Below, piece after piece: positions 1 to 64,000 of a DNA stretch of 64,000 nt. The stretch covers positions 620,001 through 684,000 of the forward strand of contig JAEPOK010000002.1 of NCBI GenBank assembly GCA_017642935.1, in the 5' to 3' direction. The translations under genes and the position numbers were made by a program. How positions within the stretch are numbered: the first letter of the stretch is position 1; each line of letters starts with the position of its first letter. The notes beneath the pieces were generated by a model. The model was not told where the DNA came from, ran no database searches, and saw only the letters and a program-made list of their open reading frames with translations. Source of the DNA: Hyphomicrobiales bacterium. Lineage in GTDB: Bacteria; Pseudomonadota; Alphaproteobacteria; Rhizobiales; MH13.

Positions 1-934
1 CGGCGCCACAGCCGGAACGCGCGCGGCCCACGCCGGTCCAGAGATGCGGCTCAACATAGCCGAACTTGTCGGCGAGTTCCCGCGCTTTGGCCTGGTGGGC
101 AACCCCCAGTGAAATAGAGTCGTGGGCGCGATCGCGGATCAACTTGCCGTACTCATCATCAAGCTTTGAGACCAGGTGGTCGGCATACTCGCGGGCTTCT
201 TGTTCCGTGTCACGGACAATCACATGGACGCGCAGGCCATAATCCAGCGTACGATTGTGCTGCTCGGCCACGGCGTTCACCGCCTTCATGCGCTCCGCCA
301 GTTGGTCCTTGGGCTCCGGCCACATGAGGTAGACGTCGCAGTGCTTGCCGCAGAGTTCCAGCGCCGGTGGGGAGTAGCCGCCGAAATAGAGCAGCGGTCC
401 GCCGGTCTGATAGGGTTTGGCGGGGCCGGTGGGCACCTTGTCGAACTGGTAGATTTCGCCGTGATAGGTGATCTCATCCTGCGTCCAGGCTTGTTTGAGG
501 ATTTCCACCACCTCATGGCTGCGCTGGTAGCGATAAGCGCTATCCTCGCGTTGGCCGGGGAAATCGGAGGAAATGACGTTCAGCGTCAGGCGGCCGCGCA
601 ACATATGGTCGAGCGTTGCGACCGTGCGCGCCAACATGATCGGCTGCATCTCGCCGCAGCGGATGGCGGCCAGGAAGTTGATGTCTTTCGTGATCGGCGC
701 GCCGCCTGCCACGAAGCTCAGCGTGTCTTGGCCGACCTGATAGGAGGAGGGGCAGAGGATGTTGCGAAAGCCCTGGGCTTCAGCCTCTTTCAAAATGTCC
801 GAGCAGTGCTCCCAGCTGGACCGCAGCTTGCCGTCCGGCACGCCGAGAAACTCGTAATCATCGGAGCACAGAGCGGAGAACCACGAGACTTCGGCGGCAT
901 CGAGATCAGCGGAGGTTACAGGTACAATCGTCAT
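1..934 (-). CDS. LLM-class flavin-dependent monooxygenase, 3' end cut by window
   Basis: Translating the minus strand from the ATG at 934 gives an open frame of about 311 residues that runs off the left edge. It reads like the bacterial luciferase/alkanesulfonate monooxygenase (SsuD-like) TIM-barrel family: an early CSDDYEFLG region, the stretch RGRLTLNVISSDFPGQ with the next helix REDSAYRYQRSHEVVEILKQ, and the pair YHGEIYQF and YFGGYSPPALELCGKHCDVYLMW. Members use FMNH2 from a separate reductase to oxidise sulfonates, amines or other small substrates; the substrate cannot be read here. Upstream of the ATG there is only a weak GGAAA ribosome site. It is divergent from a GntR regulator, which may control it. 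Family sure, substrate unknown. Confidence 0.85.
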   Translation of the reverse strand, partial: MTIVPVTSADLDAAEVSWFSALCSDDYEFLGVPDGKLRSSWEHCSDILKEAEAQGFRNILCPSSYQVGQDTLSFVAGGAPITKDINFLAAIRCGEMQPIMLARTVATLDHMLRGRLTLNVISSDFPGQREDSAYRYQRSHEVVEILKQAWTQDEITYHGEIYQFDKVPTGPAKPYQTGGPLLYFGGYSPPALELCGKHCDVYLMWPEPKDQLAERMKAVNAVAEQHNRTLDYGLRVHVIVRDTEQEAREYADHLVSKLDDEYGKLIRDRAHDSISLGVAHQAKARELADKFGYVEPHLWTGVGRARSGCGA

Positions 935-1011
935 TGAAGCGGCGTTTCCATTCTTTGCGATGCGCGGATTGAGCGCACCTCATTTTTCTCTTGCATAGCA
1001 TTGCAGTTGAT

Positions 1012-1045
1012 GTAGATCAATGCTGTATCAATTTTGATTTTGACC
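1012..1045. promoter_or_regulatory. AT-rich divergent promoter with small inverted repeat
   Basis: The short gap between the monooxygenase gene and the GntR gene holds TTGAT-GTAG-ATCAA and a second copy-like ATCAA/TTGAT pair just downstream. Such repeats next to a GntR gene are plausible autoregulatory operators. This is inference from position and symmetry only. Confidence 0.3.
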
Positions 1046-1774
1046 GCCGTTTTGGACTCCCTTTTGCCGCGTAACAACTCCTCTGGATCTCTGCCCGTCT
1101 ATTTGCAGATCAGCGAAATGCTGATCCGCGATATCGGCTCGGGCCGTCTGCGCGACGGGGAGCGTCTTCCGCCGGAGCGCGAGATGGCCGCCTCCCTGTC
1201 GATTTCGGTGGGCACGCTACGCAAATCCCTCGGTGAGCTGGAAAAGCAGAGCCTTTTAGAGCGAGTGCACGGCTCGGGCAATTATGTGCGCGCCAGCGGC
1301 AATCCGAGCGGTGTCTACGCTTTCTTTCGCCTGGAGCTGATGGAAGGTGGGGGCCTTCCGACGGCCGAAGTGCTCGATATTGAGCGGCTGCCCAAGCCCG
1401 ACGATCTGCCCGCCTTTGGTGTGTCACCGGAGGGTCACCGCATTCGTCGCCTGCGCTCTTTGGGCGGACAACCGGCGGCGGTGGAAGAAATCTGGCTGGA
1501 CGGCAGCTACGTGGAGCGTCTCAACCGCGATGCGATCTCTGAATCGCTCTACCTCTATTACCGCCAAGCGCTGAATCTTTGGATCACCCGCGTCGAAGAT
1601 CGCGTCGGCGTTGGCCGCGTGCCGGACTGGGCACCGGAGGCGTTCGGTCAGCCGGTGGGCGCACCCGCCGGATTGGTGGAGCGCCTCAGCTTCGCCAAGG
1701 ACGGCAAGGTCGCCGAATACTCCCGCAACTGGTTCGACCCCGACAAGGCGCGCTACGTCACCCGCATGAAATGA
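1034..1774 (+). CDS. GntR-family (HutC/UTRA) transcriptional regulator
   Basis: The N-terminal 75 residues form a GntR winged helix: LPVYLQISEMLIRDIGSGRL, then GERLPPEREMAASLSISVGTLRKSL and the wing HGSGNYV. Residues about 90-245 match a UTRA effector domain, including ERLPKPDD and a late WFDPDKARYV segment. UTRA regulators bind a small ligand that releases them from DNA. The true start is uncertain: several in-frame TTG codons (1034, 1040, 1052, 1064) occur and no ATG precedes the helix; 1064 would begin just before the PVYLQI helix. It lies divergent from a flavin monooxygenase and 11 bases before an oxidoreductase in the same direction, so it probably controls one or both. Confidence 0.85.
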   Translation: MILTAVLDSLLPRNNSSGSLPVYLQISEMLIRDIGSGRLRDGERLPPEREMAASLSISVGTLRKSLGELEKQSLLERVHGSGNYVRASGNPSGVYAFFRLELMEGGGLPTAEVLDIERLPKPDDLPAFGVSPEGHRIRRLRSLGGQPAAVEEIWLDGSYVERLNRDAISESLYLYYRQALNLWITRVEDRVGVGRVPDWAPEAFGQPVGAPAGLVERLSFAKDGKVAEYSRNWFDPDKARYVTRMK

Positions 1775-1785
1775 GAACAAGACAC

Positions 1786-2964
1786 ATGGACAACATGAGC
1801 GATCCCACCAGCGAGGCGGCGGCCGAAGCGTTGACCGAGACCAAGCCGTTTCATCCCAATCCCAGCGATGAGCCGCCGACGCGCTACGGCATCGTCGGCA
1901 CGGGCATGATGGGGCAGGAGCATATCCGCAACATTGCGTTTTTGGAAAACGCCGAGGTGGTTGCCATCGCCGAGCCGGACGAGGGGATGCGCAAAGAGGC
2001 GAGTTTTCTCGCGCCCGATGCCACCGCCGTCGATAGCCTGGATGCGCTTCTGCATCTGGATGGGATCGACGCGCTCGTGATCGCCTCGCCCAACCATCTG
2101 CATGTTGGTCAGATGCAGGAGATTGCCGGTCGCCGTGCGCTTCCCTTGCTGGTGGAAAAGCCGGTTTACACCGATCCGTCGCATACGGCCCAATTGGCCG
2201 AGTTCGCTGCGCGCTATCCGGCGCTGGTCTGGGTGGCGATGGAATATCGCTATATGCCGCCCATCGCCTCGTTCTTAAGCCGGGTGCATGAAGAGACCGG
2301 CGGCATCAAGATGCTGTCGATCAAAGAGCATCGCTTTCCGTTTCTGGAAAAAGTCGGCGATTGGAACCGTTTCTCGTGCAACACCGGCGGGACAATGGTC
2401 GAAAAATGCTGCCACTTCTTCGATCTGATGCGCCTTGCGGTGCAGAGCGAGCCGGTGCGCGTGATGGCGACTGCCGGTCAGGCCGTGAACCATCTCGACG
2501 AGACCTATGATGGGCAGGTACCCGACATTTGGGACCATGGCTATGTGATCGTGGATTTTGAGAACGGCGCGCGCGGCATGCTGGAGCTTTGCATGTTCGC
2601 CGATGGCAGCCGCTATCAGGAAGAGATTTGCGCTGTCGGGTCCAAGGGCAAGATCGAGGCCTTTGTGCCGGGTCCGACCCGGTTTTGGCCGGCGCAGCTT
2701 GGCGTGCCGCCGGTGGCCAAAGTGATCGTCTCACCGCGCGACCCGAAAGGGCCGATGGAACTGGACATTCCGGTGGACGAAGACCTGCTGGAAGCCGGCG
2801 ACCACAATGGCGCGACCTTCTATCAGCATCAGCTATTCCTGGAGGCGATCCGCCAGGGCCGTCAGCCAGCGGTATCGCTGGCCGATGGCGCCATGGCGGT
2901 GCAGATGGGCATGGCCGCGCAGGAGTCCGCCCATACCGGCCAGGCCGTTCTTTTGTCGAGCTAG
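1786..2964 (+). CDS. Gfo/Idh/MocA-family NAD(P)-dependent oxidoreductase
   Basis: A classic Rossmann start is seen near residue 35 ([17 protein letters not shown]), followed by [16 protein letters not shown] and the family lysine in [10 protein letters not shown]. The C-terminal alpha/beta sheet domain includes [19 protein letters not shown], whose histidine is in the usual catalytic place. These enzymes oxidise or reduce sugars, inositols and related polyols. I chose ATG 1786 (a second ATG lies at 1795); GAGAAC upstream is a fair ribosome site. Its 3' end overlaps the dabA stop on the opposite strand by four bases. Substrate unknown; probably co-transcribed with the GntR gene. Confidence 0.85.
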
Positions 2965-5357
2965 GCGGCCTGTTCCACGTCTGCTGGGGCGGACGCGGCC
3001 TCCCATTTCAGATCGCCGACATAGCGCATGGCCATCTTGCCTTCCGCGTCGAGGGCAAAGAGGTGCAACCATTTGTTGTCGAACAGATCGCGCACGCCTT
3101 CATGCCGTGAGAGAATGTCGCTCATCGCCTCGGTCGGCGCTTCGATGCAGACCGACAGCCGTAGCGGATCATGGGCGAATTTCTCGCCATCATGCACTGA
3201 CTGCCAAGGCAGGCCGGGGCAAAGGCTGCCGCCATTGCCTTCGACCACGCCGATACCGCCGACCACATTGTGGATGAGCTTGTTGCCGCCGCCAAAAGCT
3301 TCTGGTGCCACGGATGAGCCGTAATATTGCAGCGAGATCCAGCTGGCGACGACCACTGGCGCGGTCATGATGAGCTCCAGGACGCCAAAGCCGTTCGGCT
3401 CGTCTTTCTTCCAGTCGTAGGTATGCAGGAACGCCCGACCTTCCAGCGATTTGCCGGCGGTGCGTGAGCGTGGTGCGGCAATGAAGGCCTTACAACCTGC
3501 CAGCGCCCATTCGGGCCGGGTTTCTGCCCAGTCCTGGCTTCTTGGCGCGATCTGGTTCTCGCCGTCCGCCCGTGGCAGGCGTAGCGCCCGCTCGGCGCGG
3601 GTCACTTTGCCAGCCGCCTCGAACCAGCTCTTGATGGTTTTCAGCTCGGCCGTGTGGCCTGTCACCGACTGATCGTCTTCATAGAGCGTGATCGCATCGG
3701 TGGTGGTGTCGTGCAGGCCCGCAAGGAACAGTGTGTCCTCTGGGATCGTGATACCTTTTTCCACCAAGCCGTTGCGAACGTCTGCGTTGTTGAGCACAGC
3801 TGCCAGCAGCCGTGCATTCACTTCACCGGAGTACCCGCCGCAGGCACCGCAATGCAGCGCGCTTTTGTGCGGGTTGTTGGTGACGTTCGCGCCATGACCG
3901 GCGAGGACCACGATCTTGGCGAAGTCGCCTGTCAGCGACATGGCGCGCAGCACCGTGTTGGCTGCCTCGATCTGATCTTCTAGCGACAGTGATGGGTCGA
4001 GCCTTGGTGCTGGTTCATTTGGTGCATCGTTCTTGGTCATGCCCAGCGCATCGCGGACAAGCTTGCCGACATAGACCGGCCCGGTGGCTTCCACGAACGC
4101 GAAGGACGACACAGCGGCCAGTTTGAACCGGCCCCAGGCGCGGCTTGCCCGCTTGGAAAAGCGTGTTGCCTGATCCTTTTTCTCATCGTCCGCATCACCC
4201 GACACCGAGTGGAGGCCGGCGTTCAGAAGCACCGGCAGCCGATGCTCGGGAACATCGGAGGCAAAGCCCTTATGCGAGGTGATAATGCCGAAGAATCCGG
4301 CAAAACCAAGCGTCTCGATGGCCGGGTCAACTGCTTCCAGCGCCCGCCGGAAAACTTCTGAGCGCACATCAATGCAGAAGGCGGCTTGTAGCGTTTTGCG
4401 CTTGTCGGATGCCTGCGGGGCAGGTGCGGCGAACATGTCGGCCAAACCACGCTGGGCGGCCCGTTCGGCGGCTTCCTGCAACACCTGATCTAGGACCAAA
4501 TCGGCGGTCGGCTCGACGGGTTCGGCATACTTGGCGGCCGCTTCGCGCCAGCTTTTTTCAATCGTGCCCTTGGCGTGCAGATAAAGGGCTTCGGCCCATA
4601 CCAGGCGGATGGCAAGGAACTCGATGCCGGTTGTATCGGTTTCGCCGGCAAGTTCGGCCTGCCACAGCTTGTAGCGGGCGACCTGGCTCCACCCGCCCAA
4701 GGAGGTCAGCTGGCCATGGAAGAAGGTCGGCCAGGCCGCCTCTGGCAGATCAAGGGTTTTGACGGCCCGCAGAATGGCGTCCGGCGCGTTGTCAGGTGCG
4801 TCCACGACATGCTGCGCAAAGCCTTTCAGCCCCGCAATCTCAGGCGTCAAATCGTGGGTGGCGGTTTCGCGCCAAGCGGCATAGGCGTTGCGGCCCTTTG
4901 GTGCGGCCCAAAGCGCTTGACCTTGGTCGAAATAGCCAGCAGCCCAGACCCCAATCCGATAGGAAATAATGCTTGGCCAGTCGATGCCGGTGACGTTGGC
5001 GGCAAGGCTTGCCACGGTCGGCAGGCGCTGGGCCTCGGCTTCGGTGATCGTTTGCGGCTTGGCGACAGCGGCGCGCACTGCTTCTGCATTGGCAGGCCGC
5101 AGCGCTTGCGGCGCGCTGGCGATGGCGGCGGTGATGTCGGCGTCGGTGATTTCGCCCTTGGCGATTTTCTCGCCGTACCATTCGCGCGGCATGGTCATGA
5201 CGACCCCGGACACGCGGGCCAGCAACGCGCCGGTTTCAGCGAGCGACATGTGAGACTGGCCGAGATAGGGGTTGACGGCAACCGAAGAGGCCAGCGGCCA
5301 GACCGGCGGAACGGCCCGAACGGCTTGGTCGGCAGCTTGGAGGTGAGACTGGGTCAT
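2961..5357 (-). CDS. dabA: DabA, inorganic carbon transporter catalytic subunit (DUF2309/UPF0753)
   Basis: A 798-residue protein of the DUF2309 family. DabA is the soluble beta-carbonic-anhydrase-like partner of DabB, thought to hydrate CO2 vectorially and trap bicarbonate in the cytoplasm using ion-motive force. The four zinc/active-site residues known in the Halothiobacillus protein are visible with the right spacing: Cys328 and Asp330 in FCIDVRSE, His488 in [11 protein letters not shown] and Cys503 in ALHCGACGG (15 residues after His488, as in the family). The start ATG at 5357 is followed by [20 protein letters not shown], typical of the family. It lies 18 bases after dabB in the same direction, so the pair is an operon. 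Confidence 0.93.
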
Positions 5358-5375
5358 TGGATGCGCTCCCGAACC

Positions 5376-6959
5376 TTAGGATGAAGATTTGATGGCAGTG
5401 TTTTTGATCGAATGGCCTTTGATCAGACGATCAAAGACGGCGTTGGCGTAAAGCCCGTTGGCGAGGTGAACCCGCAGGCCCGCCGCGGCCGGGTGGTAGG
5501 CCCAGAGCGGGAAGAGTGCCTGCGCGACCGCGACTAGGCCGAAGCTGACGATGGAGAGCACGATGAGCGCCCATTCCAGCGGTCCAGGCGCCAGGGTGGC
5601 GGGTAGAGTGCCAACCATGATCCAGTCCGCGCCGGTCTGCAGGGCGAAATAGGCAAGCGCGGTGGCAAGCGCATATTGTGAGGTGCGCAAGGTGAGCACC
5701 CAAGGCGCTTTATCGGCAAGACCTTGAGCCAGCAAATACGCCACACCGAAGATCAGGATCGCGCCAAGCGCGAGGGCCTGCGGCGACTTGCTGTCGAAGC
5801 CGAAGGAGAACGCAAAGAGCGTTGCGACCACGGCGTAGATAGCGATGGCGATCAAAAACGCTTTGCCGACGGCGCCGGGGCTTGGCACGGCAACAGGGCC
5901 AGGGCGGCGGATGGACGCCACCAGATCAACAGTGCCGCCGGAGGCGAGAAACGCGTGTGCCTTGTAAAGCGAGTGGGCGACGATGTGGAGCAGGGCCAGC
6001 GGGAAGAGCGCAAGGCCGCATTGCAGGATCATGAAGCCCATCTGCGCCACGGTGGACCAGGCGAGCGAGGTTTTCACTGCGGATTGGGTGAGCATGACCA
6101 GGCCGCCGAACAGGGCTGTGAAGCCGCCGATCATCACCAGCACGGCGAGAACGCCAGGGGCAAGCAGCATAACGTCTGCAAAGCGGATAAGGAGGAAACC
6201 GCCGGCATTGATGACACCAGCATGCAGCAGGGCGGAGACCGGCGTTGGGGTTTCCATCACCTCGGTCAGCCAGCCATGGGTGGGGAACTGGGCTGATTTC
6301 AAGAGCGCGGCGAGCGCGAGAAGGCCTGCAACCCAGAGGGTGCTGGCCGTCGCTTGGCCATCGGATGCTTGCGCGAGAATGGCGGCGATGTCGCCCGTGC
6401 CGTAGTTCACCATGAGGATGAGCGCGGCGGCGAGCAGTGCGACATCACCGGCGCGCGAGACGATCCATTTTTTCTTGGCGGCGCGCTGGGCTTCCACACG
6501 CTCTGGATAGAAGAGAAGAAGCTGATGCAGGAAGAGGCTGGTGCCGATCCAGGCGAGCACAAGCTGCACCAGCGTGCCGGATTGGACGAGCAGCAGCACC
6601 GAGGCGAGGGTGAGCAGCATCCAGCCGGTGAACGGGCCTTGCTTGGCTTCACCGTCGAGATAGGTGCCGGAGAACCGCAGCACCACCCAGCCGACGAATG
6701 ACACGAGCATCATCATGATGACCGACAGCGCATCGACGCGCGTGCTCAAACCAAAGCTGGAAATGCCCAGCGTTGGCGACGTCGCCGCGCCATTCACCAG
6801 CAACAGCGCGCCCACCAAAGCAGAGACGGCAAAGGCGGCAAGCGCTGCAATCTCAGCCAGTTTCACCGTTGCGGTGGGGCGAAACGACGGCCCGCGAAAA
6901 GCAAAGATGGCAGCGGCGATCAGCGCCAAAGGCGCGAGGAAGGCAAGAAGTGCGTACAC
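5376..6959 (-). CDS. dabB: DabB, proton-conducting membrane subunit (NuoL/MrpA-like)
   Basis: A 527-residue very hydrophobic protein with about 13-14 membrane segments, related to complex I subunit NuoL. The core proton-antiporter region is clear: KSAQFPTHGWLTEVMETPTPVSALLHAGVINAGGFLLIR, followed by TSLAWSTVAQMGFM and LLHIVAHSLYKAHAFL. DabB anchors DabA to the membrane and supplies the cation flux that drives CO2 hydration. There are no other Nuo or Mrp genes nearby, so this is a DAB pair and not part of complex I or an Mrp antiporter. It is the first gene of the operon, divergent from a LysR regulator 107 bases away. Confidence 0.92.
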   Translation of the reverse strand: MYALLAFLAPLALIAAAIFAFRGPSFRPTATVKLAEIAALAAFAVSALVGALLLVNGAATSPTLGISSFGLSTRVDALSVIMMMLVSFVGWVVLRFSGTYLDGEAKQGPFTGWMLLTLASVLLLVQSGTLVQLVLAWIGTSLFLHQLLLFYPERVEAQRAAKKKWIVSRAGDVALLAAALILMVNYGTGDIAAILAQASDGQATASTLWVAGLLALAALLKSAQFPTHGWLTEVMETPTPVSALLHAGVINAGGFLLIRFADVMLLAPGVLAVLVMIGGFTALFGGLVMLTQSAVKTSLAWSTVAQMGFMILQCGLALFPLALLHIVAHSLYKAHAFLASGGTVDLVASIRRPGPVAVPSPGAVGKAFLIAIAIYAVVATLFAFSFGFDSKSPQALALGAILIFGVAYLLAQGLADKAPWVLTLRTSQYALATALAYFALQTGADWIMVGTLPATLAPGPLEWALIVLSIVSFGLVAVAQALFPLWAYHPAAAGLRVHLANGLYANAVFDRLIKGHSIKNTAIKSSS

Positions 6960-7046
6960 GGAGAGTCTCCAGCCGGTGTTCGATGCGTAGTCGGTGGGGA
7001 TTAACGCGTAGGATTCTCCAATAAAAATACATTGTTTAGCGAAAAA

Positions 7047-7065
7047 CGTTCACTTAAAACGAACG
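7047..7065. promoter_or_regulatory. Candidate LysR box between dabB and its regulator
   Basis: The pair CGTTC and GAACG, separated by nine bases, forms a symmetrical site ending one base before the LysR start codon. It fits the T-N11-A form of LysR-type sites and probably serves for autoregulation and dabBA control. The assignment rests on symmetry and position. Confidence 0.45.
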
Positions 7066-7066
7066 A

Positions 7067-7966
7067 ATGGCTCCACTCAATTACAATCATCTGCGCTATT
7101 TTCGTGCCGTTGCCCACACCGGTAACCTCACACGCACCGCCGAACAGCTGAATATCTCGCAGTCGGCGCTGTCGGTTCAGATCAAACGGCTGGAAGAACA
7201 GCTCGGGCATCAGCTGTTCGAGCGGAGGGGTCGTGCGTTGCATCTGACTGAGGCTGGGCGCCTCACGCTGGACCATGCCGATACGATTTTTGCGACTGGC
7301 GATGAGCTGCTTTCGACCTTGCGTCAGGAGGGCCAGACCCGGCGTGCGGTGCGCGTTGGATCGCTGGCGACGCTGTCGCGCAACTTTCAGCTTAGTTTTT
7401 TGAAACCGTTGCTTGGACGCGCTGACGTCGATCTCATTCTGCGCTCCGGTGGGGCGGAAGACCTTTTACGGGGTCTTGAGACGTTGAACCTTGACGTGGT
7501 GTTGATGAATCAACCACCGCCACGCGATGCGCTCTCCAGTTTCGTGGCGCACCGGCTGGACGAACAGATTGTCAGTCTGGTCGGCACTCGTGAGCGGATT
7601 TCAGGTGAGACGATCGAAGCGCTGCTTGCGGCCCATCCGGTTGTTCTGCCAACGCCGGAAAGCAGCGTGCGCCTGGGATTTGACGCTTGGATGGAGCGGC
7701 TTGATCTGCGCCCGCAAATCGCGGCCGAGGTCGATGATATGGCGATGATGCGTCTGCTCGCCCGCGAGGGCGTCGGACTGGCCGTGCTGCCGCCCATCGT
7801 GGTGCAGGATGAGCTGGCTTCAGGCCTGCTCGTCGAAGCCGCGCCTTTGCCGGATTTGGCCGAAACCTTCTACGCCGTCACCATGGAGCGCACTTTCCCC
7901 AATCCGCTGGTGCGCGAGCTGTTGACGACCAAGGAGAATGATCCGCCCGTTGACCAAAAATCTTGA
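7067..7966 (+). CDS. LysR-family transcriptional regulator of the dab operon
   Basis: The first 60 residues are a standard LysR helix-turn-helix: NYNHLRYFRAVAHTGNLTRTAEQLNISQSALSVQIKRLEEQLG. The rest is the periplasmic-binding-protein-like effector domain, with DLILRSGGAEDLLRGLETLNLDVVLM and LLAREGVGLAVLPPIVV. It is divergent from dabB-dabA. LysR regulators next to DAB genes are known, and CbbR-like regulators of carbon fixation belong to the same family, so control by CO2 or a metabolite is likely (inference). There is no clear ribosome site before ATG 7067; the bases there form a possible LysR box, so translation may be weak or leaderless. Confidence 0.88.
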   Translation: MAPLNYNHLRYFRAVAHTGNLTRTAEQLNISQSALSVQIKRLEEQLGHQLFERRGRALHLTEAGRLTLDHADTIFATGDELLSTLRQEGQTRRAVRVGSLATLSRNFQLSFLKPLLGRADVDLILRSGGAEDLLRGLETLNLDVVLMNQPPPRDALSSFVAHRLDEQIVSLVGTRERISGETIEALLAAHPVVLPTPESSVRLGFDAWMERLDLRPQIAAEVDDMAMMRLLAREGVGLAVLPPIVVQDELASGLLVEAAPLPDLAETFYAVTMERTFPNPLVRELLTTKENDPPVDQKS

Positions 7967-8087
7967 TGGTCGACTTCGATCATCACGTCGGGATGCCGAC
8001 GAAATTCCGGCATCGCTATCAACCGTACAATTTCACTTGCAGTTGTCTCAGAGGTGGTGCCACGGCGCATGGAATAATGGCGTGCAA

Positions 8088-8272
8088 TTGCTGAAACCGG
8101 GGCTTTTGCGTTGGATACGAAGCCAGAGACCGGTGCACATTAGCTGGCAATCCGCTGGGATTCATCGGCAGCTTACTTGGAAAGCGGCGATCGCATACCC
8201 GGCGATCTGGGGTCGTATCCGGATGAAGAACTGCAGGATGTGGCTTGGGCGTTCACTGGCCAGGACTGAGCG
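8088..8272 (+). pseudogene. Decayed cupin gene (3' part), paralogue of the cupin at 9710
   Basis: Reading the plus strand in shifting frames recovers the second half of a cupin. In one frame are GVQLLKPG then CVGYEARD; after a frameshift near 8140 comes AAYLESGDRIPGDLGSYPDEELQ ending in AWAFTGQD and a stop at 8270-8272. The intact cupin at 9710 has EQVLTPGMCAGFRAGG, VIYLEIGDRTPGDEGSYPEDDLK and AWVFTRKDG at the same places. At least two frameshifts and an in-frame stop break it. The 5' half could not be recognised. The remaining bases of this gap (7967-8087 and 8273-8457) show no gene; an AT-rich stretch at 8325-8400 may hold the promoter of the next gene. Confidence 0.7.
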
Positions 8273-8457
8273 TTTTGATCGTTCCCAACTGTGCTGTCAG
8301 GTGTGGCGATTCGGTCGCACAATCTCAAAATTCGTAAACAAACCGTAAAGGAAGTTCGCTTTTTTCCCGTCTGGAATGAAGCACTATGTTGACTCGGTAA
8401 TTGGAGAAACGCTTCCTTTCCATCGAAATTGCCAATTGCTGTTTGGGGGAAAGCTTC

Positions 8458-9234
8458 ATGGATAGGATAGCAACTCTTAGATTGGTCGCTGGGCTCGGTC
8501 TAGCTGTAGGAATCGCCTTTTATGCTGCCGGGCCGGCCAATGCGCAAATGTCGGCCAATGATCCAACCATTCCGTCCGGTTACAATTATGGTAGCGCGGC
8601 GATCGGTGCCGAGATCCGCTTCTTCAGCTCTCAAGTAAACGTGACGTCTGACTTCAACGGCAACGTTTACAGTTCGCAGGTTGACGTTGACAGCATTGAT
8701 CCAGGCGTCGACGCCTACATCACTATCCTCGCTTCACCGGAAACTGGAACCTCTGTCTTTGCCGGCGCTTGGGCAGCGCCTACAGCGTCTATTGACGTTG
8801 ATACGCAGAATTTTCGAAGCGCTGCTGATTTCATTCGGACGCAGTTTCAGTTCAATCCCAACATTGTGTCGGGCTTTCTTGGACTTGAACAGGTGCTGTG
8901 GGCGCTGGACTCAACCCGTGTAGCTGGACGCGCCTACGCTGGTGGTCGTTTGTCGACCTGGGACTTTACTGCGACTGGCGCCGGCGCCGGCGCTATCAAT
9001 TTCTCCGACTCGGGAACGGCCGTCGTCCCCGCCGGTGGTTTTGATCTCAGCATCGAGTATGACAAGCCCCACGACAGTCCTTTGTATGGATTCACTGTTG
9101 GCGCCTATGCCGGCCTGCAAGTGCAGGGTGGGTATGACATCAACAACACCTACAACACCATTGTTGATCACAGGATTGATGTTGAAACAGGAGTTACCGC
9201 GTATGGCGGTCTCCGCATTCGACGGACGTTCTAG
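8458..9234 (+). CDS. Secreted, probably outer-membrane beta-barrel protein of unknown function
   Basis: 258 residues. The N-terminus is a signal peptide (positive start, hydrophobic run LVAGLGLAVGIAFYAA, cleavage after GPANAQ, about residue 30). The mature part is polar, rich in Ser, Thr, Asp and Tyr, with alternating strand patterns and a C-terminal LRIRRTF ending in phenylalanine, the usual signature of an outer-membrane barrel. No known motif was seen. ATG 8458 is chosen because a GGGGGA ribosome site sits ten bases upstream and the signal peptide starts there; an upstream TTG at 8401 would add a non-signal extension. It sits between a cupin pseudogene and a tRNA fossil, so it could be part of an old insertion. 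Confidence 0.65.
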   Translation: MDRIATLRLVAGLGLAVGIAFYAAGPANAQMSANDPTIPSGYNYGSAAIGAEIRFFSSQVNVTSDFNGNVYSSQVDVDSIDPGVDAYITILASPETGTSVFAGAWAAPTASIDVDTQNFRSAADFIRTQFQFNPNIVSGFLGLEQVLWALDSTRVAGRAYAGGRLSTWDFTATGAGAGAINFSDSGTAVVPAGGFDLSIEYDKPHDSPLYGFTVGAYAGLQVQGGYDINNTYNTIVDHRIDVETGVTAYGGLRIRRTF

Positions 9235-9311
9235 GGATCAGCAATTCCGCGGCGTCGACCAAACTGGTCGGCGCGGCCTTGATCAGTTTTTCATCGACCG
9301 TGGCTCCAATT

Positions 9312-9360
9312 CGGAGAAACGCGGATTCGAACCCTAGTTTCGCAAAGCGCACATTGGTTT
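9312..9360 (-). pseudogene. tRNA-Ser 3'-half fossil, probable old attachment-site remnant
   Basis: About 39 of 47 positions match the intact tRNA-Ser(CGA) at 52045-52133 in the same orientation. The fragment covers the acceptor 3' strand, T arm (GATTCGAACCCT), long variable arm (CGCAAAGCGCACA) and the start of the anticodon stem (GGTTT). Mismatches break the T stem, so it cannot be a working tRNA. The rest of the gap 9235-9709 shows no convincing gene. A tRNA piece from the 3' end to the anticodon region is just what integrating elements duplicate. Confidence 0.65.
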
Positions 9361-9668
9361 CCCAATAGTTCCGTTTTGTTGCTCCAGTATCTGACCCTAG
9401 GCCGCCCCGGAGGCTGGTGGCTGGTGGGTGCTGGTCAGTCAAGCCGCGGTCGCGCCTGTTCGGGTGGTTGATGCTGGCGTTGATGGCGGTGATCTTGGAC
9501 CGAGACGTGCCGAAGATCGTTGGGCGCATGGAATCCCAAGCGCTGAATCGACCGCTCGACATGCTCCGGTCAGACCTCCGCCTGGCCTATTGCTGAGCCG
9601 TCGGCAGCCGCTGTGTTGACCTCTCAGACCTATGGGTAAGGGTCTTTTCCGCTCAGTTCTTCTATTAT

Positions 9669-9683
9669 GTCAGTAATACTGAC
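9669..9683. promoter_or_regulatory. 15-bp perfect palindrome, candidate operator
   Basis: GTCAGTAATACTGAC is fully symmetrical around its central A and lies 26 bases before the cupin start, where it would overlap the promoter of the cupin-PNPOx pair. It looks like the site of a dimeric repressor. No regulator gene is adjacent, so the protein is unknown. Confidence 0.45.
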
Positions 9684-9709
9684 CTATTTAAGGAAGCCGG
9701 AGGAAGCCC

Positions 9710-10189
9710 ATGACACGCTCACCATCTGCCTTTGCGGTGATGGCCAACGAGGTCGCGCCACGCAGCAAGCCGTCCAACTATCCAGAGCCCTTTGCGGCGC
9801 GCGTTGCTGGGCGCGTCAAACGGCAGCTGGGTGACGTGTTCGGGCTGTCGAACTTTGGTGTGAACTTGACCGAACTTGCGCCTGGGGCCGAGTCCGCGTT
9901 GTTGCACCGGCACAGTAAGCAGGATGAGATGATCTACATTCTGCAAGGCTATCCAACACTGCGCACAGAGACGGGCGAACAGGTTCTGACACCGGGGATG
10001 TGCGCCGGGTTTCGCGCAGGCGGCGCGGCGCACCAGTTGATCAATCGCACCGGTGCGCCGGTGATCTATCTGGAGATTGGCGATCGCACACCGGGCGATG
10101 AAGGCTCCTATCCGGAGGACGATCTGAAAGCGGTAATGATCGATGGCGCTTGGGTGTTCACCCGCAAGGACGGCACGCGCTATGACTGA
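9710..10189 (+). CDS. Cupin-domain protein
   Basis: 159 residues with the two cupin motifs: LTELAPGAESALLHRHSKQDEMIYILQG (metal-binding histidines in HRH) and GMCAGFRAGGAAHQLINRTGAPVIYLEIGDR. The ending GSYPEDDLKAVMIDGAWVFTRKDG is found in a subgroup of small cupins of unknown role that often accompany oxidoreductases. ATG 9710 has a strong GGAGG site upstream. It overlaps the following PNPOx-fold gene by eight bases, so the two are translated together. A decayed paralogue lies 1.4 kb upstream. Substrate unknown. Confidence 0.82.
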   Translation: MTRSPSAFAVMANEVAPRSKPSNYPEPFAARVAGRVKRQLGDVFGLSNFGVNLTELAPGAESALLHRHSKQDEMIYILQGYPTLRTETGEQVLTPGMCAGFRAGGAAHQLINRTGAPVIYLEIGDRTPGDEGSYPEDDLKAVMIDGAWVFTRKDGTRYD

Positions 10190-10688
10190 TCCTAAGCGCC
10201 GCAGCGCAATGACTTTAAGCTCCACCGTGATCGCCGAAGCCGAGGCGGCGGTGCTCTGCTGGCTAGCAACAGTCGGTCCAGATGGCGCCCCGTCGGTGAG
10301 CCCCAAGGAGATTTTTGCGCCGCTTGGCAACAGCCGCCTGGTGATCGCCGACGTCGCCTCCACGGGCAGCGTTGCCAATGTTCGTGCGCACCCATCCGTC
10401 TGCGTGAGCTTCATCGATATTTTTCGGCAGAAAGGCTTCAAACTGCGCGGGCGCGCCGACATCGTGTCGCCGGATGATGCGCGGTTTGCTGGTGAGAGTG
10501 CGCCCTTGCGCCCAATAGCCGGAGAGGCCTTTCCTATCCGGAACATCATCTCGGTCGCGGTAGAGCGTATTGAGCGCATCTGGGCGCCCAGCTATGCGGT
10601 TTTTCCAGAGCGCACCGACCAGGAACGAATGGCGCCGATCTATGCGCGCTATGGTGTGACGCCGGTCGGTAAGGACCACCCGGTTTAA
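10182..10688 (+). CDS. Pyridoxamine 5'-phosphate oxidase-fold flavoprotein
   Basis: 168 residues from ATG 10182 (an internal ATG at 10209 is also possible). The split-barrel flavin-binding fold is indicated by VLCWLATVGPDGAPSVSPKEIF, LVIADVASTGSVANVRAHPSVCVSFIDIF and KGFKLRGRADIV. Members of this PNPOx-like group bind FMN or F420 and reduce varied substrates; few have known roles. It overlaps the cupin stop (ATGACTGA), so the two form a coupled pair. Confidence 0.8.
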   Translation: MTDPKRRSAMTLSSTVIAEAEAAVLCWLATVGPDGAPSVSPKEIFAPLGNSRLVIADVASTGSVANVRAHPSVCVSFIDIFRQKGFKLRGRADIVSPDDARFAGESAPLRPIAGEAFPIRNIISVAVERIERIWAPSYAVFPERTDQERMAPIYARYGVTPVGKDHPV

Positions 10689-10700
10689 CGCACTTGAGCT

Positions 10701-11429
10701 TTAGCTGGCGACGGGTTTGGCGTCCGCTGTCACTTTCTCACGTCGTGATGCCGAGTGAGGTACTTGGCCGTTGATGCGCAAGGTGACGTGTTGCTCAGCA
10801 AGCCGGATAAGCGCCAGCAAAAAGAGCGTCAAACCGGTAATCTCAAGCGTTTCTTCCACGATGATCGAAAGGCTGTAGATCGTCTCCATGCGAAGGCCGG
10901 AATAGTCGAGCCACCCGCCGAAAAGTTCCATGCCCAGAGCGCCCGACACATAGATCAAACCAGCCAGGGCGAAGGCGAACTGAATGTTGCCTGGCAAGCG
11001 CAAGAAGGAGCGCAGGATCAACAAGCCAAAGACCGCAAGGCACAGAAACGCGGGAACGACCCAAGCATAATAAAAGATGCCGCCGGCGTCGAGCACCGTG
11101 CGCAGCGGGTTCATCAGGGCCTCGTGGAAGCTTGCTGACTCATCGATCGAGAGCAGCAGAAAAACCGTGGCCAAAGGCAGCCAGACCTTGGAATGGAACA
11201 ACCCGCGATTGTCATCGGCCTTGGCAAACAGAAACATGACCATTGCCGAGGCCAGCATCAGCGAGGATGACCACCAGCTTGGCACATTGTTTTCGGCGTC
11301 GAGATCGAACTGGCGCAGTTCTTGGAGCGGGGTTTCCAGCCCATTGGACAGCACGAACACCTCGCGAAAGATGCCCAGCGCAACGACAGTTATCGACCCA
11401 AGGAGGATGAACCGCTTCAAGTTTTCCAT
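10701..11429 (-). CDS. Membrane protein of unknown function
   Basis: About 242 residues from the ATG at 11429 (an upstream ATG at 11468 would add a 13-residue polar lead that looks unnecessary). Six membrane segments are visible, beginning with FILLGSITVVALGIFREVF and including WWSSSLMLASAMVMFLFA, VWLPLATVFLLLSIDESASFHE and YYAWVVPAFLCLAVFGLLIL. The conserved-looking pieces are SIDESASFHE and VEETLEITGL. The tail is polar and cytoplasmic. No family function is recognised, and it is a single gene convergent with the PNPOx gene. Confidence 0.7.
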   Translation of the reverse strand: MENLKRFILLGSITVVALGIFREVFVLSNGLETPLQELRQFDLDAENNVPSWWSSSLMLASAMVMFLFAKADDNRGLFHSKVWLPLATVFLLLSIDESASFHEALMNPLRTVLDAGGIFYYAWVVPAFLCLAVFGLLILRSFLRLPGNIQFAFALAGLIYVSGALGMELFGGWLDYSGLRMETIYSLSIIVEETLEITGLTLFLLALIRLAEQHVTLRINGQVPHSASRREKVTADAKPVAS

Positions 11430-11548
11430 TCTTAAAGCATACAGGAATCCGGGCGATTTTCGAGACAAATCAAGGCGGTTGGTTAAGCGTTTGATCCACC
11501 CCAGCAGTCGGCGTCGGCCGCCCTGGATGTTAGGCTGCTTACCGAATC

Positions 11549-12301
11549 GTGCCCCTCACCCACCGAGTTGAGCCTTTGTTGCAGTGCATCAGTTGGAACA
11601 TTCACCGTTGCCGCGGCAATGACGGCGTCGTTGACCCGGCGCGGACGGTGTCAGTCTTGCGTGACGAGGTCTGGCGTCCCGATTGCGACACTTTGATCTT
11701 CCAGGAAGCGGACGAAGAAGTGCCGCCCCATCATGGGCTTCTCGACCTGCAGCAGATCGAACACGTGACGGGACTTCGCCACGTCCATGGTGCACCCGAT
11801 TACCGATGGGGCGAGGGCAGCCATGGGTTTCTTGGCGTCATCGTGTTTCTCCACCCGTCCTTTCAAGTTGACGATATCGCGCTACTTGATCTGCCGGGGC
11901 ATTGTCATCGCGGCGCGGTAATCGTTGATGCGCAGCGCGATGGGCAGGCTTTCCGGCTCATCGGGACGCATCTCTCGCTCTGGCAAGGTCTGCGGATCGC
12001 GCAGATGCGCACCATCGGGCAGCATCTCTTCCGGCGACAACAGCGTCCGACGGCGCTGATCGGCGACCTCAATGAGTGGCGGCCCTGGGGCGGGCTCGCT
12101 CTGTCGCCAAAGGTGCTTGGCGCCAATTTCGGTGGGCCGGTGCCTGCGACGTTTCCCATCCGCCGACCCCTGTTGCCGCTGGACAGGGTACTTGTGAGTG
12201 AGCCTGGAAAGGTGGTGTCGACTGAGGTGTTGGACGGGCCGGGCATCCGCATGGCCTCCGACCATCGGCCTCTGGCCGCGCGGATCACATGGGGTGGTTA
12301 G
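11549..12301 (+). CDS. Endonuclease/exonuclease/phosphatase (EEP) family protein
   Basis: 250 residues with the EEP order of motifs: CISWNIHRCRGNDG (Asn), LIFQEADEE (metal-binding Glu), IGTHLSLW (His), LIGDLNEW (catalytic Asp/Asn pair) and the final ASDHRPLAARI (Asp-His). The active site is complete, so it should be a metal-dependent phosphodiesterase acting on nucleic acid or a phospholipid-type substrate. The start is GTG 11549; no better ATG exists. Its stop overlaps the stop of the convergent opgG gene by four bases (TTAG). The subgroup is that of stand-alone EEP proteins often found near envelope genes. Confidence 0.82.
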   Translation: MPLTHRVEPLLQCISWNIHRCRGNDGVVDPARTVSVLRDEVWRPDCDTLIFQEADEEVPPHHGLLDLQQIEHVTGLRHVHGAPDYRWGEGSHGFLGVIVFLHPSFQVDDIALLDLPGHCHRGAVIVDAQRDGQAFRLIGTHLSLWQGLRIAQMRTIGQHLFRRQQRPTALIGDLNEWRPWGGLALSPKVLGANFGGPVPATFPIRRPLLPLDRVLVSEPGKVVSTEVLDGPGIRMASDHRPLAARITWGG

Positions 12302-13806
12302 ACGCCGCCGTCGCGCGCGCGGGTCCACCGATGGAGCCAGGTCGGACTGAGGGGTGTGCCGTCCGGCGCGCGCAGGCTGAGGCGGACCTCTGTGGCGTCC
12401 AACGCGCCGGGATCCAGCAAAAAGGTCACGCGTGTTCCCAGATCGTCGGATAGGGGGAACGCACTCGCGCCCGACAGTGTCGCGCCAGCGCTTGCCGACA
12501 AGACCGGCGCGGCGCCTGGAACATGGGTGCCAACATCAACGACAAAGCGCCGAACGCCCGGCTGGTCGTGCTCGCGGCCGCTGCGGCTTTGCAGGATCGG
12601 CGCGAGGTTCCCGGTCACAGGCGGTGTGCGTGTCCAGGTCAGGCTGTAGGCGAAGCGGTGTTCCTCGCCCGGAGACAGCGTTTCTTCCGGACGCCAAAAG
12701 GCGACGATGTTGTCCATAAACTCATCGCCGGTTGGAATCTCCACCAGCATAACCGCGCCGCGTCCCCAATGACCGGTGGGTCGCACGATGGCCGAGGGCC
12801 GGTCGTGGTATCGCGCTTCGGTGTCTTCAAAATCTTCAAACTCGCGCCTGGTCTGGAACAGGCCGAAGCTCGCAGGCGCTTCATCGACGAAGGCCGAGGT
12901 TTCCAGGCGCGTGGGGTTGGCGATGGGCCGCCAGAGCTTTTCGCCAGCGCCATTCTCGATGAACAGAACATCGCTGTCATGGACGCGCGGGCGGAAATCA
13001 TCGGACACCGACGCGCGCATCGGACCTTTCAGATACATCGAGGTCAGCGGTGCCACGCCAATGTCGGGGATCGGCACGCGCGGCAGCAGTGTCGTGATGA
13101 CGTCCATCTGCGTGTCGTCGCCGGGCCGTACGGTCATGTCGATATGAGCGGCCAGCGAGGGGCTGTCGATGAGACCCTCGATCCGCACCGATCCATCGTC
13201 GGCTGGGTGTAGGCGCAAATGGGTGAAGCGTGGAAACTCTTCCGGACCTGCACCGCCTGTGCCGATGGCAACGGCGCGGGCGGACAGCCCATAGACCATC
13301 GCTTGGCCGATGGCGCGAAAATAGCTCGCGCCTTGGATTACCAGGACCTCGTCCATCCGCTCAGAATCGTTCAGCGGGTAGCGCAGGCGCATGCCGGAGA
13401 ACCCGGCGCCGGGGCTGTTTTCAGGAATAGAATCGAAGTAGCGCGGCTCGAAGCTGAACAGGCTGGGGCGAAAATCGATCTCGCTGAGACCATCGGCCGT
13501 CACGCGATCGATCTTGACCGGATCGGGAAAGTAGAGCCCCGGAGGCAGCAGATCGACAGCAAAATCGGACCCGTGTGGCAGCATGCCGGCAAGACCGGGA
13601 AGCGGCCGGATGCCGCGATAGGCGTTGTAATCAAGATCAGCAAAGGGTGGCGAGAGTTGCAATGTGCTCGGCGCGTAAGGTCGCCGGCTCATCGCCCTGG
13701 CGTCATCCAAAAGCGAGGTGGATGCCAGCGGATTGGCCGAGACGCGCACGGCGGGACTTGCCAACAGGGCCGCACCGGCCGCCAAGACATCGCGCCGTCG
13801 CATCAT
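12298..13806 (-). CDS. opgG: OpgG/OpgD-type periplasmic glucan biosynthesis protein
   Basis: About 502 residues starting at the ATG-ATG at 13806, with a GAGGAGA ribosome site upstream. It opens with a twin-arginine signal (RRRDVLAAGAALLASPAVRVSA), as in OpgD. The mature part has the family blocks FADLDYNAYRGIRP, FSFEPRYFDSIPENSPGAGFSGMRLRYPLN, FLVIQGASYFRAIG-like VLVIQGASYFRAIGQ and GLSARAVAIGT. These proteins act in the periplasm to branch or modify beta-1,2/1,6 osmoregulated glucans made by OpgH. The gene directly follows opgH (13-base gap), forming the usual opgHG pair, here in H-G order. Confidence 0.88.
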   Translation of the reverse strand: MMRRRDVLAAGAALLASPAVRVSANPLASTSLLDDARAMSRRPYAPSTLQLSPPFADLDYNAYRGIRPLPGLAGMLPHGSDFAVDLLPPGLYFPDPVKIDRVTADGLSEIDFRPSLFSFEPRYFDSIPENSPGAGFSGMRLRYPLNDSERMDEVLVIQGASYFRAIGQAMVYGLSARAVAIGTGGAGPEEFPRFTHLRLHPADDGSVRIEGLIDSPSLAAHIDMTVRPGDDTQMDVITTLLPRVPIPDIGVAPLTSMYLKGPMRASVSDDFRPRVHDSDVLFIENGAGEKLWRPIANPTRLETSAFVDEAPASFGLFQTRREFEDFEDTEARYHDRPSAIVRPTGHWGRGAVMLVEIPTGDEFMDNIVAFWRPEETLSPGEEHRFAYSLTWTRTPPVTGNLAPILQSRSGREHDQPGVRRFVVDVGTHVPGAAPVLSASAGATLSGASAFPLSDDLGTRVTFLLDPGALDATEVRLSLRAPDGTPLSPTWLHRWTRARDGGV

Positions 13807-13819
13807 GGAAGCGGTCTCC

Positions 13820-15397
13820 TCACGCTCCGGCGTCGATGGCGCGCACGATGAGCGGCGCTCCAATGAGCGGCAGGATCATGGGCGCGAGCCACAAGGTTGC
13901 GCCGAGGCCTGATGTCGCCGCCAGGGCGAGCAGAGCGACGCCAACGGCCATCTCGCCTGCTCCTGTCGGCAAGGATAAGCGGTGGTTGCGACCAGACTTC
14001 CAGCCGCAATCAATGCCGATGAGAACCGAGGCAACCGAAGCTGATTGACGCACCATGACCAGCGGCGCCAGGATCGTGGAGAGCCCCAATTCGGCCGCCG
14101 ATGCTCGCAAAATGATGCGCTTGCGCCAGCGGGTTTGCGCCCGCGACAGCGCTTCGGCCATGGCACAGAATTTGGGTAGCAGGAGCGTCGCGGCCACCAA
14201 TCCCAGCGGAATCGCATGGGTGACGGAGACGGCACCGAGGCCAATCAGAACGACCAGGATCAGCCAAATGGGCGCAGCGATGTAGCTGAAGATGCCTGAG
14301 AGCAGGTTGAAGCGGCTCACGGGGTGCAGGCCAGGTTCGGCCAGCAGGCGCAAATGCTGCAGATTGCCCTGGCACCAACGCCGGTCGCGGCGGTGAAACG
14401 CCTCCAATGTCTGCGGCGCATCTTCCGCGCTGCCGGCAAGATCAGGGTCGAGCACCACGTCCCAACCGGCGCGCCGTATCCAGGCCGCTTCAACGAAATC
14501 ATGGCTGAGCAGGGCACCACCCAAGGGCGCTGATCCGGACAGCTCGGGAAGCTTGGCTGCGGCTCGGAATGCGGCGATCCGCATGATTGCGTTGTGACCC
14601 CAATAATTGCCCGTGGTGCCAGACCAGGCGGCCAGCCCTTTGCCGAAATTGCGCGACAAGAGGCGCGAGGTGTTGCGTTGATGGCGGCCAAAGAGGCTGC
14701 GCCCAGGTACCAGCGCGATGCCTGCTTGAAGGAGGCCAATTTTCGGCCGGCTTTCCAGCTGCCAGATCATGTGGCGCATGCGTGCTGCGGTCATGCGGCT
14801 GTCAGCATCAAGCACCATCATGGCGTCAAAGGCATTGCCGTGCCCGGCAAGCCAATCGGCGATGTTCCCAGGCTTGCGGCCTGTGTTTTCGGCCCGTCGA
14901 CGGTAGGTGATGCGCCCGCTGTCGATGAGCGGGCGTAGCGCTCCTTCTTCGGCACTGATCTTGGCGGTGCCCGATGTGTCGGACAGCACGGTGATGCGCG
15001 TTGAGGCTTTAGGGCCGCGTCTTTCCAGATCGGAGGCGAGCTGCGTCAGGTATTCGGCCAAGGGGCGGGGATCTTCACCGCAAAGCGTGACCAAAATCGC
15101 GGTCCGGCCGCTGGGCAGCCAGGTCGTTGGCGGGACTTGAGGTTTTCTATCCGGCTGCGCCAGGCCGACCAGGGCCGTTGCTGCGCCGCCTGCGATCCAC
15201 AACGCGTTGATGAACACCAGGGGCAAGGCCGCCCACGCAAACGGCGTCCAGCTTTCAACCGCATGGGCAAACGCGACCACAATCGCCAGCGAGAGCAGCG
15301 TGGTCACCCCAAAAAAAGCCGAGCGCGGGCCCAGATGGGCGAGCCTATCGCCCGAGGCGGCGTCGGCTAAAGGACGGGCGCTTTCAACAACGGACAA
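13820..15397 (-). CDS. opgH: OpgH-type glucan glucosyltransferase
   Basis: 525 residues, family 2 processive glucosyltransferase. Two membrane segments near the N-terminus (FFGVTTLLSLAIVVAFA, PFAWAALPLVFINALWIAGG) precede the catalytic domain with ILVTLCGEDPRPLAEYL, MMVLDADSRM (D-x-D motif), AWIRRAGWDVVLDPDLAGS and the Q-x-x-R-W-like RRDRRWCQGNLQHL. More membrane segments follow. The enzyme uses UDP-glucose to polymerise and export the glucan backbone. It is shorter than the E. coli protein (about 850 residues), lacking the long N-terminal cytoplasmic region, as is common in alphaproteobacteria. Confidence 0.88.
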   Translation of the reverse strand: MSVVESARPLADAASGDRLAHLGPRSAFFGVTTLLSLAIVVAFAHAVESWTPFAWAALPLVFINALWIAGGAATALVGLAQPDRKPQVPPTTWLPSGRTAILVTLCGEDPRPLAEYLTQLASDLERRGPKASTRITVLSDTSGTAKISAEEGALRPLIDSGRITYRRRAENTGRKPGNIADWLAGHGNAFDAMMVLDADSRMTAARMRHMIWQLESRPKIGLLQAGIALVPGRSLFGRHQRNTSRLLSRNFGKGLAAWSGTTGNYWGHNAIMRIAAFRAAAKLPELSGSAPLGGALLSHDFVEAAWIRRAGWDVVLDPDLAGSAEDAPQTLEAFHRRDRRWCQGNLQHLRLLAEPGLHPVSRFNLLSGIFSYIAAPIWLILVVLIGLGAVSVTHAIPLGLVAATLLLPKFCAMAEALSRAQTRWRKRIILRASAAELGLSTILAPLVMVRQSASVASVLIGIDCGWKSGRNHRLSLPTGAGEMAVGVALLALAATSGLGATLWLAPMILPLIGAPLIVRAIDAGA

Positions 15398-15472
15398 GGA
15401 CGGGGGGACTCCAAGATGCAGCGGTTGAATTGACTACTTGGGCAAGTATCGCCGATCGGGCAATCGGCAAGG

Positions 15473-16036
15473 TTAGGTTTGGTCGGCGCGTCCGGCGACG
15501 GGCGGCCACATGCGCGAGAAGATGCCGTCTCGGCGCACCAGCCCGTGAAAGGCCGCTGCTCCGATATGCATCGCTACCAGACCTGCAATGGCAAAAGCGC
15601 CAAAATAATGGACGCTTTTGGCGAATGCGGCCAATTCGTCCGAACGCGGCACAAAAGCTGGGACACCGGCAGCGTCGAGCGCCTCGATCGGAAATCCCCC
15701 GGCGCGGACCCGCACGTAACCGGCGATGGGCATAATGATCAAAAGCGCGTAGAGCGCGACATGGGTGAGTTTGGCGATGGACTCCTGCCAGGCCGGCATT
15801 GGCGCAGGCTCTAGAACCGGTGGATTGCGCCAGCGATAGAAAAGCCGAGCAATTACCAGAAGCATCACCAAAACGCCGATATTCTTGTGAAAGATGAAAA
15901 GCGTGTTCTGCGTCGAGCGAGCCAAACCCTCCTGAATCATCAGGAATCCGGCAGCGATCATCAGGAGAATGAGAATGGCCATCACCCAATGCAACAGGCG
16001 CGCTGGCGTTCGGTATCCAAAGGACGGCGTGGTCAT
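15473..16036 (-). CDS. Cytochrome b561-family protein
   Basis: 187 residues from ATG 16036, which has a CAGGAGA site upstream (the longer frame from 16069 lacks one). Four membrane helices carry the likely haem-binding histidines: TPARLLHWVMAILILLMI, TLFIFHKNIGVLVMLLVIARLFYRW, LTHVALYALLIIMPIAGYVRV and VHYFGAFAIAGLVAMHIGAAAFHG. Such proteins pass electrons between quinol and periplasmic partners. It stands upstream of opgHG in the same direction with a 75-base gap, and divergent from the lipid operon. Confidence 0.87.
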   Translation of the reverse strand: MTTPSFGYRTPARLLHWVMAILILLMIAAGFLMIQEGLARSTQNTLFIFHKNIGVLVMLLVIARLFYRWRNPPVLEPAPMPAWQESIAKLTHVALYALLIIMPIAGYVRVRAGGFPIEALDAAGVPAFVPRSDELAAFAKSVHYFGAFAIAGLVAMHIGAAAFHGLVRRDGIFSRMWPPVAGRADQT

Positions 16037-16134
16037 GCTCCAAGTCTCCTGTCGTCTGCTGGAGGACAAAATGGCGCTGATTCAACCCCAACGAGCGGGC
16101 TTGACTTCGCGCAAGCGCTATTAATCTCTAGGAC

Positions 16135-16896
16135 ATGCGTTTCGTGGAACCAAGTCAAAGTCCGCATTTGCAGCAGGCGTTGCCCAACCCTCGCTTGCGC
16201 CCCCCGCTTTCCGGGTTCGTACTGACGGCGATTGCCGGGGCGGTCTGCGTTGCGGTGTTGAGCGTCGGCCTGTTCGGCTTAGAGCGCGAGGGCATCCTTG
16301 GCCTGGCGGTCGGCCTCGGCCTTTTCCTGGTTGCGTCCATCACGTTCGGCATTGCCTTGATGCGCACCTACCCGCATGCGGTTCTCGGTCTCTGCAATGT
16401 CGTTACGCTTGTGCGGCTGGTGATCGTCGCCACGCTCGCCGGCGCTTTGATCTCAACAACCAGTCCCGCCTGGGCAATCTTTGTCATCGCCACGTTTGCC
16501 CTAACGCTGGACGGCGTGGACGGCTGGCTTGCTCGCCGACAAGACTTGGCCTCGAGCTTCGGTGCGCGGTTCGACATGGAGGTGGATGCCGCATTCGCCT
16601 TGGTGTTGGCGCTGCACGCTGCGTTTGGCGAGATCGCTGGTTTCTGGGTCGTGCTTCTTGGATTGCCGCACTATCTGTTCGTGGCCGCCAACAGAGTGTT
16701 TCCCTGGCTTGGAGGGGCGCTGCCGGAGCGCTTCAGCCGCAAAACCGTCTGCGTCTTGCAGATCGGCACGTTGGTCGCGCTTCAGGCCCCCGTGCTCGAT
16801 GCGAGCATTGCCGCTCCACTGATCGTTATTGCCAGTTTGGCGCTGGTCTGGTCGTTTGCTCTTGATATCCTCTGGCTTTGGCGGTCGCGCCCTTGA
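16135..16896 (+). CDS. CDP-alcohol phosphatidyltransferase
   Basis: 253 residues with the full catalytic signature around residue 125-148: D-G-x2-A-R-x8-G-x3-D-x3-D, seen as DGWLARRQDLASSFGARFDMEVD. Six to eight hydrophobic segments surround it. These enzymes swap CMP of a CDP-linked lipid for an alcohol to make phospholipids such as PG, PS, PI or PC. Which one is not clear from sequence. It overlaps the next gene (TTGA), and the three genes form an operon for a membrane lipid. It sits well away from housekeeping pgsA-type genes, pointing to a special lipid. Confidence 0.87.
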   Translation: MRFVEPSQSPHLQQALPNPRLRPPLSGFVLTAIAGAVCVAVLSVGLFGLEREGILGLAVGLGLFLVASITFGIALMRTYPHAVLGLCNVVTLVRLVIVATLAGALISTTSPAWAIFVIATFALTLDGVDGWLARRQDLASSFGARFDMEVDAAFALVLALHAAFGEIAGFWVVLLGLPHYLFVAANRVFPWLGGALPERFSRKTVCVLQIGTLVALQAPVLDASIAAPLIVIASLALVWSFALDILWLWRSRP

Positions 16897-18533
16897 ACCC
16901 TTCTGCCTTGACACCCGCGCTGCGCCTCGTCCTCGCGGCCCTAGTTTTTCATCTCGTGCTGATCCAACCCAATCATCCGGCGGCCATGAGCTGGGGCGCC
17001 TTGTTGGTCCTGCCGCTGGAGCTTCCTGTTGTCTTGTTGGCCCTGCTGGCGCTTGGCGATGGTCGTGCGGGCGCCTGGGTGCGAGGCTTGCTGGTGGCGG
17101 TTTTGACGCTGCTGATGGTGCTGAAAACCGCAGACTACATTATGTTCACCGCGCTCAACCGAGGGTTCAACCCGGTCGCTGATTTGCCCTTGGTCGTCTC
17201 GTTTGCACAGTTGATCGCCGGAACCTTCGGCATGTTGGCGGCCGTGCTCGCGGTGGTTGGTGCTGTGCTTTTGACTGCGCTGGTGGCGGCGTTTTTGTGG
17301 TGGGCGTCGGGCGTTTGGGCAAGTGTGACCATTAAACCCGCGGCTGTGCGGCTGGCGTCTGTTGGGGCGGTTCTGTTCGCCGGTGTTGCCGCAGCGGAAA
17401 TCGGCCACGCCATGGGCCGGTGGAACTTGCCCGCCGAGCCGCCGGGTGCCGCGTTCACCGCTCGTGTCGGCGTGGAACGCATCGGCATGACGCGCGAGAC
17501 GCTCGCTGATCTGCGGGCCTTTCGTTCGGCAGCCCTTGCCGATCCTTACCGGGACGAGGATGGCCTGCTTGATCTCATCGACCGCGACGTCGTGGTTCTG
17601 TTCGTGGAAAGCTATGGGCGGACGAGTTTCGACACGCCGTTATACGCCGATCTGCATCGCCAGACGCTGGAAGCTGCAGAGGCCGAGCTAGGTGATTTGG
17701 GGTTTGCCATGGCCTCAAGCTTTCTGTCCTCGCCAACACGTGGCGGTCAGAGCTGGCTTGCCCACGCCACCTTTGCCAACGGGCTTTGGATTGACGACCA
17801 GGCAAGCTATGGCGCGGCGCTCGCGAGCGGCCGGCAAACGCTTTTTCACATTGCCGCGCGCTCGGGGTTTCGCACTGCTGCGGTGATGCCGCAGATCACC
17901 CTTGAATGGCCTGAATCCCAATTTATGGGCTTCGACACTGTGCTTGCTGCAGCCGATCTTGGTTACCAGGGCGAGCCGTTCAATTGGGTCACGATGCCGG
18001 ATCAGTTCACCTTGGCCGCTCTCAACCGGCACCTGCGCGAGGAACGCGCGGACGATCAAAACCTGTTCGTTCAGGTCGCGCTGGGATCCTCGCACGCGCC
18101 TTGGGTGCCTGTGCCGACCCTTGTCGATTGGGAGACCATTGGCGACGGTCAGATTTTCAACGCGATGGCTGCTTCTGGCGATGCGCCCGATATTGTCTGG
18201 CGTGATCGCGATCGCGTTCGTGCGCAATACCGGCTGGCCGTTGATTACGCCTTGCAGACCGTCTTCGCCTATGCTGCCCGCCAGGGCGATGAACCACCCC
18301 TTCTGGTCGTGATTGGCGATCATCAGGCAGCAAGTTTCGTTGCGCTGGACGAGCGCCCCGATGTGCCCATTCACGTTATCGGCGTTCCCGCGCTGGTTGA
18401 TCGTTTGGCCGATCACGGCTTTGTCCAGGGCCTTATTCCACCCGATGATACGCCAGTGCGTTCGATGGCAGGCATGCGTGGCCTGATCTTGGACGCGTTC
18501 TCCTCCAATCCGATCGAGGCGGCGGCGCGATGA
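16893..18533 (+). CDS. Membrane-anchored LtaS-like alkaline-phosphatase-superfamily protein
   Basis: About 546 residues, using TTG 16893, which overlaps the upstream stop by four bases (an in-frame TTG at 16878 is also possible). Five or so N-terminal membrane helices are followed by a large extracytoplasmic domain from about residue 225. That domain starts with DVVVLFVESYGRTSFDTP (metal-binding Glu), has SSPTRGGQSWLAHATFANGL and a late LLVVIGDHQAASFVA (Asp-His metal site). This layout is that of LtaS/phosphoethanolamine- or phosphoglycerol-transferases. It probably moves a phospho-head group from a lipid to a glycolipid or glucan at the outer face. The substrate is unknown. Confidence 0.78.
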   Translation: MNPSALTPALRLVLAALVFHLVLIQPNHPAAMSWGALLVLPLELPVVLLALLALGDGRAGAWVRGLLVAVLTLLMVLKTADYIMFTALNRGFNPVADLPLVVSFAQLIAGTFGMLAAVLAVVGAVLLTALVAAFLWWASGVWASVTIKPAAVRLASVGAVLFAGVAAAEIGHAMGRWNLPAEPPGAAFTARVGVERIGMTRETLADLRAFRSAALADPYRDEDGLLDLIDRDVVVLFVESYGRTSFDTPLYADLHRQTLEAAEAELGDLGFAMASSFLSSPTRGGQSWLAHATFANGLWIDDQASYGAALASGRQTLFHIAARSGFRTAAVMPQITLEWPESQFMGFDTVLAAADLGYQGEPFNWVTMPDQFTLAALNRHLREERADDQNLFVQVALGSSHAPWVPVPTLVDWETIGDGQIFNAMAASGDAPDIVWRDRDRVRAQYRLAVDYALQTVFAYAARQGDEPPLLVVIGDHQAASFVALDERPDVPIHVIGVPALVDRLADHGFVQGLIPPDDTPVRSMAGMRGLILDAFSSNPIEAAAR

Positions 18534-19471
18534 CCACGGGTGTGCTCTCCCTCTCGCCAGGTCTGATGCGCTTTGGCCAATTGGCGGCAACCATCGGGCT
18601 GCTCGCGCTGCTTTGGCGGATTGCCGATGGACCGGAAACAGCACGCATTCTTTCCACCGCGGAGCCGATCTGGCTGGTGGCGGCTATCGGTGCGCTGACC
18701 GTGCAAACAGTGCTGTCGGCGGCGCGATGGCGGCTGACGGCGGGCCAGTTGGGCATCAAGCTGCCGGCCATGCATGCACTGCACGAATACTACCTTGCGC
18801 AAATGGTGAACCAGGCCGTGCCGGGCGGGGTAGTTGGCGATGCCGGACGCGCGGTGCGCTCGCGCGGCCAAGCCGGACTGCTCGCCGCCGGTCAGGCCGT
18901 CATTTTTGAACGTCTCGCCGGTCAGATCGCGATGTTCCTGGCGATGGCTTCAGCCTTTTTGGCAACGTTGCTTATACCCGGCGGGTTTGACTGGCCGGCT
19001 TGGCTGGTGCCACCCGTGCTCCTGATGATCGCGGTTGGATTCGCTCTGCCCGCCGCACTTTTCGCCGGTGCGAACTTGCCTGGGCGGATCGGCGCCAAAG
19101 TGATGGGGCTATGGAAGGACATGGGCCATGCGCTCGCCGCGCCAAATGTTCTGCCGATGCAAATTGTGCTGAGCGCCGGCACCACGCTCTGCAATCTGGC
19201 CGCCTTTGCGTTCTGCGCGCGGGCGGTCGGCGTAGTTCTGCCACCTGTGGTCATCTTGGCGCTGGTTCCGCTGATCCTTTTCACCATGCTCATCCCGCTG
19301 ACGATCAGCGGTTGGGGCGTGCGCGAAGGCGCGGCAGCAGCGCTTTTTCCCCTGGCGGGCGCCACGGCAAGCGAAGGCTTTGCCGCCAGCGTTGCCTTCG
19401 GCTTGGTGTTGCTGGTGGCCGTTCTGCCCGGGCTTCTGACGCTTTGGCTTCGCTCACAGGAGGACGGGTAG
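18530..19471 (+). CDS. Lysylphosphatidylglycerol-synthase/flippase-like membrane protein (UPF0104)
   Basis: 313 residues, eight or so membrane segments, with the family blocks AARWRLTAGQLG, YYLAQMVNQAVPGGVVGDAGRAVRSR and LLPLTISGWGVREG-like MLIPLTISGWGVREGAAAALF. This is the AglD/MprF flippase-type domain without the aminoacyl-transfer domain. Such proteins are thought to move lipids across the bilayer. It overlaps the upstream phosphatase-superfamily gene by ATGA, so all three genes are coupled: make a phospholipid, flip it, use its head group outside (inference). Confidence 0.82.
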   Translation: MTTGVLSLSPGLMRFGQLAATIGLLALLWRIADGPETARILSTAEPIWLVAAIGALTVQTVLSAARWRLTAGQLGIKLPAMHALHEYYLAQMVNQAVPGGVVGDAGRAVRSRGQAGLLAAGQAVIFERLAGQIAMFLAMASAFLATLLIPGGFDWPAWLVPPVLLMIAVGFALPAALFAGANLPGRIGAKVMGLWKDMGHALAAPNVLPMQIVLSAGTTLCNLAAFAFCARAVGVVLPPVVILALVPLILFTMLIPLTISGWGVREGAAAALFPLAGATASEGFAASVAFGLVLLVAVLPGLLTLWLRSQEDG

Positions 19472-19579
19472 CCCAATGACGTCTGCCGTCGATCACTGTT
19501 TCTTTATCGCAAGGTACGGGCTTTCGCGTGTTGCCATTGCAACCTTCCCCTCTAGCCTTTGGTCCAAATGGAGGATCCC

Positions 19580-20581
19580 ATGACTGACCGCTTTCCCCTC
19601 ACACGCCGAACGTTGCTTGCCGGTGCAGGCCTTGGATTAGGTGCAGCCGCCTCTGGCTGGCCCCTTCGCGGCGCTCATGCACAGACGCCGGTGGGCTTTC
19701 AACTGTCCTGGCTGCATTCGGCCCAATTTGCTGGCAGCTACATCGCCCTTGACCGGGGATGGTGGTCGCAGGCCGGCTTGGATGTCTCGCTGTTGCCCGG
19801 CGGCCCCAATGCCCCTGTCGAGCCACCGGTGGTTTCCGGCACGGCCCTGATGGGTATCTCGGCGGCTGATTACACGGCAGCGGCTGTGGAGCAGGGCGCT
19901 GAGTTTAAAATCCTTGGCGTTGCCATGCAGAAAAACCCCTTTGTCATCGCCTCTTTGCCCGTCAACCCGGTCAACGTGCCGGGCGATCTGGAAGGCAAGC
20001 GCATTGGTATGGCGCTCGCCAACACGCCCGTGCTTCAGGCGCTGTGCACGCTGAACAATGTCGACATCAACGCCATTGACATCATCCCCACCCAATATTC
20101 GGCGCAGCCTTTGCTCGCCGACGAGGTGGATTGCCTGCTCTGTTGGGAAACTGATCTGCCGGTGGCGATGGCCATGCAGGGCGTTGAGAGCCTCACCATG
20201 CTGATGGCCGATTATGGCTATGCGGTGCATTCGCAGACCTACATCGCGACCGACGAAAGCTTGGCTGAGCGCCGCTCGGAGCTGGTTGCCTTGATGGCTG
20301 GCGAGGTACGCGGCTGGGCGGCCTATCAGACCGACACCGATGCGGCCGCTGAGCTGACGCTCGCGATGTTCCCCGATGCTGGGCTCGATCTGGAAACGCA
20401 GAAGCTGCAGGCCGCGCGGCAGGTGCCGCTCATGTTCTCCGACCAGACGGCGGCCAACGGGTTTGGCTGGTGGACCGATGAGGCCGTGGCAGAGAACATT
20501 GAAACTTTGGCCTTGCTCGGCCGCACAGTTACGCCTGATCTTTGGGACCGCTCGATTCTTGAAGAGGTCTATGGCGCCTGA
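19580..20581 (+). CDS. ABC importer substrate-binding protein, NMT1/THI5-like
   Basis: 333 residues from ATG 19580 (GGAGG six bases upstream; two earlier ATGs at 19559 and 19568 have no ribosome site). It starts with a Tat signal (TRRTLLAGAGLGLGAAASG, cleavage after AHA). The mature part has NMT1-like blocks: FQLSWLHSAQFAGSYIALDRGWWSQAGLDVSLLPGG, GISAADYTAAAVEQGAEFKILGVAMQKNPFVIAS and LLCWETDLPVAMAMQG. Relatives bind hydroxymethylpyrimidine, riboflavin, sulfonates or nitrate-like ligands. No TPP riboswitch was seen upstream, so a thiamine-precursor role is not supported. First of a five-gene overlapping run. Confidence 0.85.
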   Translation: MTDRFPLTRRTLLAGAGLGLGAAASGWPLRGAHAQTPVGFQLSWLHSAQFAGSYIALDRGWWSQAGLDVSLLPGGPNAPVEPPVVSGTALMGISAADYTAAAVEQGAEFKILGVAMQKNPFVIASLPVNPVNVPGDLEGKRIGMALANTPVLQALCTLNNVDINAIDIIPTQYSAQPLLADEVDCLLCWETDLPVAMAMQGVESLTMLMADYGYAVHSQTYIATDESLAERRSELVALMAGEVRGWAAYQTDTDAAAELTLAMFPDAGLDLETQKLQAARQVPLMFSDQTAANGFGWWTDEAVAENIETLALLGRTVTPDLWDRSILEEVYGA

Positions 20582-21371
20582 TCATCCTCCACCGCCGGGG
20601 ATCGTCTGCGCTGGACTTTCCAAGACATACCCCGGCGGGTTGACGGCGGTCTGCCCGCTCGACCTTTCCTTTGCCGCCGGGCGGACGACAGCCATTGTCG
20701 GACCGTCCGGCTGCGGGAAATCCACCCTTTTGCGCATGATCGCGGGGCTGGAAGAGCCCAGCAGCGGGACCATCGATATCGGTGGATCGCCGCCCGCTGA
20801 AACGCTGCGTCGCGCCGAGCTGTCCGTCGCCTTTCAGGACCCGTCTTTGCTGCCTTGGCGGACGGTGCGCGGCAATATTGAGCTTGCGCTGACACTCGCA
20901 CGACGGCCAATCAAAGACGGCGATGTGGATCAGCTGATCGCACTTGTCGGTTTGGACGGGTTTGCCGATGTGCGACCGGCAGAGCTTTCGGGCGGTATGC
21001 GCCAGCGCGCTGCAATTGCTCGGGCTTTGGCAACTGAGCCTCGTTTGCTTCTGCTCGACGAACCTTTTGGCGCGGTGGACGAACTCACACGTCGGCAACT
21101 AGCGCAGGATTTGCCGCGTCTCTGGGAGGCGCGGGGCACCACCACACTCTTGGTGACGCACTCGGTGAATGAGGCGGTCATGCTGGCCGATCGCATCATA
21201 GCCCTATCGCCGCGACCGGCGGAGATCGTCGCCGATATCGCCGTCGATCTTCCTCGCCCGCGCCGTCATGATGACGCGCGACGGCCGGCGTTCGGCGCCA
21301 TTGCCGATCAGGTTTTTGCCGCCCTCGCCGACGGGATGGCCAAAAGCGACGGGACGTTGGCGGCGCAATGA
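20571..21371 (+). CDS. ABC importer ATP-binding protein
   Basis: 266 residues from ATG 20571, overlapping the end of the binding-protein gene by 11 bases. All motor motifs are present: Walker A GPSGCGKST, Q-loop AFQDPSLLPW, signature LSGGMRQR, Walker B LLLLDEPFGAVDE and the switch histidine in LLVTHSVNEAV. It is in the nitrate/sulfonate/taurine (SsuB/TauB) class that pairs with NMT1-like binding proteins. It drives the fused permease downstream. Confidence 0.9.
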   Translation: MAPDHPPPPGIVCAGLSKTYPGGLTAVCPLDLSFAAGRTTAIVGPSGCGKSTLLRMIAGLEEPSSGTIDIGGSPPAETLRRAELSVAFQDPSLLPWRTVRGNIELALTLARRPIKDGDVDQLIALVGLDGFADVRPAELSGGMRQRAAIARALATEPRLLLLDEPFGAVDELTRRQLAQDLPRLWEARGTTTLLVTHSVNEAVMLADRIIALSPRPAEIVADIAVDLPRPRRHDDARRPAFGAIADQVFAALADGMAKSDGTLAAQ

Positions 21372-22981
21372 CCGGGTCAGCCGTGCTTGCCAAACCGCTG
21401 GCGCTTTCCTCAGCGGGGATCGGTCAGCCATCCTCCTCGCGGGCGACGATCCTTGGTCTCGTCTTTGTGCTTGTTGCCTGGGAGTTCGGTGCACGGTGGC
21501 TCGCCGACAGTTTTGTCCTCGCCGCACCATCCGACATTCTTCTTTATCTGGTCGACAATAGCGGCCTGATGGCCCGGGCGCTCGGCGTGACGTTGAGCAA
21601 TGCCGCTGCCGGATTCGCGCTTGGAAATCTGGCTGCCATCCTGCTGGCGGCCATCGCGCTTGCCTGGCCGCGCAGCCAGACGCTGGTCACCGGCGTTGCG
21701 CTTGTCGTGTTCTGCCTGCCCTTGGTCGCAACGGGGCCGATCCTGCGCGTGCTTTTCGGGCCGGGTCCAGGTCCGCAGATCATGCTGGCTGCGCTGGCGG
21801 TCTATTACACGACGTTGATCCCGTTGCTTGTCGGGCTGAAGGCTGTGCCTGCCACCTGGTTTGACTTGGTGCGCAGCTATGGCCGTTCGGGTCTGTCGGA
21901 ACTGTTTCACGTGCGTCTGCAGGCTTCGCTGCCTTATCTTTTCGCCGGGTTGCAGATCGCCGCGCCGGCAGCCTTTCTAGGTGCGATGGTGGGCGAGTTT
22001 ACCGGGGCTGAACGCGGCATGGGCGTACTGACCGTTCGGGCGATGCGCGCCCTTGACGTCGACATGACCTGGGCGCTGGCGACCGTTGCGACAGCGGTTG
22101 CGATCCTTGCCTATCTTGCCATCGGTTGGATCGCGCGACGGGTTCTGCGCGATGCGCCGCCAGTGATTTTGGCGCCAGCGCGTTCAGGCGGTCGCGACCA
22201 AACCAGTTGGCTGAGTCGTGCCAGCGACGCGCTCCAGGTCGTGGTGTTTGTGCTCGTTGCCTGGTGGGGTTTGATCGCCCTCTTCGACCTCAACCCGTTC
22301 TTCGCCAAGGGGCCGTGGGATGTTGTGAGCGCGCTTTTTCTCGATCCGGACTCGGCCCTGACGAGAGCGAAGCTCGGCAAGGCGCTCGCCGAGACGGCGG
22401 TTTTTTTGGTGCCCGGCTATTTGGCTGGTCTCGCAGCGGGAGCGGGCCTCGCCATGCTCTTTGTTCTGGTTCCTGCCGTGGCCGGAACCGCTATGCCGTT
22501 GGCGATTGCGCTTCGCTCGGTGCCGATTGTCACGACCGCTCCGCTCATCGTGCTTTTGTTGGGCCGTGGCGCGACCGGAACGATCGTCCTTGTCGCGGTG
22601 ATGGTCTTTTTTCCGACGCTGGTTGCCTGTTTGCACGGTCTACGCCAGGCGCCAGGCCAAGTGATCGACGTGCTCGACAGTTACGCCGCCGGACCGTGGC
22701 AGCGCCTCGTTCATGTTCGGATACCCGCCATGCTGCCCGCCCTGTTTGCGGCCGCGCGGATGAGCGTGCCGGCAGCCGTGCTTGCCGTCACTGTTGTCGA
22801 GTGGCTGGCGACCGGCAATGGCACCGGCAGCCTGATGGCGCTGTCGGCCTCGCTGTCCGACTACGACATGCTCTGGAGCGCGGTGGTAATGGTGGCGGGG
22901 CTGTCGGCGCTGGGCTACGCGCTTGTCGGGCTCGTTGAAGGGCGCGTTTTGCGCATCTATGCGCCGGAGCAGTTGGCATGA
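21368..22981 (+). CDS. ABC importer permease with two fused permease domains
   Basis: 537 residues, about twice the usual 260-270 of this family. Both halves have a full BPD_transp_1 domain. The first has an EAA-like loop near residues 165-190 (TWFDLVRSYGRSGLSELFHVRLQASLPYLFAGLQIA); the second has DVLDSYAAGPWQRLVHVRIPAMLPALFAAARMS near 435-470. Each half also has its own N-terminal lead helix (LGLVFVLVAWEFGARWL and VVVFVLVAWWGLIALFD). The protein should form the whole membrane pore as one chain. It overlaps the ATPase gene (ATGA) and the downstream glycosyltransferase gene (ATGA). Confidence 0.88.
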   Translation: MTGSAVLAKPLALSSAGIGQPSSSRATILGLVFVLVAWEFGARWLADSFVLAAPSDILLYLVDNSGLMARALGVTLSNAAAGFALGNLAAILLAAIALAWPRSQTLVTGVALVVFCLPLVATGPILRVLFGPGPGPQIMLAALAVYYTTLIPLLVGLKAVPATWFDLVRSYGRSGLSELFHVRLQASLPYLFAGLQIAAPAAFLGAMVGEFTGAERGMGVLTVRAMRALDVDMTWALATVATAVAILAYLAIGWIARRVLRDAPPVILAPARSGGRDQTSWLSRASDALQVVVFVLVAWWGLIALFDLNPFFAKGPWDVVSALFLDPDSALTRAKLGKALAETAVFLVPGYLAGLAAGAGLAMLFVLVPAVAGTAMPLAIALRSVPIVTTAPLIVLLLGRGATGTIVLVAVMVFFPTLVACLHGLRQAPGQVIDVLDSYAAGPWQRLVHVRIPAMLPALFAAARMSVPAAVLAVTVVEWLATGNGTGSLMALSASLSDYDMLWSAVVMVAGLSALGYALVGLVEGRVLRIYAPEQLA

Positions 22982-24054
22982 AAGCCAAAACACTCACCCG
23001 GGCCGCTTTCGCCATCCCTGGCGATATCACAACGCTGACCGGTGGCTACATCTATGAACGCCGCCTGCTTGAGGGCCTGCGCGCGCTCGGTCACGATGTG
23101 CTGCATCTGCAATTGGCGCCGACCTTTCCCGATCCAAGCGCTGCCGACATGGCCGACGCTGTTGCCCAGCTTGTTGACCTACCCCCGGACCGGCCACTGA
23201 TCCTTGACGGGCTGGTCTTTGGCTCGATCGAAACCGTTGGCCTGGCGCGCGTGCAGGTGCCGATCATTGCCATGATCCACCATCCCTTGGCCTTGGAGAG
23301 CGGTCTCACCGAGGACCGCCGCGCCCACCTCTTTGCGACCGAGCGGGACAATCTGGCCTTGGCCTCTCATGTCCTTGTGCCAAGCCCGCATACTGCCAAG
23401 ATCCTGGCGCGCGATTATGCCGTGCCTGAAAGCCGCATCACCATTGCCAGGCCCGGCACCGACCGGCCGACCGGGCCTGCCGAACCCGTCGATCCGCCAC
23501 TGATCCTCTCAGTGGGTATTCAACACCCGCGCAAGGGGCACGATGTTCTATTGCGTGCCCTGGCAAAGCTCAAAGATCTGGCCTGGCAGGCGACCATCGT
23601 TGGGTCGGCCTATGATGCGCAGCATGCGGAGGACCTTGGTGGCTTGCTCGATGCGTTGGGCTTGACTGACCGCGTGAAGATGGCCGGCAAAGTGTCGTCA
23701 GATGAACTGACAGCGCTCTATCGACAGGCTTCAATCTTCGCGCTCGCCACCCGCTATGAAGGCTACGGCATCGTGTTCGACGAGGCTTTGTCCTATGGCC
23801 TGCCCATCGTTACCTGCCGCACTGGTGCCGTACCGGACACGGTGCCCGTCGATGCCGGCTTGCTGGTCCCCCCTAAGGATCCGGATCAATTTGCAGAGGC
23901 CTTGCGCCTGCTGCTCTTCGATACCGAGCAAAGAAGGGGCCTTGCGCGTGCCAGCCATGCTGCCGGGCTCTCTTTGCCCACTTGGGAGGACACGGCGCGT
24001 GTCGCCTCTCAGGTTTTGAGGTCGGTGGTGTTGCTCGAACAGGCTTCGGGCTGA
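22978..24054 (+). CDS. Family 4 glycosyltransferase
   Basis: 358 residues, GT-B fold. The C-terminal nucleotide-sugar half is typical: PLILSVGIQHPRKGHDVLLRALAKL, VKMAGKVSSDELTALYRQASIFALATRYEGYGIVFDEALSYGLPIVTCRTGAVPDTV, with the E-x7-E motif in EGYGIVFDE. The N-terminal half has GGYIYERRLLEGLRALGHDVLHL and MIHHPLALESG. It transfers a sugar to a lipid, polysaccharide or small molecule; the acceptor is unknown. It overlaps the ABC permease gene (ATGA), an odd partner for an importer. Confidence 0.87.
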   Translation: MKAKTLTRAAFAIPGDITTLTGGYIYERRLLEGLRALGHDVLHLQLAPTFPDPSAADMADAVAQLVDLPPDRPLILDGLVFGSIETVGLARVQVPIIAMIHHPLALESGLTEDRRAHLFATERDNLALASHVLVPSPHTAKILARDYAVPESRITIARPGTDRPTGPAEPVDPPLILSVGIQHPRKGHDVLLRALAKLKDLAWQATIVGSAYDAQHAEDLGGLLDALGLTDRVKMAGKVSSDELTALYRQASIFALATRYEGYGIVFDEALSYGLPIVTCRTGAVPDTVPVDAGLLVPPKDPDQFAEALRLLLFDTEQRRGLARASHAAGLSLPTWEDTARVASQVLRSVVLLEQASG

Positions 24055-24059
24055 ATGCG

Positions 24060-24809
24060 ATGCCAAGAATAGGCACCGCGCGGTCGGTGATCGCTCGCTC
24101 GCTCGACATTTACTATCGCGATACAGCACGGACGGCGCGCATGGATGCGCTTCATGCGCAGTTTCTTCCGGGCGGTGGGCTTGCCTTTGATATCGGCGCG
24201 CATGTTGGGGACAGAACCGGCAGTTTTTTGCGTCTCGGCGCGTCCGTGGTGGCGGCAGAACCGCAGCCTCGTGTCTATCGGGCGTTGCGCCTTCTTTATG
24301 GGCGCCATCCGAAAGTGTCGCTGACCGCTGCAGCGGTTGGCGCGAAGATTGGTCAGCTTGCGCTGCATGTGAACCAGGCCAATCCCATGGTGGCCACGGC
24401 TTCGCCAGCTTTCCTCGCCGCCGCCTCTGGTGCCGAAACCTGGCGTGGTCAGGTCTGGGATTCAGAAATCGAAGTGCCGGTGACGACACTCGACGCTCTG
24501 ATCGATGAACACGGGGTTCCGGACTTTGTGAAGATCGATGTCGAGGGGCATGAACTGGCGGTTTTGAGTGGCCTCAGCACGGCGCTACCCGCGCTGTCAT
24601 TTGAGTTCACCACGATCCAGCGCGACGTTGCCCAGGCTTGTATCGACCGGCTGCAGGCGCTTGGCACTTACGAATTCAACGTGAGCTTCGGCGAGGAGCA
24701 CCGGCTGCAGCACGATCCGTGGATCGACGCGTCAGGGCTCAGCGAGCAGATCGGAAGCCTTCCGACGGAGGCCAACTCCGGTGACATCTTCGCACGGCGG
24801 TTGGTTTAG
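24060..24809 (+). CDS. FkbM-family SAM-dependent methyltransferase
   Basis: 249 residues from ATG 24060, five bases after the glycosyltransferase stop. The SAM-binding start is GGGLAFDIGAHVGDRTGSFLRLGASVVAAEPQPR; the FkbM block is VPDFVKIDVEGHELAVLSGL followed by LSFEFTT. FkbM enzymes usually O-methylate sugars or polyketides, which fits the neighbouring glycosyltransferase: the two may add and methylate a sugar on a glycan. After its stop, 24810-24990 is AT-rich and gene-free, with likely promoter sequence for the giant secreted protein. Confidence 0.85.
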   Translation: MPRIGTARSVIARSLDIYYRDTARTARMDALHAQFLPGGGLAFDIGAHVGDRTGSFLRLGASVVAAEPQPRVYRALRLLYGRHPKVSLTAAAVGAKIGQLALHVNQANPMVATASPAFLAAASGAETWRGQVWDSEIEVPVTTLDALIDEHGVPDFVKIDVEGHELAVLSGLSTALPALSFEFTTIQRDVAQACIDRLQALGTYEFNVSFGEEHRLQHDPWIDASGLSEQIGSLPTEANSGDIFARRLV

Positions 24810-24990
24810 GTCTCACCCAGGCTAAGGCCCGATTTGGTTGGCGTTATCAGTGGTGATCACACAGTTCGTGCAAGCAAAACGTGTAGTATCTGACTTGCTA
24901 TAGTTAACACATTAACCATCAAGGGCGATGATTTAAGGTTTATATTTACTTAATCTGAAATTCGAAAATAGTGGACCTGCGGCGTTTTAC

Positions 24991-27900
24991 ATGAGTGGGT
25001 CTATGTCAGGGTCAATTTTCATTGAGTCCGCGTCGTACAGCGTTCGCGAACAAGACGGCGTTGTGTCGGTCACCTTCAAGCGCACCGGCGACACGACCAA
25101 TCCGGTCAACATCACCTATGACATCAACCCGCTGACGGCCTCATCTGGCGAGGACTACACCGCCGATGGTGGCATCGTCACGATGCCAGCTGGCGAGACG
25201 ACGCTGCGCATCGATGTCCCGATCGTCAATGACAACCTTTCCGAGCCAACCGAGATTTTCAACGTATCCATCGTGTCGGTCGATAGCGGCGCTTTGCTGT
25301 TCCCGCGCACCACGAATGTCAGCATCCTGGACGATGAAAATCCGGTGGTTGATCCCGACAATCCGCCGCTGGAGTCGGCCTATGACGTCGATATTGTCGA
25401 TGTCGTTCGCGGCTTGGATGGGCCGATTGCGATTGAATGGATTCCTGGTGCCGGATCGCAGGCCATCGTGGTTGAAAAGAGCGGGCGGTTGGTGGTCGTC
25501 GATACCGAAACCGGAACGCGAGAGTCCACGCTTCTGGACATTCGCGATGACGTCAACGCCAATGCCGATCGTGGCCTTTTGGACATTGCGATCCATCCCG
25601 ATTTTGATGCCAATCCCTATCTCTACGCGTTTTACACGGTTGATCCTGAGGGCGCGGAGAATGGCGTTGATGGTCAGGTGCGCGATTCCTCCGGCAACCG
25701 CTTTGCCCATGTGGTGCGCTATGAGCTGAATATGGACGGCGCCACACCGACGATTGTGCCTGATTCCAAGATCATTCTGCTTGGCGGTGCTGGCCAGACC
25801 TTTGCCGATATCTCCGGTGAAGGACGGCTGAACTACACCGATCCGGTCTATGCCGACCGCACCGCCTCCGACATCGATCCAACGACGGGCGAGTTCAAGA
25901 CCGACTACATCAAGGTCGACTCCCAGTCGCATGCGGGCGGCGCGCTTACATTCGGGCCGGATGGCAATTTGTACATCTCGACCGGTGATGGCACCTCGTT
26001 CAACTTCGCCGACCCACGCTCGGTCGATGTGCAGAACATCAATTCGCTCTCAGGCAAGATCTTGCGGGTCGATCCGCTGACTGGGCTTGGTCTGCCCGAT
26101 AACCCCTTCGTGGAGCCAGGAGATGATCTGGGCGCCAACAGTTCAAAGGTCTATCAGCTCGGCCTGCGCAATCCCTACACGATGACCTTCACCGAAGATG
26201 GCGACCTCTTTCTGTCGGAGACCGGCTGGTTCTCCTATGAAGAGATCAATTCTGGACCGGCTGGCGCGAATTTCGGTTGGCCGTTCTATGAGGGCGGTGA
26301 CAATGGTGAACTGGTGCGCACGCCGAGTTATGAGAACTTACCCGCGGCGCAGGCGTTTTACGATGCCGTCGAGGCCGGGGACATCATCCTGACGCAGCCC
26401 TACAGGGCCTTTTCGCGGGTCGATTCTGAACCCGGCTTCCAGTTCAACGCCATTGTCGGGTCCAGCTCGGTCTATACCGGCGACAAATACCCCGATGAAT
26501 TCCTCAACGACTATTTCTTCACCGACATCCCTCAAGGCGAGATCTTTTCGATCGACACCAATGATCGGACCGAGATCAAGTATGTGACCAATCTCGATCC
26601 GTTCGGGCCGACCAACTTCGTTCAGGGGCCGGATGGCTTCATCTATCTGGTCGATATTGGCAGTCCTGAAGGCCGCATCGCGCGGCTGGAAATCACTGAT
26701 CCCAACGCGCCAACCAACGAGGCGCCGGTTCTTGATCAACCGATCGACGAGCAGACGGCAACCGTCGGCGCCGGCTTTGCCTTCGACATTCCGGCGGGCA
26801 CCTTCGCCGACCCTGATGGCGATGAGCTGATCCTGTCGGCGCAAGCTGAAGATGGTGGAACGCTTCCCAACTGGCTGACCTTCAACGCCGCAACTGGACA
26901 ATTTTCTGGCACGCCCGGCACCGCCGATGTTGGATCGGTTACGATCCGGGTCACAGCCGTCGACCCTGATGGCGAGAGCAGCAGCGATGTGTTCTCGATT
27001 TCCGTCGATGGGCCGAATGTGCGCCCAATCGTTGTCAACGCCCTGGCCTCACAAACCGTGACGGCCGGCACGGCACTTACCTTCGCAATTCCAGAGGATG
27101 CGTTCGCAGATGCCAATGGCGACACGCTTACCTTTGCAGCCACGCGCTCCGATGGTCAGCCATTGCCTTCCTGGTTGAGCTTCGACCCAGAGACGCGCAC
27201 TTTCGCCGGCACGCCCGATGATGGTGATGTCAGCCGGATCGCCGTGACTGTAACCGCGAGCGACCCGGACGGCGCCTCGACGACCGACAGTTTCCTTCTG
27301 GAAGTGGAAGCCGGGGACGTGGACAACACGGCACCGATCGTCCAGACGCCGCTGGCCGACCAAACCGTGGCCGAAGAGGACGCGTTTGATTTCACGGTAC
27401 CGGCGGATACCTTTTTCGATGCGGATGGCGAGCCGCTGACCTTGTCGGCGACGCGAAGCGATGGCTCGGCACTTCCTGATTGGTTGTCGTTCAGCTCGCA
27501 GACCGGCCGCTTCACCGGTACGCCGGATGATCCCGATGTCGGCGTGATTGCCGTCGCGGTCAGCGCCCGTGACGCAGCCGGCGAAACGGCTCGTGATGTG
27601 TTCAACCTCACTGTGAGCCCGGTGAACGATGCGCCAACGCTTGAAGCGCCGCTTGCCGATCAATCGGTGAATGTTGGCGGCGACTTCTCGTTCTTCGTCT
27701 CATCCTCGACCTTTGCCGACGTGGATGATGCGCTGCTCACCTTGAGCGCCAGTGGGCCGAACAACGCGCCGCTGCCTTCCTGGCTTTCCTTCGATCCAGA
27801 AACCGGAACGTTTTCTGGGACGCCCTCGGCAGGCGATGAAGGCGTTGTCGAGGTCGTCGTGACGGCCAGCGATCTTGGTGGGTTGTCGGTCTCCGATCAG

Positions 27901-29379
27901 TTTTCGGTAACTGTGGCGCCGGTCGACCCGGATAACACCGCCCCGATCGTTCAAAGCCCCGTTGGCGACCAGGTGGTCCTTGAAGAAGAGGTCGTCGATT
28001 TCACCTTGCCGCCTGATACGTTTTTTGATGCCGACGGGGATGTGTTGACGCTTTCGGCTACCAGGGCTGACGGATCGCCGCTACCGGATTGGCTGTCCTT
28101 TGATCCGGCAACGGGACGTTTCACCGGAACCCCCGATGATGCCGATGTTGGCGCGTTTGATGTCGCCGTCATCGCGCGCGATCCTTCTGGGGAAACGGCG
28201 CGTGATGTCGCGACCGTCAAGGTGTTGCCAGTCAATGATGCGCCGACACTTGAAACGCCTGTCGCTGACCAATCGGCTACAACAGGCGCGGCGCTGTCGT
28301 TTACTGTTCCGGGAAACACCTTTGCCGATGTTGACGACGCGACGCTCACGCTCAGCGCCACGCTTTTGGGCGGTGGTGCACTGCCGACTTGGCTGTCCTT
28401 CGACCCTCAGACCGGCCGGTTCAGCGGCACGCCTGGAGTCGACGATGCCGGTTCGATCGAGATCGTCCTGACGGCGCGAGATGCCGGCGGCTTGACCGCG
28501 AGTGATCAGTTCACGCTTTCGATTGCCGGCGGCAGTGACGAGACGATTGTCAACGATATCGCCAGCGAGAGCCAGTTCGAGACCGGCACGACGGACAATG
28601 ACGTCTTTGCCTATGCCCGCGCGTCGACAGACTACAATTTCGCCAGGACCGATGATGGGCAAGGCGTTGTGGTTTGGACGGTCGACAGCAATGACGACAC
28701 GTTCGACATTCTTTTCGGGTTTGAGACCCTGCGTTTTGCCGATCGCGATATCTCCGTTGAATCGATCATCAACCCGGGTCCGGATGTCTTCGATGATCCG
28801 CAGATCACGCAATATGTTCGCGGCGAGGGCGATGCCGATCGCTTCATCATCGATGGCGATGAGGCTGATTACGAGTACAGCGCGACGGCAAGCCGGGACG
28901 GCGTGATCGTCTACACCAGCGACCCGGACGATGACGGTTTTGACATCCTTTATGGCTTTGAAGAGATCGTCTTCAACGACGTGACCGTTGATATCAGTGC
29001 GTTGCCGTCAGGTGGAGATGCCATCATTGTGGCCAGCGCCGCGCGCGCCGCCAGCGCGCAAACCGTGGGCCAAACAGTCACCGTCAATGAAGATGTGCTT
29101 GGCCCGGCGGCCAATGACCTCATCCGCGACTTCTCCGATGCCGACGGTGACCAGCTGGACCTTGGTGGCCTGCTGGACGCCAATTTCGGTGAAGCGACGA
29201 AGGACGACTATGTCGTTGCGCGAAGCGATGGCCGGGATACATCGATCCAGGTGGATTCCGATGGCGCGGCGAACGGCGCCAATTTTGAAGAGGTCGCAAC
29301 GCTGGAAGGTGTCACTGGTGGCTCTGTCGCCATCGTCGATGAGACCACGCGCGTCGAGATCGCCATCCAAACGACCTAA
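24991..29379 (+). CDS. Type I-secreted PQQ-type sugar dehydrogenase with Calx-beta and six Ig-like domains
   Basis: 1462 residues, no N-terminal signal peptide. Order: Calx-beta domain at about 10-115 (SYSVREQDGVVSVTFKRTG, SGEDYTADGGIVTM); a soluble glucose/sorbosone dehydrogenase propeller at about 130-570 (RGLLDIAIHPDFDANPYLYAFYT, SHAGGALTFGPDGNLYISTGDG with candidate catalytic His314, QLGLRNPYTMTF); six Ig-like He_PIG/cadherin-like repeats at about 575-1180; and a C-terminal type I secretion target (NDLIRDFSDADGDQLDLGGLL). It should oxidise sugars outside the cell with PQQ and Ca2+; no PQQ genes are in the window. The convergent hlyD-ABC pair next door is its likely exporter. ATG 24991 has another ATG at 25003. 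Confidence 0.88.
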   Translation: MSGSMSGSIFIESASYSVREQDGVVSVTFKRTGDTTNPVNITYDINPLTASSGEDYTADGGIVTMPAGETTLRIDVPIVNDNLSEPTEIFNVSIVSVDSGALLFPRTTNVSILDDENPVVDPDNPPLESAYDVDIVDVVRGLDGPIAIEWIPGAGSQAIVVEKSGRLVVVDTETGTRESTLLDIRDDVNANADRGLLDIAIHPDFDANPYLYAFYTVDPEGAENGVDGQVRDSSGNRFAHVVRYELNMDGATPTIVPDSKIILLGGAGQTFADISGEGRLNYTDPVYADRTASDIDPTTGEFKTDYIKVDSQSHAGGALTFGPDGNLYISTGDGTSFNFADPRSVDVQNINSLSGKILRVDPLTGLGLPDNPFVEPGDDLGANSSKVYQLGLRNPYTMTFTEDGDLFLSETGWFSYEEINSGPAGANFGWPFYEGGDNGELVRTPSYENLPAAQAFYDAVEAGDIILTQPYRAFSRVDSEPGFQFNAIVGSSSVYTGDKYPDEFLNDYFFTDIPQGEIFSIDTNDRTEIKYVTNLDPFGPTNFVQGPDGFIYLVDIGSPEGRIARLEITDPNAPTNEAPVLDQPIDEQTATVGAGFAFDIPAGTFADPDGDELILSAQAEDGGTLPNWLTFNAATGQFSGTPGTADVGSVTIRVTAVDPDGESSSDVFSISVDGPNVRPIVVNALASQTVTAGTALTFAIPEDAFADANGDTLTFAATRSDGQPLPSWLSFDPETRTFAGTPDDGDVSRIAVTVTASDPDGASTTDSFLLEVEAGDVDNTAPIVQTPLADQTVAEEDAFDFTVPADTFFDADGEPLTLSATRSDGSALPDWLSFSSQTGRFTGTPDDPDVGVIAVAVSARDAAGETARDVFNLTVSPVNDAPTLEAPLADQSVNVGGDFSFFVSSSTFADVDDALLTLSASGPNNAPLPSWLSFDPETGTFSGTPSAGDEGVVEVVVTASDLGGLSVSDQFSVTVAPVDPDNTAPIVQSPVGDQVVLEEEVVDFTLPPDTFFDADGDVLTLSATRADGSPLPDWLSFDPATGRFTGTPDDADVGAFDVAVIARDPSGETARDVATVKVLPVNDAPTLETPVADQSATTGAALSFTVPGNTFADVDDATLTLSATLLGGGALPTWLSFDPQTGRFSGTPGVDDAGSIEIVLTARDAGGLTASDQFTLSIAGGSDETIVNDIASESQFETGTTDNDVFAYARASTDYNFARTDDGQGVVVWTVDSNDDTFDILFGFETLRFADRDISVESIINPGPDVFDDPQITQYVRGEGDADRFIIDGDEADYEYSATASRDGVIVYTSDPDDDGFDILYGFEEIVFNDVTVDISALPSGGDAIIVASAARAASAQTVGQTVTVNEDVLGPAANDLIRDFSDADGDQLDLGGLLDANFGEATKDDYVVARSDGRDTSIQVDSDGAANGANFEEVATLEGVTGGSVAIVDETTRVEIAIQTT
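26713..28530 (+). repeat. Six tandem Ig-like (He_PIG) coding repeats, including a 2x two-domain duplication
   Basis: Six units of about 100 codons start near 26713, 27016, 27321, 27624, 27930 and 28233. Each has a P-x-W-L-x-F-x-P-x-T-G-x-F-x-G-T-P core. Units 3 and 5 both start DNTAPIVQ, and units 4 and 6 both start NDAPTLE, so a two-domain block of about 600 bases was duplicated. They are spacer or adhesive domains. Confidence 0.8.
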
Positions 29380-29387
29380 AAGAGCTC

Positions 29388-29420
29388 GGAGCGCTGAGAC
29401 CGATCAGCGCTCCGGTCTTT
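29388..29420 (+). terminator. Hairpin terminator after the giant secreted protein gene
   Basis: A 10-bp perfect stem (GGAGCGCTGA / TCAGCGCTCC) with a 6-base loop starts eight bases after the stop codon and is followed by GGTCTTT. A second palindrome, GCGCTGATCAGCGC at 29490-29503, overlaps the hlyD stop. The poly-T tract is short, so this may be an imperfect terminator serving both convergent genes. Confidence 0.55.
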
Positions 29421-29496
29421 CCAATGTTTCCATGGTGTGTGGTGCTGCCAACCGCGATCACGGACTGGAGTTCGCAATTGGCCAGGTAGGCGCTGA

Positions 29497-30813
29497 TCAG
29501 CGCTCGCGGAGCGCTTCGTTGCGGGCGCGGGTCACAGGGTTGAGCAGATAATCCAGAACCGTCTTGCTGCCGGTGAGGATATCGGCGGTCACGACCATGC
29601 CTGGGATGATCGGCAGAACTTCGGCACCATCGCGCAGCCGGTTGTCTTCCAGTCCGATGATCACGCGATAGAAGGTGTTGCCCTGTTCGTCCTCGAACGT
29701 GTCGGCGCTGATCCGCTCAACCACGCCGGAAAGGTCGCCATAGACAGTGTAATCATAGGCCGTGAGCTTCACCGATGCGTCCTGACCGGCGCTGATAAAA
29801 GCGATGTCCTGCGGACGCACTTCGGCCTCAACAAGCAACTGGTCATCCAAGGGAACGATCTCCACCACGCTTTCGCCGGGGCGGATGACCGCACCAAGCG
29901 TCGTCACCGGCAGGGCGTTGACGATGCCGCGCACCGGCGCGCGCATGCGCGTGCGCTCCACGCGTTCGAGCGCTGAGCGCAGGGACTGATCGATCACCGC
30001 CAGATCGGCGATGACCGCCGTCAGCTCCTGGCGGGCTTCGGCACGGAACTGGATGTCGATATTGGCAAGTTGCCGCCGGCTTTCCTCGATCGCGGCCTCC
30101 GTCCGTGGCACCCCGGCGCGCAGCACGGCCATGGCACGCTGTTCATTGGCGGCCGCCCGCTCGCGTCGCAAGAACTCGACCTCTCCGATCGCACCTCGAT
30201 CATAGAGACGCCGGTTAAGCTCCAATTCGCGCTCCAAAAACCCGATCGATGCTTCGGTTTCCTCAATTTGCAACAGCAGCTCATCGCGCTCGAAGGTGCG
30301 TTGTTGCAGCTGTTCGCTGACGACGCCGATTTGCTGCGCCAGCGCCAGCTGGCGGGCCTCATAGAGCTGGAGTTCGCCTTCAACGATGTCCGGTGCGCTA
30401 TCGGCTGGAAAGACCGGTTGTTGACCACGCGCCTCAGCCAGCAGGCGGATCTGTTGCATAGCAAGCGCCTGTTGGCGTTCCTGCAATTCACCAAGGGTGG
30501 AACGCGCGTCGGTATCGTCGATCACCAACAAGACATCGCCAGCCTCGACGACATCACCCTCGGCCACCGCAATGTCACGCACGATGCCCGCTTCGAAGGG
30601 CTGGACCAATTGCATCTGGCTGGTCGGCATGACCTGACCCATGCCCGTGGTCACTTCTTCCAGCTCCGCAGTTGCCGCCCAGGCCAGAAATGCACCGATT
30701 AGCAAGACCACCACGCCAATCAGCGGCGCCAAGCTGGTCTGGCGCCGTGCGTCCAGAGCGCCGCGGATATCGTTGGCAAAGGCCTCATCGAGCGCAGGGC
30801 TGTGAAAGGTCAT
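29497..30813 (-). CDS. HlyD-family type I secretion membrane fusion protein
   Basis: 438 residues. A single N-terminal membrane helix (LAPLIGVVVLLIGAFLAWAATAE) follows a short cytoplasmic tail; then a barrel/lipoyl part (QPFEAGIVRDIAVAEGDVVEAGDVLLVID), long coiled-coil hairpin (residues about 110-290) and the C-terminal MRAPVRGIVNALPVTTLGAVIRPGESVVEIVP with the conserved PG-M-V end (IIPGMVVTADILTG). It links the ABC exporter to a TolC-like outer-membrane channel, which is not in this window. ATGA overlap with the ABC gene upstream shows co-translation. It converges with the giant type I substrate gene. Confidence 0.92.
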   Translation of the reverse strand: MTFHSPALDEAFANDIRGALDARRQTSLAPLIGVVVLLIGAFLAWAATAELEEVTTGMGQVMPTSQMQLVQPFEAGIVRDIAVAEGDVVEAGDVLLVIDDTDARSTLGELQERQQALAMQQIRLLAEARGQQPVFPADSAPDIVEGELQLYEARQLALAQQIGVVSEQLQQRTFERDELLLQIEETEASIGFLERELELNRRLYDRGAIGEVEFLRRERAAANEQRAMAVLRAGVPRTEAAIEESRRQLANIDIQFRAEARQELTAVIADLAVIDQSLRSALERVERTRMRAPVRGIVNALPVTTLGAVIRPGESVVEIVPLDDQLLVEAEVRPQDIAFISAGQDASVKLTAYDYTVYGDLSGVVERISADTFEDEQGNTFYRVIIGLEDNRLRDGAEVLPIIPGMVVTADILTGSKTVLDYLLNPVTRARNEALRER

Positions 30814-33104
30814 GACGCGATTGCCTGCTGTTCGAGTACTTTGAGAACCTCATCGCGCGGGCCAAAGGCCGCCAATTGACCGCGTTCCAGCACCAACAGC
30901 TTGGAGACAGCCTTCAAGGTGGAATTGCGATGCGTGGCCATCAGCAGGGTCACACCGTCGTCCTTGCTCAGCCTTTCCAGCGACGTCAGCAGATGGCGTT
31001 CTGCGGACAGGTCGAGCGCGGCGGTCGGTTCATCGAGAAAAAGGAGCTTGGGCCGGCGGATCAGGGCCTGCGCCAAGGCGATCGACTGGCGTTGTCCGCC
31101 TGACAGATTGCGCCCGCGTTCCGCGATCGGCATGGAAAGGCCCAGCGGATGAGTGCGCGCCAGTTCCGACAGGCCAGCAAGCTCAATTGCTCGGTCGATA
31201 TCATCGGTTGTGGCCATCGACGCGCCGAGCGTGATGTTCTCACGCAGCGTGCCTGACAGAAGCTCCGGTTCTTGGCAGACATAGCCGACAAAGCCGCGCA
31301 GCTCGGTGGGCGGGATCTGTTTGAGGTCCACCTGATCGATCAGGATACGGCCCTGGCTCGGCTGGGACAGGCCACACAGCAATCGGCCAAGCGTGCTTTT
31401 GCCCGACCCAATCCGCCCGATGATCCCCAGCCGATCGCCGGGTTCCAGTTGGAAGGTAACGTCGCTGAGGGCTGGCGGCAGGTCCGGTTTGTACTGGAAG
31501 GAGAGGCCCTCGATCGTCAGCGTTGGCGCCTTCAAGGGACGTGTGGCTTCCGCGCTTGTCCATTCCGATGGCAAGGCCATGATCTGATCCACGGCCTTGA
31601 ACGAAAAGCGGGCGTTCTGCACCCTTTGCAGCGTTCCGGCGACGGAGGCCAAAGGTGCCAGGACCCGCCCCGACAGAATATTGGCGGCGATCAATGCGCC
31701 GACGCTGATCTGCGCATCGAGCACCAGAAACACGCCCCAGACGATGATGATCACCGAGACGATCTGGCTAACGGTTTGAAGCACAGTGGTTGTCAACATC
31801 GACCAGAACCGCGCGGCGGTGGCCGAGCGGCTGGATTCGGCCACCGAGTGATCGAACCGTTGGCGCAGCGGTGAACCACCGCCCAGCGCCTTCACCCTAT
31901 CGAGCGACAACAGTGTTTCGACCAAGATGCCGTGGCGTTTCGAGGCGTCAGACTGCGCCCGCCGCATGGCGCGCGCCATCGGCCATTGGCTGACATAGGT
32001 GAATGTAAGCACCAGCACCGCCGCAGCCGCCGGCACCGCCGCCAACGGGCCGACGATCCAATAGAGCGCGGCCAGGAAGATGAAGATGAACAGCGCGTCT
32101 GTCAGCGCCACCACGGTCGAGCTTGTCAGCACGTCGCGGACATTGTCGAAATCACGAATATGGCTCGCCAACACGCCTGTGGCGTTGGGCCGTGCGTCGG
32201 AGCGTACTTCAAGCAAGCGGTCGAACATGCGCCCGGAAACGGTCATGTCGATCCGCCGCCCGGTTTCATCAACCACGCGGGCACGCACCAGTTTCAGCAA
32301 GAAATCGAAGACGATCGCGATCCCGATGCCTGCCGCCAACGCCCAAAGGGTTGGGATGGTGAGGTTCGGGATGACCCGGTCGTAGACGTTCATGACGAAC
32401 AAAGGGGCCGCCAAGGCAAGAAGATTGACCAGGAACCCTGCGACGATCACCTGGGTGTAGCTGACGCCAAACCGGCTCGCCGCCGACCAGAACCAGTGCT
32501 GGCGCCGGTCCGGTTGCAGATCAGAGGCCTCATCCAGATCGTTCTGGCGGGCCAGATAGATCACGGTGGGGTTTGAGGCTTCGCTGAGCGCGCGCAGGCT
32601 CTGACGGTGCTCGACCGGTTGGCCCTGTACAAAGGCAAGGGTGTGCACGACGTCGTTCTTGGCGTCGTATTTTGTCACGACATAAGCATCGCCTTGCGAT
32701 GTGAAGGCAACAAATGGCGGGGCTAGAGGCGAGGCTTGCGCGAGTGGCGTTTCGACGAGTTTGGCCGCCAGGCCAAGTTTTTCAGCGGCCTCGTCGAGAC
32801 GGGAAAGCGGCAACTCGCCCGCGACCATCGGCAGCGTGTGTGCAAACCGGTCGCGCGTGGACGCCGTGCCCAACATTCGCGCCACCTGTTGTAGCGCATC
32901 CGCCAGCCCGAAAACTGCAGGTCCCGTTGGAGCCTCACGTTCGGACCCCAACGCGGCAGTTAACGGATTGGGGCAAGGTTCGTTCTGCGGTCTGGGGGCA
33001 AAGCCGTTTTGGCCTTGGATTTTGGTGCCAATGCCAGACGAGCTGGCGGGGTTGTCGTCCGGCTGGTCGTCCGAATGTGGCTGCAGATCAGAGGTTTTGA
33101 GCAC
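30810..33104 (-). CDS. Type I secretion ABC transporter (permease-ATPase)
   Basis: 764 residues. A low-complexity N-terminus (about 1-55) is followed by a C39-peptidase-like domain (55-190) that lacks the catalytic Cys: typical of exporters of RTX-type proteins, where it only binds substrate. Membrane domain about 215-490 (VSYTQVIVAGFLVNLLALAAPLFVMNVYDRVIPN). ATPase domain: Walker A GRIGSGKST, signature LSGGQRQ, Walker B LLFLDEPTAALD, H-loop MATHRN. It belongs to the LapB/RtxB group. Its substrate is most likely the 1462-residue protein encoded face to face with this operon. The 260 bases upstream (33105-33364) contain no gene and hold its promoter and the edge of the mobile island. Confidence 0.92.
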   Translation of the reverse strand: MLKTSDLQPHSDDQPDDNPASSSGIGTKIQGQNGFAPRPQNEPCPNPLTAALGSEREAPTGPAVFGLADALQQVARMLGTASTRDRFAHTLPMVAGELPLSRLDEAAEKLGLAAKLVETPLAQASPLAPPFVAFTSQGDAYVVTKYDAKNDVVHTLAFVQGQPVEHRQSLRALSEASNPTVIYLARQNDLDEASDLQPDRRQHWFWSAASRFGVSYTQVIVAGFLVNLLALAAPLFVMNVYDRVIPNLTIPTLWALAAGIGIAIVFDFLLKLVRARVVDETGRRIDMTVSGRMFDRLLEVRSDARPNATGVLASHIRDFDNVRDVLTSSTVVALTDALFIFIFLAALYWIVGPLAAVPAAAAVLVLTFTYVSQWPMARAMRRAQSDASKRHGILVETLLSLDRVKALGGGSPLRQRFDHSVAESSRSATAARFWSMLTTTVLQTVSQIVSVIIIVWGVFLVLDAQISVGALIAANILSGRVLAPLASVAGTLQRVQNARFSFKAVDQIMALPSEWTSAEATRPLKAPTLTIEGLSFQYKPDLPPALSDVTFQLEPGDRLGIIGRIGSGKSTLGRLLCGLSQPSQGRILIDQVDLKQIPPTELRGFVGYVCQEPELLSGTLRENITLGASMATTDDIDRAIELAGLSELARTHPLGLSMPIAERGRNLSGGQRQSIALAQALIRRPKLLFLDEPTAALDLSAERHLLTSLERLSKDDGVTLLMATHRNSTLKAVSKLLVLERGQLAAFGPRDEVLKVLEQQAIAS

Positions 33105-33280
33105 TATGGTTTGCGCCGCCCGCGTGTCGTGAAACGAAGATTGTCACTGCACACAGATCATAGAGCCAAGCGGCACCTGCTGGGCGAAGTTCCGCACGAC
33201 ATGGTTACGGGCTAGGGTAAATTGAGAGCGTTGGATCGCATCCGCGTCCAGCCGTCGGTTGCCGAGCGTCCTAAATCGCG

Positions 33281-33312
33281 ATGGCTGAGAGGGATGTGAC
33301 GACTTCGAACCC
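33281..33312. other. Possible left attachment-site remnant
   Basis: ATGGCTGAGAG followed by TTCGAACCC resembles, with one mismatch and a few extra bases between, the tRNA-Ser 3' end at the right boundary (ATGGCGGAGAG, then TTCGAACCC). It lies just where the left island edge is expected. The match is short and could be chance. Confidence 0.25.
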
Positions 33313-33364
33313 GATAAGGTTGCAGTCACCTGATGCTCGTTCCGCCAGTCGGAGGTAATTGGCT

Positions 33365-33529
33365 ATGGCGGACCTCCGAGGAGAGAGTCCGAACCTTGCT
33401 GACCTTGATGTTTTCAAAGAACTGGAACGATGGGAAGCAATTTTACAAACCATGCCAGAATTATATGGGGATGATGCAGAGGACTGCGATGAGGATATCG
33501 CGCCCCCCGATCTGACGCCTGATCTTTAG
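33365..33529 (+). CDS. Small acidic protein of 54 residues, unknown
   Basis: The frame starts MADLRGESPNLADLDVF and ends IAPPDLTPDL. It has a full-strength GGAGGT ribosome site eight bases before the ATG and a hairpin terminator 24 bases after its stop, the best sign that it is a real gene. It is strongly acidic, with a DDAEDCDED cluster and one central WEAILQTMPELYG helix. No family is recognised. It is either the last chromosomal or the first island gene. An antitoxin-, anti-restriction- or regulator-like role would fit the size and charge, but nothing in the sequence shows it. Confidence 0.6.
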   Translation: MADLRGESPNLADLDVFKELERWEAILQTMPELYGDDAEDCDEDIAPPDLTPDL

Positions 33530-33552
33530 CGTTTCACCTGTCCATTCTTTGC

Positions 33553-33587
33553 CGCGCTTTCACCCAATCCGGTGAGCGCGCCTTTTT
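33553..33587 (+). terminator. Rho-independent terminator after the small acidic gene
   Basis: CGCGCT(TT)CACC pairs with GGTGAGCGCG across a 6-base loop, with a two-base bulge, and is followed by CCTTTTT. It would stop transcription before the mob region. Confidence 0.7.
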
Positions 33588-33617
33588 AGTTTTCAACATC
33601 TTCAATTTTACCCCAAA

Positions 33618-33640
33618 GCGGATCGCAATACGCGGTCCGC
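33618..33640 (+). other. Candidate origin of transfer (oriT) inverted repeat
   Basis: GCGGATCGC and GCGGTCCGC form a nine-base inverted repeat with a single mismatch around AATAC, 13 bases before the mobC start. Relaxase nick regions in mobilizable elements usually lie just before mobC/mobA and carry such a repeat. The nick site itself cannot be fixed by eye. Confidence 0.45.
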
Positions 33641-33652
33641 ACTCCTCGACCT

Positions 33653-34033
33653 ATGCCGCAATCAAACCGCCCAACAACCAAGCCGTTTTCGGTTCGCTTC
33701 ACCGAAGCCGAGCGCGCGGCGATTGAGCAGGCGGCAGGCCATAAATCTCTGAGCGCATTCGTGCGCGAGTGCGCGTTGGAACGTGCCGGACAGAAATCCC
33801 GTAAAAGCCGCGCAACCTATGCGCCGAGCGAAACCAGAACAGAGCTTGCAAGAATTCTTGCGCTTCTTGGTCAATCCGGCGCAGCGCAAGCCCTCTCTGA
33901 ATTGCAGGCGCTTGCAAGGCATGGCGCACTTCCCCTCTCACCAGAAACGGAGCAGCAAATCGCTCTTGCGTGCGATGACATTCGTACAATCAAAAATATC
34001 CTACTCGCGGCGCTTGGCCTGAAGAAAGGCTGA
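33653..34033 (+). CDS. mobC: MobC-like relaxosome protein (ribbon-helix-helix)
   Basis: 126 basic residues. The N-terminal segment KPFSVRFTEAERAAIEQAAGHKSLSAFVRECAL is a ribbon-helix-helix, the fold used by MobC-type accessory proteins to bind oriT and open the strands for the relaxase. A central SETRTELARILALLGQSG helix follows, and the C-terminal part (ACDDIRTIKNILLAALGLKKG) is the usual MobC tail. Its stop is four bases before the relaxase start, so the two are one operon. It may also repress its own promoter. Confidence 0.75.
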   Translation: MPQSNRPTTKPFSVRFTEAERAAIEQAAGHKSLSAFVRECALERAGQKSRKSRATYAPSETRTELARILALLGQSGAAQALSELQALARHGALPLSPETEQQIALACDDIRTIKNILLAALGLKKG

Positions 34034-34037
34034 GCCT

Positions 34038-35315
34038 GTGATTATTGTCGGATCAGAACGCGGCAGTGCAAAGGAGCTTGCCACGCACCTTTTGAATGAC
34101 CGAGATGGGAACGAGCACATTTCAGTTCATGAGTTGCGCGGCTTTCTATCAGATGACCTCGAAGGTGCGTTCGAAGAGTCGTATGCAATCTCGCGCGGAA
34201 CAAAATGCAGAAAGCACCTGTTCTCCGTGTCGTTGAACCCGCCATCGCATGAAGAGGTGGACATACAAGGCTTTGAAGACGCCATAGAGCGCGTTGAGCA
34301 GGTCAACGGTCTGACGGGACAACCGCGCGCTATCGTGTTTCATGAGAAAGATGGACGCCGTCATGCGCATGCGGTTTGGTCCCGTATTGACGCCGAAACA
34401 ATGACAGCCAAGAACCTGTCCCACTACAAGCTCAAGCTACAGAGCGTCAGTCGTGAGCTATACCATGAACATGAGTGGCGCATGCCGGACGGTCTCGCCC
34501 GCAAAGGTGCAGGTGACCCGCGCAGTTTCAGCTTAGCTGAGTACCAGCAGGCAAAACGCATGGAAATCGACCCGCGCGATTTGAAGGGTGCTATTCAAGA
34601 TGCCTATGCGACCAGCGACAGCGCCGCTGCCTTTGCGCATGCATTGTCAGAGCGCGGTTATATGCTTGCCAAGGGTGACAGGCGTGGTCATGTCGCCGTC
34701 ACGCCCGAAGGCGAGGTGCTGAGCATCTCTCGTTACGTTGGCAAGAAGGCAAAGGATGTTCGTGCCAAGCTGGGCGAGCCGGATGAAACACTACCGGGCG
34801 TGGATGAAGCCAAGCGGGATATGGCCAAGGATATGCGCAAGGCCTTTATCCGGCATGCCAAGGAATCCAAATTGCAACGCGATGATGCGATGGATGCACT
34901 TCGCGAGCGCCAGAATGCGATGATCGCGCAACAACAGGCCGACAGAAAAGCGCTTGATGAGCAGCACCGCACGCGATGGATGACAGAAACCAAAGCCCGC
35001 TCAGAGCGCCTGAATTCAGGCCTCAGAGGGCTTTGGCAATGGGTGACAGGCCAGCGCTCAAAAATCCAACAACAGAACCAGATGGAGGGCCTAAAGGCGC
35101 AAGAGCGGGACAGGCAGGAGACCGATAGGATTGTTGCCAAACAACTTGCCGAGCGCCGCGAATTGGAAGCAAGACGTCAGCTTGCGCGTGAGACACACAA
35201 CAAAACACTCAAAGACTTGCGGGACGACCAGAAACGCGCCCGAGAACAATTCAGGGCACGACAAGGTCATCAGGGACGCTCGCCACCACGAGATGTCCCC
35301 GAACTTGATCGTTAG
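34038..35315 (+). CDS. Relaxase/mobilization nuclease
   Basis: 425 residues from a GTG codon with AAAGG upstream. The three-histidine metal motif is at about residues 101-118 (FHEKDGRRHAHAVWSRID: His102, His109, His111). The start GSERGSAKELATHLLN and HELRGFLSDDLEGAFEE, then LSHYKLKLQSVSRELYHEH and the late RGYMLAKGDRRGHVAVTPEGEVLSISRYVGKKAKDV, match a relaxase group common on alphaproteobacterial plasmids and islands. The last 140 residues are a highly charged coiled coil. The protein would nick oriT and lead the strand out. The first 48 residues lack any tyrosine, so the attacking residue is not where MOBP/MOBQ relaxases have it. Confidence 0.82.
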   Translation: MIIVGSERGSAKELATHLLNDRDGNEHISVHELRGFLSDDLEGAFEESYAISRGTKCRKHLFSVSLNPPSHEEVDIQGFEDAIERVEQVNGLTGQPRAIVFHEKDGRRHAHAVWSRIDAETMTAKNLSHYKLKLQSVSRELYHEHEWRMPDGLARKGAGDPRSFSLAEYQQAKRMEIDPRDLKGAIQDAYATSDSAAAFAHALSERGYMLAKGDRRGHVAVTPEGEVLSISRYVGKKAKDVRAKLGEPDETLPGVDEAKRDMAKDMRKAFIRHAKESKLQRDDAMDALRERQNAMIAQQQADRKALDEQHRTRWMTETKARSERLNSGLRGLWQWVTGQRSKIQQQNQMEGLKAQERDRQETDRIVAKQLAERRELEARRQLARETHNKTLKDLRDDQKRAREQFRARQGHQGRSPPRDVPELDR

Positions 35316-35410
35316 TGGGGAACGAAGTGGAAGCGATTTCAAATTCTATGTTGTAGCTCTGCATACAATTCATTGCAGTTTGCGAGCGGTGTTAGGTATA
35401 TTGACTGCTC

Positions 35411-36136
35411 ATGGATGACCTCATTAGCAACGCCTTCGATCATTTAGCCCATAGTCTTAGAATTCTTCTCGAGGCCGATTTGAGAGCAAATCGCGGCGGC
35501 TTGCTGATGCTTGATCGCGATGAAGCTATCGGGAACATCGAAGGCGGATACGCTGCCGTACTCAATGCCTTCCACCGCCTGCACGACGCTGCGTCGAAAT
35601 CGGACACCTCTCCAAATTTCGATTGGTACGGGAACGCGGCAACCGCAGCGATGTTAGTCCTGCGCAACGCAAGACATCACAATCACTGCTATGGCATCAG
35701 AACGCTTTACAACATTCAGGCGAACCTAGGACGACCGGGTGCATTGGAGAGCTATGTCCTTGTAGACTTCGAGCCGGCAGAAGAGGGTGCAAGCACGTTT
35801 GATCTGTATTTGTCTGCTCAGGACCTACAGAACCTTTTGGCTCTTCCCCAGCAAACCACACGTATCCGGCCTAGGGTAAGGGTCAGCATAGAGGGCTTAT
35901 TGGGCTTGGAACGTTTCCAAACCTATACTGAAGACTACGGATTGAGCGCGGACAAGGCGTTCTTCAACGCGGTGCCGTTGATTGTAGCAGCGGCCTCTGT
36001 TGTATCGAAGTCTTTGCATCAGCTCATCAGACCGCGTTCGCTTGAAGGCGAGACTTACCTCTCCCTTTTTTCGACTATGCCAGACCAAGTGGTGCTCATT
36101 CACGACGTCAATTGCGGCCCATTTGCCCTGCCTTAG
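35411..36136 (+). CDS. Hypothetical protein, 241 residues
   Basis: Soluble protein starting MDDLISNAFDHLAHSLRILLEADLR. No recognised motif. The middle has RNARHHNHCYGIRTLYNIQ and YVLVDFEPAEEGASTFDLYLSAQDLQ. A His/Cys cluster (HHNHC) and the VLVDF strand hint at an enzyme-like or ligand-binding fold, but no family can be named. It follows the relaxase gene after 95 bases, with the following genes on the other strand, and may be a cargo gene of the island. Confidence 0.55.
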   Translation: MDDLISNAFDHLAHSLRILLEADLRANRGGLLMLDRDEAIGNIEGGYAAVLNAFHRLHDAASKSDTSPNFDWYGNAATAAMLVLRNARHHNHCYGIRTLYNIQANLGRPGALESYVLVDFEPAEEGASTFDLYLSAQDLQNLLALPQQTTRIRPRVRVSIEGLLGLERFQTYTEDYGLSADKAFFNAVPLIVAAASVVSKSLHQLIRPRSLEGETYLSLFSTMPDQVVLIHDVNCGPFALP

Positions 36137-36150
36137 TTGCACTTGCTGGC

Positions 36151-36441
36151 TCAGCGGCTTCGTTCGAAGCGCGCTTTTGCTTTGCCTTTGGCCCATGTCT
36201 TGGCGCGTCCTTCGTTGAGGCGGTGGCGAGCATTTTCGAGACGCGAAGCAGTTTGAGAGATATCGCGCTCAAGCGATCTGTTCACCGCCTGCTTTGATTG
36301 AATTTCTAGGTCACCTCCGGGCGTCAGATGGCGCTCAACGGTTGGCTTGGGACGCGCTGCTTTGAGCGCGTCCAACCTTGCTTGTGTTGCTATCGGAGTT
36401 GAAGCGTGACCGAAGCTCTTTGAAGCTTTTTTGTCGGTCAT
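36151..36441 (-). CDS. Small basic hypothetical protein of the mobilization operon
   Basis: 96 residues, very rich in Lys, Arg and Ala (TDKKASKSFGHASTPIATQ; NARHRLNEGRAKTWAKGKAKARFERSR), likely helical and DNA-binding or disordered. It overlaps the upstream 105-residue gene by ATGA and is the last gene of the coupling-protein operon, so it may belong to the transfer machinery. Function unknown. Confidence 0.55.
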   Translation of the reverse strand: MTDKKASKSFGHASTPIATQARLDALKAARPKPTVERHLTPGGDLEIQSKQAVNRSLERDISQTASRLENARHRLNEGRAKTWAKGKAKARFERSR

Positions 36442-36755
36442 CGCTCGATCTCGAGCTCCTGCTGATTGCTGTTTTCGGCCTTGCCCTGCTTGGCAGTCTG
36501 TAAGCGTTCTTTTGCAGTCCGCAGCGTGACCCTTCCGTCAACGGGCATGGCATCAAGAAAGATGTTGAAGCCTTCGCCATCCTTGTGCGGAAAGGCAGAA
36601 CCGACACGGTTGAAATATGCCTTGTCTTCGCCGTTTTGGCGCACGTGATACGCGATATGGCTAGGACGGGCTGTCTCTTTCTCGGTTCTTGATGCCTTTC
36701 CAGATTGCGCCTGATCTTGGTTGGTGGCGTTATCGTCCATGTTGGTCTCCGTCAT
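36438..36755 (-). CDS. Conserved small protein next to coupling protein
   Basis: 105 residues. A disordered polar N-terminus is followed by a compact block IAYHVRQNGEDKAYFNRVGSAFPHKDGEGFNIFLDAMPVDGRVTLR. I know this type of block as a short hypothetical protein seen with conjugation genes in alphaproteobacteria; its role is not established. The ATG directly follows the stop of the coupling-protein gene (TAGATG), and the next gene overlaps its end by ATGA, so all three are one operon. Confidence 0.65.
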   Translation of the reverse strand: MTETNMDDNATNQDQAQSGKASRTEKETARPSHIAYHVRQNGEDKAYFNRVGSAFPHKDGEGFNIFLDAMPVDGRVTLRTAKERLQTAKQGKAENSNQQELEIER

Positions 36756-38378
36756 CTAGAGTTTGGGTTTGTAACCCTTCACGTATGACCAAGTGCCGTC
36801 GGCATGTTGGGGGAAATCGCGGAGAATTCGGGGCGCATCTTCAGTAACAATTGATACCCACCGCGCACCGAACCGTCCTTGCACACGCACTTTGTCCGCA
36901 GGCGGGTGATACGGATTGTTGAGATAACGCCCGGCCATTTCCCGGCGTGTGAAGTACGGGTATTTTTGTGCCAAGATGGGCATTAGGTTTTTGCCGGAGA
37001 CGAACAGCACTTGGTGATCTTCAGGGAGCCGTAACACCTCATCGGCACTTATCAGTCTTCGCGATTGCTTGCTGCGATGATTAGCGGCCCTCTCGGCATG
37101 GGTGATGTGGTGGGCCAGTTCGAACAGATCAGAGCCACCCAAAAGCACGGATTGCAATTGATCACGCTTAACTCTTTGGGCCTGTTGCTGTGCTAGCTGA
37201 TCATCGAAGGTCAGTGTTTCGTTTCCGACCATGTTTGATATTGGTAGGGCAGTTTCGTAATCACGCGCTCCGAAGAATTGGCGCATTTGGGCGGAACCCA
37301 GAAAACCTGGCAAAGCAGCTTGACCAAAGTTGCGGATAATTTGCCCGATGTCTTGGAATATCGCCCATGCGCGCACGCCAGCGCCACGCCCATAGGTAAA
37401 CGCCTTCAGCAAAGCTTCAAAGCGACCTAGCTGGGCTGCCTCGTCGCAGATCAGCGTCAATCGCGGCGCAGATGGCGCGCGTGATTTAGTTTGCATCGCT
37501 ACAGTGAAAATCAAGCGAATAGCTGGTGACCACAGGGATAGAAATTCGGCCGGGCAATTGACGAATAGCTTGATCCCGTGGAGCGGGGATGTCTCGGCAA
37601 AGCGACGTAGGTCGATATCCGAGCGAGACAAAGCGTCAGCCAGCTTTGGATCATCCAGAAAGCTCAGATGCGTATAAATCTCTCCCATGATCGAGCCGAA
37701 CTCCTTCGGCGCATCTTGCTGCTTAGCCAGCATTTCACCAGCCACCCGGCGCACTTCCATGAACTGAGAGGCAAGCATGGTTTCAAGGATTGCGGCCCAC
37801 GCCTGTCCATCGCTCTCAATGACATTGATAATGCGGTAAAGCGCAGGCAACGACATTGCCCCATGATGCTCAATGCCATGCTTCAAGATGGCTGCCAGCC
37901 AAACCCGGGCCGCAATCTCAAAATACTGCCCGTTCGATGAACCAGACAGCGGAATCAGGCTTTCCGCGACCGCTTTGCAATCCGAGTGGAAGTACGGCAA
38001 TGATGGATCAAGAACATCAAGCGGGTTGCAGGCGTGACAGGGAAGACTTGCAATCCCCATTGGGTTGAAGCTGTAGGCATAGTCTCCGTTAGGGCCGTGA
38101 ATGCCCCGCGAGACGGCATTAGCTTCTCCCCGAGGATCAAGAACGATCATGTTCTCCCCGGGAGAATTGCAAACGACATAGCCAAGCAAGTCACGGAACT
38201 TTCCAGACCCGGCTCCACCGATGGTAATCATCGGTGCATCCCCATCTAAGAATATTGGGTGGCCATCAAAGTAGCCAATCGGCAGCCCCTTGCGCTCGAA
38301 CAAACGCGCACGGCGTATCTGGTGCCGGTTGGCCCAACGGCTTGAGCCGAAACGATGTTCTTCATTGAAGGCTCCCAT
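36756..38378 (-). CDS. VirD4/TraG-family type IV coupling protein
   Basis: 540 residues, soluble form without the usual N-terminal membrane helices. The ATPase part begins FGSSRWANRHQIRRARLFERKGLPIGYFDGHPIFLDGDAPMITIGGAGSGKFRDLL. Walker A-like GGAGSGKF lacks the Ser/Thr after lysine; VirD4 proteins normally have a Gly there. Further signs: MIVLDPRGE, FNPMGI, LTLICDEAAQLGRFEALLKAFTYGRGAGVRAWAIFQD (Walker B Asp-Glu) and QMRQFFGARDYETA. It would hand the relaxosome to a helper type IV system. It heads an operon with two small genes. Being membrane-free and having Phe after the Walker lysine makes it unusual. Confidence 0.82.
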   Translation of the reverse strand: MGAFNEEHRFGSSRWANRHQIRRARLFERKGLPIGYFDGHPIFLDGDAPMITIGGAGSGKFRDLLGYVVCNSPGENMIVLDPRGEANAVSRGIHGPNGDYAYSFNPMGIASLPCHACNPLDVLDPSLPYFHSDCKAVAESLIPLSGSSNGQYFEIAARVWLAAILKHGIEHHGAMSLPALYRIINVIESDGQAWAAILETMLASQFMEVRRVAGEMLAKQQDAPKEFGSIMGEIYTHLSFLDDPKLADALSRSDIDLRRFAETSPLHGIKLFVNCPAEFLSLWSPAIRLIFTVAMQTKSRAPSAPRLTLICDEAAQLGRFEALLKAFTYGRGAGVRAWAIFQDIGQIIRNFGQAALPGFLGSAQMRQFFGARDYETALPISNMVGNETLTFDDQLAQQQAQRVKRDQLQSVLLGGSDLFELAHHITHAERAANHRSKQSRRLISADEVLRLPEDHQVLFVSGKNLMPILAQKYPYFTRREMAGRYLNNPYHPPADKVRVQGRFGARWVSIVTEDAPRILRDFPQHADGTWSYVKGYKPKL

Positions 38379-38393
38379 TGTCCGCTCCGAACT

Positions 38394-38741
38394 CTAGTCA
38401 ACAAAACGCATAAAAAGCTTGAGCCCCAAGCCGATCAGCACGAGCGAAAGACTTGCAAGAGAGGCGAAAAAGACAAGCCCGGCTACTATTAGAAGCCAAG
38501 CAATCTCAACGGCTGCTAGCAGGTCGCGCGAGTAGTGGTTCACCGTGAATTGACCGACAAACAAGTGGGACCAGTTCGTTAGTATCGGTGTCGCGAAAAA
38601 CGTGATGACAAGCGCGGAAACGCTAGAGAATCCTTCAACCGCTCGAACGAACAGGGAGCGCAAGCGGTCTTTGTTTTTGCTGTCGAGAAACATTGAGAAC
38701 CTCTCATGGACATGGCCAAATGGTCGATGGTCGTAGTCCAA
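38394..38741 (-). CDS. Small two-helix membrane protein, coupling-protein operon
   Basis: 115 residues from 38741 (an internal ATG at 38693 would give 99). Two hydrophobic segments are clear: GFSSVSALVITFFATPI and AAVEIAWLLIVAGLVFFASLASLSLVLIGLGLKLF. It lies 15 bases upstream of the soluble coupling protein in the same direction. As that coupling protein lacks its own membrane helices, this protein could act as the missing membrane anchor (inference). Confidence 0.6.
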   Translation of the reverse strand: MDYDHRPFGHVHERFSMFLDSKNKDRLRSLFVRAVEGFSSVSALVITFFATPILTNWSHLFVGQFTVNHYSRDLLAAVEIAWLLIVAGLVFFASLASLSLVLIGLGLKLFMRFVD

Positions 38742-38829
38742 CCTTGAGAGGTGAAGCGGTCCTGCTTGGGAGAAAACGAGGGGAAACGATCGCGGTATTC
38801 ATGCGCAAATTTCCGCCAAACCAATGCAG

Positions 38830-38855
38830 AAAAGCCCACTGTGCAGCGGGCTTTT
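38830..38855. terminator. Bidirectional hairpin terminator
   Basis: AAAAGCCC and GGGCTTTT form an eight-base stem around a ten-base loop, with A and T tracts on the two sides, so it can stop transcription in both directions. It separates the coupling-protein operon from the gene at 38886. Confidence 0.6.
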
Positions 38856-38885
38856 CGTCTTCGATTTTATGGCAAGTCCTACGCG

Positions 38886-39305
38886 CTACGTACTGCGTGC
38901 GAGATGAATGTCACGGGCAAAGTACATCGCCATCACCCGGTTTACGCATTTTTCCTGCAGGCGATTGGACTGCGGTGATGAGGCCCGTTGTTTGAATGCG
39001 TTGATCCAACGACGAGCCTCTTCGCCAAACTCGTCTTCGACAAACCATTTTGCCTTGTCGATCCGATGTCCGTTGTAGTCGATGAGTTCACCATCATGAC
39101 CATGATAAATTTGGTCCAAAATCCAATCCACCGTGTCGTCGCCGGACAGATTGAGATCGACATAGAAATGCGCAAGCTCGGCAAGCCATTCGGGGTTCTT
39201 GATGAATCGCTTGCTAGGAGAGCGGATAGTCTCCCGGCAAACAGGCGTTCGAGTGGTTGGCGTTGTGAGATAGAAATTTTGGTTCCCTTTCATGGGGTGC
39301 TCCAC
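38886..39305 (-). CDS. Hypothetical protein, 139 residues
   Basis: Soluble protein. After a short polar lead (KGNQNFYLTTPTTRTPVCRETIRSP) comes a likely helical domain: WLAELAHFYVDLNLSGDDTVDWILDQIYHGHDGELIDYNGHRIDKAKWFVEDEFGEEARRWINAFKQ. Nothing recognisable. It is separated from the TPR gene by about 125 bases of AT-rich non-coding sequence. Confidence 0.5.
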   Translation of the reverse strand: MEHPMKGNQNFYLTTPTTRTPVCRETIRSPSKRFIKNPEWLAELAHFYVDLNLSGDDTVDWILDQIYHGHDGELIDYNGHRIDKAKWFVEDEFGEEARRWINAFKQRASSPQSNRLQEKCVNRVMAMYFARDIHLARST

Positions 39306-39430
39306 AGAATGTGGAGAGCTCTCCGGGTTGAGGCCTATGGACTGTCTAGACCTCGAAAACCTGCCCGATCACAGGCATGGAGCGAGAGGGTAGAAAGGGG
39401 GTAATCTCTATAACACTCTGAAAATTTTAC

Positions 39431-40246
39431 TTATTTTCCTGAATCGATGAGATCGAGCGCCTGAATTTCGAGAGCAACGATCTCGGCATCGTCCGTGTTT
39501 CCAACGGCGCGAAGTTGCTCCAAGTGGAACTCCAGCGCCTTCCGCAGAACCCGTTCAGCCTTTGGAACACCTTCAAGTCTCAACTCTCGAAGTCTTTGCA
39601 CCGTGGGTCCAGAGACCGAGACCGATTTGTCGTTCTGGCCATGTTCGGCAAAAGACACCGATAGGACCATCAGGGCGTTTATGTATGTAAACTGCAAGTC
39701 CGGGTGCTCATTGGCGACTTCTAGGACAGCCACTGCTTCCAACGCAGCATCTACCGCCTTTGCAGCTTGGGAGAGTTCACCCCAGCAGTGTGAGATGAGC
39801 AACCAGCTCTCAGCAAGTTCTGCCGTTGTTTCAGGCTTTGCCTGCCAATCAGTAGACTTGTAGAGACGCACGGCTTCGCAACCGGACTTATAGGCGTCTT
39901 GCAGACCGCCAAGTTCAAAGCACGCTTCACCGAACAACACATGCGCCTTTGCAAGCGACAGCTTGTGAAGCTCCGGCTGCGCTCTATCCAATGCTTCGAA
40001 GATGAGCAGTGCCTCGTGGGCCGCACTTTTCGAGAGCTCAAAATCTTTCGCGCTTCTGGCCAGTGTTGAGAGGTTGACGAGCGCGTCACTAAAATCTCTG
40101 CCATGTCCGTGCGGATCATCCGCATAGAGCTTCCGGCGCATGGACACAGTTCTTTGTATGTTCGACAGCGCCTCTTGCGTCTCGCCGCTCAAAGCCTGCG
40201 CTTTGCCCAAATTATGCAGTGCACGTGCGAGGTCAGACTTAACCAT
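39431..40246 (-). CDS. TPR-repeat protein coupled to STAND NTPase
   Basis: About 271 residues from ATG 40246, which overlaps the end of the STAND gene by eight bases (ATGGTTAA). It is all alpha-helical with TPR-type units: SDLARALHNLGKAQALSGETQEALSNIQRTVSMRRKLYADD, then DALVNLSTLARSAKDFELSKSAAHEALLIFEALD and KAHVLFGEACFELGGLQDAYKSGCEAVRLYK. The units carry on the TPR series that ends the upstream protein in nearly the same register. It is therefore either a separate partner or the frameshifted tail of one protein. Confidence 0.65.
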   Translation of the reverse strand: MVKSDLARALHNLGKAQALSGETQEALSNIQRTVSMRRKLYADDPHGHGRDFSDALVNLSTLARSAKDFELSKSAAHEALLIFEALDRAQPELHKLSLAKAHVLFGEACFELGGLQDAYKSGCEAVRLYKSTDWQAKPETTAELAESWLLISHCWGELSQAAKAVDAALEAVAVLEVANEHPDLQFTYINALMVLSVSFAEHGQNDKSVSVSGPTVQRLRELRLEGVPKAERVLRKALEFHLEQLRAVGNTDDAEIVALEIQALDLIDSGK

Positions 40247-42491
40247 TGCCACGCTCCTTTTTCTGTATCTCTTCAAGAATGGCGACCGCTTCGGCGGCCA
40301 ATTGAGTAGCTTCTTCAGATTGCCCCTCTGCCATCTTGAGATCAGCAGCGTTCGTCAAGGAAATCGCGAGCCCACGACGCTCCTCGTCCGGCGCGTTCTT
40401 AGCGATACGCCGTCGCAACTTCAGGGCTTGTCGGCTAATCTCGGCTGCTTTCTCAGTCTGACCGACCATACCCAAGCAATTCGCATAGTTGCCAAGGGAA
40501 ATAGCCAACGCGCGTTTGTCTGCGTTGTCTGACCAAGGCCAAAAAGCTGCTCTGCGTCTTAATATTATGCAACGCTGGTGAGCATTGAGAGCTTCTTCAT
40601 TTCGTCCAATACTCTGAAGGTTGTTTGCAAGACTGTGCAGCAAGCTCGCTTTCTCTTTTGAGGTTTCGGCGTGCTCGATAATCGAAGAGATCAGCTTGAT
40701 GGCAAATGGAGCAGAAAGGCTTGTGTGCTCGCGGTAAGCGGCACCCTGAAAAGCTTTCGTGCCCCCATGCTCAGCGTCGAGCATCTTCAGCATCAACTGG
40801 TCTAAGGCCCGACGATAACGCTCACCGTGAATTGAAACATCGAACAACAATCGGCCCACAACAGCGCCGACATCCGCACCATGCGGGGTCATGACGAAAA
40901 CCAACCATTCGGGCAAACGAGATATTTTTGCGTTCAAGAGGGTGAGCGCCAGAAACGCGACCGCAATACGATCGGGAGAGAGCTTCTCAAGAACGCCGTC
41001 CTGCGCATTGTTCTCGGCAACCCACCACGGTGTTTTGGCCAGAGCATCAATGAGCGCCTGACCGTGAAGGTCGAGAGGCAGTCCATTGTCGCGGAGTGTC
41101 TCAATAGCTGACTGACTCAGACCCTCTTGTGAGACTGTGGCCAAAGCCAGAAGCCGTTCAAGGCCGTAATCTCCTAGACCGACGCTCTTTGAGTACGCAC
41201 GAACCCGATCAATCTCGATTTGCGCTAGCGCTTCCAAAACCGCAGCACCGTTCAGGCCGAAGGCGTCATCTGGAACCAAAAACGCGTGGACAGCGGCAGC
41301 AGTCGCAAACAGCGGCAGACAATGCTGCTCATCCATTTCCAGCCAATCTCGCACATGATCTGGCAGTTGCCGTTCGGAATTGGTCATGCCGACGAGCTTG
41401 CTGAACGCTTGGCTCACGAGAGCATGAGCGTCTTCGGTGCCCAGCGCGCTCGTTGCGTTTGCGGGCTGAACCGAAAAACGGTGTCCCAACGCAGTTGATG
41501 CATGTCTCCAATGCGCTTCATCCAAACGAGAAAGCAGCAATATGCGGACACTAACATGGGCCTCTGATCTGTCGCGCAGGCCATCAACTAAGGCCTGCAC
41601 AAACCCCATGCGTTCTTCAGGGTCGTCGATGACAAGCAGCACGCCGTCCATTGGCGTGAAGAACGCCGTGACCCCATCGCTGTCTTTACCCAAAAATCCG
41701 GCGTTCCACTTTTGGCCTTTCGCGCTCAACCGAGAGACCAGCTTAGAGGCAAGACGCGTCTTTCCAGAACCGCCAACCCCGCTGAGGAGCCGGATCGAAA
41801 GCTCTCCCGGTGAATCTTCAGCCCACTTAACCAGAGCGTCCACATCCGCATGGCGCCCCACCAGTTTGGTCAGCCTGTACCGCCAAGACAGCGCCTTTGC
41901 AGGGCTGGGTTGCCCAGCATCGAGAATAGAGCCCAGTGGTTCAGAGAGTTCCGGTAGGCTTGCCGCCTCTGCATCACAGCTGAACAGCAAAGGACCAATG
42001 TTGAAATCCCGCTCGTCTCGGATCAGCGGGGTGTATTCGTCACGCGTAAGGTTGAAACGCACATGGAGTGGTTGCCCAAAAACGGCTTGGTCAATTTGTG
42101 CAGCAAAGGGTACTCGAGCCTCGTCGAGGTGAAACCAATAATAGATCGCGGTGGTGAAGTCCCAATCGCCTTTACCATTACCTTTTGGAAGCTGCTCGTA
42201 TCTATTGAGAGAGTTTCCGACCGGGTCTCTTTCGCTTTCTCTCTGCGTCTTCGTTTTTGGTCTTAGACCGGTTTCGGCGGCTACCATTGAGAAAACATGG
42301 TGAACCTGTTCGGCCGTCCCTTCGATCTCTGAGCCGTCGGGATGTCTAAAAGTGTTGCGATTCTTGTAGTTTTGAACCTGCTTATAGATCGCCTTGAAAA
42401 GAGTGAGACGGTTTTCAGTTTCGTGCTGACTAATGTTTTTGTCGATATGCTCTATGAGCGAAGCAAAATCTTGATACCCCAAACGAAGCAA
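40239..42491 (-). CDS. STAND-type P-loop NTPase with C-terminal TPRs, possible defence sensor
   Basis: 750 residues. Residues 1-200 are an unrecognised N-terminal domain. Next is LVGRHADVDALVKWAED and Walker A GVGGSGKT at 238-245, Walker B VLLVIDD at 284-290 and RILLLSRLDE, as in NB-ARC/NACHT-like STAND proteins (Avs, SIR2-STAND). Residues about 620-745 are TPRs (LHSLANNLQSIGRNEEALNAHQRCIILRRR; EKAAEISRQALKLRRR). The protein fits an antiphage sensor that oligomerises after recognition. The only start is TTG 42491, right after a stop codon, with GGGG nearby, so the 5' end may be truncated. No known effector domain was seen. Confidence 0.75.
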   Translation of the reverse strand: MLRLGYQDFASLIEHIDKNISQHETENRLTLFKAIYKQVQNYKNRNTFRHPDGSEIEGTAEQVHHVFSMVAAETGLRPKTKTQRESERDPVGNSLNRYEQLPKGNGKGDWDFTTAIYYWFHLDEARVPFAAQIDQAVFGQPLHVRFNLTRDEYTPLIRDERDFNIGPLLFSCDAEAASLPELSEPLGSILDAGQPSPAKALSWRYRLTKLVGRHADVDALVKWAEDSPGELSIRLLSGVGGSGKTRLASKLVSRLSAKGQKWNAGFLGKDSDGVTAFFTPMDGVLLVIDDPEERMGFVQALVDGLRDRSEAHVSVRILLLSRLDEAHWRHASTALGHRFSVQPANATSALGTEDAHALVSQAFSKLVGMTNSERQLPDHVRDWLEMDEQHCLPLFATAAAVHAFLVPDDAFGLNGAAVLEALAQIEIDRVRAYSKSVGLGDYGLERLLALATVSQEGLSQSAIETLRDNGLPLDLHGQALIDALAKTPWWVAENNAQDGVLEKLSPDRIAVAFLALTLLNAKISRLPEWLVFVMTPHGADVGAVVGRLLFDVSIHGERYRRALDQLMLKMLDAEHGGTKAFQGAAYREHTSLSAPFAIKLISSIIEHAETSKEKASLLHSLANNLQSIGRNEEALNAHQRCIILRRRAAFWPWSDNADKRALAISLGNYANCLGMVGQTEKAAEISRQALKLRRRIAKNAPDEERRGLAISLTNAADLKMAEGQSEEATQLAAEAVAILEEIQKKERGNG

Positions 42492-42540
42492 TTAGAACCC
42501 CATAAGCAGCGATAGGCAGGCTGTTTGAACGATAGCTTAT

Positions 42541-43125
42541 TTATTCTGGCGGTGTAATGCCCAACTCTTCATAGGTATCCAAGTCCGGGCTTCCGTTTCT
42601 GTAGTACTCGACATGATAGACCTCTCCGGTCTCTGCATCACGGTGGATTACGGCAGGCCCGTTCTCCCGGTGAAGATGGTCCTCGAACCAATATTCTTCC
42701 TCCACCACAACGCCTGTTTGCGGGTCCATCACTAACCAGGCCGGTCGATCCCCATCGCGGTGCATTCGCTCATTTGCATCCCAAATCTGCAGCGTTGCGG
42801 TGCCAGACTTTGCGTTACGTGCAATGGTCGAAGGGGCCTCTGGGTCGCCATTGGCTCCGTTTTTCCATTTTTCATAAGTTACAATGCCGGATTGCGAGTC
42901 GATCGACATTGAAGATAGGCCGTCTTCCCGGCAACTGGTTGAGTCATCCTTGTAATACGTTAGCCCAATCAGCTCGCCGCTCTCTGCATTAAATTGTTGA
43001 ACAGCCGGGCCGCCGACTCGATGCAGTTGTCCACCCTCATTGAACCATCGTTCGGCAATGACGTTCCCGGTTTTTGAATCGCGCTCGATCTCGACTTGAT
43101 ATTTCTCTTTATTCGTAAATTCCAT
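42541..43125 (-). CDS. MORN/YwqK-like repeat protein
   Basis: 194 residues made of repeated short strands: ERWFNEGGQLHRVGGPAVQQFNAESGELIGLTYYKDD, YEKWKNGANGDPEAPSTIARNAKSGTATLQIWDANERMHRDGDRPAWLVMDPQTGVVVEEEYWFEDHLHRENGPAVIHRDAETGEV. The G-x-x-H-R-x-x-G-P-A motif is common in small proteins of phages and mobile elements; some YwqK-like proteins act as antitoxins. It stands upstream of the STAND gene in the same direction (50-base gap), so it could share its promoter. Function unknown. Confidence 0.6.
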   Translation of the reverse strand: MEFTNKEKYQVEIERDSKTGNVIAERWFNEGGQLHRVGGPAVQQFNAESGELIGLTYYKDDSTSCREDGLSSMSIDSQSGIVTYEKWKNGANGDPEAPSTIARNAKSGTATLQIWDANERMHRDGDRPAWLVMDPQTGVVVEEEYWFEDHLHRENGPAVIHRDAETGEVYHVEYYRNGSPDLDTYEELGITPPE

Positions 43126-43239
43126 ATACGAATAACATAGTAAAACATGATTAATATTTTGTTAAATCGATGTTTAAATGAAATTTGTATTTCATAATAC
43201 ATTTCTGTAAAATAGTATAAGTCAAATATATGAGGGTGT

Positions 43240-43986
43240 ATGCGCAGCTATTTAGCTGATTTTAATGACAGATCACGCGATCTTTCTGGCGAACGTCAGG
43301 CGATTGAGCTTGATGGTCTAAACGCTGCGCGATCCGGTTTCGACAATGGCAGGAATGCAAGCCAACTTGCTGCTCTCGGCTCCGATGCGCTTCCAATCAA
43401 CAAGCGCGGCAAGGATGCGGGCAGTGATGCGCTGGACATCATTCTCACGACGATCTCCTACGATGAACTACTTTCTCGCACCTATGGACGTTTGGGAGAA
43501 GCAGAGACCGCTGTCGACGTATTGATCACACTGGCGACCGAGCGCTTTGAAGCCGAACAAGCCAGACTGGACGATCTCGAAGCGCAGGCGGCGCAATTGC
43601 CGGACGGCACATTGGTTGCTCGCTCAGAAGAGGGGCATATTGTTGCTATCGAAAGCGGCCGACGCCTCACCGATGAAGAGGCCGCCACAATTATCTGGCG
43701 CGGCGATGAACCTGACCTTGAAACGATCCGAGCGCAGCAAGAGCGAACCGTTGCCGCTCGTGATGTATTGGATCGCGCACGCAGCAATGAAATCCGGTTA
43801 GGCGATATCCGCGAAGAGCTCTCCGAGCAGCCGAGCCGCGAGCGCTTGCACGAGTTGGAAGACGAGATTGAGGGTATCGTGCAGGATACGAGGTCCGATC
43901 TTCAACTCATATCTGGCCCGCCAAGTGCCGCGCCTACCGTGTCAGATCAACGCGATCTTTCCAGCCAAGCTATGCCGGAAATGTAG
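43240..43986 (+). CDS. Coiled-coil hypothetical protein
   Basis: 248 residues with a GAGGG site before ATG 43240. Long charged helices are visible: TYGRLGEAETAVDVLITLATERFEAEQARLDDLEAQAAQLPDGTLVARSEEGHIVAIESGRRLTDEEAATIIWRGDEPDLETIRAQQERTVAARDVLDRARSNE. A VARSEEGHIVA strand block in the middle is compact. It lies divergent from the YwqK-like gene across a very AT-rich promoter region (43126-43239) and ends flush with the next gene on the other strand. I have seen such proteins among conjugative-element cargo but cannot name a role. Confidence 0.55.
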   Translation: MRSYLADFNDRSRDLSGERQAIELDGLNAARSGFDNGRNASQLAALGSDALPINKRGKDAGSDALDIILTTISYDELLSRTYGRLGEAETAVDVLITLATERFEAEQARLDDLEAQAAQLPDGTLVARSEEGHIVAIESGRRLTDEEAATIIWRGDEPDLETIRAQQERTVAARDVLDRARSNEIRLGDIREELSEQPSRERLHELEDEIEGIVQDTRSDLQLISGPPSAAPTVSDQRDLSSQAMPEM

Positions 43987-44334
43987 TCAGTTCGGCCTCG
44001 GCAATTGCCCGCAAGCTTTCTCGACATAAGCAAGGATGACGCTTTCCGGTGTGAACTGCCGAAAATCGTCCATGATGTTTCTGATTTCTTGTTTGCGCGC
44101 ATCAGGCTGGCTTCCATACCAATCATTGATGCAGCGCGCGGTGTTTGGCGAAACCTGCGTTGCCACAACCGCGATCATCACGACTCCATTTGCGATGAAG
44201 GCATCCTGCGCACTTTCCTCCCACCCCATAAACGTTGCCATCTCCGGAGAGATTTCGGGCTGGCTTTGTGCATACCCTTGTGTGGCGGAAAGGGCGATTA
44301 GGCTTGATAGTGCAAGTGCTTTTGCGTGTAACAT
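43987..44334 (-). CDS. Small exported protein, unknown
   Basis: 115 residues with a good signal peptide (AKALALSSLIALSATQGYAQS, cleavage about residue 22-23). The mature part has PEMATFMGWEESAQDAFIANGVVMIAVVATQVSPNTARCINDWYG and a second Cys near the end (EKACGQLP); the two cysteines may make a disulfide. No family recognised; the pattern of a short exported protein with two cysteines is common on conjugative elements. Confidence 0.55.
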   Translation of the reverse strand: MLHAKALALSSLIALSATQGYAQSQPEISPEMATFMGWEESAQDAFIANGVVMIAVVATQVSPNTARCINDWYGSQPDARKQEIRNIMDDFRQFTPESVILAYVEKACGQLPRPN

Positions 44335-44406
44335 AAGCGATTGATTTTGTTACAAGAAAGGCAAAGCGCTATGAATCTATCAAAACAGGCATATTGTGAC
44401 TCATTT

Positions 44407-44501
44407 CCGCCCTTTTGGCGGATTTGGGTGAAGTTCGAACGCCCAAAACCCATGTCATCAAAAAGGATCGATATCGGGACATCTGAAATCGCAAATTTCA
44501 G
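44407..44501. promoter_or_regulatory. Inverted repeats upstream of resolvase, possible res site
   Basis: CCGCC/GGCGG (44407-44421) and CTGAAAT/ATTTCAG (44483-44501) lie in the 170-base gap before the resolvase gene. Serine resolvases usually act on and repress from such sites just upstream of their gene. Inference from symmetry. Confidence 0.4.
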
Positions 44502-44510
44502 AGGCCGCCG

Positions 44511-45089
44511 ATGTTGACGAAACACTTGAAAGACCGGACAGGGCGTATCTATGGCTATGCGCGGGTGTCTACTAAAGACCAGCGCTTGCGGGCGCAGCGA
44601 GACGCACTCAAAGCCGCTAAAGTAGACCGCATCTTTGAAGACAAAGTGAGCGGGGCGAAATCCAGCCGCAAGGGTCTTGATGACCTCATGTCCCATCTAA
44701 AGCCCGGGGATTGCCTGATCACGTGGCGGCTCGATCGCCTTGGACGATCAACTCAGCATTTATCTGAGCTGCTAGTATACTTCCGGACACATGATATCGG
44801 GTTCGTATCGCTGTCGGAAGGGATCGACACGACCACGCCGGGCGGCAAGCTGATCTATCATGTCTTCGCCGCGTTTGCTGAGTTCCAGCGCGATATCATC
44901 ATCGAAAACACCATGTGCGGGTTGGATTCTGCCCGTAAAGCAGGCAAGCCGCTCGGAAGGCCTCGGGTGCTTGCTGCGCACCAAATTATCGAAGCACGTC
45001 AGATGATCGAGTCGGGTAAGCATTCAAAGGCGCAAATCGCAGACTATTTAGGCGTTTCACGGATGACGCTCTATCGGGCGGTGGCTTGA
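44511..45089 (+). CDS. Serine resolvase/invertase (Tn3/Hin type)
   Basis: 192 residues. Catalytic N-terminus: IYGYARVSTKDQRLRAQRDALKAA (catalytic Ser in RVST), then LDRLGRSTQHLSELL and FAEFQRDIIIENT. C-terminal helix-turn-helix: SKAQIADYLGVSRMTLYRAV. Proteins like this resolve dimers or co-integrates, or invert segments. No transposase is adjacent, so it may maintain a circular form of the island. Confidence 0.88.
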   Translation: MLTKHLKDRTGRIYGYARVSTKDQRLRAQRDALKAAKVDRIFEDKVSGAKSSRKGLDDLMSHLKPGDCLITWRLDRLGRSTQHLSELLVYFRTHDIGFVSLSEGIDTTTPGGKLIYHVFAAFAEFQRDIIIENTMCGLDSARKAGKPLGRPRVLAAHQIIEARQMIESGKHSKAQIADYLGVSRMTLYRAVA

Positions 45090-45141
45090 ACAGGAATTGG
45101 GCGACCTTGCAGGCTATCGTGCGGCAAGATCGCATGTTTCA

Positions 45142-45597
45142 TCACTTGAGTAACCGAACCTTCGGCATAAGGCCTTCGGGTACATAACATGTTGGATCGA
45201 AGGCCACGATCTCAGCGATGATCGCCCTAAACTCGTTGGCGTCATTCAGGCTCGTTTCTGGTGGCTCACCATAAACCTCGCAGTACGCTTCGTAGACATT
45301 GAAGATCGAGTGCATGGCTTTGCGCCGTTCGCCTACATCATGCCGACCAAACATTTTCGGCAGGGGATAGTCTTCGGTGGCTGCTTCGAAGAAATGCTCC
45401 GCCAATCGCCACAGCACCGGGAAATGCTTGTCTCGGCATCGGGTGTTGTAGCTCGGGTTCATAAGATAGGCGACATGCCTATCCAGCTCTGAGGCCCAAT
45501 AGGTGTACAGCAAACCTCGCGATAAGCTGTCTGCGCGTTTTTGAAATGTGTTTTGGTGGATAAGTAGGCGTAGCCAAGTAGGTGTTTTGATCCGCAT
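45142..45597 (-). CDS. Hypothetical protein, 151 residues
   Basis: Strong AGGAG ribosome site before ATG 45597, so expression is likely. Mostly helical: LLIHQNTFQKRADSLSRGLLYTYWASELDRHVAYLMNPSYNTRCRDKHFPVLWRLAEHFFEAATEDY. C-terminal part: RRKAMHSIFNVYEAYCEVYGEPPETSLNDANEFRAIIAEIV. No known family. It is convergent with the resolvase gene. Confidence 0.55.
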   Translation of the reverse strand: MRIKTPTWLRLLIHQNTFQKRADSLSRGLLYTYWASELDRHVAYLMNPSYNTRCRDKHFPVLWRLAEHFFEAATEDYPLPKMFGRHDVGERRKAMHSIFNVYEAYCEVYGEPPETSLNDANEFRAIIAEIVAFDPTCYVPEGLMPKVRLLK

Positions 45598-46053
45598 GTC
45601 GTTCTCCTCTGATCAAGAGCTGAGAGGTCTCAGCGAAAACAGAGAACGCTTTTGATGATCTGGTGTTGGGCGGTCTTCTGGGAGAAACCGTAGGCGATTT
45701 TTTAGCGTGGTCAGATTGGGGTCAGTGAACCGGGTCAGCTAGGTGTCATCGGTGATTAAGATTCAGGCTGTTTTGCATTTTTAAGGAAGGCAAGATGTGG
45801 GTTGTCATACAACCCTTCTTGTACTGCGGGCGGCTGCGCCGTCCTCGGCAAGGGAGACGCTGCGCTCTCCCGTTGCATCCCTCTGGCTTTGTGGCATGCT
45901 CCGGCATTGAGCCTTGAACGCCATAGTCTGTTTTCTTTGATATATTGGAATCAATCGGCGCGAAACAAAGCATATGGTTGGCTTGTGCCAGTTAGCTTGT
46001 GATATGGTAGGGTAAATTTACATCTCTTCGAAGTAAGGATAGCGCGTTTTTAT
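45598..46053. other. Gene-free spacer upstream of Gabija genes
   Basis: About 455 bases without a convincing gene. Only two short overlapping frames, one per strand, occur; neither has a ribosome site. It includes the mixed repeat GGTCAGATTGGGGTCAG and ends with an AT-rich part (GATATATTGG, TGATATGG, then AAGGA 15 bases before gajA) that is the likely gajA promoter. Confidence 0.5.
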
Positions 46054-47862
46054 ATGAAGGTTTCACATGTAAGCATAAAAAATTTCCGTGGCATTCGAAG
46101 TGCCAACATTACGCTCAGAGATTCGCAAATATTTCTAGGCGACAACAATACTGGGAAAACCACTGTTCTCGAAGCGCTCGATCTCGCGCTAGGACCGGAT
46201 CGACTGAGACGTTCACCTCCAATCGACGAGCACGATTTTTTCAAGGGAGATTATTTACCTTCAAACGAACAAATACCTATTGGTCAACAGATAGCAGAAG
46301 GTGACTTCTCGAACTGTGACAAAATATTCAACGATGAAAACACCAATACGATTGCAGTCTTGGTGCAGTTAGTTGACCTCACCGACGAGCAAAAAGCTGC
46401 ATTTGGCGGACGTTGTGAATATTTTTCTAAAGCACAGAATAGATTTTTAGGCGTTGGTGAGATCGCGAATGTTGATGCTGACGATGTGACCGAGTGTCTA
46501 CGCGTCATATTCCTAGGTCATTACGACATTGAAATAGATGATTTCGTTGGGCAGACATATTACTTTAAAGAGCTCTTTTCCGAGCAAGCCGATGAAGTCC
46601 GTAAGAAGCAAAAGCAGCTAATTGGATTTTTATATCTGCGTTCGTTGCGCACAGGCTCGAGAGCGTTGAGCCTAGAAAAGGGGAGCCTTCTAGACATCGT
46701 GCTTCGCGCGCGAGAAGTTAAACCCAAAATGTGGGAAGACGTACTCGACCGCCTTGATAAAGCTAAAATCCCAATAGACGCTGAGGACGAAATTGGAACT
46801 GTCCTAAAGGATGTACAGACCGCCATCAATCGATATGTGCCGAAGGAGTGGGGTTCGGCGCCTACGCTAAAGGTGTCTCGCATGACGCGTGATGATTTGC
46901 GTCGTACGATCGTGGCGTTCATAGAAACGACAGGAGACCACAACGCGCCGTATTTTCGCCAAGGGACGGGCACTTCAAATATGCTCGTTCTGGCACTCTT
47001 GTCTATAATTCGAGACAACAAGCAGAATGTAATTTTTGCGATGGAAGAGCCCGAGACCGCAATTCCCCCTAATGTTCAAAAACAGGTTGTGAACGAGATC
47101 ATTGAGAACTCTGATCAGGCTATTTTCACTTCGCACTCACCCTACGTTATTGAAGAGTTTAGCCTTAGCCAAATAGCGGTCCTTGCAAATAATGGCAGCG
47201 GCGGCGTTGCGCAGCATACTATCTCAATTGCAGACCCCAGTACCTATAACTATCATCAATACTTTCGAAGCCAGCTCTGTGAAGGTCTTCTTGCTCGAAA
47301 AGTGGTTATATGTGAGGGCGCGACGGAAGTCTCAATTCTTATCGGACTTTCTCGCCAACTCGCGAAATTGAAACCCACAAAATACGCCGACTTGTCTGCA
47401 TTGGGCTACTGCCTGATAAATTCTCAAACCGATTCACAAATACTAAATCACGCGGGCGCGCTTTCCGGATTAGGCAAGCACATATCAGTTTTTTGCGATG
47501 CGCAAGAGCAAGGTGAAGAAGCGGCAATTAGGGCTGCAACGAGTGAGGCTTTCATTCACAGTTATCAACGGGTCGAAGATTTGTTGATAGATAATATTGC
47601 GGCAACGGCTAAGGCTCGATTGGCGGCGGATTTCAATTGGCCGGATTTTGTAATTGACACGATCCCATCCCCACAGAGTGATATCGACGGTGCATTGAGG
47701 CGCTACCTCAAAAAGACAAAGGGCACGGGCGGTGCAGTGTCAGTCCTTTCGCATTGCCATGAAAACGAAATTCCGCAGTTCCTACGCGACATGATCGAGA
47801 GGCTCACTTCGCTTGCTCGACCGCCTACCAACGATTCAAATGATACCGAAAATGGCGTTTGA
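46054..47862 (+). CDS. gajA: GajA: Gabija antiphage OLD-family ATPase-nuclease
   Basis: 602 residues. N-terminal ABC-type ATPase: VSIKNFRGIRSANITLRD, Walker A GDNNTGKTT, Walker B region FAMEEPETAIPP. C-terminal TOPRIM nuclease: KVVICEGATEVSILIGLS and HISVFCDAQEQGEEAA followed by RVEDLLID. The layout and the helicase partner directly downstream are those of Gabija. GajA forms large rings, nicks DNA and is held off by nucleotides until phage replication depletes them. The gene is strikingly AT-rich compared with its surroundings, a sign of recent gain. Confidence 0.9.
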   Translation: MKVSHVSIKNFRGIRSANITLRDSQIFLGDNNTGKTTVLEALDLALGPDRLRRSPPIDEHDFFKGDYLPSNEQIPIGQQIAEGDFSNCDKIFNDENTNTIAVLVQLVDLTDEQKAAFGGRCEYFSKAQNRFLGVGEIANVDADDVTECLRVIFLGHYDIEIDDFVGQTYYFKELFSEQADEVRKKQKQLIGFLYLRSLRTGSRALSLEKGSLLDIVLRAREVKPKMWEDVLDRLDKAKIPIDAEDEIGTVLKDVQTAINRYVPKEWGSAPTLKVSRMTRDDLRRTIVAFIETTGDHNAPYFRQGTGTSNMLVLALLSIIRDNKQNVIFAMEEPETAIPPNVQKQVVNEIIENSDQAIFTSHSPYVIEEFSLSQIAVLANNGSGGVAQHTISIADPSTYNYHQYFRSQLCEGLLARKVVICEGATEVSILIGLSRQLAKLKPTKYADLSALGYCLINSQTDSQILNHAGALSGLGKHISVFCDAQEQGEEAAIRAATSEAFIHSYQRVEDLLIDNIAATAKARLAADFNWPDFVIDTIPSPQSDIDGALRRYLKKTKGTGGAVSVLSHCHENEIPQFLRDMIERLTSLARPPTNDSNDTENGV

Positions 47863-49696
47863 ACTAAGCGATCGTCAGAAGGATTTTCTAGATGCCAACG
47901 GAAACACGTTAGTTACTGGTGGAGCCGGTTCAGGTAAGACAACGATCGCAATTCTGAAAGCTGCTGCGCTCTCGCATACACTTAATTATGAAAGCCAAAA
48001 AATTCTATTTCTAAGTTTCGCGCGCCCGACAATTGCGCGTGTAGAAGAGGCGATTCAGAAAAACGCAGACATAACCAAGCGGGAAAAATCTTGTATCGAG
48101 GTCGATACATATCACTCTTTTTTTTGGCGACTTATCAAGTCGCACGGTTACCTTCTCGGTCTACCGCATACAATTGAAATTCTAGAAGGCTATAACGAGG
48201 CTGAATTACTTTTACCGCTGCGGGAGAAATTTGGCGGCAAGCCGAAACAGAACGATACATTGAATTATGAGTCATACATCAAAGAATTGAATGAAACTCG
48301 TTGGAATGTTGCAACTCAAAATGGAAAAATCGCTTTCGATCTTTTTGCACCGACGGCTGCAAAGCTGCTCAGCGATTGTTCCCGCATTCGGAATCTGACA
48401 GCCCTCAAATATCCATACATAATACTGGATGAGTTTCAGGATACCGATGGTGCTCAGTGGAATGCTGTCACAGAGCTAGGGAAATCCATCACCCTTGTCG
48501 CGCTAGCGGATCCCGAGCAGCAAATATATCGTTGGAAAGGTGCGGATCCGCAGCGACTAGCGCAGTACGTGTCGAACTTCTCACCTACAGTAGTTGATTT
48601 TCAACAAGCGAACTTCAGGAGCGCAGGGACGGACATCGCGAACTTCGGAAACGAAATACTGACACAGTCATTCTCCAAGACGTCAACAGGCTACAACGGT
48701 ATCGAAATACGGAAGTACGGGGGTGCGAGCTTCTGCAACAAACAACAGTCTTATATGCAGCTTAACCTTGCCATCATTGAGGCCCGAAAGAGGTTGGTTC
48801 AAAGTGGGAAACAAGATTGGTCACTCGCGATCTTGACCGGAAGCAAGGATACCACAAAGAAAGTCTCGGAACTGATGAGCGCCCCGCCCAGCGGCTGCGC
48901 TAAACACACTCATCGGCCTATTTTTGACCTAGATGCCGCCATTCTTGGGGCCGCTATCGTCAGTGCTTTGTTGGAACAAAACGATACCACCGATGGGCAA
49001 AGGCGCTTCATCGACGCAGTTTTGAGATTTTTGCGAGGACGAAACGGGGACAGCAGGCCGAAGGCAGACTACATTAGGAAAGCGGCGGATATCGAGGCAG
49101 ATTTTTCCAAGTATCTCCTAAATTCAACGTCGTTATCAGCGCAGAAAGTCTGCTCGAAGCTGCTGCGGGTTCATGGAGAAATCTGTAAGCAGCCTTTGAC
49201 CGGTGATCCGGCCCAAGACTGGATAACAGTTCGTCAGATTTTGGAAAATTCTAATGACGCTAGGCTTCGGGACGCGAGCACTTCAACGCGATTTCTTCGA
49301 CTAATCGAACGGAACACCGACCTTAGGAGCCTTTTAAAGAATGACTGGCAAGAAAATGGCGCTTATGAAAATGCATTCAGATTGGTTAGTGACGCATTCG
49401 TACAGGAGCATTTTTCATTAGGGAAAAAACCAGAGAACGGCCTTCTTGTTATGAATATACACAAATCCAAAGGAAAAGAATTTGATGAGGTGATCCTTTT
49501 CGACGGATTTAATAATCACAATCCGAGAACTGGGGAAATATTTCCGAGCGAATTTTCCCGAATTTGTTTTAGCAATGCAGTGAACGACGATACAAAGCAA
49601 AATTTCCGAGTCGCGGTTACGCGGGCGCGAAATAAAACCACTATACTGACGCCACGTTTCCTTCCCTGTGCTTTGCTCGATAATCTTGCCGATTAA
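47852..49696 (+). CDS. gajB: GajB: Gabija UvrD/PcrA-like helicase
   Basis: About 614 residues from ATG 47852, which overlaps the gajA stop by 11 bases (in-frame ATGs at 47813 and 47840 would lengthen the overlap). Superfamily 1 motifs: I TGGAGSGKTT, II IILDEFQDTD, III LADPEQQIYRWKGAD, IV NFRSAGTDIANF, V MNIHKSKGKEFDEVIL, VI FRVAVTRARNKTTIL. GajB is thought to sense DNA ends and activate GajA. The pair is co-translated and equally AT-rich. Confidence 0.9.
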   Translation: MAFELSDRQKDFLDANGNTLVTGGAGSGKTTIAILKAAALSHTLNYESQKILFLSFARPTIARVEEAIQKNADITKREKSCIEVDTYHSFFWRLIKSHGYLLGLPHTIEILEGYNEAELLLPLREKFGGKPKQNDTLNYESYIKELNETRWNVATQNGKIAFDLFAPTAAKLLSDCSRIRNLTALKYPYIILDEFQDTDGAQWNAVTELGKSITLVALADPEQQIYRWKGADPQRLAQYVSNFSPTVVDFQQANFRSAGTDIANFGNEILTQSFSKTSTGYNGIEIRKYGGASFCNKQQSYMQLNLAIIEARKRLVQSGKQDWSLAILTGSKDTTKKVSELMSAPPSGCAKHTHRPIFDLDAAILGAAIVSALLEQNDTTDGQRRFIDAVLRFLRGRNGDSRPKADYIRKAADIEADFSKYLLNSTSLSAQKVCSKLLRVHGEICKQPLTGDPAQDWITVRQILENSNDARLRDASTSTRFLRLIERNTDLRSLLKNDWQENGAYENAFRLVSDAFVQEHFSLGKKPENGLLVMNIHKSKGKEFDEVILFDGFNNHNPRTGEIFPSEFSRICFSNAVNDDTKQNFRVAVTRARNKTTILTPRFLPCALLDNLAD

Positions 49697-50253
49697 TCTA
49701 AAAATATTGAGATTTTTAGCGCTTATCTAACCTCACTTTCAAGCTTACATCAAATCCGTGGACGCGCTGCTGTCGGTCAATCATCTTGCCGCCGCTGCTC
49801 TTCGTTTGCGGTCTCCCGAGAAGATGATGGACCGATCCCCGGCCTTTGATCGAGCCGTCCTGTTTGTGACGCCACTGCTATGCAGTTGGCGGCTCTTTCT
49901 TTTCGCTGCGCTATAGGTTTCGGACGCTCGCCGCTTGGCAGAGGTTCATGCGCGGGGAAGTTTCTTTTTTGATCAGCTTCGCTGCGCTTAGTGGGGAGCG
50001 CCGTATGATAGTATTGAATTATCTTGCTTTTTATCAAAATAGAGAACATTATAGGAACAAATACCTAGAAGTGCGCCCGCATTTTGGTGTCTTGGTTGAT
50101 CCGCGTTTCGCCGTGAATGATCCCAAAGCCAGAATGACGGGCGTTTTTTATGCCATTGCCTTTGAACCCAAGATCAAGGCGTGGTTTCCCGCTCATCTTG
50201 ATTGCACGTCAGTGCAGCTTTCCAGCGCGAGACCGCGCCGGAAAGAATTTGCC
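49697..50253. other. Gene-free spacer between Gabija and the recombinase operon
   Basis: About 550 bases with no supported gene. An open frame runs through its right half from 49948, but its upstream part has no ribosome site and looks like an extension of the next gene. A minus-strand frame of 90 codons (49777-50049) also has no start support. It marks the right edge of the AT-rich Gabija insert. Confidence 0.45.
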
Positions 50254-50544
50254 ATGAAACATCATTACCACCCGCAGCCAGCCGTTTTGGATTGCGATGA
50301 ATACCGCGCCTATATCGCGCCGCTCGGATTGAGTCGCGAGCAGGAAGACGAACTCCTGCGCGACCTTTGGGCGATCACGGAAACACTCGTCGATCAGTGT
50401 TTCACATCTCCGACTTATCCGCAGCAATTCACTATCGCTGCGCATGCCTTTCGTGCGCTCGATGACGCCGTTGCGATAAAATCGAAGGAGCAACACGAGA
50501 CGGACACCGTAAGAGAAACCAAAAGACACAAGGAGGAGCTATGA
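50254..50544 (+). CDS. Small protein coupled to the large serine recombinase
   Basis: 96 residues from ATG 50254 (GGAAAG upstream): MKHHYHPQPAVLDCDEYRAY, then REQEDELLRDLWAITETLVDQCFTSPTYPQQF, ending in a charged tail. It overlaps the recombinase gene by ATGA. Small genes in this place occur with large serine recombinases on alphaproteobacterial islands; one possible role is a directionality factor, but this is not shown by the sequence. Confidence 0.6.
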   Translation: MKHHYHPQPAVLDCDEYRAYIAPLGLSREQEDELLRDLWAITETLVDQCFTSPTYPQQFTIAAHAFRALDDAVAIKSKEQHETDTVRETKRHKEEL

Positions 50545-52178
50545 GCATTGCCGTTATTTACACGCGCGTATCCAGCAAGGCGCAATTAAAGAAGGGCGAT
50601 GGTCTGGCCTCACAGGAACGACGCTGCCGGGAGTTTGCCGCCTATAAGGATTATGAGGTTGCCGAGGTCTTTGCCGATGAGGGGGTGTCGGGTGGTCTAG
50701 CAGATCGCCCCGGTATGAAGGCCATGCTGAGCTGGCTGCAAAAGCACCGCAGCGCCGAGCCTGTCGTGCTGATCGATGATGTCTCACGGTTGGCCCGGGA
50801 TACCGAAGTACACCGCAAGCTGCGCAATGCCTTTGGCGCGATTGGAGCACGGCTTGAATGCCCGTCCATCGAGTTCGCCGACGACGCGCACAGCCTGTTG
50901 CTGGAGAACATGGTGGCTAGCATGGCGCAGTTTCATCGCCAGCATAACGGCGAGCAAGTTGAAAACCGTATGAAAGCACGGCTGCTAAATGGCTATTTCA
51001 CTTTCTGGGTACCGACTGGCTATCGCTATGAACGCATCAAAGGCCATAGCGGTAAGTGCATCGTCCGCAGTGAGCCAGAGGCGTCGTTGTTACAGGAAGC
51101 GCTTGAGGGCTTCGCCACTGGACGGTTCCAGACACAGGCCGATGTGAGACGCTTCCTTGAGCCGCATCCGATTTTCGCGCGGGATAAGAAAGGCGAGATA
51201 CATCCGCAGCGCATCACAAACCTGCTCACCAACAAAATCTATGCAGGCTATTACGAATATCGTCCGTGGAACGTGCCACTGACCAAAGGCAAGCATGAGC
51301 CATTGATTTCATGGGAGACGTTCCAGCGCATTCAGGCGCGTTTGAACGAAGGTGCCGTCATTCGCTCAAAGCCGGATACAGAGAACGATTTCCCGCTCAA
51401 GGGCTTTGTGACATGCGGGTGCTGCGAACGGCCTCTCACGGCTTACTATGCCAAGGGACGCAGCAAGCGCTATCCATACTATGAGTGCTTCAACAAAGCG
51501 TGCGATTTTCACCGTAGATCCATTCGGAAAGAGGTCATTGAAGGGGAGTTTGAAACTCTCATCCAATCCATGCGCCCACATGCGAGCCTCATGTCCACTG
51601 TCTCAGCAATGTTCCGCACGATCTGGAACGCGCAGTTAAGCGGCTTCGAAACCAAACGCACCGAGCAGAAGCTGGCCTTGAAGGGTATTGCCGCCAAAAT
51701 CAGCAGGCTTACGGATCGCCTCATCGAGACAACCAATGAAAGTCTCATCAGGAATTACGAAGATAAGCTGGAGAAGCTCGAAACCGAGCGCGCGACGATT
51801 TCTGAGAATCTGGCCCAAAAGCCTGATCTGACACATGACTTCGATACAGGTTTTCGAACCGCGATGAATTTTCTCGCAAACCCTTGGAAACTATGGGTTT
51901 CTGATGACCCGACCCATCGCAAGAGCCTTATCAAAATGGTGTTTGCGGCCCCATTACCGTACCACCGAAATCAAGGGTTTCGAACCGCGAAAACCACTAG
52001 CCCTTTCAAGGTGTTAGCGGGCATTTCAGACGGTGAAAAAGAAATGGCGGAGAGACAGGGATTCGAACCCTGGGTACGCAAAGCGCACAACGGTTTTCGA
52101 GACCGCCCCGTTCGACCACTCCGGCATCTCTCCGCATCACTTCAGCTGGTGGTCACGCCGAAGCGGGGCTACCGATAG
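50541..52178 (+). CDS. Large serine recombinase (site-specific integrase)
   Basis: 545 residues. Catalytic domain 1-150: AVIYTRVSSKAQLKKGDGLASQERRC (catalytic Ser), FADEGVSGGLADRPGM, LIDDVSRLARD. Recombinase domain about 150-290 (FWVPTGYRYERIKGHSGKC). Zinc ribbon with four cysteines: FVTCGCCERPLTAYYA and YYECFNKACDF. Coiled coil at about 380-430. It integrates and probably excises the island. The last 40 or so residues (from about MAERQGFEPWVRK) are read antisense through the tRNA-Ser gene and beyond, so the natural end may have come from the attachment site. Confidence 0.9.
   Translation: MSIAVIYTRVSSKAQLKKGDGLASQERRCREFAAYKDYEVAEVFADEGVSGGLADRPGMKAMLSWLQKHRSAEPVVLIDDVSRLARDTEVHRKLRNAFGAIGARLECPSIEFADDAHSLLLENMVASMAQFHRQHNGEQVENRMKARLLNGYFTFWVPTGYRYERIKGHSGKCIVRSEPEASLLQEALEGFATGRFQTQADVRRFLEPHPIFARDKKGEIHPQRITNLLTNKIYAGYYEYRPWNVPLTKGKHEPLISWETFQRIQARLNEGAVIRSKPDTENDFPLKGFVTCGCCERPLTAYYAKGRSKRYPYYECFNKACDFHRRSIRKEVIEGEFETLIQSMRPHASLMSTVSAMFRTIWNAQLSGFETKRTEQKLALKGIAAKISRLTDRLIETTNESLIRNYEDKLEKLETERATISENLAQKPDLTHDFDTGFRTAMNFLANPWKLWVSDDPTHRKSLIKMVFAAPLPYHRNQGFRTAKTTSPFKVLAGISDGEKEMAERQGFEPWVRKAHNGFRDRPVRPLRHLSASLQLVVTPKRGYR
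52045..52133 (-). tRNA. tRNA-Ser (anticodon CGA)
   Basis: Read on the minus strand from 52133: GGAGAGA acceptor stem, D arm GCCGGAGTGG, anticodon loop CTCGAAA (CGA at 52099-52097), long variable arm with GTGCGCTTTGCGTAC, T arm AGGGTTCGAATCCCT, matching TCTCTCC, discriminator G and encoded CCA (52047-52045). Reads UCG serine codons. Its 3' end faces the island; the island recombinase frame overlaps all of it on the other strand. Confidence 0.95.
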
Positions 52179-52233
52179 AGCAAACCCATTGACAAACGCA
52201 AGCGCCGATTGGCTGATTTGAGCGCCAGTTTGC

Positions 52234-52263
52234 TTGACAAGGATCGCGGTTTTGCGCTTATAG
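52234..52263 (+). promoter_or_regulatory. Likely rplU promoter
   Basis: TTGACA at 52234-52239 and TTATAG at 52258-52263 are spaced by 18 bases, close to the housekeeping alphaproteobacterial promoter. It lies about 180 bases before rplU and after the tRNA, with no other gene between. Confidence 0.55.
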
Positions 52264-52277
52264 CGCTGCAGATGAAA

Positions 52278-52304
52278 GCGCGGGCCGGTTCCCGCGCCTT
52301 TTTT
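52278..52304 (+). terminator. Terminator-like hairpin in the rplU leader
   Basis: GCGCGGG and CCCGCGC form a seven-base stem around CCGGTT, followed by CTTTTTT. It lies within about 30 bases of the predicted start of transcription, so it could either end read-through from the island or act on the rplU leader. The leader to 52445 has no gene. Confidence 0.6.
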
Positions 52305-52445
52305 CGTCTGGATCAAGCCTCCCCCCCATTTGGCCTGAGCCAGACGCACACGACCACCCCCGTGGGACTGAACAAGAAGCTTTGGGCGGGTTCGCAACGT
52401 TTTCGCGCGCCTGACACCATCGCACCGAACACAAAGGAAAAGACG

Positions 52446-53147
52446 ATGTTCGCAGTCATCAAAACGGGCGGCAAACAATACAAGGTTGCCGCCGATGACG
52501 TTATTCAAATTGAAAAGCTCGGGCTTGAGCCGAGCGATCAGGTTGTTTTCGACAACGTGCTGATGGTCGGCAACGATGCCGATGTAACCGTCGGTGCGCC
52601 GCTGGTTGAAGGCGCAAGCGTTGTTGGCGAGCTGGTTGAGAACAAGCGCGGCAAGAAGATCATCATCTTCAAGAAGCGCCGTCGCCAGAACTCCCGCCGC
52701 AAGAACGGCCATCGCCAGGAGTTTTCGGTGGTCAAGATCACCGACATTCTGACCGGTGGTGCGAAACCGAAAGCTACCAAGAAAGCGGCGCCGAAAAAGG
52801 CTGAGGCCAAAAAAGCCGATGAGGCGCCCGCCAAACCGGCTGCTGAAAAGCCTGCTGCGAAAAAAGCTGCACCTAAGAAAGAGGCGCCCGCCGCTTCGAC
52901 CGGTGATCTGCCCGAGGGTGCGCTGTTCGCCGCACCGGAAGGTCCAGCCGATGATCTGAAGAAGATCTCCGGCGTTGGCCCTGTGCTTGAGAAAAAACTG
53001 AACGCGCTGGGCATCACCACCTTCGCGCAGGTTGCAGCCTTTACACCGGACGACATCGCCAAGGTTGACGATGCGCTGTCCTTCAAAGGTCGCATTGAAC
53101 GTGATAACTGGCTGGAACAGGCCGCTGAATTCGCCAAAGGCGAATAA
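52446..53147 (+). CDS. rplU: 50S ribosomal protein L21 with C-terminal extension
   Basis: 233 residues; L21 itself is about 102. The ribosomal part is [24 protein letters not shown] to [13 protein letters not shown] (residues 1-102), then a Lys/Ala/Pro-rich linker ([24 protein letters not shown]), then a helix-hairpin-helix-like domain of about 70 residues: [44 protein letters not shown] know this long form from Rhizobiales. ATG 52446 has AAGGA upstream. It leads the rplU-rpmA-obgE group. Confidence 0.93.
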
Positions 53148-53161
53148 GACACACTAGCAAC

Positions 53162-53206
53162 GCGATTTCGCGAGCGCAAAAGTCGGACAACTTTTGCTGA
53201 AATCGC
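53162..53206. repeat. Rhizobiales-type palindromic intergenic repeat
   Basis: GCGATTTC...GCAAAAGT and ACTTTTGC...GAAATCGC make a long hairpin between rplU and rpmA. This type of palindrome is spread through Hyphomicrobiales genomes and may affect mRNA stability. Confidence 0.6.
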
Positions 53207-53224
53207 TTAGAAGGACCCCGATCC

Positions 53225-53494
53225 ATGGCACATAAAAAAGCAGGCGGTTCATCCCGCAATGGTCGCGATACCGCTGGTCGCCGTCTTGGCGTGAAAAAGT
53301 TCGGTGGCGAAGTCGTCGTCGCCGGCAACATCGTCATCCGCCAGCGCGGCACCAAATGGCATCCGGGCGAGAACATGGGGATGGGCAAAGACCACACCCT
53401 GTTTGCGCTGACCGATGGTACGGTGTCGTTCGCCAAGAAGCGCGACGGCAATACCTATGTTTCCGTCCTCCCGATGGCCGAAGCTGCCGAATAG
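53225..53494 (+). CDS. rpmA: 50S ribosomal protein L27
   Basis: 89 residues, standard length. N-terminus [29 protein letters not shown] and [31 protein letters not shown] are invariant family blocks. Its N-terminal tail reaches the peptidyl-transfer centre. AAGGAC upstream is a good ribosome site. The start MAHKKAG is uncleaved type, so no N-terminal processing is expected. Confidence 0.98.
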
Positions 53495-53548
53495 GCTGCC
53501 TCGACACGGGTGCGGCCTCCCCTTGAGGATGCCGCAAGCAGGTTCAAA

Positions 53549-53572
53549 GGGAGGCGCAAGCCTCCCTTTTTT
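53549..53572 (+). terminator. Rho-independent terminator after rpmA
   Basis: GGGAGGC-GCAA-GCCTCCC followed by seven Ts. A strong, compact hairpin that separates rplU-rpmA from the GNAT-obgE group. Confidence 0.85.
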
Positions 53573-53587
53573 GTTTAGAGTTGTCCT

Positions 53588-54094
53588 ATGACCTCGAAAT
53601 CCGCCGTTTCGCTTCGACCCTATCAGCTCAATGACGCTGATCGGCTTGCTGTGCTTCTGAACGATCCTGATGTGACAGCGATGACGGCGTCCATTCCCTA
53701 CCCGTATGCCCGCTCGGACGCTGAGGCGTTTTTGTCCAATGCGCGCAATGAAGAGGGCCGCCTTGTTGGCCGGGCTATTGTGCTCAATGGCGAGTTGGTC
53801 GGCGGCGTCGGCCTCGGTCCGCGTCCGAATGGCCGCGAGGAGCTCGGCTATTGGGTTGGTAAGGCCTATTGGGGACAAGGCATTGCCACACGCGCGGTGG
53901 CGCTGTTTCTTGATGTGCTGCGTGAGAATGGCATCGAAGGCCCGATCCATGCGGCGACGGTGCGCAGCAATGAAGCCTCGCAAAAGGTTTTGCTCTCCAA
54001 TGGCTTCGTCTTCACCGGCGAGGGTGAATGCATCACGCCGGCGCGCGACACGCCCAAACAGCCCTCCAACGACTATATGCTGGAGGCGCTTTAG
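53588..54094 (+). CDS. GNAT-family N-acetyltransferase (RimJ/RimL type)
   Basis: 168 residues. VSLRPYQLNDADRLAVLLNDPDVTAMTASIPYPY is the typical RimJ/RimL start; acetyl-CoA loop in YWVGKAYWGQGIATRAVALFL, and AATVRSNEASQKVLLSNGFVFTGEG near the end. Substrate may be a ribosomal protein or other N-terminus, but is unknown. It stands between rpmA and obgE in many Rhizobiales. Its stop directly abuts the obgE start (TAGATG). Confidence 0.88.
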   Translation: MTSKSAVSLRPYQLNDADRLAVLLNDPDVTAMTASIPYPYARSDAEAFLSNARNEEGRLVGRAIVLNGELVGGVGLGPRPNGREELGYWVGKAYWGQGIATRAVALFLDVLRENGIEGPIHAATVRSNEASQKVLLSNGFVFTGEGECITPARDTPKQPSNDYMLEAL

Positions 54095-56361
<2,267 letters not shown>

Positions 56362-56363
56362 TC

Positions 56364-57653
56364 ATGGCACTACTGGATAGCGATGCATCCGTCGATGTTG
56401 CTGATCTCATGCAGGACATGGGCGAGCGTGCCCGCGCAGCTTCGCGGGCGATTGCGCTGGCCTCAATCGAGACCAAGAACGCGGCCCTTCATGCGATCGC
56501 TGCCGGCATCCGTGCGCGGGTCGATGATGTGCTATCCGCAAACGCCCGCGATCTGGCCGGTATGCGTCAGCGGGATGTCACGGTCGCCTATCAGGAGCGT
56601 GCGACGCTGAACCCTGATCGCGTCGAAGCCATTGCGCAGGTGGTGGAAGCCATTGCTGCTTTGCCTGACCCCGTGGGCGACGAGATGGCCGCGTGGGAAC
56701 GTCCCAATGGTCTGAAAATCTCGCGGGTGCGCACGCCGCTCGGTGTCATCGGGATCATCTTTGAATCCCGCCCCAATGTGACGGTGGATGCAGCGGCGCT
56801 TGCGATGAAGTCGGGCAATGCTTCGATCCTGCGCGGTGGGTCCGACACAATCGAAACCAATCAGACGCTTTACGGTGCGATCGCTGAGGGCTTGGAATCG
56901 GCCGGTCTGCCCGCCGATGTTGTGCAGCTTGTACCGATCACGGACCGTGCCGCTGTGGGCGCGCTTTTGACCGGCCTCAATGGCACCGTGGATGTGATCG
57001 TGCCGCGTGGCGGCAAGTCGCTGGTGGGTCGCGTGCAGAACGAGGCGCGGGTGCCGGTGTTTTCGCACCTGGAAGGCATTTGCCACATCTATGTCGATAA
57101 GGCTGCCGATTTGGCGATGGCAACCGAGATCGTTGTGAACGCCAAGATGCGCCGCACGTCGATCTGTGGAGCCGCGGAGACGTTGCTGATTGATCGCGCG
57201 GCAGCAGAAGCCTTCACCGCACCCCTGGTCAAAGCCTTGCAGGACGCAGGGTGTGAGGTGCGTGGCGATGAAGCTGTGCGTGCTTTGGCAGAAGGTGCGA
57301 AGCCGGCCTCAACGGAGGATTGGTCCACCGAATATGGCGATGCGATCATCACGGTCGGGATCGTCGATGGCGTGGATGGTGCTCTCGATCACATCGCGAC
57401 CTATGGCTCCTCGCACACCGAAAGCATCGTCACCGAGAATGAAGCGGTCGCGGCCAAATTCTTGAACGAGTGCGATTCAGCCATCGTTATGCACAACGCC
57501 TCGACGCAATTTGCTGATGGCGGCGAGTTCGGCATGGGCGCGGAAATCGGCATAGCAACAGGCCGTATGCATGCGCGTGGGCCTGTGGGCCTCGAACAGC
57601 TGACCAGTTTCCACTATGTGGTGCGCGGCCAAGGCCAGGTTAGGCCCGCCTAG
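56364..57653 (+). CDS. proA: Gamma-glutamyl phosphate reductase
   Basis: 429 residues, aldehyde-dehydrogenase superfamily. Signature blocks: [72 protein letters not shown], and the catalytic Cys in [18 protein letters not shown]. The second step of proline synthesis (NADPH). Start ATG 56364 is spaced two bases after proB. Confidence 0.97.
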
Positions 57654-57654
57654 C

Positions 57655-58287
57655 TTGCCCGCTCCCGTCTATCCCCATGCCCGCGTGCGGCTGCCCTATG
57701 TCGCGCCCGGGCAATCGGTTGGCCTTTATGGCGGCTCGTTCGATCCGGTCCATGATGGCCATCTGTTGGTGGCTGAGCAGGCGCTGAAAGTGCTGAAGCT
57801 CGATTGGGTCTGGTGGCTGGTAACGCCTGGCAATCCGCTGAAAAACCATGATCCGGCGCACTCCTTGGAGGCACGCATGGCCGCCGTGCGCAGCCAGGCA
57901 CGCCATCCGCGTCGCAAGGTGCTCAGCGTCGAGGACCAGCTTGGCGTGCGCTACACCGCTGACACGGTGGCGATGCTGACCACGATGCGTCCCGATGTGC
58001 GCTTTGTCTGGTTGATGGGCGCGGACAATCTGGCGGGCTTTCACCGCTGGTACCAATGGCGTTCCATCGCCGCGCGGGTGCCCATTGCGGTGATCGACAG
58101 GCCGGGTTCGCGCCATGCCTCACTCTCGGCGCCGGCGGCGCAGGCGATGGCGAAAAACCGGCTCGATGGCGAGGATGCCTGCCTGCTTTCCCACCTTCAG
58201 CCGCCGGTCTGGACATTCATCCGTGGCCCGCTTTCGCCGCTCTCCTCCAGCGCGATCCGGGCAGCAAACGCCTCGCAAACGGTTTGA
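57655..58287 (+). CDS. nadD: Nicotinate-nucleotide adenylyltransferase
   Basis: 210 residues if TTG 57655 is used, two bases after proA; an ATG at 57616 would overlap proA by 38 bases and add non-conserved residues. Motifs: VGLYGGSFDPVHDGHLLVAEQAL (nucleotide-binding GGSFDP-x2-x-GH), WLVTPGNPLK, FVWLMGADNLAGFHRWYQW and the SPLSSSAIR end. It makes deamido-NAD from nicotinate mononucleotide. The Rhizobiales order proA-nadD-rsfS supports it. Confidence 0.93.
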   Translation: MPAPVYPHARVRLPYVAPGQSVGLYGGSFDPVHDGHLLVAEQALKVLKLDWVWWLVTPGNPLKNHDPAHSLEARMAAVRSQARHPRRKVLSVEDQLGVRYTADTVAMLTTMRPDVRFVWLMGADNLAGFHRWYQWRSIAARVPIAVIDRPGSRHASLSAPAAQAMAKNRLDGEDACLLSHLQPPVWTFIRGPLSPLSSSAIRAANASQTV

Positions 58288-58435
58288 ATGTCTTGAAACG
58301 TTAAGAAATCAGCCCCACACTGTGAGTCGTGCGGTGTTCGGTTCGCCCGCACAAGGTATGCAGGTTCGGCCTGTTTCAACCGGCTGACCCTGTGGTTCCT
58401 TCTCCCAGAACCCTTGTGAAAGGACTTTTGCCGGT

Positions 58436-58843
58436 TTGACTCCGCAAAACACTGCCGTTGATCCCCAAGCTACGGCGCCGCTTGCCACCCGTGCGAACGC
58501 ATCGGGCGCGAGCATCCTCTCTACGGTCCAAGCTGTTTTGGAAGACTCCAAAGCCGAGGACATCATTACCATCGATCTGGACGGAAAGTCTGCGCTCGCC
58601 GACACGATGATCATCGCGTCGGGGCGTTCGCACCGCCATGTCTCGGCCTTGGCCGATCATGTGCAGCGGGCGTTGAAGGACGCCGGTCACGGATCGCCGC
58701 GTACCGAAGGTCTGCCCCATGCCGATTGGGTGCTGATCGACACCGGCGATGTGATCTTGCACCTGTTCCGCCCTGAAGTGCGCAGCTTCTACAATATGGA
58801 AAAGCTGTGGGACGACAGCTTCGCAGAAAAGCCCAACGCCTAA
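58436..58843 (+). CDS. rsfS: Ribosomal silencing factor RsfS
   Basis: 135 residues from TTG 58436 with AAGGAC 10 bases upstream. Family blocks: DSKAEDIITIDLDGKSALADTMIIASGRSHRHVSALADHVQRALK and DWVLIDTGDVILHLFRPEVRSFYNMEKLW. It binds L14 and stops subunits joining when nutrients are short. Followed 18 bases later by rlmH. The 148-base gap before it holds no gene. Confidence 0.94.
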   Translation: MTPQNTAVDPQATAPLATRANASGASILSTVQAVLEDSKAEDIITIDLDGKSALADTMIIASGRSHRHVSALADHVQRALKDAGHGSPRTEGLPHADWVLIDTGDVILHLFRPEVRSFYNMEKLWDDSFAEKPNA

Positions 58844-58861
58844 CCGGCAAAGGCTTGATCG

Positions 58862-59338
58862 ATGGTGCGTTTGCTGACTGTGGGCCGCATGAAGGCGGGT
58901 CCAGAGCGGGAGTTGTTTGAGCGCTATTGGACGCGCGCCACGCCGATGGCCAAACAGCTTGGATTCGGCGCTTTGGATGTCGTGGAGCTGCGCGAAAGCC
59001 AGCAAGGGTTCGCTGATGCGCGCAAGGCCGATGAGGCCGCGCAGTTGCTGGCCAAAGTGTCCGATGGCGCGGCGCTGATCGCGCTGGACGAACGCGGCAA
59101 AGCGATCACCACGCCGCAGTTTTCTTTAAAACTTGAAACTTTCAAAGATGCTGGCAAGCCGGTAGCACTGATCATCGGTGGGCCGGATGGACTGGACGGG
59201 TCCATTCGCCGGCGCGCCGATCTTGTGATCAGCTTTGGCGCCATGACCATGCCGCACCAGTTGGTGCGTGTGCTTGCCGCCGAACAGCTTTACCGCGCCA
59301 TGACGGTGCTGAGCGGGCATCCGTATCATCGCGTGTGA
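58862..59338 (+). CDS. rlmH: 23S rRNA pseudouridine-1915 N3-methyltransferase
   Basis: 158 residues, SPOUT class. LLTVGRMKAGPERELFERYWTRATPMAKQLG starts the family; the knot is LIALDERGKAITTPQFSLKLETFKDAGKPVALIIGGPDGLD and ISFGAMTMPHQLVRVLAAEQLYRAMTVLSGHPYHRV. It methylates helix 69 on the 70S ribosome. Its start ATG 58862 is spaced 18 bases after rsfS. Confidence 0.96.
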   Translation: MVRLLTVGRMKAGPERELFERYWTRATPMAKQLGFGALDVVELRESQQGFADARKADEAAQLLAKVSDGAALIALDERGKAITTPQFSLKLETFKDAGKPVALIIGGPDGLDGSIRRRADLVISFGAMTMPHQLVRVLAAEQLYRAMTVLSGHPYHRV

Positions 59339-59416
59339 ATGCGCTTGGATGTGGTTAACGAAAGGTTTAGCGGCTAGACGCTAGGCTCTGCGTTTGAAAT
59401 TGCGAAACCTTGGTCT

Positions 59417-60847
59417 ATGCGCGCCTTTCGCTTCCCTTTTGTCAGTCTGCTCCTTGCCAGTCTGCTTGTGATCGCCACGCCTTTCGGCGCGAGCGCACAG
59501 GATCGGTTGCAGCCAGGGGAGCCAGACAGCGACGGGCTTGATCGCTTTGTGTTGCGCGGTTTGGAGCAGCCGGTCGAGGCTGGCGACGACGACCTCGCCC
59601 AGCAGGAGCTGGAACAGGAACGCGATGTGGCCGCCGATGCGTTGGAGCGGCTGCGTGCCGATCTCAATGCCGCTGAAGCCCGCCAGGAGATGCTGGCGGC
59701 CGAGCTGGCGGACATTGATGCGGATGTGGAAGATCTCACCCAGCTCCTGATCCGTACGACCGAGCAAGCCCAAACCATTGCGGCGCGCGTTGATGTCCAG
59801 CGCCAACGGATCGGCGTTCTGGATGAAAATGCGCAGGCTCTGGAGGTGTCGCTGCAAGCGCAGCGCGAACGTATCGCCGTGCTCTTGTCGGCGATGGTCC
59901 GAGTTGGCCGCGCACCGCCACCGGCACTGTTCGTCTCGCCAGGTGACGCCTTACGGTCGGTGCGCTCGGCAATTCTCTTGGGCGTGGCGTTTCCCGAGCT
60001 TGAGGCCGAATCACGGGTGCTCGCCGACGATTTGGCGGCGCTGGAAGAGGCGCGAACCGAGCTTGATGAGGCGCTCAATTTGCTGCTCGCCGATGCTGAA
60101 GCGCTTGCCCAAGAGGAAGAGCGCATCGAGTTGGTGCTCTTTGAGCGATCACGTCTGCGTGAGGAAAACCAGAGCGTTTTGGAACGTGAGCGCGAGCGCG
60201 CCGCCCTGTTGGCGGGCGAAGCGACCAGCCTTGAAGCGCTGCTCAACGACCTGGAAGGCGAGCTTGATAGCGTGCGCCAGGCGATGGCCGATGCCCAGCG
60301 GGCTCAGGAGGAAGGGCCGCCCGACGCCGATGAGCGAGAGGCCATTGCAAGCCTGCAGGATACCGGCCGTATGAGCCCGGCTTTTGCCTTCGGATCGGCG
60401 CAAGGCATGATCCGTTCCCCCGTTCGCGGGCAAGAAATCATGGCCTTTGGTGACCAAGATCGGTTTGGCGAAACCAGCCAAGGGCTCCATATAGCCACCA
60501 GAGCTGATGCTCGCGTGGTGGCGCCCGCCGATGGCTGGGTGCTTTATGCCGGTCCTTTCCGCGCCTATGGCCAGGTGGTCATCTTGGATGTCGGTGACGG
60601 CTACCGGATGATCCTGGCGGGTATGAGCCGCATTAATGTCGCATTGGGGCAGTTTGTCCTGATGGGAGAACCTATCGCCACAATGGGCGAGCGTGGCTCC
60701 GTCGTGCTTGCCGATGGTTCAACTCAAACGCCGCAACCTGTGTTGTTCGTTGAGTTGCGCGAGGATGGACGTCCCATTGATTCTTCGTCATGGTGGGCGA
60801 ACAGCGATGGGGCAACGCAACGGGACAGTCAAAGGACTGACGGATGA
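59417..60847 (+). CDS. EnvC-like murein hydrolase activator with degenerate LytM domain
   Basis: 476 residues. Signal peptide (FPFVSLLLASLLVIATPFGASAQ), then long coiled coils (residues about 50-330), then an M23/LytM fold: GLHIATRADARVVAPADGWVLYAGPFRAYGQVVILDVGDGYRMILAGMSRINVALGQFVLMGEPIATMGE. The zinc histidine pair is missing (HxH replaced in MILAGM), as in EnvC and related activators, so it should activate an amidase at the division site instead of cutting peptidoglycan itself. Overlaps the ctpA start by ATGA. Order rlmH-envC-ctpA is typical. Confidence 0.9.
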   Translation: MRAFRFPFVSLLLASLLVIATPFGASAQDRLQPGEPDSDGLDRFVLRGLEQPVEAGDDDLAQQELEQERDVAADALERLRADLNAAEARQEMLAAELADIDADVEDLTQLLIRTTEQAQTIAARVDVQRQRIGVLDENAQALEVSLQAQRERIAVLLSAMVRVGRAPPPALFVSPGDALRSVRSAILLGVAFPELEAESRVLADDLAALEEARTELDEALNLLLADAEALAQEEERIELVLFERSRLREENQSVLERERERAALLAGEATSLEALLNDLEGELDSVRQAMADAQRAQEEGPPDADEREAIASLQDTGRMSPAFAFGSAQGMIRSPVRGQEIMAFGDQDRFGETSQGLHIATRADARVVAPADGWVLYAGPFRAYGQVVILDVGDGYRMILAGMSRINVALGQFVLMGEPIATMGERGSVVLADGSTQTPQPVLFVELREDGRPIDSSSWWANSDGATQRDSQRTDG

Positions 60848-62178
60848 TGAAAAAGATACCGGTTTTCGTGCTGGGGTTGGCACTGGGGGTCGCGGTGACC
60901 TTCGGCGTAACTCACTATCGGCTGGGACCGATTGGTGCGCAGGCGCAGGCCGGAGCGGAAACCTTCAACCAGCTGAAACTGTTCGGTGATGTGTTTGAGC
61001 GTGTGCTCAACGATTACGTCGAGCCGCAAGAAGAGTCTGAGCTCATTGAGAATGCACTCAATGGCATGCTCACGTCGCTCGACCCACACTCGGCTTATCT
61101 CGGCCCGGACGCTTTTGAAGACATTCAGGAGCAGACCAGCGGGGAATTCGGTGGCCTGGGTATTCAGGTGACGATGGAAGACGGGTTCGTGAAAGTCGTC
61201 TCGCCGATTGACGACACGCCAGCCGCCCGCGCCGGCATTCTTGCCAACGATTTGATTGTCGGCCTGGATGGCGAAGACGTGCAGGGGATGGATCTGAGCG
61301 ACGCGGTCGATCGGATGCGTGGCATTGTCGGCACGCCGATCACGGTGACCATCCGCCGCGAAGGCGCCGAGGATTTTGACGTCACCTTGCAGCGCGACAC
61401 CATCCGGATCGCTTCGGTGCGCAGTCGCTTGGAAGGCGAAATTGGCTATTTGCGCGTCACCCAGTTCTCCGGGCAGACCGGCGAAGGTTTGGAGCGTGAA
61501 ATCCTCGCGCTCAACGAGGAGGCTGAAGAAGCAGGCGTTGAGATTTCTGGCTATGTGCTAGATCTACGCAACAATCCTGGCGGCCTGGTCAACCAGGCGC
61601 TGGAGGTTTCCGACGCGTTTCTTGATCGCGGCGAGATCGTTTCGATCCGTGGCCGCACCGAAGCCGACACGCGCCGCTACAATGCCCGGTCGGGCGATCT
61701 GATCGGTGGCTTGCCGGTTGTGGTGCTGATCAATGGCGGTTCGGCCTCGGCCTCGGAAATTGTGGCCGGAGCGCTTCAGGATCACCGTCGTGGCACCCTT
61801 GTTGGCTCTCTTTCCTTCGGCAAGGGCTCGGTGCAAACCGTGATCCCGATGTCGGCGACGAGCGCGGTGCGCTTGACGACGGCGCGCTACTACACGCCAG
61901 CGGGTCGTTCGATCCAGGCGCGTGGTATCGATCCGGATATCGAAGTGCTGCAGGAAAACCTGCCGGAGGAACTTCAGGGCTTGGATAGCCCAGGTGGCGA
62001 GGCTTCACTGGACGGTCACCTGTCGAATGAAGATGAAGTGGAACGCTCAGGGTCGTCGGTTTATGTGCCGCAGGACGCTGAACTCGACACCCAGCTTCAG
62101 TACGCGCTCAGCCTGTTGCGCGGTGAAGAAGTGCATGCTGCGTTTCCGCCTGATCCGGATGCGCCGCTTCCTAACTAA
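60844..62178 (+). CDS. ctpA: S41-family carboxyl-terminal processing protease
   Basis: 444 residues. One N-terminal membrane segment or signal (IPVFVLGLALGVAVTFGVTHY), PDZ domain about 100-185 (GGLGIQVTMEDGFVKVVSPIDDTPAARAGI), peptidase core: YVLDLRNNPGGLVNQAL, catalytic serine in NGGSASASEIVAGAL (about residue 302) and lysine 327 in SFGKGSVQT. Periplasmic tail-specific protease. A 25-residue or so C-terminal tail after the core is charged. Confidence 0.94.
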   Translation: MMKKIPVFVLGLALGVAVTFGVTHYRLGPIGAQAQAGAETFNQLKLFGDVFERVLNDYVEPQEESELIENALNGMLTSLDPHSAYLGPDAFEDIQEQTSGEFGGLGIQVTMEDGFVKVVSPIDDTPAARAGILANDLIVGLDGEDVQGMDLSDAVDRMRGIVGTPITVTIRREGAEDFDVTLQRDTIRIASVRSRLEGEIGYLRVTQFSGQTGEGLEREILALNEEAEEAGVEISGYVLDLRNNPGGLVNQALEVSDAFLDRGEIVSIRGRTEADTRRYNARSGDLIGGLPVVVLINGGSASASEIVAGALQDHRRGTLVGSLSFGKGSVQTVIPMSATSAVRLTTARYYTPAGRSIQARGIDPDIEVLQENLPEELQGLDSPGGEASLDGHLSNEDEVERSGSSVYVPQDAELDTQLQYALSLLRGEEVHAAFPPDPDAPLPN

Positions 62179-62229
62179 CGCTCACTGAGGCGTTACCAGG
62201 GCCTTTAAGTCCTTGGTTAACTGACGCTT

Positions 62230-62264
62230 AAAGCCCTCGCTCTACAAAGAGCGAGGGCTTTTTC
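62230..62264 (+). terminator. Rho-independent terminator after ctpA
   Basis: AAAGCCCTCGCTCT and AGAGCGAGGGCTTT form a 14-bp perfect stem around ACAA, followed by more Ts. It ends the envC-ctpA unit. Confidence 0.88.
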
Positions 62265-62300
62265 TGTTGGACCTCAGATTGTCAGGTAGGCGTCGCGTTT

Positions 62301-63563
62301 ATGACCACAGATGTAGAAAATGATCTGCATACGCCGTTGATGCCGCGGGCGCGTTTCGGCGAGAACTGGCCGGTTTGGCGCGCCAAGATCATCTGGGCGG
62401 CCGGATGGTTCACGCGTGTGGGTGGCGCGGTGCTCGGTCTTGTGCTGCTTCTGCTCACCGGATGGATTTTTCTGACCGACACGCCGTTGGGTGGCGAGCC
62501 GCAAACCCAAAGTCAAATCCAAATAGCCGGCAGTCCCAATGCACCGGCAAGCCAGCGTGCCGGGGACCAGACACCGGGCATGGGAGAAACAGGCGAGGGG
62601 CTGGCGCAGCCGTTGCCAAGCCAGCCGGAACCCATTGCCGGTGGCCCACGCGTTCTGCAGGTGCCGCAGGCCGATGGTTTGGACACCAGCGCGCAGGACG
62701 CGTCTGAGTTGCCGCCGATCAATTCGGCGGCCAATGCGCCGCGCTTCGACGCCCGTGGTGGACTGCCAGCCGTTGCCAATCCAAGCCTGGTGGAGCGGTT
62801 CGACTCCAGCAGCTTCGTGCCCTCGCTCGGCAGCAATGGCGAACGGGCGTTGGATGCCTATGCCCGCCCGCTTGAAGCCGGCACAATCATGCCAGGCCAG
62901 CCGCGCATCGCGCTGATTGTCGGTGGACTTGGCATTTCGCAGACGTCCACCCAGGAAGTGCTCAACAGCCTGCCAGGCGCCACCACCCTGTCTTTTGCGC
63001 CCTATGGTAGTTCGCTGACCCGCTGGGCGAGCCGTGCCCGTCAGGACGGCCATGAATACCTGATCGAAGTGCCGATGGAGCCGTTCGATTATCCCAACAA
63101 TGATCCTGGTCCGCACACGCTTCAGGTCGGTTTGACCGAGCAGGCCAATCTTGAACGCTTGCACTGGGCGCTGTCGCGCCTGCCGACGCCGATTGGTTTC
63201 ATGAACTATATGGGCGGGCGGTTTGCCTCCGAGGAAGCAGCTCTTGCACCGATCATCGATGATGCGGTCGGCCGCGGGCTGATGGTGATCGATGATGGCC
63301 GTTCGGCGCGCAGCCGCGTGACGGCGGTTGCCGGTGAAAACACACCGGTTTTGCGGGCCGATGTTGTGATCGATGCGCGCGCCGATCAGCAATCGATCAA
63401 CAACCGGCTGGCGCAACTGGAAGCGATTGCCCGCGAGCGCGGGTCTGCGGTTGGTGTCGCAACCGCGTTACCTTTGACCATTACCACGCTGGAGGAATGG
63501 ACCGCGAGCCTTGCCTCCAAGGGCATTGCGCTTGTACCGGTGTCCAGCATCGTTCGTTTCTAG
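62301..63563 (+). CDS. Divergent polysaccharide deacetylase family protein
   Basis: 420 residues. One N-terminal membrane helix (VGGAVLGLVLLLLTGWIFL), a Pro/Gln-rich periplasmic linker (50-185), then the YibQ/divergent polysaccharide deacetylase domain: PRIALIVGGLGISQTSTQEVLNSLPGATTLSFAPYGSSLTRWASRARQDGHEYLIEVPMEPFDYPNNDPGPHTL and LMVIDDGRS. The active-site Asp found in true deacetylases is replaced by Gly (VGGLGIS), so activity may be lost or altered. Follows ctpA in Rhizobiales; likely cell-wall related. Confidence 0.9.
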   Translation: MTTDVENDLHTPLMPRARFGENWPVWRAKIIWAAGWFTRVGGAVLGLVLLLLTGWIFLTDTPLGGEPQTQSQIQIAGSPNAPASQRAGDQTPGMGETGEGLAQPLPSQPEPIAGGPRVLQVPQADGLDTSAQDASELPPINSAANAPRFDARGGLPAVANPSLVERFDSSSFVPSLGSNGERALDAYARPLEAGTIMPGQPRIALIVGGLGISQTSTQEVLNSLPGATTLSFAPYGSSLTRWASRARQDGHEYLIEVPMEPFDYPNNDPGPHTLQVGLTEQANLERLHWALSRLPTPIGFMNYMGGRFASEEAALAPIIDDAVGRGLMVIDDGRSARSRVTAVAGENTPVLRADVVIDARADQQSINNRLAQLEAIARERGSAVGVATALPLTITTLEEWTASLASKGIALVPVSSIVRF

Positions 63564-63667
63564 AGCGTTTCCAGCAAAAGTGGACACCGGTTTTGCGTCC
63601 GGAAACGTGACAAAAGCAGAACTTAGAGCAGTGCGAGTGAATCGGAGATCACGAAAACTGCTCTAAG
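63564..63667. repeat. Rhizobiales-type mosaic palindromic repeat
   Basis: Starts AGAGCGTTTCC and contains GCAAAA...TTTTGC plus GTTTCC/GGAAAC; a second hairpin is CTTAGAGCAGT...ACTGCTCTAAG. Such multi-part intergenic repeats are frequent in Rhizobiales and are absent from other phyla in this form. It lies between the deacetylase gene and rppH. Confidence 0.65.
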
Positions 63668-63690
63668 ACCGTACCGGTCAGGACTCATTC

Positions 63691-64000
63691 ATGAGCAAAA
63701 AACGCCCCGATCTGACGCCCGAGCAGAAGGCGGCCCTGCCCTATCGGCCATGCGTGGGCGCGATCGTCGTCAACAGGGACGGGCTGGTCTGGGTCGGGCG
63801 GCGGTTGCCGAACGAGGAATACACCGGCGATGCCCGCCTTTGGCAGTTTCCGCAGGGCGGGATCGATGAAGGAGAGGACGCGGAAAAAGCCGCGCGTCGT
63901 GAGCTCTATGAGGAAACGTCGATCCGCTCGGTTTCGCTGATCACCGCCGTGGATGGTTGGCTGACTTACGACTTGCCGGAGCATTTGGTTGGGGTTGCGT
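63691..64000 (+). CDS. rppH: RNA pyrophosphohydrolase RppH, 3' end cut by window
   Basis: At least 103 residues before the window ends. [22 protein letters not shown] is the N-terminal strand; [32 protein letters not shown] holds the complete Nudix box (G-x5-E-x7-R-E-x2-E-E). It removes pyrophosphate from mRNA 5' ends to start decay. ATG 63691 begins [20 protein letters not shown], usual for alphaproteobacteria. Confidence 0.93.

Follow-up and report, generated by a model that had tools for sequence, protein, structure and literature searches.

A decayed tRNA-Ser(CGA) fossil in a Hyphomicrobiales genome that does not bound the mobile element at the intact gene

A bacterial tRNA pseudogene is a decayed extra copy of a tRNA gene that is called by no tRNA finder. 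Displaced tRNA fragments of the Islander type (PMC4383910) are the other described kind of tRNA remnant to which the locus studied here comes close, and according to that source, in 2014 no serine recombinase was known to act at tRNA genes. In other work, a Paracoccus phage serine recombinase is predicted to act at a tRNA-Met gene (PMC6536676) and six Mesorhizobium elements carry serine recombinases (PMC8627217), while the authors of a serine integrase–DNA structure inferred from it, by modelling, that attP and attB half-sites differ by a 5-bp shift (PMC3783163). The window analyzed here, a stretch of 64,000 nucleotides from the genome of a Hyphomicrobiales bacterium, comprises both a tRNA-Ser fossil and, about 43 kb to its right, an intact tRNA-Ser gene with a serine-recombinase element at its 3' end.

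The intact tRNA-Ser(CGA) gene (52045–52133, reverse strand) is the sole tRNA in the window according to ARAGORN and Rfam, and is either the source of the fossil or a near relative of that source. The well-kept part of the fossil (9312–9360, reverse strand) aligns to it without gaps and in the same orientation, with 41 of 49 bases identical from the anticodon loop to the 3' strand of the acceptor; the CCA end is lost. A first-pass annotation had reported a match of about 39 of 47 bases in this orientation and had derived the fossil from a tRNA-Ser by decay. Both statements stand, and the source gene can now be specified as tRNA-Ser(CGA). In the whole genome, the intact gene is the only other strong match of the fossil (E = 2.8e-8, with the next best match at E = 2.13), and among ten class-II-sized tRNA genes it reaches a score of 34 compared to at most 15 for the other nine. 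Neither ARAGORN nor Rfam calls the fossil a tRNA, and a low-threshold Rfam scan returned two matches far below the cut-offs, which were taken as chance. A second tRNA-like stretch (9482–9549; score 17) was rejected, as it scores at the level of the maxima in simulated sequences.

Beyond the anticodon loop, a probable 5' part follows in a strongly decayed state (9361–9396, reverse strand), in which 20 of 37 alignment columns match, next to 11 transitions, five transversions and one gap. The significance of this 5' similarity depends on the scoring scheme: for an extension anchored on the well-kept part and set against a background of around 20,000 random genomic segments, P is 0.0006 with transition-tolerant scoring, 0.008 with a milder scheme and 0.39 with plain +1/−1/−3 scoring. 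When the fossil and the tRNA are aligned end to end, the score has P = 0.016 and the number of matches P = 0.002, and a comparison with shuffles of the segment gives P = 0.009. Because the weaker, transition-rich similarity extends to 9396, the fossil is probably near full length, and the alignments point to a near-full-length tRNA copy as likelier than a half copy. The initial description of the fossil as a 3' half therefore holds for 9312–9360, but it probably stops too early, with the dependence on scoring noted above. The two parts have nonetheless decayed to an unequal extent (41/49 versus 20/37; Fisher P = 0.004), which counts against a simple uniform decay of one gene copy.

This inequality is also the starting point of the main rival to a pseudogene. 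In that explanation, only the 3' half was ever present. A tyrosine-integrase element, since lost, would have recombined at the anticodon loop and entered a secondary place between lysR and cupin that is not a tRNA gene; the fossil would be the scar of its attachment site, and the extra DNA around the fossil a remnant of the element. Indeed, the well-kept block begins at the anticodon loop, which is where identity falls, and the corresponding site in G002, another genome of the genus, is not a tRNA gene. On the other hand, the transition-rich similarity runs on into the 5' part, a tyrosine integrase was found by Pfam in none of the 40 window proteins scanned, and the fossil has no match in the phage and plasmid collections. 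We consider a scar of this kind possible, though on the unlikely side.

The origin of the tRNA sequence itself can be traced by its variable loop. A TTT variable loop is present in both the fossil and the intact gene, whereas all three other genus genomes have GTGA at this place. A search for the pattern of variable loop plus T-arm, allowing up to two mismatches, in 397 genomes of the order found it in only two of them: twice in the present genome and once, with one mismatch, in G305. The shared loop and the rarity of the pattern indicate that the source of the fossil was the tRNA-Ser(CGA) of this lineage or that of a near relative. An identical tRNA-Ser(CGA) (89 of 89 bases), with an rplU-like stretch upstream, is found on an IMG/VR contig (L196:304–2438). 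There, another serine recombinase lies 256 bases 3' of the tRNA; it is only 24% identical to the one in the window and thus represents a second kind of element near the same tRNA.

The fossil is located between a LysR-type regulator gene on its left (7067–7966, forward strand; Pfam) and an intact cupin gene on its right (9710–10189, forward strand; Pfam), the latter being 83% identical in G002. The two genes are 1743 bp apart in the window and 89 bp apart in G002, where they lie on one contig in the same orientation and without a fossil. The extra DNA that is absent from G002 and present, among the genomes compared, in this one alone (7967–9626, with an approximate right edge; around 1.65 kb) contains a decayed C-terminal cupin fragment with one stop that adjoins lysR (8135–8266, forward strand), an orphan frame of 277 amino acids (8401–9234, forward strand) and the fossil. 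From about 9628, upstream of the intact cupin gene, the sequence is again similar to the lysR–cupin gap of G002 (score 16.5; P = 0.00075, with 4000 random segments as the background). The stretch directly after lysR is also weakly similar to that gap (P = 0.0155), so that the decayed cupin may be the original neighbor of lysR and the intact cupin a second or newer copy. Given this possible second copy, the order of lysR and cupin argues well, but not decisively, for a small insert around the fossil. The decayed fragment shares 24 of 48 amino acids with the intact cupin of the window and 26 of 48 with that of G002; no cupin of this kind was found in G001 and G003, two further genomes of the genus. 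As for the orphan frame, it occurs in its own genome only among 199 genomes of the order and has no match in Pfam, PHROGs or plasmids. A comparison of the fossil's flanks with those of tRNA-Ser(CGA) in four genus genomes gave nothing beyond shuffled controls. The highest score, 2.5 s.d. over the mean, was obtained with the left flank in the window itself; it lies under the shuffled maximum and at positions that do not correspond. It thus appears that no neighboring DNA came along with the tRNA copy, which counts against a copied tRNA gene as the origin of the fossil. Further to the left (1579–7966), dabA, an NDH-like gene and lysR are inverted with respect to the neighboring gene (1579–2964) when this genome is compared with G001 and G003, and in G002 lysR adjoins the counterpart of the 1579–2964 gene with no dabA between.

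The direct observations are a similarity in the orientation of the tRNA, a variable loop common to both copies and a G002 locus that lacks the extra DNA. They are best explained, in a judgment that is about evenly balanced, by a decaying and probably near-full-length copy of tRNA-Ser(CGA) in a lineage-specific insert, possibly from a lost element. The copy and the extra DNA would have reached the lysR–cupin gap together, perhaps carried by a small element with tRNA-Ser genes as its targets. The copy would then have decayed to a state in which no recognizable tRNA is made any longer, and a single renewal, either by a tRNA-Ser-targeting element or by gene conversion, may account for the fresher state of its 3' part. 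A separate lost element, which the first-pass annotation had named as its second option, is a possible origin of the fossil. Both as a pseudogene and as the scar of a lost element, the fossil is an ordinary feature.

The first option of that annotation was an older and larger insertion between 9.3 and 52 kb. In its general form, the fossil would be the far end of an older island at tRNA-Ser(CGA), comprising either 9.3–33.4 kb or 9.3–52 kb. The fossil does have the orientation, and the position on the 3' side of the tRNA, that a displaced fragment should have, and the DNA 3' of tRNA-Ser(CGA) is different in all four genus genomes. However, the mdoG block (11534–24806) is genus-conserved chromosome, with a collinear counterpart in G003 and partial ones in G001 and G002; mdoG itself is present in four out of four genus genomes, and the next stretch of mobile DNA has its own end at 33366. 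Moreover, lysR and cupin adjoin in G002, and around 110 kb beside lysR in G003 contain no tRNA-Ser. Since the intervening DNA consists of ordinary chromosome in one part and, in another, of a mobile element bounded by ends of its own, the fossil most probably does not mark the edge of a 43-kb insertion. As far as gene order is visible in these assemblies, it does not support an insertion of 9.3–52 kb, and an older island strikes us as very unlikely. The proposed synteny check, i.e., whether 1–9.3 kb and 52–64 kb are adjacent in related genomes, did not reveal such adjacency: the mdoG, lysR and rplU–tRNA blocks are on different contigs in G001, G002 and G003, although these assemblies are in pieces, so that neighborhoods across contig ends are not visible and the contig breaks prevent a full exclusion. 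The genus is rearranged in the region of lysR, mdoG and the tRNA. What is very probably a false 43-kb island boundary is hereby removed, and an element of 18.7 kb with its own ends takes its place.

This mobilizable element (33366–52051) sits at the 3' end of the tRNA-Ser gene and carries the 7-base sequence TGGCGGA at both ends. Its left end, at 33366, was placed by homology to an Ahrensia element, and the same TGGCGGA forms the 3' end of the tRNA (52045–52051). An earlier idea, that the variable loop had arrived with the resident element, was dropped once the element end was placed at this TGGCGGA. The gene content includes a NikA-like protein, a relaxase, a coupling protein, a resolvase, the Gabija genes gajA and gajB (46054–49696; PADLOC E = 3e-202 and 9e-182) and a large serine recombinase (50541–52178, forward strand; Pfam Resolvase, Recombinase and Zn_ribbon_recom), of which the frame runs antisense through the tRNA. 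Directly upstream of the recombinase, with frames overlapping by four bases, a protein of 198 amino acids is encoded (49948–50544). It has no Pfam, PHROGs or PADLOC match; most related loci encode a relative of it ahead of the recombinase gene, and it is possibly a partner of the recombinase.

Relatives of the recombinase are found at 11 loci (L079–L089), ten of them in nine genomes and L088 in one more record. Nine of these loci have a match that extends into a tRNA-Ser gene from its 3' end, with CGA, GGA, TGA or GCT as the anticodon. The other two are possibly tandem or secondary insertions: at L084 (7889–8841) the tRNA-Ser lies 0.86 kb beyond the recombinase, and at L082 (11504–11530) only a 26-base end of a tRNA-Ser is kept. 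Together with the window, these loci provide 12 tRNA-type ends (L084 measured at the distant tRNA, L082 at the remnant). All 12 have a spacing of 10 to TTCGAACC (window: 52045–52069), and 11 of them have TGGCGGA as the core, with TGGCGGG in L086. Left ends were found in four elements only, i.e., those of the window, Ahrensia, Cohaesibacter and Rhodobacterales 56_14_T64; at some other loci the contig or the sequence examined stops first. Each of the four reads TGGCGGA-N15-TCCGAACC (window: 33366–33395). The attP-type half-site is therefore five bases longer than the tRNA half-site (15 versus 10 from the core to the T-loop-like motif). In a search for displaced tRNA pieces, the far ends of related elements yielded only three weak hits of 13–17 bases (E = 0.06–0.25), none of which is at the expected place and in the expected orientation.

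One more conceivable origin for the fossil is as a former second landing site of this family. It would then be a spare tRNA-Ser copy in which the 3' part, as the half read by the recombinase, outlasted the 5' part because it was retained or renewed for longer. If true, spare tRNA-Ser copies would take up insertions at no cost and so protect the working tRNA; we regard this as a long shot. Still less probable, to the point of being nearly dismissible, is an origin of the fossil as the left attachment site of the resident element, moved from its place. That element does occupy this tRNA, but its left end is at 33366, is common to three other elements and has a spacing of 15. In the fossil, the core has lost TGG, and the remaining CGGA is followed by TTCGAACC at a distance of 10 bases, instead of TGGCGGA and 15 bases to TCCGAACC. 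With this spacing and the loss of TGG, the fossil is not a left end of the serine-recombinase element family and hence no end of the element at 33.4–52 kb; nor, most probably, does it bound an island of 43 kb. Chance resemblance, in favor of which nothing was found, can be neglected in view of the E-value given above and of a local score of 34 compared to a maximum of 18 in 40 first-order simulated 64-kb sequences.

As a by-product of the analysis, the resident element is of more interest than the fossil. A 54-codon open frame starts at its left-end core (33365–33529) and would, once the predicted circle is closed, continue the reading frame of the recombinase (from its codon 502 on) across the junction. 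This tail (49–54 codons) is recognizable in three other elements (L155:19135, L158:13441 and L162:13247), in which it is 48–55% identical to that of the window. On sequence grounds, the recombinase gene appears to continue across attP. If so, the recombinase of an integrated element would lose its own C-terminal tail and end in codons read from the tRNA instead, with both the circle and the swap being predictions at this stage. A parallel is offered by the integration-dependent immunity of some phages, in which integration trims a repressor. Among the papers searched, the titles and the first parts of abstracts contained no description of such a C-terminal swap, and we make no claim that it is unpublished.

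In relation to the known systems, the fossil resembles a bacterial tRNA pseudogene in being a decayed extra copy without a tRNA call, and differs from it in that decay has gone further on its 5' side than on its 3' side. It is also similar to the displaced tRNA fragments of Islander (PMC4383910), given its orientation, its location 3' of the intact gene and the shared replicon. Unlike in such islands, however, the DNA in between consists of a genus-conserved block, collinear in G003 from 11.5 to 24.8 kb and hence not foreign to relatives, and of a separately bounded element, and none of the 40 window proteins scanned with Pfam is a tyrosine integrase. Unlike such fragments, too, the similarity probably spans nearly the whole tRNA. 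Automatic island calling uses tRNA fragments, and here this signature alone would mislead. The resident recombinase carries the same three Pfam domains as the large serine recombinases (PMC3783163), and the additional 5 bp in the attP-type half-site of its element fit the 5-bp domain shift in the model of that paper. It sits at the 3' ends of tRNA-Ser genes, unlike what the 2014 statement on serine recombinases (PMC4383910) would lead one to expect, and this tRNA-Ser-associated family of serine recombinases merits a study of its own.
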